A stretch of 64,000 bases of DNA from Asterias amurensis (lineage: Eukaryota > Echinodermata > Asteroidea > Forcipulatida > Asteriidae): positions 5,223,501 to 5,287,500 of the forward strand of contig NC_092660.1 of NCBI RefSeq assembly GCF_032118995.1, in the 5' to 3' direction. Made by a program: the position numbers and the translations under genes. A model generated the notes under the pieces. It made no database searches. It had not been told where the DNA came from and saw only the letters and a list, made by a program, of their open reading frames with translations. Within the stretch, counting starts at the first letter, position 1; the number at the start of each line of letters is the position of its first letter. Shown here one piece after another: positions 1 through 64,000 of the stretch.

Positions 1-1802
1 GTCTTCCTTTCAGGTTTAAATTAATTTCTTCTGTCGAGTCTTTAAGTCCGAAGTGAACTTGCTGTGCTGACCTTTGTTGACCTCTTTTGTTAATTCTGGG
101 TGGTCCTTGTCATGAGAGTTGGAGTCCACAGAAGGGGTGTGTCGATCTGTAATTCATTCAGTGGGTCTAAAGAAAAATTCTCATGGGAATTTATTTTGCT
201 TTTATTTCATCAACTTGAAAACACTTCTAATTGTTCTCTAGTACATTTTACAAAACTCTTCTTGTATGGAAACTTGATCCATGCAGTGTTCATCAAACCC
301 ACAACATTCTCAGAAGTTTTTTTCCTCTTTTGCTACAAAACGAAAAGCTTGATTGGTTACTTCTCCCCATGATTGCAATTGACTGCAAATTATTTGTTAG
401 TGAAAAAATATGCAGCACAGCAATAACTTTATTTTTGCGATGACTGTCTTTAAATTTGGAAGTGTGAAGGAAACATTGTCTTTATGGAGCAATGGAATAA
501 GATCCCCTTTATTAAAGACAGTGGACACAAATGGAAATTACTTAAAGTTATTGTTAGAAGATAAACTTACTTACTCCGTAACAAGCAACGGAGAGCTGTT
601 GACAGTATAAAACATTATGAAAAACGGCTCCCTCTGAAGTAACATAGTTTTCGAGAAAGAAGTAATTTTCCATGAATTTGATTTCGATACCTCAGAATTA
701 GATTTTTGACCTTCCAAAATCAAGCATCTGAAAGCACACAACTTCGTGTGTCAAGGGTGTATATTATTATCTCCGAACTCTGACGACCAATTGAGTTCAA
801 ATTTTCACAGGTTTGTTATTTGTGCATGTTGAGATACACCAAGTGAGAAGACTGGTATTTGACAATTACCAATAGTGTCCAGTGTCTTTAAATTTGGAAG
901 TGTGATGTTAACGTTTTCTTTATGGACCTATGGAATAAGATCCCCTTTAACTCAACTAAAAGCCACTTATACTCAGATCAGCAGTTTTGCCAGCCATCCC
1001 AAGGCTGCTCTACCAAATACCTGGAGGTAATAGTCCCCCATCATGGAAAGTTAAAAGAGAATTAACGATTGCCCCGAAGAAACAAATCAGTGGCCGGCGA
1101 GACTTCAACTTGCCCAACGTCACGTAGAAATGGGCAGTGGTGTAATTCCGTTTGAACTCTGTAAGCCATGGCTCCCATCCACCTGTCTTCATGAGTACAG
1201 ATTGGGTTACAGGTGCAGCGGAAAGTTCACCTGACCCCAGCCAACCTTTTTTTTCTTCCTTCTTTCGAAGGAGTGAAAATCCTGGGCAGCTCACTGGCCC
1301 CTGTCGACACGGGGTCAATTTAGGCGCACTGTAGGGGTTGGAATGGATAGCGAGCCGCCAACACTATGAAGTGAATCCAAGTGATGGAAACGTAAATAAA
1401 GACCACTTGATGTGGAATGCCCTGGTTACAGGGGGGTGCCACCCCTATTTACACTGTGTAGTATTGGTCTTAAAAAATAAAGGGAAAAGTGAAGGCCACA
1501 TCTTCCATTGCTTGGATTACTAAGGGGTTTATAGGTATTTTCCTTCGAATTAAGATGGCAAAGGTTACTGCCTTTATAGTAAAGATAGGGCATAGGGAAA
1601 TGTCCTCTTTATATAGGTTTTCTTATGTTGGAGGTATGCTAATTTGAGCTGGAAATCCAGTGACTGGCCTCATGATGCAGGTTGCTGCTCCCCTGTCAGG
1701 GATGATCCTACTATTGATCAACACCGATAAATATGAGTTATCAATCAATACAAATCTGGAAAGACGGCTCCATATTTCATGTTCTTTATTTTATCATTTC
1801 AG
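1..1802 (+). other. Patched intron (upstream part) with repeats
   Basis: No Patched exon was recognised before the acceptor ending at 1802, so this stretch is read as intron, with earlier exons lying left of the window. It holds a TTAA-flanked inverted-repeat element (512-891) and a degraded GC-richer patch (about 1085-1450) of unknown origin whose short ORFs match nothing I know. Confidence 0.6.
512..891. mobile_element. TTAA MITE, family 1
   Basis: A 380-bp element starts TTAAAGACAGTGGACAC and ends with the inverted form GTGTCCAGTGTCTTTAA. The interior carries the marker pieces of this family seen throughout the window: 'cggctccctctgaag', 'acaacttcgtgtg' and 'gagatacaccaagtgagaag'. There is no coding capacity. 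It sits between two copies of a roughly 70-bp flank (447-511 and 888-955). Confidence 0.8.
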
Positions 1803-2157
1803 TTACTTCTTCTACGTCTTCTCTGCGTTGATCGTCATCGGGATGTTGAATGGCCTCATCCTGCTCCCCGTAATCCTCTCTCTGATCGGCCCCCCAGCCG
1901 AGGTACGCCCACTGAACAACGCCACCCGACTCACCACCCCGACCCCACCTCCTACACCGCCGATGGAGAGGAGCAGTGCCTCCATGCAGGGCCGGCAGCG
2001 CCCGGGCAGAAGGAGAGGCTGGGAGGACGAATACAACGGGTCGCAGTCGTCTGTTGGCGACAGCGCCATGTATCGTGGATACGGCGGAGAAAGGATCGAG
2101 GTTCATCCACCTGAGGTGGTTGTGCAGACGATGTGCCATGAACCAAGAAGACAAGAG
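1803..2157 (+). CDS. ptch: Patched, penultimate coding exon
   Basis: This exon encodes the last transmembrane segment and the start of the cytoplasmic tail of Patched, the 12-pass Hedgehog receptor that represses Smoothened. The acceptor is 'atcatttcag' ending at 1802 and the donor is gag|gtaggg at 2158. It reads YFFYVFSALIVIGMLNGL, then LILLPVILSLIGPPAEVRP, which is the diagnostic Patched block (hydrophobic helix, GVLNGL-like turn, LLPV, then GP-x-EV). A proline/threonine-rich linker follows (PTPPPTPP), then a charged tail. The exon starts in the third codon position and ends in phase 0. Dispatched and NPC1 are relatives, but the GPP-AEV stretch and the tail motif in the next exon favour Patched. 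Confidence 0.93.
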
Positions 2158-2627
2158 GTAGGGAAAAGTTCAGGGCACCCTTCCAAGAAAGTCCAAATGA
2201 ATTTTAACTGGTTTTTAAAGGCAGATGCATGTAGAAAAAGTCCAGGGCAATCTACCAAGAAAGTCCTAATTCATTGTAACTGGATTTCAAAAGGCATGTG
2301 AAAACTAAGATCACAAAACACCCCTCAAATTTAATCAAACTTAATCAGATTTTATGACTAGAGATTTTTAGTTTGTGTAGCTATTTTCAAATCGGATCTG
2401 AATTTGAAGACTTATGTGTTTTTAATTAAAAGGGAAATCCCCTCTAAACCCTTATGATAATTTAAGCATTAGTTTAAGATCGATCAATGCATTTGAAGTA
2501 AAACTTTAGCTACCTTCTAAAGGTACTTTGAAAAAAGTTACTTCGCATTCCTTATGTTTTAGTTTGAACACTTCGGATTAATGCACAACATTTAATTCTG
2601 TATTTTTCCCCCTGCTTTTTCTCACAG
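2158..2627 (+). other. Patched last intron
   Basis: A 470-base intron with donor gtaggg and acceptor 'tttttctcacag'. No other feature is visible. A reading frame runs from the upstream exon into it as far as 2301 only because no stop occurs earlier. Confidence 0.85.
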
Positions 2628-2957
2628 GGTAAGCCGCATAAATCACGGCCCCACTGGCCCCACCACCAGTCTCGGGTCCACCATCCTAACATGCCTCACT
2701 ACACATCCTCCTCCTCCTCTTCGCCAAGCCACTCCCCTCAGATGCCTCACCACCAGATGACGACAACCGTCACAGCCACAGCAATGGTGTCCATCCTTCA
2801 CCCCATGTGCGGCGGGGGTGGTAGCGCCGGGGAGCGGACGGACAGCTACAAGTACCACAAGAGGCGGAGAGACCAGACGGAGAAGAAGAGCACGAAGATG
2901 CGGGAGCTCGAAGGGAGAAGAGAAAAAGATGATGGCAACTCGGACTCACCTGTGTAA
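2628..2957 (+). CDS. ptch: Patched, terminal coding exon (cytoplasmic tail)
   Basis: The phase-0 acceptor joins the upstream ...RRQE to GKPHKSRPHWPHHQSR. The exon encodes the end of the intracellular tail: a His/Pro/Ser-rich stretch, then MTTTVTATAMVSILHP, which corresponds to the conserved 'TTVTASASVTVAVHP' block near the C terminus of vertebrate PTCH1, then a very basic, charged end (KYHKRRRDQTEKKSTK) and ...DSPV with a TAA stop at 2955-2957. No PPxY ubiquitin-ligase motif is seen in the visible tail. The tail is much shorter than in vertebrate PTCH1. Confidence 0.9.
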   Translation, partial: GKPHKSRPHWPHHQSRVHHPNMPHYTSSSSSSPSHSPQMPHHQMTTTVTATAMVSILHPMCGGGGSAGERTDSYKYHKRRRDQTEKKSTKMRELEGRREKDDGNSDSPV

Positions 2958-3790
2958 ATAAAAAAGGTCAGTTGGAGGGCCAGGGAAAAAATGGCAGGCA
3001 TACAAAAAGAGGTGTAGTCTGGGGGGAATAAACGTCTGGCATGTTGGGGGGAAAAAACCAGCTGGTATGTTGGGGTAAAATTAGCGCTAAGGGGTTCAAT
3101 TCAATACCTTCTCAGCCCTCTAATATGTTTCCATTTATACACCTGGGTTGAGAGAAGCATTTATGGTTCAGTGCCTTACTGAAGGACACAAGTGTCATGA
3201 TCTGGAATTGAACCCACACTCTGATGACTTAGCCATCAGAACTCTAGTCCCAAGCAGTAGACCATTAATTGGCCACACACACAAAAGACCATGCCTGTTT
3301 GAGGAGAGAGGAAATTATAAAATTGAACTTTCAATAAGTTTGTTAAAAAAAAGCACCAGATTCAAAGCATCCAGCCGAAGATTACTTTACTCTAATTTTA
3401 TTTGCCACTTTATCTTTTCTTATAGATACTAACGCAGCTGCTATGCTAAGGACTGGCACAAACCAGGTCGTTTCGTGACCTCAAGACCTGACCTTTGACA
3501 CGTCGACAAGGCACCACGTAAACACTGCCCTGGTATTGAGCAGCAACACTGTACAGATAACGGTTTTACCTACTTGGGAGTGTAAAGATTCTATGAATAT
3601 TTATTTATGCTAATAGCAAGTTAACCTTAAGTGTATCTTATGAATATTAAACAGTGTTTTTTTTTTTGTATATGAAAAGCAATTTGTTTGTTTGACTGGT
3701 ATTGATATATTACTCAATGCTTATGCGTCAAAAACACTCTATATATAAATATTAAAATGTATGAATAAAGAAGAGGACATAGGAGGTCAT
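2958..3790 (+). other. ptch: Probable Patched 3' UTR
   Basis: Non-coding sequence follows the stop. An AATAAA lies at 3764-3769 just before an AT-rich run, giving a plausible 3' end near 3790. An internal pyrimidine tract ending in AG (about 3425) could instead mark an intron in the UTR. The stretch includes a SINE-like remnant at 3150-3265. Confidence 0.5.
3150..3265 (-). repeat. Degraded tRNA-derived SINE piece
   Basis: 'gccttactgaaggacacaag', then 'gaattgaacccacactctg' and 'gaactctagtcc', resemble the reverse complement of a tRNA-like promoter (B-box 'gggttcaattc') as found in dispersed marine-invertebrate SINEs. It is too decayed to be a tRNA gene. A related fragment lies near 21,808-21,850. 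Confidence 0.45.
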
Positions 3791-4122
3791 GTATTATAAC
3801 TATTATATTATTATTAAAAAGACTCAGTAATTTTTTTTTTGCCAAGTTGTAAGTACATGTTTTATAGGTTTATCACTGTATATACTGATTTTAAAAAAAG
3901 TGAAAGCTATGGCTGGGATTGTACAGAGTAAAATTTCCCTGGTTTTATTACCAGCGAAAATACTTAAGATATTTTGTCGGCAGGTTTTCCTTGCATGGGG
4001 AAACTTTACCTTCCCCACTTTAAATTTTAAGGATGTTTTTTAATAGTTTGTTCACGAAGAAATCCCATTTCACAGAGTTCTGTGTTCTAAGTGTGTCTCT
4101 TTTTAGACACGAATGAACATCA

Positions 4123-4403
4123 GGGCCCAATTTCATAGCGCTGCTTAGCGGCCGATTTTGTGCTTACTGTGCAATTTCGGTTTCATAGCGCTGCTAACCT
4201 TAAGCACACAAAAAGGCATGCCAACCTTCCGGTGCTTACCGCACAAAAATAAATGACGTCACAATGCAAATCCATGGTAAACACAGAAGATGGCCGCCCA
4301 ATTTGTTTGCTAATCTGTGAAATACGCTTAGGCTTAAGCAAATTTTTCTGCTACAGTAAGCATGAAAATTTGCTTACCGTTAACAGCCTATGAAATTGGG
4401 CCC
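4123..4403. mobile_element. MITE with 'gggcccaatttcatag' ends
   Basis: A 281-bp element bounded by GGGCCCAATTTCATAG and its exact inverse CTATGAAATTGGGCCC. The interior repeats 'tttcatagcgctgct' and 'taagca' words. Partial relatives occur at about 17,668-17,850, 18,186-18,290, 21,619-21,810, 22,770-22,990 and 29,030-29,075. Confidence 0.75.
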
Positions 4404-5436
4404 GGTAACCTGACTTACGTCACTTTTGTCACACATAATGACAGTAGAAGTGACATCACCTTGATGTTGGTTACCAGTCTTGTTTGGGTTTCACTTGATT
4501 GTCTGGAAGTTAAAAACAAAAAACAAAATGCTTCTCTCATTTAATAGCATTAATCTCGATCTGTTCTGATTTTCCTCCCAAATGGAGGATGTTATCTGTT
4601 TTGGCCACCAAGTAAATTTTACACGAGAAACTCGCATCAACTTCATTTGAATTTGTCAAAAAAGTTGTTTTTTTGTCGAAACAGTTTTTATTTTTTTTAT
4701 TTTTTTTAATTACTTTTTTTACAAAACGAGTACAACCATAGACTGTGTCTTCTAAAATCCAAGTTGTTAACTCAACTTTCATTGTTTTTTAAGTTACCTA
4801 CCTCCTGAACACAGTGGATTACTCTGGCCAACATTTGGCCCAATTATATTGAACCAGCTGTGAGGAATGGATCATTTCTATAATGGGGGTGTTTTATTGA
4901 TTGCCAAAATAATATTTTAAACAAAAAATGTGTATACTGTGTATAGTCAGTATTATTTTTATTATACATTTTTTAAGTACCATAATTGTGTTGAAATGTC
5001 ATGATATATTGTCGTACAGTAAGAAGGAGAACAAACAAACAGTTGTATATAATGTAGTACAGTTGTAATTAACAAACATTTTTTTCAATATCAGGTATTT
5101 ATACTTGATTATATTTTACAGCTCGCAGGTGTGTGTTAATATTTAACCAAATCAGCTGTCGTTTTCAGAAGACAAACCATATTTATTATGACCTCATTGA
5201 TGTTTTTTTTTCTTTTGCCAAATGAGTGGTGAAACAATTTAACTTTCACATCTGACCGAATCGTTTGTGAAAACCCCTCTGCCAGAGCCCCGCCCCCCAT
5301 GGATTAACCACAATTATTACATCAATTTATGTTTGTCATTTTCAAACTGAAATTTTGCACGATTCTTTCAGATTTGTCTAAGTTTCATCCAATTCCGCCT
5401 TTCTCTAATGTACAGGGCCCAATTACATGTAGCTTC
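4404..5436. other. Intergenic, nothing recognised
   Basis: AT-rich DNA with poly-T runs near 4690-4720. No splice-bounded coding exon and no repeat structure was seen. Confidence 0.5.
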
Positions 5437-5828
5437 TTAAAGGCAGTGGACACTATTGGTAATTACTCAAAATAGCTATTAGCATAAAACCTTTATTGAT
5501 TACGATACGAGTAATGGGGAGATGTTGATGGTATAAGACATTGTGAGAAAAGGCTCCCTCTGAAGTGCCATAGTTTTCGTGAAAGAAGAAATTTTCCTCG
5601 AATTTGATTTCGAGACCTCAAATTTAGAACTTGAGGTCCCGAAATCAACCATCTAAACGCACACAACTTCGTGTGACAAGGGTGGTTTTTTCTTTCAATA
5701 TTATCTCGCAAGTTCGATGACCGATTGAGCTCAAATTTTCACAGGTTTGTTATTTTATGCATTTGTTGAGATACACCAACTGTGAAGGCTAGTCTTTGAC
5801 AATTACCAATAGTGTCCACTGCCTTTAA
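5437..5828. mobile_element. TTAA MITE, family 1
   Basis: A well-preserved 392-bp copy: TTAAAGGCAGTGGACACTA at the left and the inverted TAGTGTCCACTGCCTTTAA at the right. TTAA is present on both sides, consistent with TTAA target duplication as in piggyBac-type elements. No transposase is present. Confidence 0.85.
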
Positions 5829-6664
5829 GTGCGATTAAATATCATCTGAAAAGCAAAGAGGGATGTCACAAACATATTACTATGGTAATAATTATTGACA
5901 ACTCATCTTAGTCCTTGTGAAATCGAGCTATGGTTGCTGTTTTAAAAAACTACAAGAAGTTCAATAATATTATTTCCCATAAGGTTTGATGTGGTGACCC
6001 TTTCTTGTTCCAACTGTCAAACGATGATAAAGAGAAACAATTCTAAACAGCCAAAGTCACAATAATTATTTCTAATGTACATAAACTGTGCAGGTTAACA
6101 TTTTTAAGTGAAGATATATTTTTTTAGGTATCACAATTTTCAGCATTATTCTATTATATAGAAACAAACAAGTTTTATAATAAAATAAATGTTAAAATGG
6201 GCATCTTCTTGTGTCCAGTTCTTTGCTACATTTGTATGATTTAAGTAAACAATTGTAGATTGTTCATACCGTATTTAATTGTAAGTTAAGTATACAAAGT
6301 TGTACAACACTATCTGTGGTGAACTTAAAACTTGTACAAATTATTTCGTAACACTGCCAGCAAATCACCCCTTTACCAACGAGGTGCCAATGGCCCTCGT
6401 TTAGATTAAATACTTAAACAGATCAGAGGACTAGGAGAGAAGTCTACCAAGGAAGTGTAGTAAACGTTCACCGCGAGGTGATAATTTGTGGAGTTGATAT
6501 TAATTAGATATATCTCAGGTATTTAAAAAAAATTGTATTCATCCAAGATATTGTGCGCATTGAACCAAAGTAACTTCAAAAAATTACTTGTTCAGTTTTT
6601 TGTAATTACATCGATGGGAATGCTACAATAATCTTATTTTAAAATGTGTAGATTTGTTTTCTAC
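5829..6664. other. Intergenic, nothing recognised
   Basis: AT-rich non-coding sequence with an isolated AATAAA near 6183. No exon or repeat is supported. Confidence 0.5.
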
Positions 6665-7073
6665 TATAGGTTTTCTCGGTCAAATTTGGAAATTCAGCAG
6701 TCAATTTCATTTCCATGTGTTCGATTTAAAGCTGTTCTGCCTCTCCAGTTGTTACTGCGTTTCAAAGTTAGAATCCGGCCATTCAATTTCGTTTTGAGTC
6801 GAGACAAATGTCTTTAGCACTCTGTTCAATTTAGCGTATCAACATTCTTTTTTCGTGTCACACACGCCTCAAGAACAGGTTGAATGCTGCTTTGATGAAT
6901 TGCTAAATTGAATGATTATTTTGTTAAATCGAATGACGCAACATTACATTTGACTAATAAAAATACAACGGAATCGAATGACCCTTTTCAGTAGCATTCG
7001 ATTTCGACTAAAATATATTAGCCTGATGGTTAAATTGGCTGCTCATTTTCCGAAATTGACCGAGAAAACCTAT
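6665..7073. mobile_element. Inverted-repeat element, about 410 bp
   Basis: The left end 'tataggttttctcggtcaaa' matches the inverse of the right end 'gaccgagaaaacctata'. The similarity continues further inward in weaker form. No ORF. Only one copy is seen in the window. Confidence 0.7.
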
Positions 7074-7793
7074 ATTTATTGTCATGCCCAACTTGTTCTG
7101 GTGTTAACATTTTGGCGGGAAAGGACATTATGGTCGAATTAAAGTATTTTGAAGTTTCAATGGTTCGTGCTATTTTGATTGATCAGCATTTTGTATATTA
7201 ATAATTTTGTAATTCCCACGCTCGTGTAAAAATGATCGTTTTATTAATAATTTATCATCACTACAAAAGCAAAATTTGGGGAAATCAAAACAATATTGTT
7301 ATAAAATTGTTTTTTTTATTCAAATAATTATATAAATCATCAACTAATATAGCGACTGTGAGGTTTGTAATCACTGTTGGTTTTCATCAGATATGGTTTT
7401 CTAAAATTGTAAAGGTGGGTTTTCGAACATAAATTTTGTGTAACATGTTCGACAATGCAATTGGTTCGGAAAAATATCCTTAATGTCACGTACCAACTCT
7501 TGGTGTTTTTTTACATTTATTAAACAAATAAACGAAAAACATGAGAAAATGTTGAAACATTCTTTTGCAAGTTATTTTTGTTTGTGCGTTTTCCTTGAAG
7601 CTTATCGAAAAGAAATACCTAAAAAGTGACGTTGATATTCGTCACATTCGACATTATTTTAGACAGCCGTTTTGAGAGTTTATGTTGCCATTTTGTTGTT
7701 CATTACGAACATAGGCGCAAGGCATCTGGGTGAAAACAATGCGACTGATTCCTACAAGCTGTATGTACTATGGCATAGAAGGAAGTTGTTTTG
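7074..7793. other. Intergenic, nothing recognised
   Basis: AT-rich, no supported feature. Confidence 0.5.
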
Positions 7794-8174
7794 TTAAAGG
7801 AACACGTTGCCTTGGATCGGACGAGTTGGTCTATAAAAAAGCGTTTGTAACCGTTTGTTATAAAATGCATATGGTTGGAAAGATAATTTAAAAGTAGAAT
7901 ACAATGATCCACACAAGTTTGCCTCGAAATTGCGTGGTTTTCCTTTTACTGTGCGAACTAACACGGTCGGCCATTTATGGGAGTCAAAAATTTGACTCCC
8001 ATAAATGGCCGACCGTGTTAGCCGACGAGGTAAAAGGAAAACCGTGCAATTTCGAGGCATGTTTGTGTGGATTATTGTATTCTACTTTTACAGCATCTTT
8101 CTACCCATATGCATATTATAACAAACGCTTTTCAAAGACCAACTCGACCGATCCAAGGCAATGTGTTCCTTTAA
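7794..8174. mobile_element. TTAA MITE, family 2 (long hairpin)
   Basis: A 381-bp near-perfect palindrome begins TTAAAGGAACACGTTGCC and ends with its inverse. Its centre is 'gggagtcaaaaatttgactccc' in two halves, flanked by 'cggccatttatg' and its inverse. The transcript would be one long hairpin. It shares its right TTAA (8171-8174) with the next element. Confidence 0.88.
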
Positions 8175-8563
8175 AGGTAGTGGACACTAATGGTAATTAC
8201 TCAAAATAGTTATTGGCATAAAAACCTTACTTGGTAACGAGTAATGGGGAGAGGTTGATAGTATAAAACATTATGAGAAACGGCTCCCTCTGAAGTGACG
8301 TAGTTTTGGAGAAAGAAGTATTTTTCCACGAAATTGATTTCGAGATCTCAAGTTTAGAACTTGAGGTCTCGAAATCAAGCATCCGAAAGCAAACAACTTC
8401 GTGTGACAAGGGTGTTTTTTTTTTCTTTCATAGTTATCTCGCAACTCCGACGACCGATCGCGCTCAAATTTTCACAGGTTTGTTATTTTATGCATATGTT
8501 GAGATACACCAAGTGAGAAGACTGGTCTTCTTGACAATTACCAATATTGTCCACTGTCTTTAA
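8171..8563. mobile_element. TTAA MITE, family 1, abutting family 2
   Basis: TTAAAGGTAGTGGACAC on the left and CCACTGTCTTTAA on the right. The left TTAA is the right TTAA of the family 2 element, so one inserted exactly at the edge of the other. Confidence 0.85.
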
Positions 8564-8812
8564 GATGATTTGTCCCCGTCAAGGGAACTCGGCAAACTCC
8601 CACAAGGTGATACACACACAAAGCTGGCAACAGCCATTCTCTTCATAACTAACCTTGATCAATTTTTCATCCGGAACGTCATCATTGTAAATTGCAAAAA
8701 AAAAAAAAAAAATAATCAGAAAGAGCTTTGACAAAATAATTTTGATTTTTAAAATATGATCATCCAACTTCAATACCGTATTGTAGTATCCTCCACTAAA
8801 CTGCCGTTGAGA

Positions 8813-9082
8813 TTAAAGGAACACGTGGCCTGCCGCCGCCTTGGATCGGTCGAGTTGGTCTTTGAAAAGCGTTTGTAACCGTTTGTTGTAAAATGCACAT
8901 GATTAGAAAGGTATTACGAATATACTGATCCACACAAGTATCACTCGAAATTGCGTGGTTTTCCTTTTACCTCGTCGACCATTGGGAGCCAAGTTTTATG
9001 GGAGTCAAATATAAATGGTCGACCGTGTTAGATCGCAAAGTAAAGACCAACTCGACCAATCCAAGGCAACGTGTTCCTTTAA
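8813..9082. mobile_element. TTAA MITE, family 2, internally deleted
   Basis: The termini TTAAAGGAACACG and CGTGTTCCTTTAA are both kept, but the copy is 270 bp, about 110 bp shorter than the others. One arm of the hairpin is reduced. Confidence 0.8.
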
Positions 9083-9632
9083 ATATTTTTGATAAAAACA
9101 CACAACGGCTGTTTGAATTCAAAAGCCCAGGCGCGTTAATTTTGTTATAAGTATTGTTTCGTTTCCCTGTTTGTATTATGGAGGTTTTTTTATACGATCT
9201 GTGATTTATGTCCCTTTGCGGGAACGTTTAGGAACATTTTCTTTGCCTTCCAAATATATTGGATGAGCTAACATTTTCCATTAAAAAAAACTGTCAAGTT
9301 CGGCCGGTTTGATTATCGAAACAATAATTTTTGTAATCGTTTTTAACCGTTAGCTATTGGTATACATAATAGTATGACAGGTATTTAAACAGATTTTTAG
9401 TGTCTGGTAAACTTTTGACTATAGATGCAAACTTAATGTTGTTATCTGCAAAACATTTCAGAGTTATTTCAGAGTTATTTAATTACTATGTTGAGATTGT
9501 TCTTCTCAATACTAAAAGTAACAATAAAATTCAAAACGAAGTTATGTTTTGTTGTCCAGTGGGACATATTATTGTGGTGTTTCTGTTGAATTTAGACTGG
9601 ATTTATCACCTGTCATACAAATTAATTATTCA
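9083..9632. other. Intergenic, nothing recognised
   Basis: AT-rich, with one 78-codon chance ORF (9400-9636) that runs into a MITE. No supported gene. Confidence 0.5.
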
Positions 9633-9992
9633 TTAAAGATGCTGTCAGATTTTTTACCGATTTGACCCAAACATTTTGATTTAAAATTTTGATAGGGGTC
9701 GAGAAAGTTACAAGTTTTCATCTGAGCCATTGCTCGAAAAAGTCCGCCAATTATTAGTCGCAGTGAACTAAAGTGCTCAAAATAGTTTTTGTCGGGATCC
9801 CGACAATGTATCACGTGACCAATTCTTATGTGTTTTACAAGAAACGATTTAAATTTTTGTCATGGTTCCTGACCATTAAAAGTAAAAGTTAAACTTTGTT
9901 TTCGTTAGAGCGGGTGATACTCTTTGAAATACCATTCACTCAAAGCATCTATTTTTAACGTTTGGGGCCAAAATCTGACATAGCATCTTTAA
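9633..9992. mobile_element. TTAA MITE, family 3
   Basis: A 360-bp element from TTAAAGATGCTGTCAGATTT to AAATCTGACATAGCATCTTTAA (imperfect inverses). It contains the internal palindrome 'gtcgggatcccgac' and a conserved 'atcacgtgaccaattct'. A second copy is at 13,266-13,626. Confidence 0.85.
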
Positions 9993-10699
9993 ATCGTCCA
10001 GTGTGTAACAATGGAAGTTGTGAGTATTTGAACCAACCAATGGGTAGCACCCTCTGAGCACGTCATTTTGCTCGCAAGGTGCGAGTAGTAGGCATAATGC
10101 ATTCCTTTTGGTCATAATTTTGAATATTATTTGGGTTACGCACAACCAGTGGAGCATACCAAAGAAAAACTAAAAGCTTCGTGCTCTCCTTCTCAGCCAG
10201 TTATAGCGGTTTTGTCCACGCAGGAAGATTAATTTATCATACAAAATCTGAAGAACGTATCTGGCAGAAACGTTTCTCAGATTCAAATTTTAGGGGAGAT
10301 GAATTGATACTATCGAAATATTTTTATGATTTTTTTTTTAAATTATTGCCTCATAATAATTTTGGCGGTGCCAGTAACTTTTCTTTTAAAAACACTCTGC
10401 GGCTCACAAACCTGTGTAAACGGCGGGTAAGGTTCGTTATTCGCTTTTTACATTTTTTTTGCAAGAAATATTTCCTGGTTACCCGGGAAACTCTATTTGT
10501 TTATTGAAAACACGCCCTCGTGCAGGTGTGCGCATAGCAGGTGTTTTACACTGTAAAAGATAATTAATTGGTATGAGAGCGCCCTCTATCTGTTGCTAAG
10601 CATAATCGATTCTACAGCGTCCATTCAGAATCCGCCATACCATTCCATTGCTCTACCACACACACACACACATTCCTTCTCTCTCTCAACCTCTTCAAA
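9993..10699 (+). promoter_or_regulatory. Upstream and 5' UTR region of the M3 peptidase gene
   Basis: The 100 bases before the ATG contain a (CA)n run and a pyrimidine-rich stretch ('ccttctctctctcaacctc') typical of a 5' leader. No TATA box is convincing, and the start site cannot be placed from sequence alone. The rest is repeat-poor AT-rich DNA. Confidence 0.35.
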
Positions 10700-10858
10700 A
10701 TGGCATCCGAACTCTTGAAACAGAACCGTCTCCGCTGGGATTTAACTCCAGAGGACATCAAAACCAAAGCAGAAGAATTGATAAAACAATGTAAGGCGGT
10801 GTACGATGCTGTTGGCTCACTCAACAACGATGCCCTCAACTATGAAAATACTCTGCAG
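10700..10858 (+). CDS. thop1: M3 peptidase exon 1
   Basis: Encodes [20 protein letters not shown] onward, 53 codons ending ...YENTLQ in phase 0, donor cag|gtaaag. The RWDLTPEDI motif is at the start of the mature M3A fold. Confidence 0.93.
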
Positions 10859-13800
10859 GTAAAGTTTCCGTCGGAGTCCGGCCCTTTAATTTATTTTGCG
10901 CTGACATCATTCTCCGTTTATTTCCGACATAGCACAATTCTGTTTACAACAGAATAAGGCTCTATGTTTTCATAGACCTTGTCGCCAATCTTTGTGACTG
11001 ATTTTGCTGAATGGCCAAACAAAAGGCGTCATCATCCTGGGCAGTACAGAGTGAAGAGAGTCTAATTATTAATTAACCCGTACGGACTACGGGACCGTAT
11101 AGTATAGTGCATTGCCATGGCATGTTGTCATTTTTCGTAGAATTGTCAGAATTTGTACGCACTGGTCATCGTAGCCCCACTTGTGTGGCCAAGGCTAGCT
11201 GAATCCTTAGCCGTATGTCCATACCATTTCCTTATGCAGCTAAGAAACAACCAAAAGTGTAAAACTCTGGGGCCTCCCCTACCATACGAGCCACTCAGCA
11301 TGCAGTATAATATAAAGTAATATATAAACCGGCTGTATTTGTTCACCTAACTCTTGTTTACTTTGTGTGTACTGAATAGTCAAAAAAGAAAATATTTTAG
11401 AAAGAAATTTTTAACGATAACTTTGCTACCTTTCTCCTACTCTAATTTCCTCGATTTGTACACGGCGCAGCCATCTTGGAATATGATATGCCAATCAGCA
11501 TGACATCATCGGCACAGCTAACATGGACAAAATTATTCCCGAAAATATGTCAAAGTTCTGCACTGGCGATGTCATCAACATATGTACTGATTGATAGTGT
11601 GAGCCCCAGCAGTGCGCATGGCTTTGAAGTTTGAGTACAGTGCTGCAATTGGCATTATCTTGCCGTTTTTCGCTGTCAACTGGTTAGTGCCGTCAACTCG
11701 CCTTCATTCAACTCCTCAAATATACATTTAAAATCCAGCAGGCATAACACTTTAAAGTATTAAAGTTCAAATAGAATTTTTATCAGTTTCTGGTAAAATT
11801 TCGGTAAAGAAATTGAACTTTTTCCCTGCGAAACAAATATTTATAAGCAGCAAGGCCGTCTGCCCCCATCTTGCTTTATTCACAGACTTGAACACTATGG
11901 ACAACAGAGGGCGCTCTCCAGCATGCATGGAAAATAGTCTAGGCACAAGACGTCAATGCACGGTACCGCATAGTTCCGCGTCGTGTAAATTGCTCGCTGA
12001 CTAATAAGTGGTTGGTTGACGTGAGTTGACTGTGATTTGGCTGCATTGGTAGACCGCCAGTGATCAATGCAAGGAAGTGTTTACACGGAAGTTAGTGCGC
12101 GACGTGGGATGGGAAATGTCAGTTTCAATTTTATTTTCACAAAATATGAACACATTATCATTAATGGCCCACATTAGTGGCAAAGCCCAAGTCTATAATT
12201 TATATAATTTACCATTGACAATTTTTTTTTTAAAGTTTCTTCAATTCAATTCAATTTAATTTTATTTGTCCCACCATGTAGGAAATTCTATTTGAATACA
12301 TGCAAAACCGAAAGAAAAATAAATAACACACGATCATAAATAAACTACTGGAACTATTAATTAATCAGAAAACTACATTACTAATAAACCACAATTTAAT
12401 TATGCTGAAAACTACATCTAATTTTTAGTTCTTTTTAAGATGTATACAATTTAGGTAATACTTTGTTGTATACCTTAAAGTGACAATTGATTAATTCAAG
12501 AAAACAGCCAAACAAATTGTGTGTTTTTTTTCTCTATTATTACCATCCAGGCTCTTGCTAACAATGATTGTGAGTACGGCGTCCATCGTAACATGCTTGA
12601 TTTCCCTCAGCATACATCTCCGGATAAAGCAATGAGAGAAGCAAGTACTGAAGCCGATAAGAAACTCTCTGACTTTGATGTAGAAATGAGGTAAGGTCGA
12701 GACTGGAATCTAGGTGGAAAAACCTTATGACTACAGGGCGTGTAGCTCAGGATAATTATTCGGAAACAATTGTTTGTATAATACTAGAATTGAAATTAGA
12801 AGAAAACTTATGGGTGCACAGTTTACAGGCACTGGGCACTATTGGTGTTTACTCAAAATAATTGTCAGCATAAAAAACTTACTTGGTAACGAGAAATGGA
12901 GAGCTGTTGATAGTATAAAACATTGCGAGAAATGGCTCCTTCTGAAGTAATGTAATTTTTGAGAAAGAGCTAATTTCTCACTCAAATATCGAAAGACATC
13001 ACTGCAGGCAAGAAGCCTTTCATTAGGCATCAGAAAGCACACAAATAATGTGCAACAAGGGTGTTTTTTTCTTTCAATATTCTCTGGAAGTTTGACGACC
13101 GATTGAGTCAAAATTTTCACAGATTTGTTACTAATGCAAGTTGGGATACACCAAGTGAGAATACTGGTCTTTGACTTGAAATTACTACATCATGCAACAA
13201 TTTGCTGTAGGCCTATGTAGGCTTCCGCTGCTTTGTCTGCGGCTCAGTTTCCATACATGTGTAGGTTAAAGATGCTATGTCAGATTTTTGGCCAATTTGA
13301 CCCAAAAATTTTGATTTAAAATTCAATAGGTATTTTGATGGGGGTCGAGAAAGTTACAAGCTTTCATTTGAGCCATTGTTCGAAAAAGTCTGCCAATTAT
13401 TAGTAGCAGTGAAAAAAAGTGTTAAAAATTAGTTTTTGTCGGGATCCCGACAATATATCACGTGACCAATTCTAATGTGTTTTATGAGAAGCGTTTTACA
13501 TTTTTGTCATGGTTCCTGACCATTAAAAGTAAAAGTTAGAGTGGGTGATACTCATTGAACTACCATTCACTCAAAAAAATCTATTTTTTGATGTTTGGGG
13601 CCAAAAATCTGACATAGCATCTTTAAGTTTTAGCTTCCAGATTCTCATGGCCAAACTAAAAAAAGAATTTGCAAAACTAACATGGTCAGCCATTTTCAAA
13701 TTGGCGTGGTGTTTTGGTTCATGACGTGTAAGGAAACTGTGCAATTTCGAGGTGTATTTGTGTGGATCATTATGTTATACTTTTAAAACATCTTTCTAAC

Positions 13801-16800
13801 CATACACAGTTTATAAAAAACGGTTACATAGACCAACTTGGTCGATCCAAGGCACTGTGTCCTTTTAATAAGTGAAATTTGAACCTCAAACAAACTTTGT
13901 TCTACCCCTTCATAGCATGAGACAGGATGTGTTTGACAATCTCATGGCCTACCAAGAGAAGACCGATGTCAGTAAGCTGAAGCCTGAAGCTAAGCGCTAC
14001 CTGGAGAAGTTGATTAAGCTAGGACGCAGAAACGGTAAGGTAGCTCACTCTATACTTTAGAGTGTCGTGTTTCAAATGGTAGTCAAAACGCTAGAAAAAG
14101 GTTATAAGACACTATTTATTTGATAATTTTGTTCATCATCAAGACACATGTGTGGCCCTTCCATAGACCTTATACTCAGTACGCGCATGTTAGGAGTGGA
14201 GTGAGGTGCATGCTGGTCTAGCTAGCAATCAAGTTTGATCTCTAGGTAGACCAGCATGCACCTCATTCAACAGTTATTGCTTGCGCCATGGGTTTTTGCG
14301 AAAAGGTCTATTATGGTAAAACAGTCCAACTTGAAAATCTAGGTATTTTATATAAGATACATTGTAAATTGTTGGTTAATTAAGGGCATTTCTCCATTTC
14401 AAAATTTCAAAGGCATGGGCCTAATGAATGTGAATATAACTTGCCTATCTTGGCCTCTTCTTGCCATTTCATCTAGGCAAAACACCTTATCCTCTTTACT
14501 TGTTTTTTTCTCTTCAAATTGTCAATTTCAATGTTTTGCCATAAAAGGCTGCACGATTCTTGAATAATTTTGGGTCCCCCACGTCAAACTGACCCAGGCC
14601 TGATACCTAATTACCTTCATGCCCCTTGGTCAATGCCTTGGTGCCCTTGCCCTTTCAAAAACAAAGCATACAGGCCTGACTGTTCTGTTGCTGTTTTCTT
14701 TCTCTGTAGGTTTGCATCTACCCAAGGATGTACAAGACAAGGTGAAGGCCTTGAAGAAGCGTGCTAGCGATATTGCCATTGACTTCAACAAGAATCTTAA
14801 CGATGAGAACACAATACTGGAGTTTACTGAGGAGGAACTAGGTAAGGATGACTGCGGGGGGTTGCTTTTTGTGGAGTGCCGCTGTAGGAAAGGAGGCAAT
14901 GTTAGAGAGAGAAGTGTAAAACCCTTGGCACAGCCTCGCGGCTGATCTGGCCTGGGCCCCACCCTAAAAAACTGCCCTCTGTGCGAGATAATCGCGTAAG
15001 AATAGAAGCTTGTCCTTTGTTGGCTGTAGAGGATTGTAAAGGCCTCATGGCTCGGGCCTTGCCCGGACCAGGGGCTGATTTCACAAAGATCTAAGATTGA
15101 TCGTAACTGCAAAGCAATCGTAGTTGCTATGAAAATGGTAATGTCACAATACAAATTACTATGGTTATACTGAAAAATTGTCTTGCGATGAATTTTATTG
15201 CTTTGTGAAATCGGCCCCTGGCCCAGCTTATCAGCGGCAGGGCTGTGCCAAGGGTTTTGACCTTCTCCCTTAGCTTTGTTTTCTTTTAATCTGTTCAAGT
15301 AGAATTCCTCCAGTTTTTCCATTTTATGAAATTAAGCAAGTGCTACTTACAAGATTAATGACTGATCATCCGGTGACGCGGTTACATTTGTATGCTTCGT
15401 ATTATATTAAAAACAAATTCACTCAAAAGTGCAGCGAAATGCAGACCACTTTGCTATCATTATTTACACAAAACACAAGCAGTCACATCGTTTCATTCAT
15501 TCATTCAATTTTGCAGGCTTGCTGTCTTTGTTATTTTATTTCTTTGCGAGCTGCAGTTTAGGCCTGGGTGGCATGGTTGGCTTGTGCGTAAAGCGCTCGC
15601 CTCTCACCAAGGTGACCCTGGCTCGACACCCGGCCAGGGCCATACTTACTAAATTTGGCATTTGACATTTCAAATCTCTTTCCTTTTTACAGTGGGTCTT
15701 CCAGATGACTTTATCAAGAGACTAGACAAAGTAAGTTACTGAGACAGTTTTGCTCTTCCACTTCTCTTGATTGTGCTTTGATATTAGTGAATGAGTTTCT
15801 TTTAAAAATAAACGATGTACCGGGACCAGCAGCTGAAAAGGACTGGGGTTGATTTCACGAAGAGTTAAAACTAGTCTTATCTAGAGTTTGAATGAGTTAC
15901 TCGTCCTTATTAGAGAGGTTTTGCAAGCGTGCGAATACAGATATGGATATGATAACCGTATCCATTCGGGTCCTCCGTGTGTTGGATTTTGTTTTGCAAA
16001 CTATAGGTATGTTTCACTTGAGTGCGCTCACGCTCATCATGAGTATTTTTCTGACAAACATGACCGACAGAGACCCACTGTTTTAAACACTGCATTTTCT
16101 CATCATTTTGCTTGCAAAAGACTAGCAATATTCTATCTATATCAAGCACAATACCAGTGAAAGCAATTCAGAGTGAAATGTCTTTGATCTGGGACAAAAA
16201 TACAACTAAAAGTCTGCAAAACAGTATCCGTTTTTCTACGACGTGTATGCGCTCCCGTATCCGTTGCTAACGTGTGTGCAAAATACCATAGTCGCGGATA
16301 CGCATCACGTGAACACACAAAGTGTTGACTTATTGGTATCTGTGTATTTCCGTACACTTGCGAAACCTCTCTGTTATCTACTAGGACTAGTCCATTTGGC
16401 CACGACACGCCACTGTTAATGTCAGCTTGCTTATTACCATTAAGGAGAGAGTCACAATAATCTGTAAGTATTGGGAGAATCGCAAGTACAGGGCCTGAGG
16501 TACAATAAAACATTGTCGTCTTTTTGTCGCTTCCATCAACAGACAGCAGAAGGCAAGTGCAAAGTATCACTGAAATATCCCGACTACTTTCCAGCAATGC
16601 GTAAAGCACGTAACCCAGAGACTAGACGCAAACTGGAACTTGCCTTCAACTCAAGGTAGTATAAATATTCTAGAGCATACTCTACTAAATACTCAACAGA
16701 CTACTCTAGAGAACACAACATTTTCTAGCGATTTTTCTAATGAATACCCAACGTAATAATCTTCATATTATTATAGAGAATTCTCTACAGAACATTCTAC

Positions 16801-19800
16801 CAAACACTCAATAGAATATTCCACTAAATACTCAACATGACTCTTTGCAAACTGGTCTAGAAAATAGTCAACTAAATAGTCAACAGAGTGCTCAACAAAA
16901 TACTCTAAAGAACACTCTTCAAAATATTCTAGATGTTACTCAACTGAATACTCAACATAATACTCTCTAACATTTTCTACAGAATGTTCTACAGAATATT
17001 CAACTGAACACTCAACAGAATATTCTACTCAATACTCAACAGAACACACAACAAAACATTCCAGACACTACTTCACTCAATACTTTACTAAAAAATAAAA
17101 AATATTGAATTCAAGATTTTACCTTTTTCCTTCTTGTTCTATAGTAGTTGATGTGATTTTAAAAAGTTTTCACGGATTGGTATTTTATTGCAACTTAAGA
17201 TATGTTGTGTGAGTTGGTGAACATTTTTAACTGTTGAATTGATTTGGTTTCAGATGCAAGGAAGAAAACACGAAAATCATGGAGGAGCTTGTTGAGATTC
17301 GTCAAAAGGTAGAAACATAAAATATACAAGAGTTTAAATTTGTAAAAGTTTTTTTAAAACCCTGCTGCACAAGTTAATTTAGCTTAAAGCTTGGACTGCT
17401 TGAACTTTGATGCGAATTTACAAAACAAATTGGCATAGTGTACTGGAGCAATTTGACCTCACCCCCAAACAAACAATTAAATGAAAGCAAGTGACATAGG
17501 TTCATACAGCTGCTTAAGCAGAACATACTACTGAAGTGTTTCCTGCTTAGTCGAAATAAGCTGGCTACCAGTCATGTGACATGTGACATGGCAAGTTGTT
17601 GGTGGAAAACCTTATTCTGGTTAGCATAATTCTGTTGTGCTTAAGCAGGTTTATGACTTTAGACCCTGGACCCAATTTCATAGCGCTGTTTATTCAGAAA
17701 ATATTGCTTAACAAATTTCTGCTAAGCAACAATAAGCAGGATATCAGTCCCCATAGATGCTACATGTAAAATTGTATCTTAGCTGGTAATCTTTTTCTGG
17801 TAAGCATAATTTTGTTGTCCCTTGCTAGTTTTTGTGTTTTAAAAGTAGCTCTATGACATTGAACACTGGCTAGCAGAGAGACTGTTGAATTTGTATTTGT
17901 ACTTAACGTCTCTGTCTCCTTTTGATTCTAGTTGGCGGATCTTCTTGGCTATCCAACCCATGCTGCTTACATCTTGGAGATGAGGATGGCCAAGACACCT
18001 GAGACTGTCGCCAAGTTCCTCAAGGATCTCACTGAGAAACTCAGGGTACTTCAGACTTCCGAACTGGAGACTTTCAAAGCCTACAAGAAAGAGGAGGTAC
18101 GTAAAAGACAGGCATTGAAATATTTTGACACCCGTTTCATACAGCGACTCTAGGTCGACCCAAGTAAATTTTGGATCACTGCGACCTGGGCCAAATTTCA
18201 TGGCTCTGCTGAAATTCATCACTTGCACATAAGCAGATAATGTTGATCGTAAGCCAGCATTTGGCGGTTAGCAGAGTCATTTGGCCCAGCAGATGTCTCT
18301 ATTTCTGACAGCTTACCGTGCGTGAAATGAAGCTGTATTGCCGACGGATGTCCGATGATCCGTTCTCAAAGATTGCCGATGACTTTTGCCGGGTGTTTGC
18401 CGTGGATTCAGCTAATTTCTGACACCATGTTCTAAAGACGGCAGGACTCCAGTAGTAGCATTTTCTGCAAGTGGTTTATTCCCAGCCCATGACATCATCA
18501 TACAGCAAGGCTACGGTGGCCTATTAATGCCACTCCATAACACACATGTGATGATAAATGACCCACTTGGAGTATTTTACATGACTTTTTATTTTGTCCC
18601 TCTCTTTGATCAGTGTGAGAAGTACAAGTACCCGTTCAACAACACAATCGATCTATGGGATATGCGTTACTACATGAACATGGCGGAGGAGCGACAGTAT
18701 TCCATCGATCATAACAAACTCAAGGAGTACTTTCCCCTGGAGGTGGTCACTAAAGGTCTGCTGGAAATATATCAGGTATGAAGGAGAATAGTCAACAGAA
18801 TTAGAAATACAAAAACGTTTCAACCCTAGTAGAGTCTTTCTGGAAGGCTATTTGCTAGGGTCAAACGTCAGGCCATTAACTTTTTTTTTTTGCATTTATA
18901 CCATCGGTCCATTTGGTTGGTAAGAGTTTTTTGCAACAGCTACTTCTATTTTCTCAGAAAAGGAAAAAATAATAGACGGTCAGAGCACACTGATCTAAAC
19001 GTCGAGCAGACAACCGGCTCTTCTAAGAGCCACCACTACTCACAATTAAGAGATTGTTTACATGGTGTCACCGCAAAGCTTTCTTGCCAACTCTCCCTCA
19101 TTCTGCAGAAAATTCCATGAATATAAACCAATCTTTTCATGCGTTGATGAACGAATTAAACAAGATTCCTGATTATAGAAGCTTTTTTCCCATTTAAAAA
19201 ACTGTAGTTTATCTATCTGATTGTTGGCACGGAATGACCACACCAGCTTGCTTTGCGCAAGCTGTTACTGTGTAACATGAAAAAGTCTATCAACCTCAAA
19301 TGGCATGACATCAACATACATGTTATTTATTTTTAATTGTTGTCATTTGTTTTCAGGAACTCCTTGGTCTGAAATTTGAGGAGATTAAGAAAGCGGAAGT
19401 ATGGAACGATGACGTCACAATGGTAAAGACAATGTCATTCATAATTAACCGTTTCAAGAACTCTTTTCACAGGCAATTTTGGAAGATTTTACGATCTGTT
19501 TATAAGGTTCCTGCCAGTAACAATTCTCAAAGTAGAGGAAAAAGCATATGAAAACCCCCAAATCACTTCTGCTTATTGTGATTTGACCATGAACATTTTA
19601 GGTAAAAAACACTGGAGAGCTGTTGACATTGTTAAAAAACGACCTATGAAGTATGTAATCTGTTTTAGAGAAGGAGGTAATTTTTCACCTGTTTGAATCT
19701 GAGAAAGGTTCAAGGTCAGGTCAAAGTGCCTAATTCTAAGCAACAAGGGTGTTTTTTCTTTCAGCAGTTTCATGCAACTTTAAGCCCAATAATTGAGCCT

Positions 19801-22800
19801 AAATTTTCACAAGTTTGTTATTTTCTGCAGACGTTGGGATACACTGAGTGAGGAGGATACTGGTCTATGACAATTCACAAAAGTATACCCTGCCCTTGAC
19901 GCTTTGCATAATGTTTCATCAGTATTAACAATTTGTTGTTTGGTTTGGATCTTTCAGTTCAGTGTGACGGACAAGGAATCAGGTACCTTCATGGGGTTCT
20001 TTTACCTGGATCTTTTTCCACGAGAGGGCAAATTTGGTCATGCTGCCTGCTTCGGTTTACAGGTAAGTAATTTTTCTGGACAAATAGTGTCACCCAGTGT
20101 CACTATATATTTTTTCAAGCATAATTCATCTATTATTCGCAACCACAGTGGCTGATTATGAATGGTCAGACAGTAGGAGGGTTAACTCAGACTGTGTAGA
20201 TACACTCACCACTTGATATTATATTGCAGGCTGGCGTATTACATGTATTCAAAACCACAGTTGGACGATATTACATGGTCAGACAGTAGGAGGGTTGACT
20301 ATGTACTGTTTTGATGCATTCATCACATGATATCATTTTGAAGGCTTGCATAATTTACCTATCATTGAAACCACAGTGGATGATATTGAATGGTTGGACA
20401 GTAGGAGGGTTGACTATGTACTGTGTAGTTACACTTATCACTTGATATCATGTAGACGATGTGACCCGTGACATCTCATGTTTACAAAAGATCCACAGAG
20501 CCTGGACTTCCTGCAGGCACGATTTGTACACAGCTCAATGGAAAAAAAACATAAAATATTATATTCAAAGGGGGCACATTTCAAAACTTGTCCAGCATTT
20601 ACTCTCATAACTCTTGGATTAATGTGGAAATTATGTCACAAAATGTCAACTTTCCCACGGGACCAGTGTAGTGTCTTGCCTGCCAGAATACTCAAAGATT
20701 GTACAAGCTCACACTTATTGTAAACAGAGTTCACATTGCATGCTTGAATAGTTTATCATTGAAAACCACAGTGGACGATATTGAATGGTTAGGCAGTAAG
20801 AGGGTTAACCTTGAGTTGACATAGATAAGGAAATAAAAGAGTTGAGATGGTTTCTGGAATATAGAAGGCCTGTTGAACAGGGGTAATTAAAGTGTCCAGC
20901 AGCTGATTTCACGAAACGCTAGGATTAATTCTATTTGAGTTAGGACGAGTTGCTGGTCCTAACTTAGGATGGGTTCAATGCGTCCTGATGTCTGCGGAGA
21001 CAGAACTAAACTTGTCTTTAGATTGATCCTAAGTTAGAAAGAGTTTGGTGAAATCACGCTTTGGTATTTTGTTTTAAAATACCCTGTAAAGCTTATTTTT
21101 TATTATGTATGATTATATTCTGATGTTAAAATTCTTTGTTGACAGCCTGGGTGTTTGGCAGCGGATGGGAGCCGTCAGGTTGCTATAGCAGCCATGGTTG
21201 CCAACTTTACTAAACCCACAGCAGACGCTCCGTCACTACTCACTCACGATGAGGTAAATCCCCCATCATCATCATGCCCACCCTCCCTTACACCTTTGAC
21301 CATCTCACACACCCATGATTAGGTTTGAAAGTCAGAAAATCAAACATGAAATTGAGAGGATTAACAAGAGAGGACTTTCTGTTATTGATAATAGTGGCCT
21401 CTTGTGTAGCGATCAATTCTGTCACTCCCTTGCAAAAGGTTTTACATCACATGGGCTATTTTTCAAAACAATGTTTTGCTTCCTTATCTGGAAATTTGTT
21501 TAAAAGAACAATACTCGGAAATACGATAATTTTGTCACTGTTCGGAGGATGTCTGGAGCAGGTTACTTGAAAAAACATTGATAAAACTTGTGTAAAATTA
21601 CCTTTTATAGCATGTTTAGGGCCCAATTTCATAGAGCTGCTTAAGCAGAAAATATTGCTTGACACATTTCTGCTTAGCAGGATACCAATCACAAATTGAA
21701 CATGTGACATGGTAGTTTAGCTAGTAACCTTATATTTTGGTAAGCATAGAATTTGTAGTGCTTATCTGCTTTTTGTTCTAAAGCAGCTTTATGAAATTTT
21801 GCCTAGAGCTTGAGTCCAGTGCTCTTCTCTGCACGGCCACAACACACTACTAAGAAGTTATTTGGCTGCTAACCCTATTCTGATAAGCAAAATTGTTTTG
21901 TGCTTAGCTACTTTATAAGCTTAAAGGAACACGTTGCCTTGGATCGGTCGAGTTTGTCTTTGAAAAAGCGTTTGTAACCGTTTGTTATCAAATGCATATG
22001 GTTAGAAAGATGTTGTAAAAGTAGAATACAATGATCCACACAAACATGCCTCAAAATTGCATGGTTTTCCTTTTACATCGTCGGATAACACGGTCCGCCA
22101 TTTATGGGAGTCAAATTATTGACTCCCATAAATGGCCGACCATGTTAGTTTTCAAAGAAAAAGGAAAACCACACAATTTCGAGGCAAATTTGTGTGGATC
22201 ATTGTATTTTACTTTTAAAACATCTTTCTAACCATATATGCATTTTATAACAAACGGTTACAAATGCTTTTTATATACCAACTCGTTCGATCCAAGGCAA
22301 CGTGTTCCTTTAAACTAGAGCAGCTCTCCAAAATTGGGCCCAGGTCTGATTCCAGCCTCTCTCTAATTTTGTGTATAAATCTCCCCCAGGTTGAAACCTT
22401 CTTCCATGAGTTTGGTCACGTGATGCACCAGCTTTGTGCCCAGGCGGAGTTCAGAATGTTCAGGTACATTTACTCCTCATTAATGTTCCCTTTTTACGTT
22501 TTGATTCTTTACATGTCTACGCTAGGTGGAGACATTCTTTCATGAGTTTGGCCATGTCATGCATGACATTTTGGGACAGACTGACTTTTGTTATTTCAGG
22601 TCTGTATATCAATTTGTAAATCTTTTTTATATTTTTTTTAAATAACCAATATTTCCATGTTCTGATGAACAAATTTGAAAATCTCCCTGATTCTGGAAAT
22701 GTGATTTCTAAATGTCTTCCCTGCAAGTCCAAGCTTGGCAGCTCTTCCTGTGTAAAAAACAAGTCCTGGGCCTAATTTCATGGCTCCGATTATTGCCGTT

Positions 22801-25800
22801 CTTTGCTGATGTGCAAGCACCAAGCTTCTGCGCTAGCTGTGTAAAAAGCGAAGAATGCATAGTAACATGAAGTACACATGCACACAAGCCAAAATTTCAC
22901 TGCTAACCCTCGAAATACGCTTGCCGTAAGCACATAGTTCTCTGCTTCCATAAGCGTCTATTTTTTGCTCACAGTAAGCAGAGGTCCTGTTTTATAGCTA
23001 TTTTCTAAGCAAGTGATGTCACAAGTCACATCCATTGATTTGGCCCTCGGGGGAAATAAGATTTTATCATAAATAATATTAACTAATAAATAATACTTAC
23101 TTTTCCATCACAGTGGCACGCGTGTTGAGCGGGACTTTGTCGAAGCGCCCTCCCAGATGCTTGAGAATTGGTGTTGGCAGGCAGAGTCTCTACGTCGGAT
23201 GTCAGGTCACCACAAAGAGGGGACGCCCATTCCGGACGAGATGGTAGAGAAGCTAGTCAAGGCTCGCAACGCTAACGCCGGAGTCTTCAATCTTAGACAG
23301 ATTCTACTGGGGACGTTTGATCAGACCATTCACACCAGCGCTAAGGTTTGTACAGTGAGAGAGGCTCTTAAAGACATTGGACACTATTGGTAATTGTCTA
23401 AGACCAGTCTTCTCACTTGGTGTATCTCAACATATGCATAAAATAACTAACCTGTGAAAATTTGAGCTCAATTGGTCGTCGAAGTTGCAAGATAATATAT
23501 TTTAAGAAAAAACACCCTAGTCACACTAAGTTGTGTGCTTTCAGATGCTTGATTTCAAGACTTTAAATTCTAAATCTGAGGTCTCTAAATCAAATTTGTG
23601 GAAAATGAATTCTTTCTAGAAAACTACGTTTCTTCAGAGGGAGCCGTGTCTCACCATCAACCTCTCCCCTTTACTCATTACCATGTTGAAAGGTTTCATG
23701 CTAATAATTATTTTGAGTAATTACCAATAGTGTCCAGTGCCTTAAAGGTGAAAAAACAACATCAATTCAAACTGTGCTGCTTGACTCATTTTTGCTGTTG
23801 ACTACTCTGTCGATGCCACTACTCTCATTGCAAATATTTACTGGTTACCCATTCATCAGCTTATTTCATTTTAAAGTCCTATGGGGAGTATTCAGACTAT
23901 TCACACCAGCGCTAAGGTATGTACAGACAGAGGCTCTGGAATCAAGGGCAGTCTGTTGGCGTCGTGGTAGCTTGACTTGCCTGGACTTTCTGCAGGCATG
24001 TTTTGTACACAGCTTAAGGTCTGACATGCGTGCACGTATGCTTGGCGCGCGCCGCAGAGTTGTGCAGAAAGGCATTGGAGAGCCCCACGTGTTCTTTCTC
24101 ATATGTGTGTCGTGGGCAGAGCCTACTGGATCGGCCTATTGAAGACAACTTGAAAACTTACATACTGTATCATGGAGAATGAATCGTATGATTGTATCAA
24201 CTTTTGATATAGCCTTGCTCAATGCAGTCGAATTATTCACTCCGAAAAAAGACCGCCGCTGTATAAAAACCCACCCGTATTCACTGTGCGTAAAACCCAC
24301 CCGTATTCACTGTGCGTAACATCGCACGACACGATGCCCCCGTACACTATCCGCATGTGGAGGCGTCAGGCCGACAGCCTTGTAGGATCTGTGTTGAAGC
24401 CACTGACCTCATTACTATAATAAGCGAAGAGTTCCCACGGTCAGCTCATTACCATAATGCCCGCGAAAGACAAGACATGTTTACCTCACACACCACCACC
24501 AATGATAGGGTCCAAAGGTCGTGATAAGGGAAGTGCGTGATTGGACGTCAAAATGAATAATTCATTTGCCTCACATCCTGTGTTGTCTGATAGGTCTGAC
24601 GAACGATATACATATTCATGAGCTGCATACTAGCATATCCTAGAGCCCCCCCAATTTCGTCCACTATTGGAATTTTTTCAATACAACACATTAAAACGGG
24701 AAGATACAGACCCGACAAGGCTGTCGGCCTGACGGCCTCCGCATGCGGTTAGTGGTGTACGAGTGCGATGACTTGTGTGAACAGTATTCGTGCGATGTGA
24801 CAGTGTGTATACGGGTTGGTCATTCGGTGTGATCGCACACACCATGCACAGGGTATACGGCGGGTGGGTTTACAGCTGCGTCTTTTCGGAGTGAATAATG
24901 CGACTGCCTTGAGCAAGGCTACTTTTGATATGAAGAAAGGGGACACATCTCAAAACTTGTTCAGCATTACTTTTATACCTCTTTAAAGGCAGTGGACACT
25001 TATGGTAATTACTCAAAATAATTATTAGCAGAAAACCTTACTTGGTGACGAGTAATGGGGAGAGGTTGTTGATATAAATATTGTGAGAAACGGCTCCCTC
25101 TGAAGTGACATAGTTTTTGATAAGGAAGTAATTTTCCACGAATTTGATTTCGAGACCTCAGATTTCGAATTTGAGGTCTCAAAATCAACCATCTAAACGC
25201 ACACAACTTCATGTGACATGGGTGTTTTTCTTTCATTATCATCTCGCAACTTCGATGACCAATTGAGCTCAAATTTTCACAGGTTTGTTATTTTATGCAT
25301 ATGTTGAGATACACCAAGTGAAAAGACTGTTCTTTGACAATTACCAATAGTGTCCAGTGTCTTTAATTTATATGAAATTTATGACACATTATGTAAGATT
25401 TTCCGTTTGACCAGTGCAGTATCTTGCCTGCCAGAAAAATTATGGACAATGTCACTCTATTTGTAAACAAAGGTTACATGGCCGAAGCGTGTTCCACATC
25501 ATCAGTTGAAGAGGCCTTGGACACAGACAAAAATGAACTCTGGCTCAGTTTTTGTAATTGTGCCAACCCGGCAATAATGACAGGGATGTTGTGATATCTT
25601 GTTTTATTATTCTAATCTTGCCTTGAAAGATGAAAATTACACATCCATGTCAACTGTGAATTTTCAAATTTTAACGAAACCTTTTTTTTTTTGGGGGGGG
25701 GGGGGGGGGGGAGAATCAGGGGCGGGTCCAATCGTTTCCAATTTCCTTGTTTTATTTGTCTGTACTCTTAGGCGGACACCACCTCCATATATGCCAAGAT

Positions 25801-28357
25801 ATCTCAGGAAACGCTCGGTATACCAGCTACGCCAGGTACCAACATGTGCGCTTCATTTGGCCATCTAGCTGACGGGTACGATGCCCAGTATTATGGTTAC
25901 TTGGTGAGTGATGGTTTATGTCAAATGAAAAATCATTTTCTTTTCATGTCACCCTTCCAATAGGCCGACACCAAAGCGGTCTTTGCAAGGCTTTCAAAAG
26001 AAATTCTTGGGATACCGTCTACGCCAGGTACCAGCAAGGTTGCCTCATTCGGTCATTTGTCCGATGGCTATGATGCTCAGTACTATGGGTATCTGGTGAG
26101 TTTTAAGTTTTGGCTGAATTTTGCGCCTTTTTTTTTTGCTAGACTGGTCTTTGACAGTTATCAATGCTTTATGTGTGCTTTAAAAGTTTTGTCAATATAA
26201 AGTCACAAGAAATTCCAATGGCTATGATGCTTACTACTACGGGTATCTGGTGAGTTTAAAATTATCCGATTCGGCTATATTTTGCCTTTTTTTTTTTTTG
26301 CTTTGCTAGACTGGTCTTTGACAGTTATCAATGTTGTCTGTGTGCTTTACAGACATGTGAGACTTCCTCTTTTCAGCTGTTTTCCTCTTTTTTTGATTTT
26401 GATTTTCCTCTTTTTCCTTAACTTACTTTGTACAAAAGTATAGGAAAATTGTCTTTTCCTCTTTTTTTGCACGCCTGGTTTTCTCTTTTCCTTTTTTTTT
26501 CATGGCTAGTTACTCACATGCCTGGCTTTAACAATCACTGTGTCAATGATGAAGGAAAAGTGATTGAGTTTGTAAAATTCAAGATCTGCAAAGAGGTTAC
26601 TCAATGTTTACCTGTTATTCATTCTCTGTACCAAAAAAATGTACCCAGGATTGTGGCTGGGCACTTTCATACACAGCTTAACCGTAGGCAAATTTTTGTG
26701 CTAACTTTAGCAGAAAAAGGTGTTAAATGTAAGGGTATTTCACAGGTTAACAAGAAATTGGGCAACCAGCTTGCGCTATTATGTCATTCATTTTCATGCA
26801 GTAGGCACTGGAATTGTTTGCGTGCCTTTTCATGTGCCTATAGTTAGCACCGCTATGTAAAGGAAGTCACACAGTCAGCACAAAATTTAAAGTTAAAGGC
26901 AGTGGACACTATTGGTAATAACTCAAAATAATTATTGGCATAAAACCTTACTTGGTAACGAGTAATGGGGAGAGATCGGTAGTATAAAACATTGTGAGAA
27001 ACGGCTCCCTCTGAAGTGGAGTAGTTTTCGAGAAGGAAGTAATTTTCCACAAATTTGATTTCGAGACCGCAAGTTTAGAATTTGAGGTTTCGAAATCAAG
27101 CATCAGAAAGCACACAACTTCGTGTGACAAGGGTGTTTTTTCTTTCTTAGTTATCTTGCAACTCCGACGACCAATTGAGCTCAAATACAGCAAGTGAGAA
27201 GACTGGTCTTTGACAATTACAAATAGTGTCCACTGTCTTTAAGCAGCTCTATTTTCATTCTTTGGGCGCTATTTCCAAGATGCAAAAGTTGGCAGCTCTG
27301 ATGAGCATGCATAGAACTCTGTTCCATGCAGTATTTTTGAGTTCGATTGATGGTTTTTTGTGTTGCAGTGGAGTGAGGTGTACTGTATGGACATGTTCTA
27401 CTCACGGTTCAAGAAGGAAGGGATCATGAACCCCAAAGTGGGAGCAGACTACCGCAAGTTCATCCTTCAACCAGGGGGTTCCATTGTAAGTTGATCATGC
27501 AGCCTTTTTCTTTAAAGGGTTTTGATACCTTTTGTAGATCAAGATTTAGGCCATCACATGAATCCTTACTGTGAATGAAGATGTATGTAAATGTATGTTA
27601 AATTTGCATCGGGATAAAAAAATATTTATTTTGGTTTAATCCATAAACAACGATGCATGTTGGCACTGTAAACTTGAGTTTCCCATTTTTATATTTTTTT
27701 TCCACAAAACTCTGGGAAAGTACTGAGTAAACAGTGCCAACACACATTGGTTTATACAGGTAAAACCAAAATGATTTTTTTATCCCCTTTGCAAATTTTA
27801 CATTTATTAATTCATTGCAATACCTGCTGCTAAAACATAGGATTCGAACTGCCTCTAGCTACTGGGCAATCTCAGTGGATTAGTTGGTTCGACAATGCTC
27901 CAGAATTGAATTGTTTGAATCCAATCCGAGTAATATGCCTGTGATTTTTTTTCACAACTCTGAAGCCTTTTTAGGGCATCTGAGAGCAGACAAAATTGTG
28001 CTACAAGGGAAATTTTTCTTTTCCTAGTTCTCTTGCAACTATGATGACCAACTGAGTAATTTTTTTTACAGATTTTTTATTTTATGCATTTTGAGAAACA
28101 CCAGGTGAGAATATCAGTCTTTGAGGTGTTCAGTGCCTGTAAGTTTGGTACCATTGCAATCTCTGTCGTCAATCTTGGTGAAGGGAAGCTTTGGGTCAAT
28201 GCCAAAGCTTTTGTCGGATGTTATTAAGAGATAACAACAACCACCACTCTACTTTTATTCACTTCCTTAATAGGATGCCATTGATATGCTGAAGAACTTC
28301 TTGGGACGAGAACCGCAGCAAGAATCTTTCCTGATCAGCAAAGGCTTGAAAGTGTAG
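10700..28357 (+). CDS. thop1: Thimet oligopeptidase/neurolysin-type zinc metallopeptidase (M3), 17 coding exons plus alternatives
   Basis: A soluble zinc endopeptidase of family M3A that cleaves short peptides (neuropeptides and proteasome products in known relatives), acting in the cytosol and sometimes secreted or mitochondrial. Exons join in frame to 666 codons; mammalian THOP1 has 689. Constitutive exons: 10700-10858, 12551-12690, 13916-14034, 14710-14841, 15693-15730, 16543-16655, 17254-17308, 17932-18096, 18614-18775, 19357-19422, 19958-20062, 21146-21253, 22390-22463 (13a), 23114-23345, 25772-25903 (15a), 27369-27485 and 28274-28357. Zinc ligands fall at H460, H464 (HEFGH) and E489. 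Loop tyrosines Y592, Y596 and Y599 are 13 residues offset from the mammalian Y605, Y609 and Y612. The start ATG is followed by no clear targeting peptide. Alternative exons 13b and 15b are listed separately. THOP1 and NLN are vertebrate paralogues, so this may be the single co-orthologue of both. Confidence 0.95.
12551..12690 (+). CDS. thop1: M3 peptidase exon 2
   Basis: Acceptor 'taccatccag'; encodes [20 protein letters not shown] then [20 protein letters not shown]. The block '[19 protein letters not shown]' is an M3A signature of the helical domain. Ends in phase 2, donor gtaagg. Confidence 0.95.
13266..13626. mobile_element. TTAA MITE, family 3 (intron 2)
   Basis: A 361-bp copy of the element at 9633-9992, same orientation, with both terminal inverted repeats and TTAA ends. 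It lies inside intron 2, which also has a degraded family 1 copy (about 12,825-13,185) and a family 2 remnant (about 13,690-13,870). Confidence 0.85.
13916..14034 (+). CDS. thop1: M3 peptidase exon 3
   Basis: The first base completes a serine codon split from exon 2. Then [20 protein letters not shown] and ...[12 protein letters not shown]. Ends phase 1, donor gtaagg. Confidence 0.93.
14710..14841 (+). CDS. thop1: M3 peptidase exon 4
   Basis: [20 protein letters not shown] then [20 protein letters not shown]. '[17 protein letters not shown]' is conserved in the family. Ends phase 1, donor gtaagg. Confidence 0.93.
14916..15261. mobile_element. Nested pair of inverted-repeat elements in intron 4
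   Basis: The outer element runs from 'gtaaaacccttggcacagcc' to the inverse 'ggctgtgccaagggttttgac'. Inside it (15,070-15,221) is a smaller element bounded by 'ggggctgatttcacaaag' and 'ctttgtgaaatcggcccc'. Both are non-coding. Confidence 0.7.
15561..15645 (+). repeat. tRNA-derived SINE head in intron 4
   Basis: 'tggcttgtgcgtaaagcgct' resembles a tRNA A-box region, and 'ctggctcgacacccggccag' 35 bases on resembles a B-box arm. The anticodon stem is not tRNA-like enough for a functional tRNA. It ends 47 bases before exon 5. Confidence 0.5.
15693..15730 (+). CDS. thop1: M3 peptidase exon 5 (38-nt microexon)
   Basis: The acceptor 'tcctttttacag' and the donor aaa|gtaagt bound 38 bases that complete a valine and then read [12 protein letters not shown], matching the GLPEDFL segment of the family. 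Skipping it would shift the frame. Confidence 0.9.
15912..16372. mobile_element. Inverted-repeat element in intron 5
   Basis: 'agagaggttttgcaagcgtg' at the left and 'cacttgcgaaacctctct' at the right are inverses. The interior has further paired words ('cgtatcc'/'ggatacg'). It lies inside an older 'gatttcacgaa' element that begins near 15,848. Confidence 0.65.
16543..16655 (+). CDS. thop1: M3 peptidase exon 6
   Basis: [20 protein letters not shown] then [17 protein letters not shown]; 'VTLKYPHYFPxxKxCxxPETRRxxExAFNSR' is a strong family block. Phase 2 end. Confidence 0.94.
16656..17095 (+). repeat. Short AT-rich minisatellite in intron 6
   Basis: About 20-bp degenerate units built from 'aatactcaac' and 'agaatattct' are repeated some 20 times directly after exon 6. 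It is the only tandem array in this part of the gene. Confidence 0.7.
17254..17308 (+). CDS. thop1: M3 peptidase exon 7
   Basis: Completes the split arginine, then [18 protein letters not shown], as in the 'CKEENTxIL' family motif. Phase 0 end, donor gtagaa. Confidence 0.92.
17932..18096 (+). CDS. thop1: M3 peptidase exon 8
   Basis: [20 protein letters not shown] then [17 protein letters not shown], 55 codons. Typical 'LLGFxTHADYVLEMxMAK' block. Phase 0 at both ends. Confidence 0.94.
18614..18775 (+). CDS. thop1: M3 peptidase exon 9
   Basis: [20 protein letters not shown] then [20 protein letters not shown], 54 codons; 'I-x-WDMRYYM' and 'LKEYFPxxVVTxGLLxIYQ' are family hallmarks. Confidence 0.95.
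19357..19422 (+). CDS. thop1: M3 peptidase exon 10
   Basis: [20 protein letters not shown] then TM, 22 codons, phase 0 at both ends. It precedes the catalytic half. Confidence 0.92.
19958..20062 (+). CDS. thop1: M3 peptidase exon 11
   Basis: [20 protein letters not shown] then [15 protein letters not shown]; '[23 protein letters not shown]' is the family block in the catalytic subdomain. Phase 0 at both ends. Confidence 0.95.
20145..20815 (+). repeat. About 110-bp tandem repeat in intron 11, split by another repeat
   Basis: Units sharing 'gacagtaggagggtt' and 'cacttgatat' occur three times between 20,145 and 20,455. A fourth partial unit is at about 20,755-20,815. The intervening piece (about 20,480-20,730, 'ctggacttcctgcaggca' to 'cttgcctgccagaa') is a dispersed repeat with relatives near 23,970, 24,935, 25,390 and 30,270. 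Confidence 0.65.
20901..21060. mobile_element. MITE with 'gctgatttcacgaaac' ends
   Basis: A 160-bp element bounded by 'agctgatttcacgaaac' and 'gtttggtgaaatcacgct'. The interior carries repeated 'cctaacttagga'-type words. A partial relative is near 15,848. Confidence 0.65.
21146..21253 (+). CDS. thop1: M3 peptidase exon 12
   Basis: [20 protein letters not shown] then [16 protein letters not shown], 36 codons ending in phase 0 immediately before the HEFGH exon. '[23 protein letters not shown]' is a near-invariant family block. Confidence 0.96.
21921..22313. mobile_element. TTAA MITE, family 2 (intron 12)
   Basis: A 393-bp hairpin element with TTAAAGGAACACGTTGCC at the left and its inverse at the right, ending 76 bases upstream of exon 13a. 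Its central dyad is 'cggccatttatg' plus inverse. Confidence 0.87.
22390..22463 (+). CDS. thop1: M3 peptidase exon 13a (HEFGH active site, first version)
   Basis: Encodes [18 protein letters not shown] then AEFRMF plus two bases of a serine codon, between acceptor 'ctcccccag' and donor cag|gtacat. HEFGH holds two zinc ligands and the general-base glutamate. This version matches the usual 'HQLCxQAEF' of THOP1. Length 74 nt, starts phase 0, ends phase 2. It must be used alternatively to 13b because including both breaks the frame. Confidence 0.95.
22526..22599 (+). CDS. thop1: M3 peptidase exon 13b (alternative HEFGH exon)
   Basis: A second 74-nt exon starts 62 bases after 13a: acceptor 'acatgtctacgctag', donor cag|gtctgt. 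It encodes [18 protein letters not shown] then TDFCYF plus the same two bases of serine. The first 13 codons are protein-identical to 13a yet differ at eight synonymous sites. The last part diverges ([11 protein letters not shown] against [11 protein letters not shown]). Phase and length equal 13a, so either one can join exon 12 to exon 14. Skipping both or using both shifts the frame. The donor gtctgt is weaker than that of 13a, so 13b may need activation or be tissue-restricted. A dying duplicate is the other option, but the absence of replacements argues against it. Confidence 0.8.
23114..23345 (+). CDS. thop1: M3 peptidase exon 14 (third zinc ligand)
   Basis: Begins by completing serine, then [21 protein letters not shown]489 in DFVEAPSQ is the third zinc ligand. 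It continues through [19 protein letters not shown]. 232 nt, phase 0 end, donor aag|gtttgt. Confidence 0.95.
23368..23745. mobile_element. TTAA MITE, family 1 (intron 14)
   Basis: A 378-bp copy in inverse orientation beginning 22 bases after exon 14: TTAAAGACATTGGACAC and the inverse GTGTCCAGTGCCTTAA. Confidence 0.85.
23878..23916 (+). pseudogene. Relic copy of the 3' end of exon 14
   Basis: 'actattcacaccagcgctaa' followed by g|gtatgtacagacag repeats the last 20 or so bases and donor of exon 14 ('accattcacaccagcgctaa', then g|gtttgtacag). Upstream similarity fades. No acceptor is seen, so it is a duplication relic rather than an exon. Confidence 0.65.
24200..24931. mobile_element. MULE-like inverted-repeat element with 11-bp target duplication
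   Basis: The 710-bp element (24,211-24,920) has ends 'agccttgctcaatgcagtcg' and the inverse 'cgactgccttgagcaaggct', with further pairing around 'attcactccgaaaa'. It is bracketed by an exact 11-bp direct repeat 'acttttgatat' (24,200-24,210 and 24,921-24,931). Target duplications of 9-11 bp with long inverted repeats are typical of Mutator-like elements. No transposase ORF. It interrupts an older dispersed repeat. Confidence 0.8.
24983..25366. mobile_element. TTAA MITE, family 1 (intron 14)
   Basis: A 384-bp copy with both termini (TTAAAGGCAGTGGACAC and GTGTCCAGTGTCTTTAA), inserted in the same older repeat as the neighbouring MULE-like element. Confidence 0.85.
25682..25711 (+). repeat. T11-G19 homopolymer junction 60 bases before exon 15a
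   Basis: Eleven T followed by nineteen consecutive G. The RNA could form a G-quadruplex right upstream of the alternative exon pair. It may also be a place of assembly error. Confidence 0.8.
25772..25903 (+). CDS. thop1: M3 peptidase exon 15a (Gly/Tyr substrate loop, first version)
   Basis: A 132-nt exon, phase 0 at both ends, acceptor 'tgtactcttag', donor ttg|gtgagt. Encodes [20 protein letters not shown] then [25 protein letters not shown]587, Y592, Y596 and Y599 correspond to the loop residues that close over substrate in mammalian THOP1. The PGTNM matches the usual family sequence. Confidence 0.94.
25964..26095 (+). CDS. thop1: M3 peptidase exon 15b (alternative loop exon)
   Basis: A second 132-nt exon, 60 bases after 15a: acceptor 'acccttccaatag', donor ctg|gtgagt. 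Encodes [20 protein letters not shown] then [24 protein letters not shown]. 31 of 44 residues match 15a. The ten-residue [10 protein letters not shown] end is identical in protein but differs at seven synonymous positions. Unlike 13a/13b, using both would keep the frame and add 44 residues, but a 60-base intron between them probably prevents joint splicing. The main change is TNMC to TSKV in the loop before the catalytic histidine and tyrosines. Confidence 0.85.
26220..26373 (+). pseudogene. Truncated third copy of exon 15 (3' end only)
   Basis: 'ggctatgatgct' to 'gggtatctg|gtgagttt' repeats the end of 15b and about 110 bases of its intron at an offset of 154 bases. It reads [10 protein letters not shown] (Q to Y). 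No in-phase acceptor precedes it, so it is a recent tandem duplication scar and not a third exon. Confidence 0.75.
26893..27242. mobile_element. TTAA MITE, family 1 (intron 15)
   Basis: TTAAAGGCAGTGGACACTA at the left and GTGTCCACTGTCTTTAA at the right, 350 bp, with a small internal deletion near 27,187. Lies 126 bases before exon 16. Confidence 0.85.
27369..27485 (+). CDS. thop1: M3 peptidase exon 16
   Basis: [20 protein letters not shown] then [19 protein letters not shown], 39 codons, phase 0 at both ends. The WSEVxSMDMF block follows the YGYL loop directly in all M3A members, confirming the 15-to-16 join. Confidence 0.95.
27590..27870. repeat. Dispersed repeat related to 32.6-33.2 kb
   Basis: Inverted 'tttggtttaatccat' / 'ggtaaaaccaaaat' words and the 'cataggattcgaactgcctctagctac' region (given here in parts) relate this intronic piece to the three copies near 32.65-33.24 kb. 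Probably SINE-derived. Confidence 0.5.
28274..28357 (+). CDS. thop1: M3 peptidase exon 17 (C terminus)
   Basis: [20 protein letters not shown] then ISKGLKV and TAG at 28,355-28,357. 'FLGRxPxQxAFLxSKGL' is the canonical family end. Confidence 0.95.
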   Translation, partial: DAIDMLKNFLGREPQQESFLISKGLKV

Positions 28358-31015
28358 ACCGACACTGCACTCCGTTCTGAGGTTGAGGGCAGGCTTCACA
28401 TAGATTATCACTGGTCCCAATGCATCTATAGTTCCTGTTTACTTCTCAATTTGGTAAGAGTAAACAGTTCTGTTCATTTGATATAATAGACCCTTCCCAT
28501 GAAATATGTAAACTGCACACATTTTGCAAACATTTTGGTTGGCAAAATGAGGGAACATCACACTGTTTTGTTTCAGCAAATGGCTGCGTGACACAGACAC
28601 ATATGTGCATCTGCTCAGTGCACATCTCTATGGCATTTGCCAACCAATAGGGTCTGTACGCATGCGTGAATGTAATTAGCATATTTTAATTGGAAGGGTC
28701 TATTGGATTGAGGGCAGGCTTCATGCCACCAACACATGGAGAGAATAACACCGGTTCCCAGGCAACTATTGCCCCAATGCTTTGTTATGCCTGTGTTTTA
28801 CACACAATGTGTGCAGAATACCGGTGACAAACATCCTGTGGTGATCAAGTTACAATTTATTACCCTGATAGAAATGATGGCCTTGAAATTGTCCTGGTTG
28901 TGGGAATGATATATTGAGCCAGTATGACCTCGGGGGAATCACAAACAAATTTCTGAAGTATATTTTTCGATGTGGATGTGTAAGTTGCAAGTGCAAACAA
29001 AACGAGACAGACGCCCACAACGAGTGCTGGGCCCAATTTCATAGAGCTGCTTCAAGTAGAAATTAGTGCTTTATAGCTGGGTGTATTTTTTCGCCCCCCC
29101 TGCGTTTCTTAAAAAGTAAATGATGATGTTAACCTGGTCTTGTTATAAACAGACAGTGTGTAGTTGTACTGTGCAAAGCAATGTATCATGTTGTGTAAAA
29201 GAAGTTAAAGAGGCTGAAAGGGAAGATGTACTTTTGAAGTATACTCCAAAAATGAATGGCCATAAAAACTTAACAGGGATGAGATTGTTCAGACTTTTGG
29301 CTGAATTCAGACTTTTTATGTCGGCCTGGTGAAGAAAATCAGACAATATTTGTTCCCACAAATAAAGAAATCCTGCTCATTGGTCTATTTCTCTAGTGCT
29401 TTGGATACTGTGTCCAAAAGCTCTACGGAATCTATAACCACAGGGGTTATGAAACGGTAGAAATGGCATCATTTCAACATACCTTCGAATTTGTATCCAA
29501 GTTTCAGACTTTTTTGTTAGTAATGACTCTCACCCCTGTGTATAACATTTTGCGAAATGATTCCTTTCCAAGGAATGTGGTTTTAGAGCTAGGGATTCAA
29601 TCGGAGAAACATTTCATGCAGAAATTTATTTTTAGATTGTGTTATTCAATTATGGATTATTCTTCCTGCATGGACATAACTGCTTCAGACTTTTCGGCAT
29701 TCTCTAAAAATGCTCACCTTTTGAAATGATATTTTCAAAGGCGAGTTTAATATTATATCAGCATTCATATATACACATACATTGTAGCATTAAAACAATC
29801 AAAAGATCAAAAAAACAAATGTGTACTTTGCCTTTTAAAGCCATTGGACACTTTCGGAATAGAATTTTTTTTTTTAAGTTTACAGATTTACAAATGACTT
29901 ACAGGGTTTACAGAAGGTAATGGTGAAAGATTTCTCTTGAAATATTATTCCATGAGATGCTTTACCTTTTGAGAAAACACTAAAACAATATCAATTCTCG
30001 ATATTGAGAACAACGGATTTATTTTAAATACATGTCATGACACGGCGAAACGTGCGGAAACAAGGGTGGGTTTTCCCGTTTTTTTCTCCCGACTCCGATG
30101 ACCGATTGAGCCTAAATGTTCACAGGTTTGTTATTTTATATATAAGGTGTGATACACAAAGTGTGGGCCTTTGGACAATCCTGTTTACTGATGTTGTGCG
30201 ATTGCTTTAATAAGTGTTCTGGTTTGTTTGTGACATAATAGTTACACTAACAAATTTATCTTTCTCAAAATGTTTAGTGCACATGTACAAGTAGTAACTT
30301 GCCTGCCAGAAAATTCCCTGGAACAAAGATATGGTCTGTAAACAGTAATTTTGTATAAAATGGGTCACAATTGTATGAGTATTGCAATATGTTTTCAAAC
30401 TATATTTCACCTTGGCTCATAAGCTGCTATATTTTTTTTCAAACATTTATACCTCAGTATTTTGGTTGCTAGTTTAGCTTTTCATCAAATTTTTCAGTCT
30501 TGAATGTATGCGTATCTTTGATTTGAACACAATTTAGTGACGGCCAAAATAATTTATATGAGTGTTGCAATCAAGTTGCAAATTGAATTTCTCCTTGTTT
30601 TTTTTACAAGCTGCTATATATTTTCTGCGAACCATTCATTTATTTTTCAATATTTGTACTCTGTTTTTATTTTTTCTTCAAATTTGGCTATAATTATTGT
30701 AATGTATGTGTAGCTTTGTTTTGAATAATATATATCTGCTGATCCTGTGCCTTCAACAAATACATTGTTATAATACAAACGATTAGAAATTAGTAATGAA
30801 TTCTTTCAATGGTAAATATGACATGTAAGTGCGGTAAAACATTCTATGTTCTTGTACGATTGGAACTGTTTGTAAATTTTGGTTATCAGTAAACTTCTTC
30901 TGATGTATTCCTATTAACGGAGAGTATTAAATGTTTCTGTTCTATCTTGTACACAGATACAGAGGCAGTATTAACCGAATCGTACATGACATGAATAAAA
31001 GATATGCATAAGAAA
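28358..31015 (+). other. thop1: Probable 3' UTR of the M3 peptidase gene
   Basis: AT-rich non-coding DNA. AATAAA occurs at 29,361 and, in a stronger context, at 30,994-30,999 ('atgaataaaagatatgc'), suggesting long and short 3' ends. It carries a degraded family 1 MITE (about 29,835-30,200) and a 'cttgcctgccagaa' dispersed repeat fragment (about 30,270-30,320). Confidence 0.5.
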
Positions 31016-31140
31016 CAACTTTGGGTCCTTGTCGTCTTTTATTACATCTCAGGTGCTTACAGGATACAGTAAGTTGTGGATAATAGGCAACAAATCTTCA
31101 CATTATGAATGTTGTATGAATGTTAATTGAACTACTTAAA

Positions 31141-31310
31141 CAGCGGGAAACCAGCCAAAGACTGCAATACATGTTGAATGAGAGTTAGCTGGTCTCAACT
31201 CTTACAGCGGGAAAACCAGCCGAACAATGCAATACATGTTGAATGAGAGTTAGCTGGTCTCTATTTTTACAGCGGGAAACCAGCCTAAGATTGCAGTACA
31301 TGTACTTGTC
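31141..31310 (+). repeat. 64-65 bp tandem repeat, 2.6 copies
   Basis: 'cagcgggaaaccagcc' recurs at 31,141, 31,205 and 31,270 with 'catgttgaatgagagttagc' between. A truncated family 1 MITE end follows (to about 31,402). Confidence 0.8.
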
Positions 31311-31489
31311 AAATTTTGCCTAAAATTTTGTTCATATGTTGAAATACACTAAGTGAGGACACTGGTCTTTGACAATTACCAATAGTGTCCAGGGTCTTTA
31401 ATGTATCCATGTTGCCTTCTGTCAGAAATAGCCACCATAAGCTACCAGAGATGGCTTGTACAAGCGATAGGCTCAGTATGTTCGGACAT

Positions 31490-32135
31490 CCCTATATTCC
31501 GATACCCCTATGTTCGGACAACTTGAACCTATGTTCCAACGGTGTCCGCCCGAATGTCCGTTAGTGCGAATGTTCAATAGTCCGAAGGTTCGATAGTCAC
31601 TCACTCAGTCGACCCAAGTTGTCGCGTTGCAGCATGTTTGAGTCGGGCTCTATGTCTGACGCCACACAACTCTATCCTGCTTACAGCTGATAAGCTCCTC
31701 CTTGTTGGCTACTCCTGCGTCTTCAATCAGGGTCTTTAGCATGTTTCTGGTGGGTCTTCCGGGGCCGTTATGCCGATGGTCCTAACGCACAAATTTCCCA
31801 TAACAGGGGGTTCATTAGTCCAAAAATGAAATAGGGTTCGTTAATCCGAACATTTGATGCGATTGTCTGACGCTTCATTAGTCCGAAGGTTCATTGATCC
31901 GAAGGTTCACTGGTCCGAAGGTTTGGTAGTCCGAATCGACGATAAGGTCTGATAGTCCGAATCGACGATCGAACCTTATTGTCAATTCGGACTATCGAAC
32001 CTTCCGACTATTGAACCTTCGGACAAACGAACCTTCGGACAAATGAACCTTCGGACTAACCAACCTTTGGACCATCGAACCTTCGGACTATTGAGCTGTA
32101 ACCGTTCCAACACCTCTATATTCCGACACCCCTAT
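31490..32135. mobile_element. Element with arrays of TTCGGAC/GTCCGAA words
   Basis: Many copies of 'gttcgatagtccgaa' on the left half face inverted 'ccttcggactatcgaac'-type words on the right half, making an imperfect large palindrome. A second, related element lies at 34,850-35,670. The inner part (about 31,620-31,760) is unrelated sequence. Confidence 0.6.
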
Positions 32136-32640
32136 GTTCCGACAAGTGATTTTTTTGTAGGCCTATTAGTTTTTCACTCTGATAAGCAGATTGTACTATT
32201 TTTTTAAAGTGCTAGAATCAAATTAAGATCATTTAATCGCACATGAATTGGTTCATTGTTTGTTTGATTATTGGTTCCCCGAGTAAGCTGGCAGTATACT
32301 CGGCATTTGTTCTTTGTTGGATTTGGTCCGTGTTGATTACACTTCATGAGCCTTCAATTTCTAAATATTCCAACTCTCTTCCGTGTGTCCCTTATGTGCT
32401 TATATAATTAGTTTTAACTAATCAATTAAAAATAATAAATAAATAAGTCCTACCCCCCCCCTTTAATCAGCCCTCTTCTTTTTAAACCAAAGTTGCTATT
32501 GCAGAATAACTCTTTTCATATAAATTAAACTCCTCTGAGGGACGACATAACAATAGGAAAACATTTAAAATACCATATATAACAACTGGGTACTTGTTCA
32601 GTTGAAGGTGCATGCCCATGTTTGGGTCAGTTTTGAGTAA
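32136..32640. other. Intergenic, nothing recognised
   Basis: AT-rich sequence with a C9 run near 32,453. No gene or repeat is supported. Confidence 0.5.
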
Positions 32641-32649
32641 ATTAAGACC

Positions 32650-33240
32650 AGCTAACTCTTATACAATAACAATCTTATATTAATTTTGGTTTTAACCCAT
32701 ACACCGATGTGTGTTAGCACTGTAGCCCAGTACTTTCCCCGAGTCCTATGAAAAAAATATCACAGGCATATTACTTGGGTGGGATTCAAACCCACGACCT
32801 TTGCAATTCTAGAGCGGTGTCTTACCAACTAGACTACCGTAAATTGCCCGGTAGCTAGAGGCAGTTGGAATCTTATGTTTTGGCAGCTGGTAGGCCTATC
32901 ACAACGATATAATAGATGTTAAATTTACATAGGGGATAAAGAATATATTAATTTTTGTTTTTACCCATTCACCGACACCGATGTGTGTTAGCACTGCATA
33001 TTTTTTCCTGTCCTGTGAAAAAATATCACAGGCATATTACTCGGGTGGGATTCAAACCCTTGACCCTTGACTATCGAGATTGACTGGTAGCCAGAGGCAG
33101 TTTGAATCCTATGTTTTGGCAGTGGGTACTGCAACGATAAAAAAGATGTTAAAATTGGGGGATAAAGAGTATATTAATTTTGGTTTCTACCATTTTGGTT
33201 TTTACCTATACACCGATGTGGGTTAGCACTGATACTTTAT
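32650..33240 (-). repeat. Three degenerate copies of a tRNA-derived SINE-like repeat
   Basis: Copies start near 32,650, 32,945 and 33,165, sharing 'caccgatgtgtgttagcact' and 'aaatatcacaggcatattac'. On the minus strand 32,765-32,845 reads like a tRNA head: A-box region 'tagtctagttggtaagac' and B-box 'gggtttgaatccc'. A relative lies in intron 16 (27.6-27.9 kb). Confidence 0.6.
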
Positions 33241-33682
33241 AAATTACAATCTTGCCTTGTTTCTCATTGTAAGACTAGAGACCAGCTCAATTGTCATGAT
33301 TGCAAACATTGGCTGGTTTCTAATTAATTTATTAGTGGACCGTTTGAGCTTTCTCCAAAATTAAGTTTGCCCAGAGGTCATGGTTTGTCAGATTATGTAA
33401 TAAATTTTCATCTTTTCTGCAACAAGGGTACATTTACTATTTGAGGTGAGTGCATATACTTTATCAGATGTTAATTGGTCTGGATGACGAGTTCTTAATT
33501 ATGTTGGCTACTTAGGCCTACTGGTTAATTATGCAACCAATTAACCTAATTATACCTCTTAATTTGCTCACCAATATGTTTCTTTAGAATTGTTTAAAGA
33601 AATTACTCTAAATTTATAATACAATTTAAAAAAAAAATAAAATCGTTAAAATAAGAAAGGATTGGAGGCAAAAATTCCACTG
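33241..33682. other. Intergenic, nothing recognised
   Basis: AT-rich, no supported feature. Confidence 0.5.
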
Positions 33683-34258
33683 CAGGCAGTGGACACTGTT
33701 GGTAATTACTAAAAAAAAAATTGTATAGCATAAAACCTTTTATGGTAACGAGTAATGTAATGGGGATAGATCGATAGCATAAAACATTGTGAGAAGTAAT
33801 TTTCCACGAATTTTTATTTCGAGACCTCACATTTATAATTTAAGGTCTCGAAATCAAGCGTCAAAAAGCACACAACTTCAAGTGAGAAGGGTGTTTTTTC
33901 TTTCATTGTTATCTCGCAATTTCGACGACCAATTGACCGAAATTTTCACTGGTTTGTGATTTTGGGTGCGTTCGTTTAACCTCCCTGGGTCATCCGGGTC
34001 TGCCCCGGGTCTGCCCCGGTGCGTTCGAATAGCTTTTGACGCAATTCCATGGGCTCACTCATGTCAGCCCCCAGTGCCCTGCTTGGGTGGGTCACTTGGG
34101 GGCTGGCCCCAGCTAACGACGGCACTACATACGAGAGCGGTGAGTGATCGTTCGTTTAGCTCTTGTCTGGGGCTCACCCGAGTGAGCACCGCGGGGTAGA
34201 CCCAGGTCATGTATACACCAACTGTGAAGACAATTACCAATAGTGGCCACTGCTTTAA
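33683..34258. mobile_element. Family 1 MITE split by a GC-rich insertion
   Basis: The left part (from 'ggcagtggacactgttgg') and the right end ('caattaccaatagtggccact') belong to one family 1 element. Between them about 33,965-34,208 is a GC-rich insert with paired ends ('cgttcgtttaacctccctgggtc' type words against 'gacccaggtc'). No ORF of note. Confidence 0.7.
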
Positions 34259-34767
34259 CTGCATGGGTTCTATTTTCCCTAATTTCCGGATACGCGGCCA
34301 GCTGGCGGTAGAATCTTGGGCCAGAAACGCGGCTATCTGCAGCTCGGCGAGGGGAGCGAGCGAGTTAATGTGAAGTAACCACATGTTGCACCGAGACTAC
34401 GGTTTCAGAACGTCCGAGTAGGGACGAGGTTATCAAGTATTTCTTTTTACATGTAGCAGCGTCAAGGCAAGCAGTTTCTTAGTTGTCCTGCAAAAAGCGA
34501 AGTGTACTTTGCATGAAAAAGAAGCGTTTGAATTCTCCTTTGGACAACAGTCATGGACAGCAGTGATTTCTTGATGAAATGTTATTTGTCTAGTATTATT
34601 AGAGTTTAGGAGTGTTCTGCACTTCTGGTGTTATATCGTCAGTGCCGTAACGGGAGCAGATGAGCCGAACGAACCTCATAGTTCTAGGAGTAGTGAGTGT
34701 CTATCTCCTCCATGGTGGTGCTGCATACAGTTGGCCCGCCCCAGCCCCAACATAACAATACTTAACC
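34259..34767 (+). CDS. Possible first exon with a 31-codon secreted-peptide ORF
   Basis: GC-richer DNA leads to an ATG at 34,660. The ORF MSRTNLIVLGVVSVYLLHGG then AAYSWPAPAPT ends at TAA 34,753-34,755. Residues 5-19 form a hydrophobic signal-peptide-like core with a plausible cleavage after GGAA. A strong donor (aacc|gtaagt) lies 12 bases after the stop. It could be a small secreted peptide, a first exon whose frame has been damaged, or chance. No downstream exon was found and I recognise no homologue. Only the small ORF (34,660-34,755) would be coding. Confidence 0.3.
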
Positions 34768-34849
34768 GTAAGTTTCTTTGACGTGAGCTCTAAGTTGGTT
34801 CACAAGTTGATATTGTAATGTCTTGTTTTCGCCACGCATGTTGTGACGG

Positions 34850-35670
34850 TTACAGCTCGTTAGTCCATAGTCCTAAGGTTCGATAGTCCGAAGGTTAGAT
34901 AGTCCGAATTGACCGTAAAGGTCCGATAGTCCGAATTGACCACTACAAAGTCGCCCCCTCACTCACAAAGTCGCCCCCTGTCAAAGTCGCCCTGAGTCGT
35001 CCCCAAAACAGCCGCCCCCTAAAAAAGTCGCCCAGTGTCTGGTTGAGCGACCTAAAGCCAAATTACTCCAAAACCTTTGTTTTTTATATTTGAAAACAAT
35101 ACTTTTTCCATCTTCAAACTTTGAAAAAAGTTATTTCCGTGTAACTGATGGTTTGTTTTTAGTTGCATTTTTTTTTTTTTTTTTTTTTTTTCATGTAAAC
35201 TTCAAACCTAATTTGTTTCAGATTTACATAATATTAGAAGGCCAATTCAGGTACAAACAGAAAAAAGCTAATTAGTTATTTAGCGGTAACATTTCAACAA
35301 AAGCGGAGTTTTTTGGTAACGACGAAGCATTCGCCAAGCCTGGATTCTCCAATAGTTGAATATAAAAATTTGACAAAGGGCACCCTCACTTTGTGAAATC
35401 TTCTTGGGTGACTTTGTTAGGGGGCAACTTTGTTGGGGGCGACTTTGTCAGGGGGCGACTTTGTCAGGGGCGACTTTGACAAGGGGGGACCTTTGTAAGT
35501 GAGGGGGCCACTTTGTAGTGGGCTACTTTGCTGGGGGCGAGTTGACTGGTAGCTTTATAAACCCCCTGTTATGAGAAATTTGTGAGTTCACACTATCGAA
35601 CCTTTGGACTTTCAAGCATTTGGACTATTGAACCTTCGGACGATTGAACCTTCGAACTATCGAACCTAGA
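34850..35670. mobile_element. Non-autonomous element with GTCCGAA ends and 'gactttgt' arrays
   Basis: The left end has 'gttcgatagtccgaagg' repeats, then direct repeats of 'aaagtcgccccc'. The right end has the inverse array ('gggggcgactttgtc', several copies), then 'ccttcgg' words. The middle is AT-rich with a long T run (35,168-35,191). It looks like a foldback element. Related outer words occur at 31.5-32.1 kb. Confidence 0.65.
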
Positions 35671-35679
35671 AATTTGTTC

Positions 35680-35811
35680 GGATAACTTTCCGTGTGGTGC
35701 CACCACCTTTTCACTCATTTTTACAAAAAGGGATATCTCATTGAGGTAAATTAGATACTATATTATTTCATATCGAATAAAAAAGTGGTGGCGCCATACG
35801 GAAACTTTTCC
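35680..35811. mobile_element. 132-bp MITE, copy 1
   Basis: Terminal inverted repeats 'ggataactttccgtgtggtg' and 'gtggcgccatacggaaactttt', with both ends carrying 'accacttttt'-type words. Copy 2 is at 36,073-36,204 in the opposite orientation. Confidence 0.85.
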
Positions 35812-36072
35812 ATTTGTTCAACTATCAAACTGTGTCCAAGTGCCGGCCCCACTTTCAAAAGCCAATGTTTACAATACCATTACATTACATTGCACCAAAG
35901 CATGTAGCCCACCATCTATCAAAACTTGCTGAATAGTTTTCAATGCTGAAATTCATGTTGTGCTTCTCTCCATTAATTGTCTCTGGGCTTATACTGCACA
36001 AATCATTCAGTACCTCAGGATTGTTATTTAACTGTTAAATTGTTCCATGAAGCCAGTTTTGTGAATTGACTC

Positions 36073-36204
36073 GGAAAAGTTTCCGTATGGCGCCACCACT
36101 TTTTCAATCGATATGAAATAATGTAGAATCTAATTTACCTCAATGAGATATCCCTTCTTGTAAAAATGAGTGAAAAAGTGGTGGCGCCATACGGAAAGTT
36201 ATCC
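36073..36204. mobile_element. 132-bp MITE, copy 2 (inverted)
   Basis: Starts 'ggaaaagtttccgtatggcg' and ends 'cgccatacggaaagttatcc'. Same length as copy 1 and inverse orientation, 262 bases apart. Confidence 0.85.
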
Positions 36205-36316
36205 ATTGACTTGCACATTTTTTTAAAACACACAGGATTGCAATTTAATTTCTTGTTACTTTTCCATTGTTGATTGTTTTGCTCATTTGTATCCTGTCAC
36301 TCACAGACTTGCTACT

Positions 36317-36749
36317 AAGGCCTGCGCTAAACGTCACACTTTGGCCGTGTCGAACTCAAATTATTGGAAATTGGTGTATTAAATTCGACAAAAGAGCGAC
36401 GTTTAACGCAAACTATTTATTTGAGTTTGACACTGCCGTGTAGCACACCAAGCCTTGCTGTGCTACACAGCAGTTGCACGCCTTGGTGACAGACGTTGCG
36501 TTTTGGCCGTGTTGAACCAAATTATTCTCAGTTGGCCATTTTTTAGTGTCACAGCTCAAATTGTCATCATGTCACATGGCTCTTTAGCAACAGTTTTTCC
36601 CGCCTCGCCATTTTGAATTTGTTCAAGTGCCGCAAATTAATTCAATAAATTTGACGTTTGTCACTGATTGGTTTTATTGCCGCACTTTTGTCGCGCGAAA
36701 ATCATTTTGAGTTCGACACGACAAAAGAGCGGCGATTAGCGCAGGCCTT
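36317..36749. mobile_element. 433-bp element with 40-bp inverted ends
   Basis: 'aaggcctgcgctaaacgtca' at the left matches the inverse of 'cggcgattagcgcaggcctt' at the right. Pairing continues through 'gtgtcgaactc'/'gagttcgacac'. The interior repeats the same words twice more, as if built from two half-elements. Confidence 0.75.
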
Positions 36750-37269
36750 TCAGACCTGGCAGTCTAAAACTTTTAAATTTTCAATTTATCACAAATGTTG
36801 TACAATATTAATTTATTTGTTTGTATGTTTTAGGCAATGATGGTATATTTCTTAAAATTTTGCCGATGTACTGATATTTAGTTCCCAAGTTGTTCATAAG
36901 TGGATAATGTAATCTTGAATTTTTCCATTGCATAAAGCACGGTTCATACTTCCTGCGAATGCGAATGCAAAGCAAAGTTGTGACATCAACATTCGCTTTG
37001 CATTAATGACTCAGTTCTCAATCAAAGACTTGACAACATATTGATATTCTTTGACTTTCAATCTTTTTTCCAAAAGCCAATGTTATACAATCTATTATTC
37101 CTTTTCCCAAAACTTTGTTGCTGGTCTCTCAAAACTTCTTAACAAAATGTTTTTTAATCCTTATAAAATGTTCCCAAGTAAATTTTCTATTTTCTGAAAA
37201 TTCATACTGAGTTGTTCAGTGCCTTTTTTTCCTAGCCATCAAATAACGAAATAGGATTTGCCTACTGTG
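36750..37269. other. Intergenic, nothing recognised
   Basis: AT-rich sequence. A TGACGTCA (CRE-like) palindrome lies at its right edge (37,268-37,275). Confidence 0.45.
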
Positions 37270-37627
37270 ACGTCACGGCAAGGCACCTTATACCGCATAC
37301 ATTCTACAGTTGCCTTGTAGAAATTGGCTCCGCCGTTTTTTCAGGCTTCATGTTTCGCCGCGTTTTCAGGCTTCACGTGTGACTGTGAGATGCAGCGGCG
37401 AACAATCGCTGTGTTGTTTTGTTTCTGCCTGCAATGCAAGTGCACGTCGTTCGGTCGTCCGTTCGTCCGTTCGATTTGTTGGAAACATCGCGATCGCTGC
37501 GTGCTATTTGTTTTTGGAATTCAGTGTTTGCAGCTCTGGGGTATTTTAATAAACTGCAGTTTAAAAAACGATGTTTTTTCCGCTCCGAGTTGGAGAAAGT
37601 CTCATCTGTAAAATAGCATTAGCTAGG
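37270..37627 (+). promoter_or_regulatory. Possible promoter and non-coding first exon
   Basis: A local rise in GC, a CRE-like TGACGTCA at the left, and a strong donor (ctag|gtaagc) at 37,628 suggest a first exon of the unrecognised gene whose modules follow. Its ORFs have no proper ATG in a good context and match nothing. No transcript evidence is available. Confidence 0.3.
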
Positions 37628-38720
37628 TAAGCAATGACTGCATTCGTACGCTAGGTTCAATTGGTTCATGTTCTTTCTTTTAAAATCTCAAGTCGAGTGA
37701 AAACAAAATTAATGTTAAAACGTTATGCGAACATGCAATACATATTACTGGAAAATGGTCAAATACCATGATATTAGTCATTTTAAACTAATCAAACAAT
37801 TAAATTTTAAGGTAAATAACTCTTGATATTTTGATTGGTTGCAAATTTTGTTGATTGGTTTTAAACACTTGTGTGAATTATGATTTAACACTAATAAAAT
37901 AATTAAGTTGTTTAAAACAAATAAACAAATATTAGAACTGATCAGATTCATGATCGAATCATTCTGAAATCAAACTGACAAGGGATAGGAAATAAACATG
38001 TTTAAGTGATAAGTCTTAATTTCTTCTTATTGAAAATTGCCTTGTTATTTAAATTTTGCTCAGTCTTTAGAGCAAAATCTGTATCAGGAGTAAAAATCAA
38101 CAGCAAAGTGCCAACAATATTCTGTGGATGAACATGTACTGCATTATTTGTAAATTGTTTTAAATTGTTCTCAAGCTGATTTTGTGTCATTTATTAAGTT
38201 TGTGCCATTCTTTTAAAAACATTGGCAATCTTATGATTTGTTTCAACTCTCATTTGTTTCAAATTTAATAAACAGTTCTTTCTTGGAATCCTTCTTTTTA
38301 AATTGATTTTTTGTCTTCAAAATTTTCAATATAATTAAGGCCCGATCGATGGTCATGCCTCCCCCAACTCTAAAATAAAAAACAAAAACAAGTGTATTTT
38401 AAGGTTGGGAATGTAATTGTTTTGTTAGAAATCAATGCCAATTTGAGAGGTTAACACACTTAATAATCAGACAAGACAACCCTAGATGTAAAAAGCTAAT
38501 GTTGCCCAGTCCCTTGGACCTTCTTAACCTAATGTTTTTCAGTCCTTAAATATTTTTCAAAGTGTGCTTCTTTCCTTGATTTGCACAATGTACAAGTTGG
38601 TACTGTTTTGTTGACTGTCTAAAAACTTTCCCATCTTGTGATTTTTAATGTTGTGGTTGATGATGAATGTAGTTCTTAAATAATTCTGTGTCTGTTGCCA
38701 TGTTGGTTGTTTCTTTGACA
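37628..38720. other. AT-rich stretch, nothing recognised
   Basis: No exon, repeat or RNA gene is supported here. It may be the first intron of the following gene. Confidence 0.45.
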
Positions 38721-38920
38721 GAGTTGGCTGCTACCTGCATAGAATATGATGAAAGCCTTACAACTTTGAACATGTCTAGAAATTCACTGCAGGCTATCCA
38801 TGTGACTGTACATGTTGTGCTATCTAGGAACTCAACGCTTCACTCCAACCACTAGGCCTATAGTTCATTCATGTGACGGCAACTATTATCTTAAATGGGA
38901 AAGTCTTGAAGTTTTATACA
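38720..38920 (+). pseudogene. Module E1, decayed copy
   Basis: 'gacagagttggctgctacctgcat', here given in part as 'gttggctgctacctgcat', followed by 'ctgcaggctatccatgtgac' and 'cttcactccaacca', parallels the open E1 copy at 42,005-42,182. A one-base difference shifts its frame to a stop, and the donor is mutated from gtaagt to gaaagt. Confidence 0.5.
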
Positions 38921-39291
38921 TATTTACTAAATTAGAACCTAAATTTGTCTCATCAAACATCGCTGATGAGTCCACCGGTTCTTCTCAGGATACAACGATG
39001 TGACCTATGTTTACATTCAAACCGCCCTCTGTTGACAAAACACTGTATACGTCATATTTCGCCGGGCAAAAAGACGCGTAGTCATGGTAAGATTGCATAC
39101 ACTTTCTTGCTGACTGTCAAAACACAAAGGTTTTGTCTGGCGGTATGCGCGCGAATCATGTTATGGTTTTCAAGTGACGTCAGAGGTCACATCATCTATA
39201 CTGTCTGAAATATTGAGCCCACCGGTTCTTCTCAAGAGACAAAGTACACGTATATCCTGCTTGAAACATTGAGCCCACCGGTTCTTCTCAG

Positions 39292-39360
39292 AACCAAAAA
39301 TCACTCACTAGAGATCTATCTACTGAGTTTGGAAATCATTATGTTGCCAAGCTTCGGAGG
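39292..39360 (+). CDS. Module E3, copy 1 (unrecognised family)
   Basis: A 69-nt exon candidate between acceptor 'cggttcttctcag' and donor agg|gtaggc. Encodes NQKSLTRDLSTEFGNHYVAK then LRR, phase 0 at both ends if read in this frame. If the intron is retained the frame runs on to 39,537 through a hydrophobic segment (KFLVLFFILITVFSLEV) and ...IEEPKLIIYKDF. No family is recognised. The retained-intron product would look like the basic tail, membrane anchor and stem of a type II membrane protein. Confidence 0.4.
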
Positions 39361-40029
39361 GTAGGCATTTTGTTGTGCCATCGCAAATTTCTTGTGCTAT
39401 TCTTCATACTCATTACTGTGTTTTCTCTCGAAGTCAAATCAATTTTATATAGTACTATGCCAATAATTTCTGAGGCCTCGTCCTTAAAAATTGAAGAGCC
39501 AAAGCTGATTATTTATAAAGATTTTACAAATTATTAGTCAGAAATATTTTGAAGCTAAAAAATAACAGGCACTTTTGAGAAACTTTCGATTGTTTTAATG
39601 CTTTATAAATTTAGTCGAATACATAAAGTTAACTTGTGAAAATTTCCTTTCAAAAGGTGGTCACAGCAAATCTATACAGGAATACACAATCATAGAAGCG
39701 TTGTGCAGTCTAGGAACTCCCTGCTTGACTCCAACTGCTGTAGGTCACCCATGTGACTGCAGCTATCTTCATTGGGTAAGTCTTGAAGTTTTATCCCATA
39801 TGTACTTAACTTGAACTTTATTGTGTCTCATCAAACAAAACTTGTCTTGAGTTCATATCTCTGTGTTTTTCTTCTAACTTGATCCAGTCCTCTGACGATT
39901 GAGACTGATAAAAAAAAATCAGTTTTAAATTGTTCCAAAGCTGTCATTCATGAAATATAACTAAAGTTGGTATAAAACATTGTGAGAAACAGCTCCCCCT
40001 GACAAAATGTAGCTTTCTTTCGAGAAAGA

Positions 40030-41610
40030 AGTAATTGTTCACGAATTTGAACTCACTGCTACACTCCAACCACCAGGCTATCCATGTGACATCACAGGCT
40101 GTGCTGTCTAGAACTCACGGCTTCACTCCAACCCAACCACTGCAGGCTATCCATGTGACAGCGACAGCACAGGCTGTGCTGTCTATAACTCACGGCTTCA
40201 CTCCAACCCAACCACTGCAGGCTATCCATGTGACAGCACAGGCTGTGCTGTCTAGAACTCACTGCTACACTCCAACCATGATAGGTCATCCACGTGACAG
40301 CACAGGCTGTCTAGAACTCACTGCTACACTCCAACCACCAGGCTATCCATGTGACAGCACAGGCTGTGCTGTCTAGATCTCACTGCTACACTCCAACCAC
40401 TGCAGGCTATCCATGGTGACTGCACAGGCTGCGCCGGCTAGAACTCACTGCTACACTCCAACCACTGCAGGCTATCCATAAGACAGCACAGGCTGTGCTG
40501 TCTAGAACTCACTGCTACACTCCAACCACTGCAGGCTATCCATGGTGACTGCACAGGCTGCGCCGGCTAGAACTCACTGCTACACTCCAACCACTGCAGG
40601 CTATCCATGTGACGGCACAGGTTGTGCTGTCTAGAACTCCCTGCTACACTCCAACCACGGCAGGTCATCCATGTGACGGCACAGGTTGTGCTGTCTAGAA
40701 CTCTCTGCTACACTCCAACCATGGCAGGTCATCCTTGGTGACGGCACAGGTTGTGCTGTCTAGAACTCCCTGCTTCACTCCAACCACTGCAGGTCATCCA
40801 TGTGACAGTACAGGTTGTGCTGTCTACAACTCACTGCTACACTCCAACCACTGCAGGCTATCCATGTGACGGCACAGGTTGTGCTGTCTAGAACTCACTG
40901 CTACACTCCAACCACGGCAGGCTATCCATGGTGACTGCACAGGCTGTCTAGAACTCACTGCTACACTCCAACCACGGCAGGCTATCCATGGTGACTGCAC
41001 AGGCTGTCTAGAACTCACTGCTACACTCCAACCACTGCAGGCTATGCATGTGACCGCACAGGTTGTGCTGTCTAGAACTCTGCTTCACTCCAACCATGGC
41101 AGGTCATCCATGTGACAGCACAGGTTGTGCTGTCTAGAACTCACTGCTACACTCCAACCACGGCAGGCTATCCATGGTAACTGCACAGGCTGTCTAGAAC
41201 TCACTGCTACACTCCAACCACGGCAGGCTATCCATGGTGACTGCACAGGCTGTCTAGAACTCACTGCTACACTCCAACCACTGCAGGCTATCCATGTGAC
41301 GGCACAGGTTGTGCTGTCTAGAACTCCCTGCTACACTCCAACCACGGCAGGTCATCCATGTGACGGCACAGGTTGTGCTGTCTAGAACTCTCTGCTACAC
41401 TCCAACCATGGCAGGTCATCCTTGGTGACGCCACAGGTTGTGCTGTCTAGAACTCATTGCTACACTCCAACTACTGCTGGCTATCCATGTGACGGCACAG
41501 GTTGTGCTGTCTAGAACTCACTGCTACACTCCAACCATGGCAGGTCATCCTTGGTGACGGCACAGGTTGTGCTATCAGGGAACTCACTTCAACGCTTCAA
41601 CTGCTGCAGG
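40030..41610 (+). repeat. About 64-bp minisatellite derived from module E1
   Basis: Roughly 25 copies of a unit containing 'ctgcaggctatccatgtgac', 'cacaggttgtgctgtctag' and 'aactcactgctacactccaa'. Some units lack about 7 bases (gtgctgt). The same words, in the same order, occur once in the E1 exon copies at 38.8 and 42.1 kb, so the array grew out of that sequence. Long frames through it are a by-product of few stops in the unit. Confidence 0.9.
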
Positions 41611-42004
41611 CTTTGTACGAGTTGTCAACTAAATTTGATATTGTCATTGGGCAAGTAATGAAGTTTTGACTGTATCTACTTAAATTGAACTATGATTTGT
41701 CTCATCAAATAAAAATATTCCCAGATACTGAGGCCATATCTCTCTCCATTTTTTATACCTGATCCAATCCTCGGACACTTCCAACTAAAATCATTATATT
41801 TTCACTTATAAATTGTTTTAAGCTGATATTGTGCCATTCTTAAAAAAAAATTGCAAATCTAATGAAAGTTCAAATCCTGTTTGTTTAAAATTTAATAAAA
41901 TGTTTTTTCTTGGGATCCTGTCTTTCAAAAACTTACCATCTTACCAATCTTGTGACTTTTAAACATGTGTTTGATTATGTCATGTGTTTCTTAATTCTGT
42001 CTCA

Positions 42005-42182
42005 GTTGCCATGAGTTGGCTGCTGCCTGCACAGATGATGAAAGTCTAACTTGGAACATGTCTAGAAACTCACTGCAGGCTATCCATGTAACTGTAAAGG
42101 CTGTGCTATCTAGCCCTAATGCTTCACTCCAAACACTTGGCCTATCGTACATTCATGTGACGGCAACTATTTTCTTAAATGG
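42005..42182 (+). CDS. Module E1, open copy (unrecognised family)
   Basis: The frame reads ELAAACTDDESLTWNMSRNS then LQAIHVTVKAVLSSPNASLQ and ...YIHVTATIFLNG, open to a strong donor aatgg|gtaagtc (phase 2). The acceptor is not clear. It is the ancestral form of the 40-kb minisatellite unit. Related donors follow the array ends (39,776 gtaagtc and 41,651 gcaagta). It is not a known domain. Confidence 0.35.
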
Positions 42183-42323
42183 GTAAGTCTTGAAGTTTAA
42201 TCCCATATCTACTAAATTTGAACCTAAATTTGTCTCATCAAACATCGTTGATGAGCCCACCGGTTCTTCTCAAGATACAAAGTATATCCTTCTTGAAACA
42301 TAGAGCCCACTGGTTTTTCTCAG

Positions 42324-42392
42324 AACCAAAAATCACTCAATAGAGATCTATCTACTGAGTTTGGAAATCATTATGTTGCCAAGCTTCGGAGG
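42324..42392 (+). CDS. Module E3, copy 2
   Basis: NQKSLNRDLSTEFGNHYVAK then LRR, 69 nt, acceptor 'ggtttttctcag', donor agg|gtaggc. Splicing to the E4 copy at 43,575 keeps frame. Read-through instead gives a 101-codon frame to 42,629 with an anchor-like segment (CKYLVLLLLLIIVFFLEV). Confidence 0.45.
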
Positions 42393-42955
42393 GTAGGCAT
42401 TTTGTTGTGCCATTGCAAATATCTTGTGCTATTGTTGCTACTCATAATTGTGTTTTTTCTGGAAGTCAAATTAATTTTATATAGTATTGTGCCAAAAAAT
42501 TCTGAGGCCTTGTCCTTCAAATTTGAAGAGCCAAAGCTGATTTATAAAGATTTTAAGCTAAAAAGTAACCAGCACTTTTTGAAACTTTCGGTTGTTTTAA
42601 TCATTTATAAATTTAGTCGTATACAATAAAGATAACCTGTGAAAGTTTCATTTTAAAAATGTGGTCACAGTTAAGAGATATCGCTGAAACTCCAGAGCAA
42701 ATCTATACAGGAATACACAATCAAAGAAGCGTTACTGCAGGTAATGCTTGTCATATTCAAGTTTCATAAGAAAGAAAATTTAATCTTTTTCCATAATTGC
42801 AATGTTTCTCAAAAATGGATTTTACTATCATAAGCTGCTGTACTTCTTAGTTTTTATTTGACTTTGAAAGAATGGTTGGCCTTGGTGTTTCTGGCATATT
42901 TGGCAAATGATGCTGTGTATATGGGTCTTGTATTTCAAAAACTTGGCATACTGTG

Positions 42956-43345
42956 TTAAAGGAACACGTTGCCTTGGATTGGTCGAGCTGGTCTTTGAAA
43001 AGCGTTTGTAACCGTTTGTTATGAAATGCATATGGTTAGAAAGATGTTCAAAAAGTACAATACAATGATCTACACAAATTTGCCTCGAAATTGCGTGGTT
43101 TTCCTATTACTTTGCGAACTAACACGGTCGGCCATTTATGGGAGTCAAAAATTTGACTCCCATAAATGGCCGACCGTGTTTGTCGATGAGGTAAAAGGGA
43201 AACCACGCAATTTCGAGTGATACTTGTGTGGATCATTATATTCTACTTTTAAAATACCTTTCTAATCATATGCATTCTATAACAAACGGTTACATACGCT
43301 TTTCAAAGACCAACTCGACCGATCCAAGGCAACGTGTTCCTTTAA
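42956..43345. mobile_element. TTAA MITE, family 2, between E3 and E4
   Basis: A 390-bp hairpin copy with intact ends TTAAAGGAACACGTTGCC and its inverse, and the standard central dyad. It sits in the putative intron between E3 copy 2 and E4 copy 1. Confidence 0.88.
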
Positions 43346-43574
43346 ACTTGATGCTCTCGGTTGCACTCAGGTGCTCCGTTACAGAAGGCCAGTCCTTCTC
43401 TGGATGTCATCCCCATTCATACTGTAGAGTCTTTTATTGTATGATATATTTTGTATTGACCATTATTCATTTTGTATCTGTGTGTATGATTGTATGAATG
43501 AAAACAAACAAACACACAAACAAATGGATGACCTTTTATAAATGCTTGATTTTATTATTGTTCAACTACTTCAG

Positions 43575-43691
43575 ATCAAGGCGGCTCTTGGAGAGGGTCA
43601 GAACACTCATGCGGACCACTCTGTTTTCAAGATGGTAGAGATTGAACTGAAACAGAGTAACGAGAGCAGCAGTGATGAACATGACGTCTAA
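43575..43691 (+). CDS. Module E4, copy 1 (C-terminal exon)
   Basis: The acceptor 'caactacttcag' is followed by 117 nt reading IKAALGEGQNTHADHSVFKM then VEIELKQSNESSSDEHDV and TAA. Four copies of this exon in the window all have exactly 117 nt and stop at the same codon. An acidic/serine-rich tail is typical of a cytosolic C terminus. Family unknown. Confidence 0.5.
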   Translation: MKAALGEGQNTHADHSVFKMVEIELKQSNESSSDEHDV

Positions 43692-44548
43692 TTTCCCCAT
43701 CAAGACAACTGCCTCAACCCATCATGAGAACACTAGTTGGATGCTTCGTACTGCCCTCAACTTTTTGTATCAACCCTTCAATTTTCCAAAAGCACATTCT
43801 GGCCAGTCCCTTAAAACTTTTCATCCTACTAGTTTTCAAATACCAAAATATTTATGAGCTGCTTTTGGGTTAAATTCTCTCAAACAAATTGTATACAGAC
43901 GTTAACATAAGGCTCGACTTTGTTTGGATTGGTCACCCAGTTGGTTGTGATGTGGAAAGCTCCAAATTCATGTAATGTTGCTCCTCAAATACTAAGATGC
44001 TGGTGGGCCCTACTTGAATTTAGCGAAAATAATTTGTCAAGTATCTTTCAAAAAGTGGCATTCTTGTGATTGTTATAATGTAATTTATATTGTTATGTAT
44101 GCTTTGATTTCATTAAGGTTGCCATGCTCGCTGTCCTTAGACAGGTTTAGCTTCTGCTAGCACATGATGAAAGCATGTCAACCTGGAACAAAAGAACATC
44201 GCTGAAAGTTCTACAACATAGATTGCCGCGACACTATTGAAGGTATATGCACATTTTATGAACCTTAGTGTTTTCATTACATTTTTATTTAACTTGTATC
44301 GTTCCTGAGCCACAACTGTGCCATCTCTGATAAGAAGAATGTTGAGTCCCTCAAAATTTGCTTAGCTGAATAAATGTTAAACTGCTACAAGTTCATGACC
44401 CAATTGTGTGCTATCTCTTGAAACTATCAATGTGTTGTCCCAGCCCTTCAAAAAACTTATCAACCAAATGACTTTGCTATTTGTATTCTCGCTAGATTTT
44501 GTGATGCCTTTGATATTGTGTCAAAACTCATTTTGTCCAGTTTTGTGG
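43692..44548 (+). other. Post-E4 stretch, probably untranslated or intronic
   Basis: Begins with sequence shared by all modules ('catcatgagaacactagttgg' type). Includes an exon-like block (about 44,150-44,240: 'acatgatgaaagcatgtcaa' through 'cgacactattgaag|gtatat') that is repeated at about 46,180-46,278 and, inverted, near 63,410-63,530. No convincing frame. Confidence 0.4.
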
Positions 44549-44744
44549 CATCTCGTGAAAACATACCTAGTTCATGTTGAACTGCTCAAGTCATTTTCAA
44601 AGCATCCTTGTACAATCTCTCAATACCATTTCATGGTGACATTGTATGGCTGTAATGATTGTTTAATTAAAGCCATACAATGTCTAGCTAAATCACTGTT
44701 GATGTAATGCTTAATGTTGTGTGTCTTTTTTTCTTTTTCAGATT

Positions 44745-44840
44745 ATTCACTGATTGCAGAGCCAACCCATTGTTCCAAGCAATACACCAGTCCTCCCCTC
44801 GGACCTAGGGTCATTTATACCCGAAGGCAATGTGATTAGA
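44745..44840 (+). CDS. Module E2, copy 1
   Basis: The acceptor 'ttctttttcag' is followed by the frame DYSLIAEPTHCSKQYTSPPL then GPRVIYTRRQCD and a stop. The longer copy at 46,850 stays open further. Unrecognised, and probably decaying here. Confidence 0.3.
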
Positions 44841-45023
44841 AACCTAGTCTCTTCATCACCAGTCCCCCCTTGGACTTGGGGTCTTCTATGCCCTCAGTCA
44901 GTTCGTTAAGGAACATAGACTCCTCACCACGCCCTTCCTGCTCCTAACGCATCATCTTCAGCTACCACTCTCTCGTATAAGCAAGAGTTGGAGTCCAGCA
45001 GTCTCCTGACCGGTTCTTCTCAA

Positions 45024-45092
45024 AACCAAGAATCACTCAACAGAGATCTACCTACTGAGTTCAGAAACCAGTATGTTACCAAGCTTCAGAGG
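45024..45092 (+). CDS. Module E3, copy 3 (acceptor lost)
   Basis: NQESLNRDLPTEFRNQYVTK then LQR. The usual 'tctcag' acceptor is 'tctcaa' here, but the frame is open upstream (SYKQELESSSLLTGSS) and downstream to 45,290 through a membrane segment (FRLLLSLLIIVFSLGVM), giving a 100-codon ORF from an ATG at 44,988. The donor gtaggc is kept. This copy could act as an intronless membrane-anchored form. Confidence 0.4.
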
Positions 45093-45596
45093 GTAGGCAT
45101 TTTGTTGAGCCATTCCAAATTTCGTTTGCTATTGTCACTGCTCATTATTGTATTCTCTCTTGGAGTCATGACAACTTTACAAAGTACTGTGCCAATAACT
45201 GCTGAGGCCTCATCCTTACAATTTGAAGAGCCAAGGCTGATTCTTTATAAAGATTTCACACATGGTGTTCAGAAAAATTTTGAAGCTTAAAAACACTGGC
45301 ACTTTTTGAAACTTTTGATCATTGTAATCCTTTATAAACTAAGTGGCAGTTTTGAGATATCACTGAAACTACCGTGCAAATCTATACACTCAGGAATACA
45401 CAATCTAAGAAGTGTTACTGCAGTGATGCTTCTCATATTCAAATTTCAAGACGAAATAAAATTAAATATGTTTCCATAATCATACTTCTTCACATTGGTG
45501 AATGGTTTGCCCTGGTGTTTCTGGCACAAACTTTTTGGCTCTCAGTAACTAAATAGATCATCCTATCTAAATGCTTGATTTTATTATTGTTTAAGG

Positions 45597-45713
45597 ATCA
45601 AAGAGGCTCTTGAAGAGGGTCAAAACACTCAAGCAGACCACCTTGTTTTCAAGATGGTAGAGATTGAACAGAAACAGAGTAACGAGAACAGCAGTGATGA
45701 ACCATACGTCTAG
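45597..45713 (+). CDS. Module E4, copy 2
   Basis: IKEALEEGQNTQADHLVFKM then VEIEQKQSNENSSDEPYV and TAG, 117 nt. The acceptor has changed from 'cag|atc' to 'aagg|atc', so splicing may be impaired although the frame is intact. Confidence 0.45.
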   Translation: MKEALEEGQNTQADHLVFKMVEIEQKQSNENSSDEPYV

Positions 45714-46616
45714 TCTCATCAAGACAACTGCCTCACACCATCATCAGAACACTGGTTGGATGCTTCGTACTGCCCTCAAATAAATGGTTAAGTATACTTT
45801 TTGTATCAACCCTTTAATTATCCAAAAGCACATTCTGTCCAGTCCCTCAAAACTTTTAATCCTACTGAATTTCAACAGCACAATGTTCATGCGCTGCTTT
45901 TGTGCCTAAATTCTCTCAAACAAATTGTATACAGACGTTAATATTAGGCTCGACTTTGTTTGGATTGTTCACCCTTTTGGTTGTGATGTAGAAAGCTCTA
46001 AACTCATGTAATGTTGCCTTCAAATACTAAGATGTTGAGCCATTTTTAAATTTGCAGAAAAATGATTTGTCAAGTATCTTTCATAATGTGGCATTCTTGT
46101 ACTTGTTATTATTGGAACTATGTTGTCATGTATGCTTTGATTTCAATTAGGTTGCCTAGCTGGCTGTCCTTTGACAGGGTAAGCTTCTGCTAGCACAGAT
46201 GATGAAAGCATGTCAACCTGGAACAAAAGAACATCGCTGAAGGTTCTACAACATAGATTGCCACGACACTATTGAAGGTTAATGCACATTTTATGAACCT
46301 TGTGTCTCTATTACACTTTTATTAAAACTTGTATTCTGCCTAAGCCACAACTGTGTCATCTCTAATGCGCAGAATGTTGTGTCCGCCAAAACATGAATCA
46401 ATTTTGATATTTGCATTTGATATTTCATCAAAACTCCTGTTGTCCAGTTTTGTTGCATTTCTTTAAACCATACCTAAGTCATGTTGAACTGCGCAAGTCA
46501 TTTTCAAAGCAAGCTTGTACAATCTCTCGATACCATTTCGTGTTGACATTGTATGACCATAATTGCTGTTAAATTACAGCCATGCAATGTCTTGTTACTA
46601 GATACCTTTGATGGAA

Positions 46617-46755
46617 AGGTTTGCGGTAACACTATGTAATGACTATCTCTAAATGAGTTGGGGTGGTTCTGAAAAGAAGCGTTGGTTTCAACTTGATGTT
46701 TCGATCAGTATGCTCTGATCGTCGAGATAGTCATTACATGGTGCTACCGCCAAGC
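46617..46755. mobile_element. MITE with 'ggtttgcggtaacac' ends, left arm
   Basis: About 139 bp, left end 'aggtttgcggtaacac' and right end 'gtgctaccgccaagc', with inner 'atgtaatgactatctc' pairing. The allelic partner in the right arm (62,803-62,942) is better preserved and runs as its reverse complement. Confidence 0.8.
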
Positions 46756-46849
46756 ATTACATATCCTATTTCCACCATGCAAAGTTTAAAATCCTACTAA
46801 GATGGCTTTTGATGCAATGATTAATGTGCGCCTGTTTTTCTTCTGCAGA

Positions 46850-47127
46850 TTATTCAGTGATTGAAGAACCAGCTCATTGTCTGAAGCAATACACCAGTCC
46901 CCCCCTCCTACCTAGGGTTAGTTATACCCGAAGTCAACTTGATAAGGAACCTCTTCATCAGGAAGTCTCTTCATCACCAGTCTCCCCCATCGACTTAGGG
47001 TCTTCTATACCCGAAGTCAATTTATTTAGGACCATAGGACCATTCATCACGCCCTTCCTGCTCCTAACGCATCTCCAGCTACCACTCATCCATATAAGCA
47101 AGAGTTGGAGTCCAGCAGTCTCCTAAC
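46850..47127 (+). CDS. Module E2, copy 2 (long frame)
   Basis: The acceptor 'ttcttctgcag' is followed by DYSVIEEPAHCLKQYTSPPL then LPRVSYTRSQLDKEPLHQEV and onward to ...KSWSPAVS, stop 47,124-47,126. Internal repeats of 'tcaccagtc', 'ggtcttctatacccgaagtc' and 'aggaacc' show it grew by short duplications. The proline/serine-rich composition gives no domain. The right-arm copy (about 62,440-62,705, minus) has one C fewer in the C run and loses this frame. Confidence 0.35.
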
Positions 47128-47174
47128 GGACAGAGAATACTGTCTGAAACATAAAGCCCACCGGTTCTTCTCAG

Positions 47175-47243
47175 AACCAAAAGTCACTCGATAGAGATCT
47201 ACCTACTGAGTTTGGAAATCATTATGTTGCCAAGCTTCGGAGG
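47175..47243 (+). CDS. Module E3, copy 4
   Basis: NQKSLDRDLPTEFGNHYVAK then LRR, acceptor 'ggttcttctcag', donor gtaggc. Read-through meets a stop after only three codons, so here only the spliced form (to E4 at 47,992) is possible. Confidence 0.45.
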
Positions 47244-47639
47244 GTAGGCTCTTTTTGAGCCATTGCAATTTCTGATGCTGTTTATTACAGCTCAATGTTG
47301 TGTTCTCTATTCAAGCCAAACCAACTGTGCCAATAATTTATGAGGTAACCATTCTCCATCTATCATAACGATTCCAAAGTTATGGTCTACTCCTCAAATC
47401 ATTTCCAAAGAAATTTTGTGCAATTTCTCAAAACCATTGCAAGTTGGTGTTGTATCGCTAAGTTAAATTAAATGGCAATTTTTTCGAAGACATTGCTCCA
47501 CCCTTTGAGTGGGGCGTAATGCTGGTGAGACAACCCAATTGTATCCATCTTGGACAGAAGGGTTTGCCCTGGTGTTTCTGGCATGTTTGGCAAATGATGT
47601 TGGTGATAATGGGTCTTGTTTTTCAACAAGTTAAAATAA

Positions 47640-47920
47640 TTGCTCTCAAGTTAAGTAGTTTTTGAGAAAGAAGACATTTTCCACTGAAATGTTTGAATTT
47701 GATTTCAAGACCTCGGAATTTGATTTTGAGGTCTCGAAATCAAGCATCTGAAAGCACACAACTTCGTGTGACAAAGGTGTCTTTTCTTCCATTATTATCT
47801 GGCAAGTTCGATGACCAATTGAGTTCAAAGTGTTCACAGGTTTGTTGTATTGTGCATTTGTTGATATATACCAAGTGAATAGAATGGTCTTTGAAAATTA
47901 CCAAAGGTGTCTTCAAACAT
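47640..47920. mobile_element. Truncated family 1 MITE, left arm
   Basis: Contains 'gtagtttttgagaaagaag', 'gcacacaacttcgtgtgac' and 'accaattgag', without clear termini. The inverted partner is at about 61,625-61,910, so it predates the palindrome. Confidence 0.65.
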
Positions 47921-47991
47921 TATGGCTCTCACTTTACTAAATGGATGACGCTTTATAAATGCTCGGTTTTATTACTCTTGAACTTCTTCAG

Positions 47992-48108
47992 ATCAAGGAG
48001 GCTCTTAAAAAGGGTCAGAAAACTCAAGGGGACCACCTTGCTTCCAGGACGGTAAAGATTGAACAGAAACGGCCCAACAAGAGCAGTGGTGAACAACACG
48101 ACGTCTAG
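47992..48108 (+). CDS. Module E4, copy 3
   Basis: The acceptor 'gaacttcttcag' is followed by IKEALKKGQKTQGDHLASRT then VKIEQKRPNKSSGEQHDV and TAG, 117 nt. It pairs with the right-arm copy at 61,425-61,541, which also stays open. Confidence 0.5.
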   Translation: MKEALKKGQKTQGDHLASRTVKIEQKRPNKSSGEQHDV

Positions 48109-49105
48109 AGTCCCCATCAAGGCACAGCCTCAACCCATCATGAGAACACTGGTTGGATGCTTCATACTGCCCTCAAGGAGTTCATTAAGTATACTTTTTG
48201 TATCAACCTTTCAAATTTCCAAAAGCACTTTCTGTCTACTCCCTCAAAACTTGTTATCCTATACTGATTTTCAAACATCAAACTGTTCATATGTATACAA
48301 ACCCTTTACCTTTTGGCTTTAAAACTTTGTTTGGATTGGTAACCAAGTTGGTTGTGAAATAGAAAGCTCCAAGCTCATGTTTGTTAATTGTTCCTCAAAA
48401 ACTAAGATGTTGGACTGTCTTTAAATTTACCGAAGTATTTTCCAAATTGTGGCATTCTTGTGATTTTTATTTTGGGATTCATCTAGAGGCTGGCTGCCCC
48501 CCCCCCCCCACCTCTGAAAACAAAAATAATAACAATTATTTCAAATGAAATGTTTTTTGGGGGTCTGAAATAGACACTTTATTGACAGGTTAACAAACCT
48601 TTTTTTAATAAGACTTCTCGGCATAATATAATCCAAAAGTTTTCTTTTGCCTCATTAGGGCGTCCCTGCTTTTATTTACTTTTCCCCTGACTGCCATATT
48701 GGTATTGTACTTAAATACTTGCATGTAATGTAAGCCGTTCGTCCCATACCATTTATTTGTGGACTAACTGTTCTAACATCAATTTATATCTTGTTTTTCT
48801 AAGATTAAGGTTGGTCACTCTGCTAAAAATGCCCCTTCAGGAAAACCTTATCTTACTACTCATATTCAGCCATCGGTTGACGCCCACCTAAGTTTCCAAG
48901 AAGAAAATTTTAAGTTGGTTCTGGTACCAGTCATCTTGAGAAATAGTTAGTTTTCAACATTTTGTTCTCAACTTTTTCAATTTTCTTTGACTCTCAAAAC
49001 GATTTGTTTATTTCTGGATTGTTTTTTTCCAAGTCCTTTTCAACTCTTTCAATTTGTTTGTTCAAGTTTTTCTTAAACTTATTTTTTTTTGCAATTGTTT
49101 ATTTT
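48109..49105. other. Left-arm spacer, nothing recognised
   Basis: AT-rich, with a C11 run near 48,497. It pairs with 59,760-61,400 of the right arm after subtracting right-arm insertions. No exon is supported. Confidence 0.45.
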
Positions 49106-49109
49106 AAAG

Positions 49110-49455
49110 GGAAGGTACAGGTTCAATAATTACTCAAAACAAATATTAACTTAAAAACTGACTTGGTAACTAGCATGGGAGAGCTGATGATAGTACAAAA
49201 CTCATGGGAAACGACTCCCTCTGAAGTAAAGTAGATTTAGAGAAAGAGGTTATTTCCACTAAAATAAGAAAATACTTCTAGCTAGAAGTCTTTTATTCCT
49301 ATCTGAAAGCACACAGATTCGTCCAACAAGGGTGTTTTTTCTTTCATAATTTTCTGGCAACTTCGACGACCACTTGAGCTAAAATTTTCACAGGTTTGTT
49401 ATTTTATGCATATGTTGAGATTTAACAATAGTGTACCTTCCCTTTCCCTTTTAAA
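49110..49455. mobile_element. TTAA MITE, family 4 ('gggaaggtac'), left arm
   Basis: Ends 'aaagggaaggtac' and 'gtaccttccctttcccttt'. The interior resembles family 1 (shared 'cgactccctctgaagt'), so this is a sister family. An uninterrupted TTAA at 49,151-49,154 is the empty site of the element inserted at 59,365-59,703 in the other arm. Confidence 0.8.
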
Positions 49456-49955
49456 AACTTTGTATTTGTTACTCATTGGTTTGGTGCCAGTCATCGTGAG
49501 AAATAGTTAATAATAAAACATGCTGAATTCACAAAAACGAAGTCGTTATTTATGTTTTTAATCTCCCTTACCCATTGCAATTATTAGTTAAGCTGGTGTT
49601 GGGTATACTAATTTGAACTTAAATCGGCTGAGATCACTTCAGATGGAGCGTCTTTTTGCTGAGGACACTTCAGATGGAACTTAACTCGTAAATTCATTTG
49701 AACCTGTGAGTATGAACAAATTTCTTTACTAACTTCGCCACTTCATGGAACAACGACACTTCATCTGCAGCTACATTGGACATGTGAGTATGAAAAAAAC
49801 TTTCTTGAAAAATCACGCCACACGCACAACATGGAACGGAGCATATGCGGCCCCAGGCCGACGGTCCTGAGTGCAAACCTTTATCACAGCTATACTTTAA
49901 CTGTCCTATTTCTTGCCCCCAAAACCTCTGACGATGTCTCCTCAAAAAACGCTCC
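49456..49955. other. Left-arm conserved spacer, nothing recognised
   Basis: Very similar to 58,470-58,950 inverted, including a GC-rich block 49,830-49,880 ('gcatatgcggccccaggccg'). The conservation between arms is higher here than in the surrounding AT-rich parts. No gene is called. Confidence 0.5.
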
Positions 49956-51235
49956 CGGTAAGTACCAAGTGTTCCCCGAAAGCATCTCCAAAGTGTTCTC
50001 TGAGTCAAACTGTTTATTTGATTTTTTCCTTCAAATCTATCCACTCATTTAAGTTTTTTTATCAGCCTCTCAAAGTCTTTTTTTCTGCATCAACTCTTCC
50101 GGGTTGTTTTATCGACTCTCTTCCAAGTTATTTATGAAATCTTTGGGTTTTTCCTTCAAATCTATCAAGTCTTCCAAGGTTTTGTTATCTAGTTCTTCAA
50201 AGTTTGTTTCCCTTCCTCAACTCTTCCAAGGACTTGATCGACTCTTAAAAGTCGTTTTCTCAATTCTCCCAAGTTATTTTCAACTCTTCACAGTTTTCCA
50301 TCAACTCTTTGGGTTTTCCCTTCAAATCTATTTCAAATTTGTCTCAACTCTTCCAAGTTGTTTTCTCAACTCTTCCTAGTTCTGAATCAACTCTTTACAG
50401 TTTTTTTTTTCTAAACTCTTCAAAGTTTTTTCTCAACTCTTCCAATTGTTGTATCACCTCTTCCTAGTTCTTACCAAATCTTCCAAGTTATTTACGAAAT
50501 CTTTGGGTTTTTCCTTCAAATCTATCAACTCTTCCAGGTTGTTTTATCAACTCTTCTAAGTTATTTATGAAATCTTTGAGTTTTTCCTTCAAATCTATCA
50601 AGTCTTCCAAGGTTTTGTTATCTAGTTCTTCAAAGTTTGTTTCCCTTCCTCAACTCTTCCAAGTTCTTAATCGCCTCTTAAAAGTTATTTTTCCAACTCT
50701 TCACAGTTTTTTCAACTGTTCCTAGTTCTAAATCAACTCTTCAATTTGTTCTTCCTAGTTCTTACCAAACACTTACAAGTTTTTTATCACCTCTCAAAAT
50801 TTTCTAAATTTTCCATATAATCAAAGTTGTTTTCTCAACTCTCTCTTCCATGTTGTTTCAGCAACTTATCCATGTTGCTAATCAACGCTTTCAAGTTTGT
50901 CCCAACTCTACCAGGCTATTCATCACCTCCAAATTTTCTGAAATTTCCAAGTTTTTGTCCAAAACTTTCAAGTTATTTATGAAATCTTTGGATTTTCCCT
51001 TCAAATCTATCAACTCTTTAATTTGTTTTGTTATTTAGCTCTTAAAAGTTATTTTCCCTTCCTCAACTCTTCCAAGTACTTAATCGACTCTTAAAAGGTG
51101 TTTTCTCTATTCTCAAAATTTATTTTTCAACGCTTCACAGATTTTTATCAACTCTTTTGGGCTTTCCTTCAAATCTATCAACTCTTTTAAGTTTATTTCA
51201 ACTCTTCCAATTTTTGTATCACTTTATTTGCTATA
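49956..51235 (-). repeat. Low-complexity 'tcaactcttccaagtt' repeat
   Basis: Irregular units built from 'tcaactcttcc', 'aagttatttatgaaatcttt' and 'gggttttccttcaaatctat'. On the minus strand it translates in patches as Leu/Glu/Lys-rich sequence (LIDLKEKPKDFINNLEEL) reminiscent of a coiled coil, but stops are frequent. The inverted partner is at 57,615-58,470 (shorter). Confidence 0.7.
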
Positions 51236-52798
51236 AATCAATTTCTTTGTCTTTTTCGATATGCTAATTAGTTGCCTTTGTCGTTTTCGATATGCAAATT
51301 AGTTTCCTTTGTCTTTTTCGATATGCAAATTAGTTTCCTTTGTCTTTTTCGATATGCAAATTAGTTTTCTTTGTCTTTTTCGATATGCGAATTAGTTTCT
51401 TTTGTCTTTTTCGATATGCTAATTAGTTGCCTTTGTCTTTTTCGATATGCAAACTAGTTTCCTTTGTCTTTTTCGATATGCAAATGAGGTTCTTTTGTTC
51501 TTTCGATATGCAAATTAGTATCCTTTGTCTTTTTCGATAAGCAAACTAGTCTCCTTTGTCTTTTTCGATATGCAAATGAGGTTCTTTTGTCGTTTTCGAT
51601 ATGCAAATTAGTTTCCTTTGTCTTCAAATTAGTATCCTTTGTCCTTTCGATATGCAAATTAGTTTTCTTTGTCTTTTTTGATATGCAAATTAGTTTCCTT
51701 TGTCTTTTTCGATATGCAAATTAGTTCCCTTTGTCTTTTTCGATATGCAAATTAGTTTCCTTTGTTCTTTCGATATGCAAATTAGTATCCTTTGTCTTTT
51801 TCGATATGCAAACTAGTCTCCTTTGTCTTTTTCGATATGCTATTAAGTTGCCTTTGTCTTTTTCGATATGCTAATTAGTTGCCTTTGTCTTTTTCGATAT
51901 GCTAATTAGTTTTCTTTGTCTTTTTTGATATGCAAATTAGTTTCTTTTGCTTTTTGATATGCTACTAAGTTGCCTTTGTCTTTTTCGATATGCAAATTAG
52001 TTTCCTTTGTAGTTTTCGATATGCAAATTAGTATCCTTTGTCCTTTCGCAATGCAAATTAGTTTTCTTTGTCTTTTTTGATATGCAAATTAGTTTCCTTT
52101 GTCTTTTTCGATATGCAAATTAGTTTCCTTTGTCTTTTTCGATATGCAAATTAGTTTCCTTTGTAGTTTTCGATATGCAAATTAGTATCCTTTGTCCTTT
52201 CGATATGCAAATTAGTTTCCTTTGTCTTTTTCGATATGCAAATTAGTTACCTTTGTAGTTTTCGATATGCAAATTAGTATCCTTTGTCCTTTCGATATGC
52301 AAATTAGTTTTCTTTGTCTTTTTTGATATGCAAATTAGTTTCCTTTGTCTTTTTCGATATGCTATTAAGTTGCCTTTGTCTTTTTCGATATGCAAATTAG
52401 TATCCTTTGTCGTTTTCGATATGCAAATTAGTTTCCTTTGTCTTTTTCGATATGCAAATTAGTTTCCTTTGTCTTTTTCGATATGCAAATTAGTTTCCTT
52501 TGTAGTTTTCGATATGCAAATTAGTTTTCTTTGTCTTTTTCGATATGCAAATTAGTTTCCTTTGTCTTTTTCGATATGCAAATCAGTTTCCTTTGTTCTT
52601 TCGATATGCAAATTAGTATCCTTTGTCGTTTTCGATATGCAAATTAGTTTCCTGTCTTTTCAAATTAGTATCCTTTGTCCTTTCGATATGCAAATTAGTT
52701 TTCTTTGTCTTTTTCGATATGCAAATTAGTTTCCTTTGTCTTTTTCGATATGCAAATCAGTTTCCTTTGTTCTTTCGATATGCAAATTAGTTTCCTTT
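51236..52798 (+). repeat. 31-bp satellite, forward block
   Basis: About 50 units of tttcctttgtctttttcgat + atgcaaattag. Most units carry ATGCAAAT. Variants replace it with atgctaat, and some units are 28 bp. The block ends where the orientation switches. Confidence 0.95.
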
Positions 52799-55700
52799 GA
52801 AACTAATTAGCATATCGAAAACGACAAAGGAAACTAATTTGCATATCGAAAACGACAAAGGAAACTAATTTGCATATCGAAAAAGACAAAGGAAGCTAAT
52901 AAGAAAATCGAAAACGACAAAGGAAACTAATTTGCATATCGAAAACGACAAAAGAAACTAATTTGCATATCGAAAACGACAAAAGAAACTAATTTGCATA
53001 TCGAAAACGACAAAAGAAACTAATTTGCATATCGAAAACGACAAAAGAAACTAATTTGCATATCGAAAAAGACAAAGGCAACTTATTAGCATATCGAAAA
53101 CGACAAAGGCAACTTATTAGCATATCGAAAAATACAAAGGAAACTAATTAGCATATCGAAAACGACAAAAGAAACTAATTTGCATATCGAAAACGACAAA
53201 AGAAACTAATTTGCATATCGAAAAAGACAAAGAAAACTAATTAGCATATCGAAAAAGACAAAGGAAACTAATTACCATATCGAAAACGACAAAGGAAACT
53301 AATTACCATATCGAAAAAGACAAAGGAAACTAATTTGCATATCGAAAAAGACAAAAGAAACTAATTTGCATATCGAAAACGACAAAAGAAACTAATTTGC
53401 ACATCGAAAACTACAAAGGAAACTAATTAGCATATCGAAAACGACAAAGGAAACTAATTACCATATCGAAAACGACAAAGGCAACTTATTAGCATATCAA
53501 AAACGACCGAGGAAACTAATTTGCATATCGAAAACGACAAAAGAAACTAATTTGCATATCGAAAAAGACAAAGGCAACTTATTAGCATATCGAAAACGAC
53601 AAAAGAAACTAATTAGCATATCGAAAACGACAAAGGAAACTAATTTGCATATCGAAAACGACAAAAGAAACTAATTTGCATATCGAAAAAGACAAAAGAA
53701 ACTAATTAGCATATCGAAAACGACAAAAGAAACTAATTTGCATATCGAAAACGACAAAAGAAACTAATTTGCATATCGAAAAAGACAAAAGAAACTAATT
53801 AGCATATCGAAAACGACAAAAGAAACTAATTTGCATATCGAAAAAGACAAAAGAAACTAATTTGCATATCGAAAACTACAAAGGAAACTAATTAGCATAT
53901 CGAAAACGACAAAAGAAACTAATTTGCATATCGAAAACGACAAAAGAAACTAATTTGCATATCGAAAAAGACAAAGAAAACTAATTAGCATATCGAAAAA
54001 TACAAAGGAAACTAATTACCATATCGAAAACGACAAAGGAAACTAATTACCATATCGAAAAAGACAAAGGAAACTAATTTGCATATCGAAAACGACAAAG
54101 GAAACTAATTTGCATATCGAAAAAGACAAAAGAAACTAATTTGCATATCGAAAACGACAAAAGAAACTAATTTGCATATCGAAAAAGACAAAGGAAACTA
54201 ATTTGCATATCGAAAAAGACAAAGGAAACTAATTACCATATCGAAAACGACAAAGGCAACTTATTAGCATATCAAAAACGACCGAGGAAACTAATTTGCA
54301 TATCGAAAACGACAAAAGAAACTAATTTGCATATCGAAAAAGACAAAGGCAACTTATTAGCATATCGAAAACGACAAAAGAAACTAATTAGCATATCGAA
54401 AACGACAAAGGAAACTAATTTGCATATCGAAAACGACAAAAGAAACTAATTTGCATATCGAAAACTACAAAGGAAACTAATTTGCATATCGAAAACGACA
54501 AAAGAAACTAATTTGCATATCGAAAAAGACAAAGGCAACTTATTAGCATATCGAAAACGACAAAAGAAATTAATTAGCATATCGAAAACGACAAAGGAAA
54601 CTAATTTGCATATCGAAAACGACAAAAGAAGCTAATTTGCATATCGAAAAAGACAAAGGCAACTTGTTAGCATATCGAAAAATACAAAGGAAACTAATTT
54701 GCATATCGAAAAAGACAAAGGAAACTAAGTTGCATATCGAAAAAGACAAAAGAAGCTAATTTGCATATCGAAAAAGACAAAGGCAACTTGTTAGCATATC
54801 GAAAAAGACAAAGGAAACTAAGTTGCATATCGAAAAAGACAAAAGAAGCTAATTTGCATATCGAAAAAGACAAAGGCAACTTGTTAGCATATCGAAAAAT
54901 ACAAAGGAAACTAATTTGCATATCGAAAAAGACAAAGGAAACTAAGTTGCATATCGAAAAAGACAAAAGAAACTAATTTGCATATCGAAAACGACAAAAG
55001 AAACTAATTTGCATATCGAAAACGACAAAAGAAACTAATTTGCATATCGAAAAAGACAAAGGAAACTAAGTAGCATATCGAAAAAGACAAAGGAAACTAA
55101 TTAGCATATCGAAAACGACAAAAGAAACTAATTTGCATATCGAAAAAGACAAAGGAAACTAATTTGCATATCGAAAAAGACAAAGGAAACTAAGTAGCAT
55201 ATCGAAAAAGACAAAGGAAACTAATTAGCATATCGAAAACGACAAAAGAAACTAATTTGCATATCGAAAAAGACAAAGGAAACTAATTAGCATATCGAAA
55301 ACGACAAAAGAAACTAATTTGCATATCGAAAAAGACAAAGGAAACTAATTTGCATATCGAAAAAGACAAAGGACACTAATGAGAAAATCGAAAAAGACAA
55401 AGGAAACTAATTTGCATATCGAAAACGACAAAAGAAACTAATTTGCATATCGAAAAAGACAAAGGCAACTTATTAGCATATCGAAAACGACAAAAGAAAT
55501 TAATTAGCATATCGAAAAAGACAAAAGAAACTAATTTGCATATCGAAAACGACAAAAGAAACTAATTTGCATATCGAAAAAGACAAAGGAAACTAATTTG
55601 CATATCGAAAAAGACAAAGGAAACTTATTAGCATATCGAAAACGACAAAAGAAATTAATTAGCATATCGAAAACGACAAAGGAAACTAATTTGCATATCG

Positions 55701-57614
55701 AAAACGACAAAAGAAGCTAATTTGCATATCGAAAAAGACAAAGGCAACTTGTTAGCATATCGAAAAATACAAAGGAAACTAATTTGCATATCGAAAAAGA
55801 CAAAGGAAACTAAGTTGCATATCGAAAAAGACAAAAGAAACTAATTTGCATATCGAAAACGACAAAAGAAACTAATTTGCAAATCGAAAAAGACAAAGGA
55901 AACTAATAAGCATATCGAAAACGACAAAGGAAACTAATTTGCATATCGAAAACGACAAAAGAAACTAACTTGCATATCGAAAAAGACAAAGGAAACTAAT
56001 AAGAAAATCGAAAACGACAAAGGAAACTAATTAGCATATCGAAAACGACAAAGGAAACTAATTTGCATATCGAAAAAGACAAAGGAAACTAATGAGAAAA
56101 TCGAAAACGACAAAGGAAACTAATTAGCATATCGAAAACGACAAAGGAAACTAATTTGCATATCGAAAACGACAAAGGAAACTAACTTGCATATCGAAAA
56201 CGACAAAAGAAACTAACTTGCATATCGAAAACGACAAAAGAAACTAATTAGCATATCGAAAACGACAAAGGAAACTAATTTGCATATCGAAAACGACAAA
56301 GGAAACTAATTTGCATATCGAAAACGACAAAAGAAACTAATTTGCATATCGAAAAGACAAAGGAAACTAATTTGCATATCGAAAACGACAAAAGAAACTA
56401 ATTTGCATATCGAAAACGACAAAGGAAACTAATAAGAAAATCGAAAACGACAAAAGAAACTAATTTGCATATCGAAAAAGACAAAGGAAACTAATTTGCA
56501 TATCGAAAACGACAAAAGAAACTAATTTGCATATCGAAAAAGACAAAGGAAACTAATTTGCATATCGAAAAAGACAAAGGAAACTAATTTGCATATCGAA
56601 AAAGACAAAGGAAACTAATGAGATAATCGAAAACGACAAAGGAAACTAATTTGCATATCGAAAACGACAAAAGAAACTAATTTGCATATCGAAAAAGACA
56701 AAGGCAACTTATTAGCATATCGAAAACGACAAAAGAAATTAATTAGCATATCGAAAACGACAAAAGAAACTAATTTGCATATCGAAAAAGACAAAAGAAA
56801 CTAATAAGAAAATCGAAAACGACAAAGGAAACTAATTAGCATATCGAAAACGACAAAGGAAACTAATTTGCATATCGAAAACGACAAAAGAAACTAACTT
56901 GCATATCGAAAACGACAAAAGAAACTAATTAGCATATCGAAAAAGACAAAAGAAACTAATTAGCATATCGAAAACGACAAAGGAAACTAATTTGCATATC
57001 GAAAAATACAAAGAAAACTAATTTGCATATCGAAAAAGACAAATGAAACTAATTTGCATATCGAAAAAGACAAAAGAAACTAATTTGCATATCGAAAACG
57101 ACAAAAGAAACTAATTTGCATATCGAAAAAGACAAAGGAAACTAATAAGAAAATCGAAAACGACAAAGGAAACTAATTTGCATATCGAAAAAGACAAAGG
57201 AAACTAATTTGCATATCGAAAAAGACAAAATTGCATATCGAAAACGACAAAGGAAACTAATTTGCATATCGAAAAAGACAAAGGAAACTAATAAGAAAAT
57301 CGAAAACGACAAAGGAAACTAATTAGCATATCGAACACGACAAAGGAAACTAATAAAAATATCAAAAACAACAAAGGAAACTAATTACCATATCGAAAAC
57401 GACAAAGAAAACTAATTACCATATCGAAAACGACAAAAGAAACTAATTTGCATATCGAAAACGACAAAGGAAACTTATTAGAAAATCGAAAACGACAAAG
57501 GAAACTAATTTGCATATCGAAAAAGACAAAGGCAACTTATTAGCATATCGAAAACGACAAAGGAAACTAATTTGCATATCGAAAACGACAAAAGAAACTA
57601 ATTTGCATATCAGA
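52799..57614 (-). repeat. 31-bp satellite, inverted block
   Basis: About 155 units of the same satellite read on the minus strand. Higher-order structure is visible: a rare variant 'atcaaaaacgaccgagg' occurs twice exactly 775 bases (25 units) apart (53,505 and 54,280), and a three-unit (93-bp) pattern repeats at 54,700-54,970. Because 31 is one more than a multiple of three, the units are read in all three frames in turn and open frames appear by chance. Confidence 0.95.
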
Positions 57615-58470
57615 AATTGGAGAGTTGATATTTTTTAAGGAAAAAGTTGATATGAAAACTTTGAAGAGATGCGAAAAAACCTTGGAAGAGTAGATTTATA
57701 GTAAATTTGACAAAAAACCGTGAAGTGTTGATTGAGAACTAGGTAGAGTTGAGAAAACAACTTGGAAGAGTTGAGAAAAACTAGGAAGAGCTGATAACAA
57801 AAACTTGGAAGACTTGATAGATTTGAAGGAAAAACCCAAAGATTTCATAAAAACTTAGAAAATTCAGAAAATATTGAGAGGTGATAAATAGCTTGGAAAA
57901 ATTGGGGGAAAAATGTGAAGAGTTGAAAAATAACTTGGGAGAATTGAGAAAACAACTTTTAAGAGTCGATAAAGAACTTAGAAGAGCTAACAATTTGAAG
58001 GGTCGATAGATTTGAAGGAAATACCCAAACATTTCATAAATAACTTGGAAGATTTGGTCAAAAACTTAGAAAATTCAGAAAATTTTGAGAGGTGATAAAT
58101 AGCTTGGAAGAGTTGGAAAAAACTAGGATGAGTTGATAAAGAACTAGGAAAAATTGAGAAAACAACTATGAAGAGTTGAAAAATAACTTGGGAGAATTGA
58201 GACAAAACCCAAAGATTTAATCTTAGAAGATTTGGGAAAATTTGGTAAGAACTAGGAAGAGGTGATACTTGGAAGAGTTGATAAAACAACCCGGAAGAGT
58301 TGATGGAGAAAGGACTTTGAGGGGCTGATAAAAAAACTTGTAAGAGTTGATCGAATTGAAGGAAAAAATCATATATAAAAAGTTTGACTCAGAGCAGCTT
58401 TTGGAGGACAACTGGTAGATACTTTCGGAACATTTGGTACTTACCGGGGGCTTTTTGGGGGGAGACATCG
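57615..58470 (+). repeat. Low-complexity 'aacttggaagagttga' repeat, right arm
   Basis: The inverted counterpart of 49,956-51,235, about two-thirds the length. Same units read in the opposite sense. Confidence 0.7.
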
Positions 58471-58949
58471 TCAGGGATTTTGAGGGCAAGAAATAGGACA
58501 GTTAAAGTGTAGCTGTGATAAAGGTTTGCACTCAGGACCGTCGGCCTGGGGCCGCATATGCTCCGTTCCATGTTGTGCGTGTGGCGTGATTTTTCAAGAA
58601 AGTTTTTTTCATACTCACATGTCCAAATGTAGCTGCAGATGAAGTGTCCTTGTTCCATAAAGAGGCGAAGTTAGTAAAGAAATTTGTTCATACTCACAGG
58701 TTCAAATGAGATTACGAATTAAGTTCCATCTGAAGTGTCCTCAGCAAAAAGCACTCCATCAGAAGTGTCCTCAGCCGATTTAAGTTCAAATTAGTAAACC
58801 CAACACCAGCTTTACTAATAATTGGAATGCGTCAGGGAGATTAAAACATTAATAACGATTTTGTTTTTGTGATTTCAGCATGTTTATCATTAACTATTTC
58901 TCAAGATGACTGGCACCAAACCAATGAGTAACGAATAAAAAGTTTTAAA

Positions 58950-59760
58950 GAGTTAAAGGGAAGGTACACTATTGGTAATCTCTATCCCAAAAGCCAATGT
59001 TTGACCATCTATTACGTTTTCCAAAACTTTGTTGCCAGTCTCTCAAAACTTTGACACTACTGGTAATTGTAAAAGTCCAGTCTTCTCACTTGGTGTATCT
59101 CAACATATGCATACAAAAACAAAACCTTTGAAATTTGAGCTCAATTGGTCGTCGAAGTTGCAAGAAAATTATGAAAGATAAACACCCTTGTTGGACGAAT
59201 CTGTTTGCTTTCAGATAGGAATAAAAGACTTACTAGCTAGAAGTCTTTTATTATTTTAGTGAGAATTTCCTCTTTTTCTAAATCTACTTAAATTCAGAGA
59301 GAGTCGTTTCCCACACTGTTTTGTACTATCATCAGCTCTCCAATGCTAGTTACCAAGTCAGTTTTTAAAGACAGTGGACACTATTGGTAATTGTCAAAGA
59401 CCAGTCTTCTCACTTGGTGTATATCAACATATGAATAAAATAACAAACCTGTGAAAAGTTGAGCTTGATTGGTCGTCGGAGTTGCAAGATAACTATGAAA
59501 GAAAAAACACCCTTGTCACACGAAGTTGTGTGCTTTTAGATGCTTGATTTCGAGACCTCAAATTCTAAACTTGAGGTCTCGAAAAAAAATTCAGAGGGAG
59601 CCGTTTCTCACAATGTTTTATACTATAAACCTCTCCCGATTACTTGTTACCAAGTGAGGTTTTACGCTGATAAATATTTACCAATAGTGTCCACTGCCTT
59701 TAAGTTAATATTTGTTTTGAGTAATTAACAAACCTGTACCTTCCCTTTAAAATAAATAAT
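58950..59760. mobile_element. Family 4 MITE in right arm, rearranged and interrupted
   Basis: The termini 'ttaaagggaaggtacac' and 'gtaccttcccttta' match the left-arm element at 49,110-49,455 inverted. The interior holds an extra partial copy near 58,985-59,050 and a complete family 1 MITE. Confidence 0.7.
59365..59703. mobile_element. Family 1 MITE inserted only in the right arm
   Basis: A 339-bp element from TTAAAGACAGTGGACACTA to the inverse TAGTGTCCACTGCCTTTAA. Flanking sequence 'gtcagttt' | 'gttaatatttg' is joined by a single TTAA in the left arm (49,151-49,154), giving a direct empty site. Confidence 0.9.
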
Positions 59761-60159
59761 TGCAAAAAGAACTTGAACAAAACTTTACAAACAAATTGAG
59801 AGTTGAAAAAGAGTTTGAAAAAAAAACCAATTCAGAGACAAAAATCGTTTTGAGAGTCAAAGAAAATTGAAAAAGTTGAGAACAAAATGTTGAATACTAA
59901 CTATTTCTCAAGATTACTGGCACCCGAACCAACTTGTCTAAAGTCACAGCAAGACAAGGCAAGCCAAAGATTAAAATTTTCCTCTTGGAAACTTAGGTGG
60001 GCGTCAACCGATGGCTGAATATGAGTAGTAAAACAAGGTTTTCCTAAAGGGGGCATTATTAGCAGAGTGACCAACCTCAATCTTAGAATAACAAGATAAA
60101 ATTGATGTTAGAACAGATAGTCCACAAATGGTATGGGACGAACGGGTTACATTACACTT

Positions 60160-60330
60160 CAGTACCTTGTGACTTTACTTGGACGACCCGTGCCTGTGTG
60201 GATGACCTGCTGTGGTTGGTGGTTGGAGTAACTGTGCTGTCACGTGGATTAACTGCAGTGGTAAAAATGTAGCATTGAGTTTACTTATCAGCAAAAGATG
60301 AAACATGCATATCGATATAGATTGCAAGTT
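60160..60330. repeat. Right-arm insertion containing one minisatellite-like unit
   Basis: About 165 bases absent from the left arm (which reads straight across at about 48,735). 'gtggatgacctgctgtggtt' and 'ggagtaactgtgctgtcac' are the inverse of 40-kb minisatellite words, so it carries one diverged unit. Confidence 0.6.
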
Positions 60331-60565
60331 TTTAAGTACAATACCAATATGGCAGTCAGGGGAAAAAGTAAATAAAAGCAGGGACGCCCTAATGAGGCAA
60401 AGGAAAACTTTTGGATTACATGCCAAGATGTCTGACTATTATAAAGGTTGTTAACCTGTCAATCAAGTGCCTATTTCAGACCCCTCAAAAACAATTCATT
60501 TGAAATAATTGTTATTATTTTTGTTTTCAGAGTTGGGGAGGGGGGCAGCCAATATGGAAATCTAG

Positions 60566-60599
60566 ATGAAATCCCCCCCCCCCCCAAAAAAAAAAAAAA

Positions 60600-60662
<63 letters not shown>

Positions 60663-60690
60663 AAACAAATAAATAAAAATAACTCACAAG
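60566..60690 (+). repeat. C-run and (AAAT)n simple repeat
   Basis: A C13 run, a long A run, then about 20 AAAT units. The left arm has only a C11 run at the corresponding place (48,497), so the tetranucleotide expanded on one arm. Confidence 0.9.
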
Positions 60691-60846
60691 GTTGCCACAT
60701 TTTGAAAAATACATGACAAACGATTTTCGGTAAATTTAAAGACAGTCCAAAATCTTAGTTTTTGAGGAACAATTAACATGAGCTTTGAGCTTTCTATGTC
60801 ACAACCAACTTGGTTACCAAACCAAACAAAGTTTTAAAGCCAAAAG

Positions 60847-61202
60847 TTAAAGGGTCTATATAACTTTTGTAGGACAAAAAACACCATGTCCACAGATTTA
60901 CAATAAACTTACACAGTTTGAAGATAATGATAGTAGAAAGCTTCCCTGAAAATATTACGTGCTGAGGTGCTTTGGTTTTGGGGAAATGAGTAAAACAATG
61001 TCATGAAATTTCTTTTCGTCTGGGACGAAAATGATTTTTATCATTTACAAACATATTTCCATGACATTGTTTTACTCATTTCTCAAAAACTACAGCACCT
61101 CAGTAAGTATTATTTGAAGGGAAGCTTTCCACTATCATCTTCAAACCCTGTAAGTTTAATGTTAATCTATGGACATTTTGAAAAATTACCCAAATCCTTT
61201 AA
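60847..61202. mobile_element. TTAA hairpin MITE inserted only in the right arm
   Basis: A 356-bp palindromic element from TTAAAGGGTCTATATAACTT to 'aaatcctTTAA', with centre 'tttcgtctgggacgaaa'. The left arm at about 48,290-48,325 reads across without it ('gtatacaaaccctttacctttt', in parts). TTAA is on both sides. Confidence 0.85.
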
Positions 61203-61424
61203 AGGGTATGTATACATATGGTTTGAGAACATTCAAGCAGCTCATGAACAGTTTGATGTTTGAAACTCTGTATGGGATAACAAGTTTTGAGGGAGTGGAC
61301 AAAAACTGCTTTTTGAAATTTGAAAGGTTGATACAAAAGTATACTTTATGAATTCCTTGAGGGCAGTATGAAGCATCCAACCAGTGTTCTCATGAAAGGT
61401 TGAGGCCGTGTCTTGACGGAGAAC

Positions 61425-61541
61425 CTAGACGACGTGTTCATCACTGCTGTTCTTGTTGGGCAGTTTCTGTTCAATCTCTTCCGTCTTGGAAGCAAGGTGG
61501 TCCCCTTGAGTTTTCTGACCCTTTTCAAGAGTCTCCTTGAT
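61425..61541 (-). CDS. Module E4, right-arm copy
   Basis: On the minus strand the acceptor 'aactacttcag' is followed by IKETLEKGQKTQGDHLASKT then EEIEQKLPNKNSSDEHVV and TAG, 117 nt like the three plus-strand copies. It would join the E3 copy at 62,331-62,399. Confidence 0.5.
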   Translation of the reverse strand: MKETLEKGQKTQGDHLASKTEEIEQKLPNKNSSDEHVV

Positions 61542-62330
61542 CTGAAGTAGTTAAGAAGCAATAAAATCAAACATTTATAAAAGCATCATCAATTTAGTAA
61601 AATGAGAGCCATAATGTTTGAAGACACCTTAGGTTATTTTCAAAGACCATTCTTCTCACATGGTATATCTCAACAAATGCACAAAGTAACAAACCTGTGA
61701 ACATTTTTAACTCACTTGATCGTCCAAGTTGCGAGATAATAATCAAAGTTGCGAGATAATAATGGAAGAAACAACACCCTTGTCACACAGAGTTGTGTGC
61801 TTTCAGATGCTTGATTTCGAGACCTCAAAATCAAATTCTTGAAAGATCTTGAAATCAAATTCAAATAAATTAGTGGCTGCTTTATCAAAAACTACTTTAC
61901 TTGAGAGACAGTTATGTTAACTTGTTGAAATACAAGACTCATATGTTCAACATTATTTGCCAAACATGCCAGAAACACCAGGGCAAACCCTTCTGTCCAA
62001 GAAAGACACAGTTGGGTTGTCTCACCAGCATTACGCCCCACTCAAAGGACGGAGCTACAGTAGTAAAGTGTTTTCGGACAAATTTGCAATTCAATTTAAC
62101 TTTAGCAATACAACACCAACTTGGAATGGTTTTGAGAACTTGCACAAAATTACTTTGGAAATGATTTGAGGAGTAGAACATAACTTTGGAATTGTTATAA
62201 TAGATGGAGAATGGTTACCTCATAAATTATTGGCACAATACAATATACAGTTGGTTTGGCTTGAATAGAGAACACAACATTGAGCTGTAAAAATAGCATC
62301 AGAAATTGCAATGGCTCAAAAAGAGCCTAC

Positions 62331-62399
62331 CCTCCGAAGCTTGGCAACATAATGATTTCCAAACTCAGTAGGTAGATCTCTATCGAGTGACTTTTGGTT
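62331..62399 (-). CDS. Module E3, right-arm copy
   Basis: Minus strand: acceptor 'ggttcttctcag', NQKSLDRDLPTEFGNHYVAK then LRR, donor agg|gtaggc. It is protein-identical to copy 4 in the left arm (47,175-47,243), with the same early stop on read-through. Confidence 0.45.
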
Positions 62400-62439
62400 C
62401 TGAGAAGAACCGGTGGGCTCTTTGTTTCAGACAGTATAC

Positions 62440-62705
62440 TCTGTCCGTCAGGAGACTGCTGGACTCCAACTTTTGCTTATATGGATGAGTGGTAGCTGAA
62501 GATACGTTAGGAGCAGGAAGGGCGTGATGAGGAGTTTATGGTCCTAAATGAATTGACTTCGGGTATAGAAGACCCTAAGTCGAGGGGGAGACTGGTGATG
62601 AAGAGACTAGGTTCCTAATTAAGTTGACTTTGGGTATAAATAACCCTAGGTAGGAGGGGGGACTGGTGTATTGCTTCAGACAATGAGCTGGTTCTTCAAT
62701 CACTG
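62440..62705 (-). pseudogene. Module E2, right-arm copy (frameshifted)
   Basis: Minus strand DLSVIEEPAHCLKQYTSP, then a C run one base shorter than in the left arm, shifting frame. A second relic of E2 lies at about 63,740-63,830. Confidence 0.45.
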
Positions 62706-62802
62706 ATAAATCTGAAGGAGAAAACAGACGCACATTAATCATTTAATCAAAAGCCATCTTAGTAGGATTTATAACTTTGCATGGAGGAGAAACGGTATGG
62801 AC

Positions 62803-62942
62803 AGGTTTGCGGAAACACCATGTAATGACTATCTCGACGATCAGAGCATACTGATCGAAACATCAAGTTGAAACCAACGCATTATTTCAGAACAACCCCA
62901 ACTCATTTAGAGATAGTCATTACATAGTGTTACCGCAAACCT
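62803..62942. mobile_element. MITE with 'ggtttgcggtaacac'-type ends, right arm
   Basis: A 140-bp element: left 'aggtttgcggaaacaccatg', right 'tagtgttaccgcaaacct', inner pairing 'taatgactatctc'. It is the inverted partner of 46,617-46,755. Confidence 0.85.
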
Positions 62943-64000
62943 TTCCATAAAAGTTATCTAGTAACAAGACATTGCATGGCTGTAATTTAACAATAATAAA
63001 GGCCATACAATGTCAACATGAAATGGTATCGAGAGACTGTACAAGGGTGCTTTGAAAATGACTTGAGCTGTTCAACATGATTATGGTATGGTTTAAAGAG
63101 TTGCAACAAAACTGGACAACAGGAGTTTTTATGAAATATCAACCGCACCACAACATCAAGTGAGAATACAAATTTCATGACTCAGTACCATGAGTCATTT
63201 GGTTGGTAGTTTTTTTGAAGTGCTGGACAACACATTGATAGTTTCAAGAGATCGCACACCAATGGGTCTTGAACTTGTATTCAGCTTAGCAAGTTTTGAG
63301 GGACACAAACATTCTGCTTATCAGAGATGGCACAGTTGTGGCTTAGGAATAACACTAGTTTAATAAAAGCGTAATAAAGACACAAAGTTCATAAACTGTG
63401 CATAATAAATACCTTCAACAGTGTCATGGCAATCTATGTTGTAGAACCTTAAGCGATGTTCTTTAGTTCCAGGTTGACACACTTTCATCATCTGTGCTGG
63501 CAGAAACTAACACTGTCTAAGGACAGCCAGCATGGAAACCTTAATGAAATCAAAGCATACATGACAATACAAATCACATAATAAAATTGAATAGGGCCCC
63601 AGCATCTTAGTGTTTGAGGAACAACATGGGTACCGTGAGCAGTCTATGGTCCTTAAGGAACTGACTGAGGGTATAGAAGGCCCTTAGTCCGAGGGAGGAC
63701 TGGTGATGAAGAGACTAGGTTCCTAATCACATTGACTTCGGGTATAAATGACCCTTGGTCCGAGGGGGGACTGGTGTATTGCATGGGACAATGAGTTGGC
63801 TCTGCAATCAGTGAATCATCTGAAGAAGAAAAAACAAACAGAAAAAATAAATCATTTCATCTAGCAAGACATTGCATGGCTGTAGTTGAACAATAATTAC
63901 AGCCATACATAAAAAGGTATTGATAGATTGTACAAGGTTGCTTTGAAAATGACTTGAGCAGTTCAACATGAACTACATGTAGGTAAGGTTTAACGAGATG
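62943..64000 (-). other. Right-arm remainder
   Basis: Inverted counterpart of about 44,150-44,930 and 46,200-46,560: the exon-like block with 'agcgatgttctttagttcca' (63,410-63,530) and an E2 relic (63,630-63,830). No open frame is supported. The arm runs off the window. Confidence 0.5.

Follow-up and report, generated by a model that had tools for sequence, protein, structure and literature searches.

Here we determined the exon structure of a peptidase gene in a 64-kb sea star window (the window being the whole stretch of DNA that was analysed, 64,000 nucleotides). Using the human thimet oligopeptidase sequence solely as a finder, we located a complete M3 (thimet oligopeptidase-like) gene at 10700-28357 on the plus strand, with AG/GT borders and an open frame giving a 666 aa product. 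The gene has 19 exons for 17 exon positions, and every border is AG/GT. Exons 1-6 of the gene model lie on the plus strand at 10700-10858, 12551-12690, 13916-14034, 14710-14841, 15693-15730 and 16543-16655, and exons 7-12 at 17254-17308, 17932-18096, 18614-18775, 19357-19422, 19958-20062 and 21146-21253. Exon 14 is at 23114-23345, exon 16 at 27369-27485 and exon 17, which includes the stop codon, at 28274-28357, all on the same strand. Positions 13 and 15 are each occupied by two tandem copies, described below, and the four isoforms that take a single exon 13 and a single exon 15 are each open and 666 aa long. Three long open reading frames, at 1648-2298 (plus strand), 14633-15331 (minus strand) and 16145-16621 (minus strand), were considered as genes and rejected, having no Pfam match at 0.001.

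The protein assembled from exons 13b and 15b is identical at 660/666 residues to the thimet oligopeptidase-like isoform X3 of Asterias rubens (P0001), which places the window in Asterias or a very near relative. P0001 aligns end to end with human thimet oligopeptidase (TOP; 1s4b) at E 2e-278, and the Pfam family Peptidase_M3 (PF01432) matches it with 505 bits and P0002 with 506.7 bits. Residues His460, Glu461, His464, Glu489, His587, Tyr596 and Tyr599 are invariant in all 50 aligned relatives, and Tyr592 is kept in 49 of the 50. Glu489, carried by exon 14, we take to be the third zinc ligand, TOP Glu502, and His587 in exon 15 presumably corresponds to TOP His600. A large effect of TOP His600 on activity is described in the portion of PMC9266445 that concerns this residue. 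Judged by its sequence, the gene is a member of peptidase family M3 (thimet oligopeptidase/neurolysin), with peptide hydrolysis as its predicted activity.

The zinc site of this enzyme is encoded twice. Exon 13a (22390-22463) and exon 13b (22526-22599), both on the plus strand, each contain the HEFGH zinc site. As the preliminary description had claimed, they are 74 nt each, in the same phase and bounded by intact splice sites: both have AG/GT flanks and encode 24 residues with 2 nt left over, and the claimed spacing of 62 bases was confirmed as the intron at 22464-22525. The two copies are 67% identical in DNA over 72 nt. Their shared first 13 codons hold exactly the 8 nucleotide differences that had been counted, all synonymous, with 0 replacements. 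For a chance control, 13a was compared with 189 plus-strand segments of the form AG-74 nt-GT from the 64-kb window; 13b reached 68% identity, the next best segment 42%, and the best minus-strand segment 39%. This control ruled out 13b as a chance match.

In the dN/dS comparison between 13a and 13b, which the same description had proposed, synonymous sites proved saturated (pS 0.89), with the catalytic half of the exon unchanged. The full exon shows 8 residue changes where 14.8 were expected, and 0/20000 simulations gave as few without a stop. These simulations placed the observed nucleotide differences at random, under a simple model in which half of the changes are transitions. The second halves of the two exons had been said to differ and to place different residues on the helix after HExxH. 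They do differ, at 8/11 residues, but the helix placement fails beyond about the first three variable residues: in ortholog models the zinc helix spans 452-470, and the variable segment 468-478 forms the helix end, a loop and a short turn. With 3/11 residues in common, the two halves are divergent rather than unrelated; the possibility that the second half of 13b is unrelated sequence was also ruled out by its match to neurolysin. Codons 14-24 compared between the copies gave dN 0.75 and dS 0.92 (P 0.27), indicating no detectable constraint, and this counts against two selected zinc-site exons. The variable 11 residues are instead conserved between orthologs, those of 13b being identical in Asterias rubens and matching at 10/11 positions in the crinoid Antedon. 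The exon-13 peptide of 13a is identical in Acanthaster planci isoform X1.

Including both exons 13, or neither, shifts the frame, as had been argued, and premature stops follow in both cases. With both, the coding sequence is 2075 nt and stops after 547 residues; with neither, it is 1927 nt and stops after 458 residues. These stops would also suit an account in which both copies are translated and the arrangement serves to control the amount of enzyme, through decay of frameshifted mRNA, with the sequence differences between copies being drift. The same account would explain why the variable part of exon 13 has no detectable constraint between the copies. We regard it as very improbable, as the variable part is kept between orthologs (10/11 residues, Asterias versus Antedon 13b), which argues against drift, and the exon 15 pair is in frame either way and therefore cannot work so.

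The exon 15 pair was absent from the preliminary description. Exon 15a (25772-25903) and exon 15b (25964-26095), both on the plus strand, are 132 nt each and in phase 0, with all splice sites present, and are separated by an intron of 60 nt (25904-25963). Exon 15a encodes the catalytic loop and 15b an alternative catalytic loop. The copies are 69% identical in DNA; among the 212 segments of the corresponding chance control, 15b scored 69% and the next best 36%. Synonymous sites are saturated here too (pS 0.82), and 13 residue changes were seen against 24.6 expected, with 0/20000 simulations giving as few without a stop. Both copies keep His587, Tyr592, Tyr596 and Tyr599. The loop changes from 15a to 15b include N580/S, M581/K and A589/S, and positions 580 and 581 are Asn and Met in 47/50 aligned relatives. 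Since each copy is 132 nt long, the reading frame does not enforce exclusivity at exon 15. In a translated search of the 64-kb window, no other exon turned up in a second complete copy.

Two further fragments display the appearance of unselected copies in this gene. The first, 15c (26214-26249, plus strand), reproduces the 3' end of 15b, donor included. Truncated, with the original acceptor and the 5' two thirds missing, it is probably a dead copy. It was rejected as a third alternative exon, as the sole in-frame acceptor would produce a 21-residue exon without a counterpart. The second is a dead exon-14 copy at about 23879-23926 (plus strand), which retains the 3' end, the donor and the start of the intron and is frameshifted by small deletions. 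The existence of such dead fragments in the gene gives some substance to the view that 13b and 15b are themselves non-functional duplicates or splicing noise. We find this view hardly credible. Both 13b and 15b span the complete exon, have an open frame and show saturated dS, whereas the dead fragments have been cut short or have lost the frame. Identical or 13b-type exons are also present in proteins annotated for Asterias, Antedon, Glandiceps and Ptychodera. Two narrower versions were also rejected: 13b as a decayed duplicate, given that it is intact, that dS is saturated and that isoforms exist in relatives, and an assembly duplicate in this genome, given that the same exons are present in other species' proteins.

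Repeats were seen both within the gene and elsewhere in the window. A foldback element with long inverted arms lies in intron 12 at 21918-22316 and ends 73 nt before 13a; it could draw splicing signals near the alternative exons. Introns 14 and 15 contain a dispersed repeat (TTAAAGGCAGTGGACACTATTGGTAAT...) in either orientation, at 23368-23753, 24983-25366 and 26886-27250, and the copies flanking the exon 15 pair could pair together. Downstream of the gene, 51245-57616 is a 6.4-kb palindromic satellite with a 31-bp unit, of which about 51 copies are in one orientation and about 156 in the other, the flip lying near 52799. The 31-bp unit holds the octamer ATGCAAAT, which is matched exactly 39 times on one strand of the whole window and 86 times on the other. 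Related repeats of 21-23 bp lie outside the satellite in inverted orientation, at 50344-50989 and 57737-58351. A minisatellite at 40049-41588 has a 64-bp unit in about 24 copies.

We then considered how the splice sites of each pair could restrict their use. Within the pairs the introns measure 62 nt (exon 13) and 60 nt (exon 15), and no other intron of the gene is shorter than 514 nt. Splice scores were calculated from a small matrix built on the 13 to 15 single-copy sites of the gene itself. Donor scores are 7.51 for 13a, 5.93 for 13b, 4.02 for 15a and 5.67 for 15b, within a range of 3.97 to 10.46 for the other exons. Acceptor scores are 2.25, 1.42, 4.65 and 4.23 in the same order, with the other exons at 0.49 to 9.16. 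All of these scores fall within the ranges of the other exons. The exon-13 acceptors, close to the lower limit, fit regulated exons, yet they also count against strong use. By consensus matching, yUnAy branch-point candidates number six in the 62-nt intron, at distances of 9-48 nt from the upstream 5' splice site, and the terminal AG is the sole AG there; the 60-nt intron has two, at 15 and 43 nt.

The sections of PMC7969005 on this subject put the steric threshold, below which both splice-site complexes cannot be recruited at once, at about 50 nt, and describe branch points under it as enforcing the choice between OGDH exons 4a and 4b. By analogy with the OGDH case, we infer a steric mechanism for the sea star gene. 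One copy of each pair would enter each mRNA, with the branch point in the 60-62 nt intron too near the upstream 5' splice site to allow splicing of one exon to the other. Exon 13 would have a second check, in that a mistaken choice there would also shift the frame.

The distribution of the exons among relatives was examined in a protein database clustered at 90% identity, in which sibling isoforms of other species are hidden within clusters. Since the clustering hides siblings in this way, absence of 13b or 15b in a given species is not readable from the clusters. Eleven ambulacrarian clusters (P0001-P0011) were among the best 120 matches of the first protein search. Intact 13b-type segments, with none of the disabling changes that the preliminary description had named as grounds for rejecting its claim, are present in 4/11 of these representatives, and the other 7 are Q-type. 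The carriers are Asterias rubens X3, Antedon mediterranea X2, Glandiceps talaboti X2 (DICGKTNMVFF) and Ptychodera flava X2 (DICGKPKLVFF). Asterias rubens X3 contains both 13b and 15b letter for letter. The NCBI "isoform X" proteins are predicted models, so that the isoform evidence is at the level of annotation. Glandiceps talaboti X1 and X2, each placed on a contig of equal length, differ at 7/667 residues, all at 468-477 within exon 13; on these grounds the two look like products of an alternative exon and not of a gene family. The Q-type protein P0007 (Lytechinus variegatus X1) has the segment QLCGHTKFRFF, which mixes 13a-type residues (Q, R) with 13b-type residues (G, aromatic) and could possibly be a converted or single remaining exon.

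For exon 15 the comparison is narrower. The 15b type was found in 1/11 ambulacrarian representatives of the best-120 list, Asterias X3 itself, a point against our preferred reading. Over three best-120 lists, the Ser-Lys marker of 15b occurs in 1/213 proteins that have the loop motif, the motif being missing in 12/225.

Within the same three lists, Asp directly after HEFGHVMH occurs in 6/225 proteins: four ambulacrarian, one fungal and one from a horsehair worm. Gly at the fourth place after this motif (471) also occurs in 6/225, and Asp together with Gly in 5/225 (the four ambulacrarian proteins and the fungal one). The combination of Asp468, Gly471 and an aromatic residue at 477 is limited to the four ambulacrarian proteins and is found in none of the other 221 of the 225 listed. 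The sequences point to an exon-13 pair older than the divergence of crinoids from sea stars. Probably it arose once, before echinoderms and hemichordates separated. The alternative is that echinoderms and hemichordates acquired their exon-13 pairs independently. Echinoderm and hemichordate 13b have 4-5/11 variable residues in common, no more than 13b has with the canonical exon of a mollusc, which counts against common descent, and because Asp468 occurs also in the fungal and horsehair-worm proteins, one of them with Gly471 as well, convergence is possible. We consider independent origins somewhat unlikely, as the trio of Asp468, Gly471 and aromatic 477 is confined to the four ambulacrarian segments among the 225 proteins. 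The best 120 of 7996 scored in a third protein search brought no additional 13b-type cluster from echinoderms or hemichordates. Taken together, anatomy, frame logic, selection and comparison favor the original proposal of two translated, mutually exclusive zinc-site exons, and the comparison with relatives is the strongest of these.

Predicted structures of the orthologs were used to place the variable residues. The Asterias X3 model (13b and 15b) has a mean pLDDT of 92.9 and the Acanthaster X1 model (13a and 15a) of 93.0. For both models the top PDB match is thimet oligopeptidase, with neurolysin also best-matching. Their secondary structures differ by a residue or two at the ends of a few elements; since the two proteins (89% identical) also differ elsewhere, the models indicate tolerance of the exchanged segments rather than a clean swap test. 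Among solved structures, 13a is closest in sequence to thimet oligopeptidase and 13b to neurolysin (QTDF); in the structure-sequence search with 13b, its first codon, GTG, was read as M. The changes from 13a to 13b just past the zinc motif include Q/D at 468, A/G at 471 and M/Y at 477. Residue 477 (exon-13 residue 23), which is Met in 13a and Tyr in 13b, we take to be the substrate-channel residue Met490 of TOP.

The products of these exons should share fold and chemistry and would be expected to differ in the peptides bound and the positions of cleavage. According to their titles, the engineered structures 2o36, a thimet oligopeptidase with swapped specificity, and 2o3e each received the neurotensin cleavage site of the other enzyme. 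The second residue of exon 13 departs from wild type in both, being E in one and R in the other. This documented switch site is unused in the sea star gene, where 13a and 13b alike have Glu at that position. A 2007 specificity-swap study reportedly tested four channel sites, including TOP Met490 versus neurolysin Arg491, and the Met490 site is said not to have been needed for the neurotensin switch. Because residue 2 is unchanged and the Met490 site was reportedly dispensable, altered specificity of the sea star isoforms is reached here by reasoning.

The b isoforms may instead have reduced or redirected activity, for example by acting as a decoy that binds peptides or by partnering the a isoforms, and not a shifted specificity. 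Exon 15b alters the two positions that are Asn and Met in nearly all relatives aligned, and 13b alters the residue immediately past HEFGHVMH, which speaks for such a role. Against this, His460, Glu461, His464, Glu489, His587 and Tyr592/596/599 are all retained, and the confidence of the Asterias X3 model equals that of the Acanthaster X1 model. We consider reduced or redirected activity unlikely.

The reading that we prefer is that both pairs are mutually exclusive exons that retune the substrate cleft of one peptidase. This is probably correct, with the splicing behavior and the specificity deduced from the sequence and its comparisons. The choices at 13 and 15 may be independent, which would provide up to four enzymes. 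A broader version is more tentative, and we place it somewhat short of an even chance: that the gene is a combinatorial center in which independent choice at 13 and 15 yields four specificities, and that the zinc-exon pair is a trait of the ambulacrarian ancestor that achieves by splicing what in vertebrates falls to the paralogues TOP and neurolysin. What sets the gene apart is that two pairs fall on the catalytic core of one enzyme, with the exon-13 arrangement common to echinoderms and hemichordates. Splicing may here do the job of gene duplication. The isoforms would also offer natural, ready-made active-site swaps for the study of cleavage-site choice in M3 peptidases, and the first physiological place to look for their use may be the inactivation of echinoderm neuropeptides.

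Mutually exclusive homologous exons are a well-known kind. Among the listed matches in open-licence PubMed Central papers, we found no alternative catalytic exon in an M3 peptidase, and two catalytic-core exon pairs in one peptidase gene are undescribed among the papers searched; the isoforms already exist as database predictions. The single paper naming THOP1 and mutually exclusive exons together (PMC6803439) concerns, in the passage that names them, an alternate-promoter event of human THOP1. In Volvox, passages of PMC4378016 describe mutually exclusive exons in a cyclophilin and exon skipping in a metalloproteinase, which are of a different kind. Substitutions of tandem duplicated exons are described for KHK, PKM, ACOX1 and CAMK2D in the relevant parts of PMC9741552, where the human set of such exons is reported to cover 14% of residues but 10.7% of functional (predicted ligand-binding) residues.

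As far as those parts of PMC9741552 describe it, the human tandem duplicated exon set resembles the sea star pairs in that the homologous exons are adjacent, enter transcripts one at a time, are ancient and mostly keep their ligand residues. The human set is under-represented at ligand-binding residues, and the KHK pair includes one catalytic arginine (PMC9741552). In contrast, of the two pairs in the sea star gene one encodes the zinc motif and the other the His600/tyrosine loop, both parts of a single metallopeptidase active site. OGDH exons 4a and 4b, in the account excerpted from PMC7969005, are similar in having a short intron with branch points under about 50 nt, which in the sea star gene are consensus candidates; unlike OGDH, there are two such introns in one gene. 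Thimet oligopeptidase and neurolysin have the same fold as the sea star enzyme, and the Asterias X3 model is 61% identical to 1s4b across the aligned part of the structure, with a TM of 0.95. Among the PDB chains matched by the two exons, the thimet oligopeptidase-like and neurolysin-like segments belong to two proteins, whereas here they appear as alternative exons of one gene.
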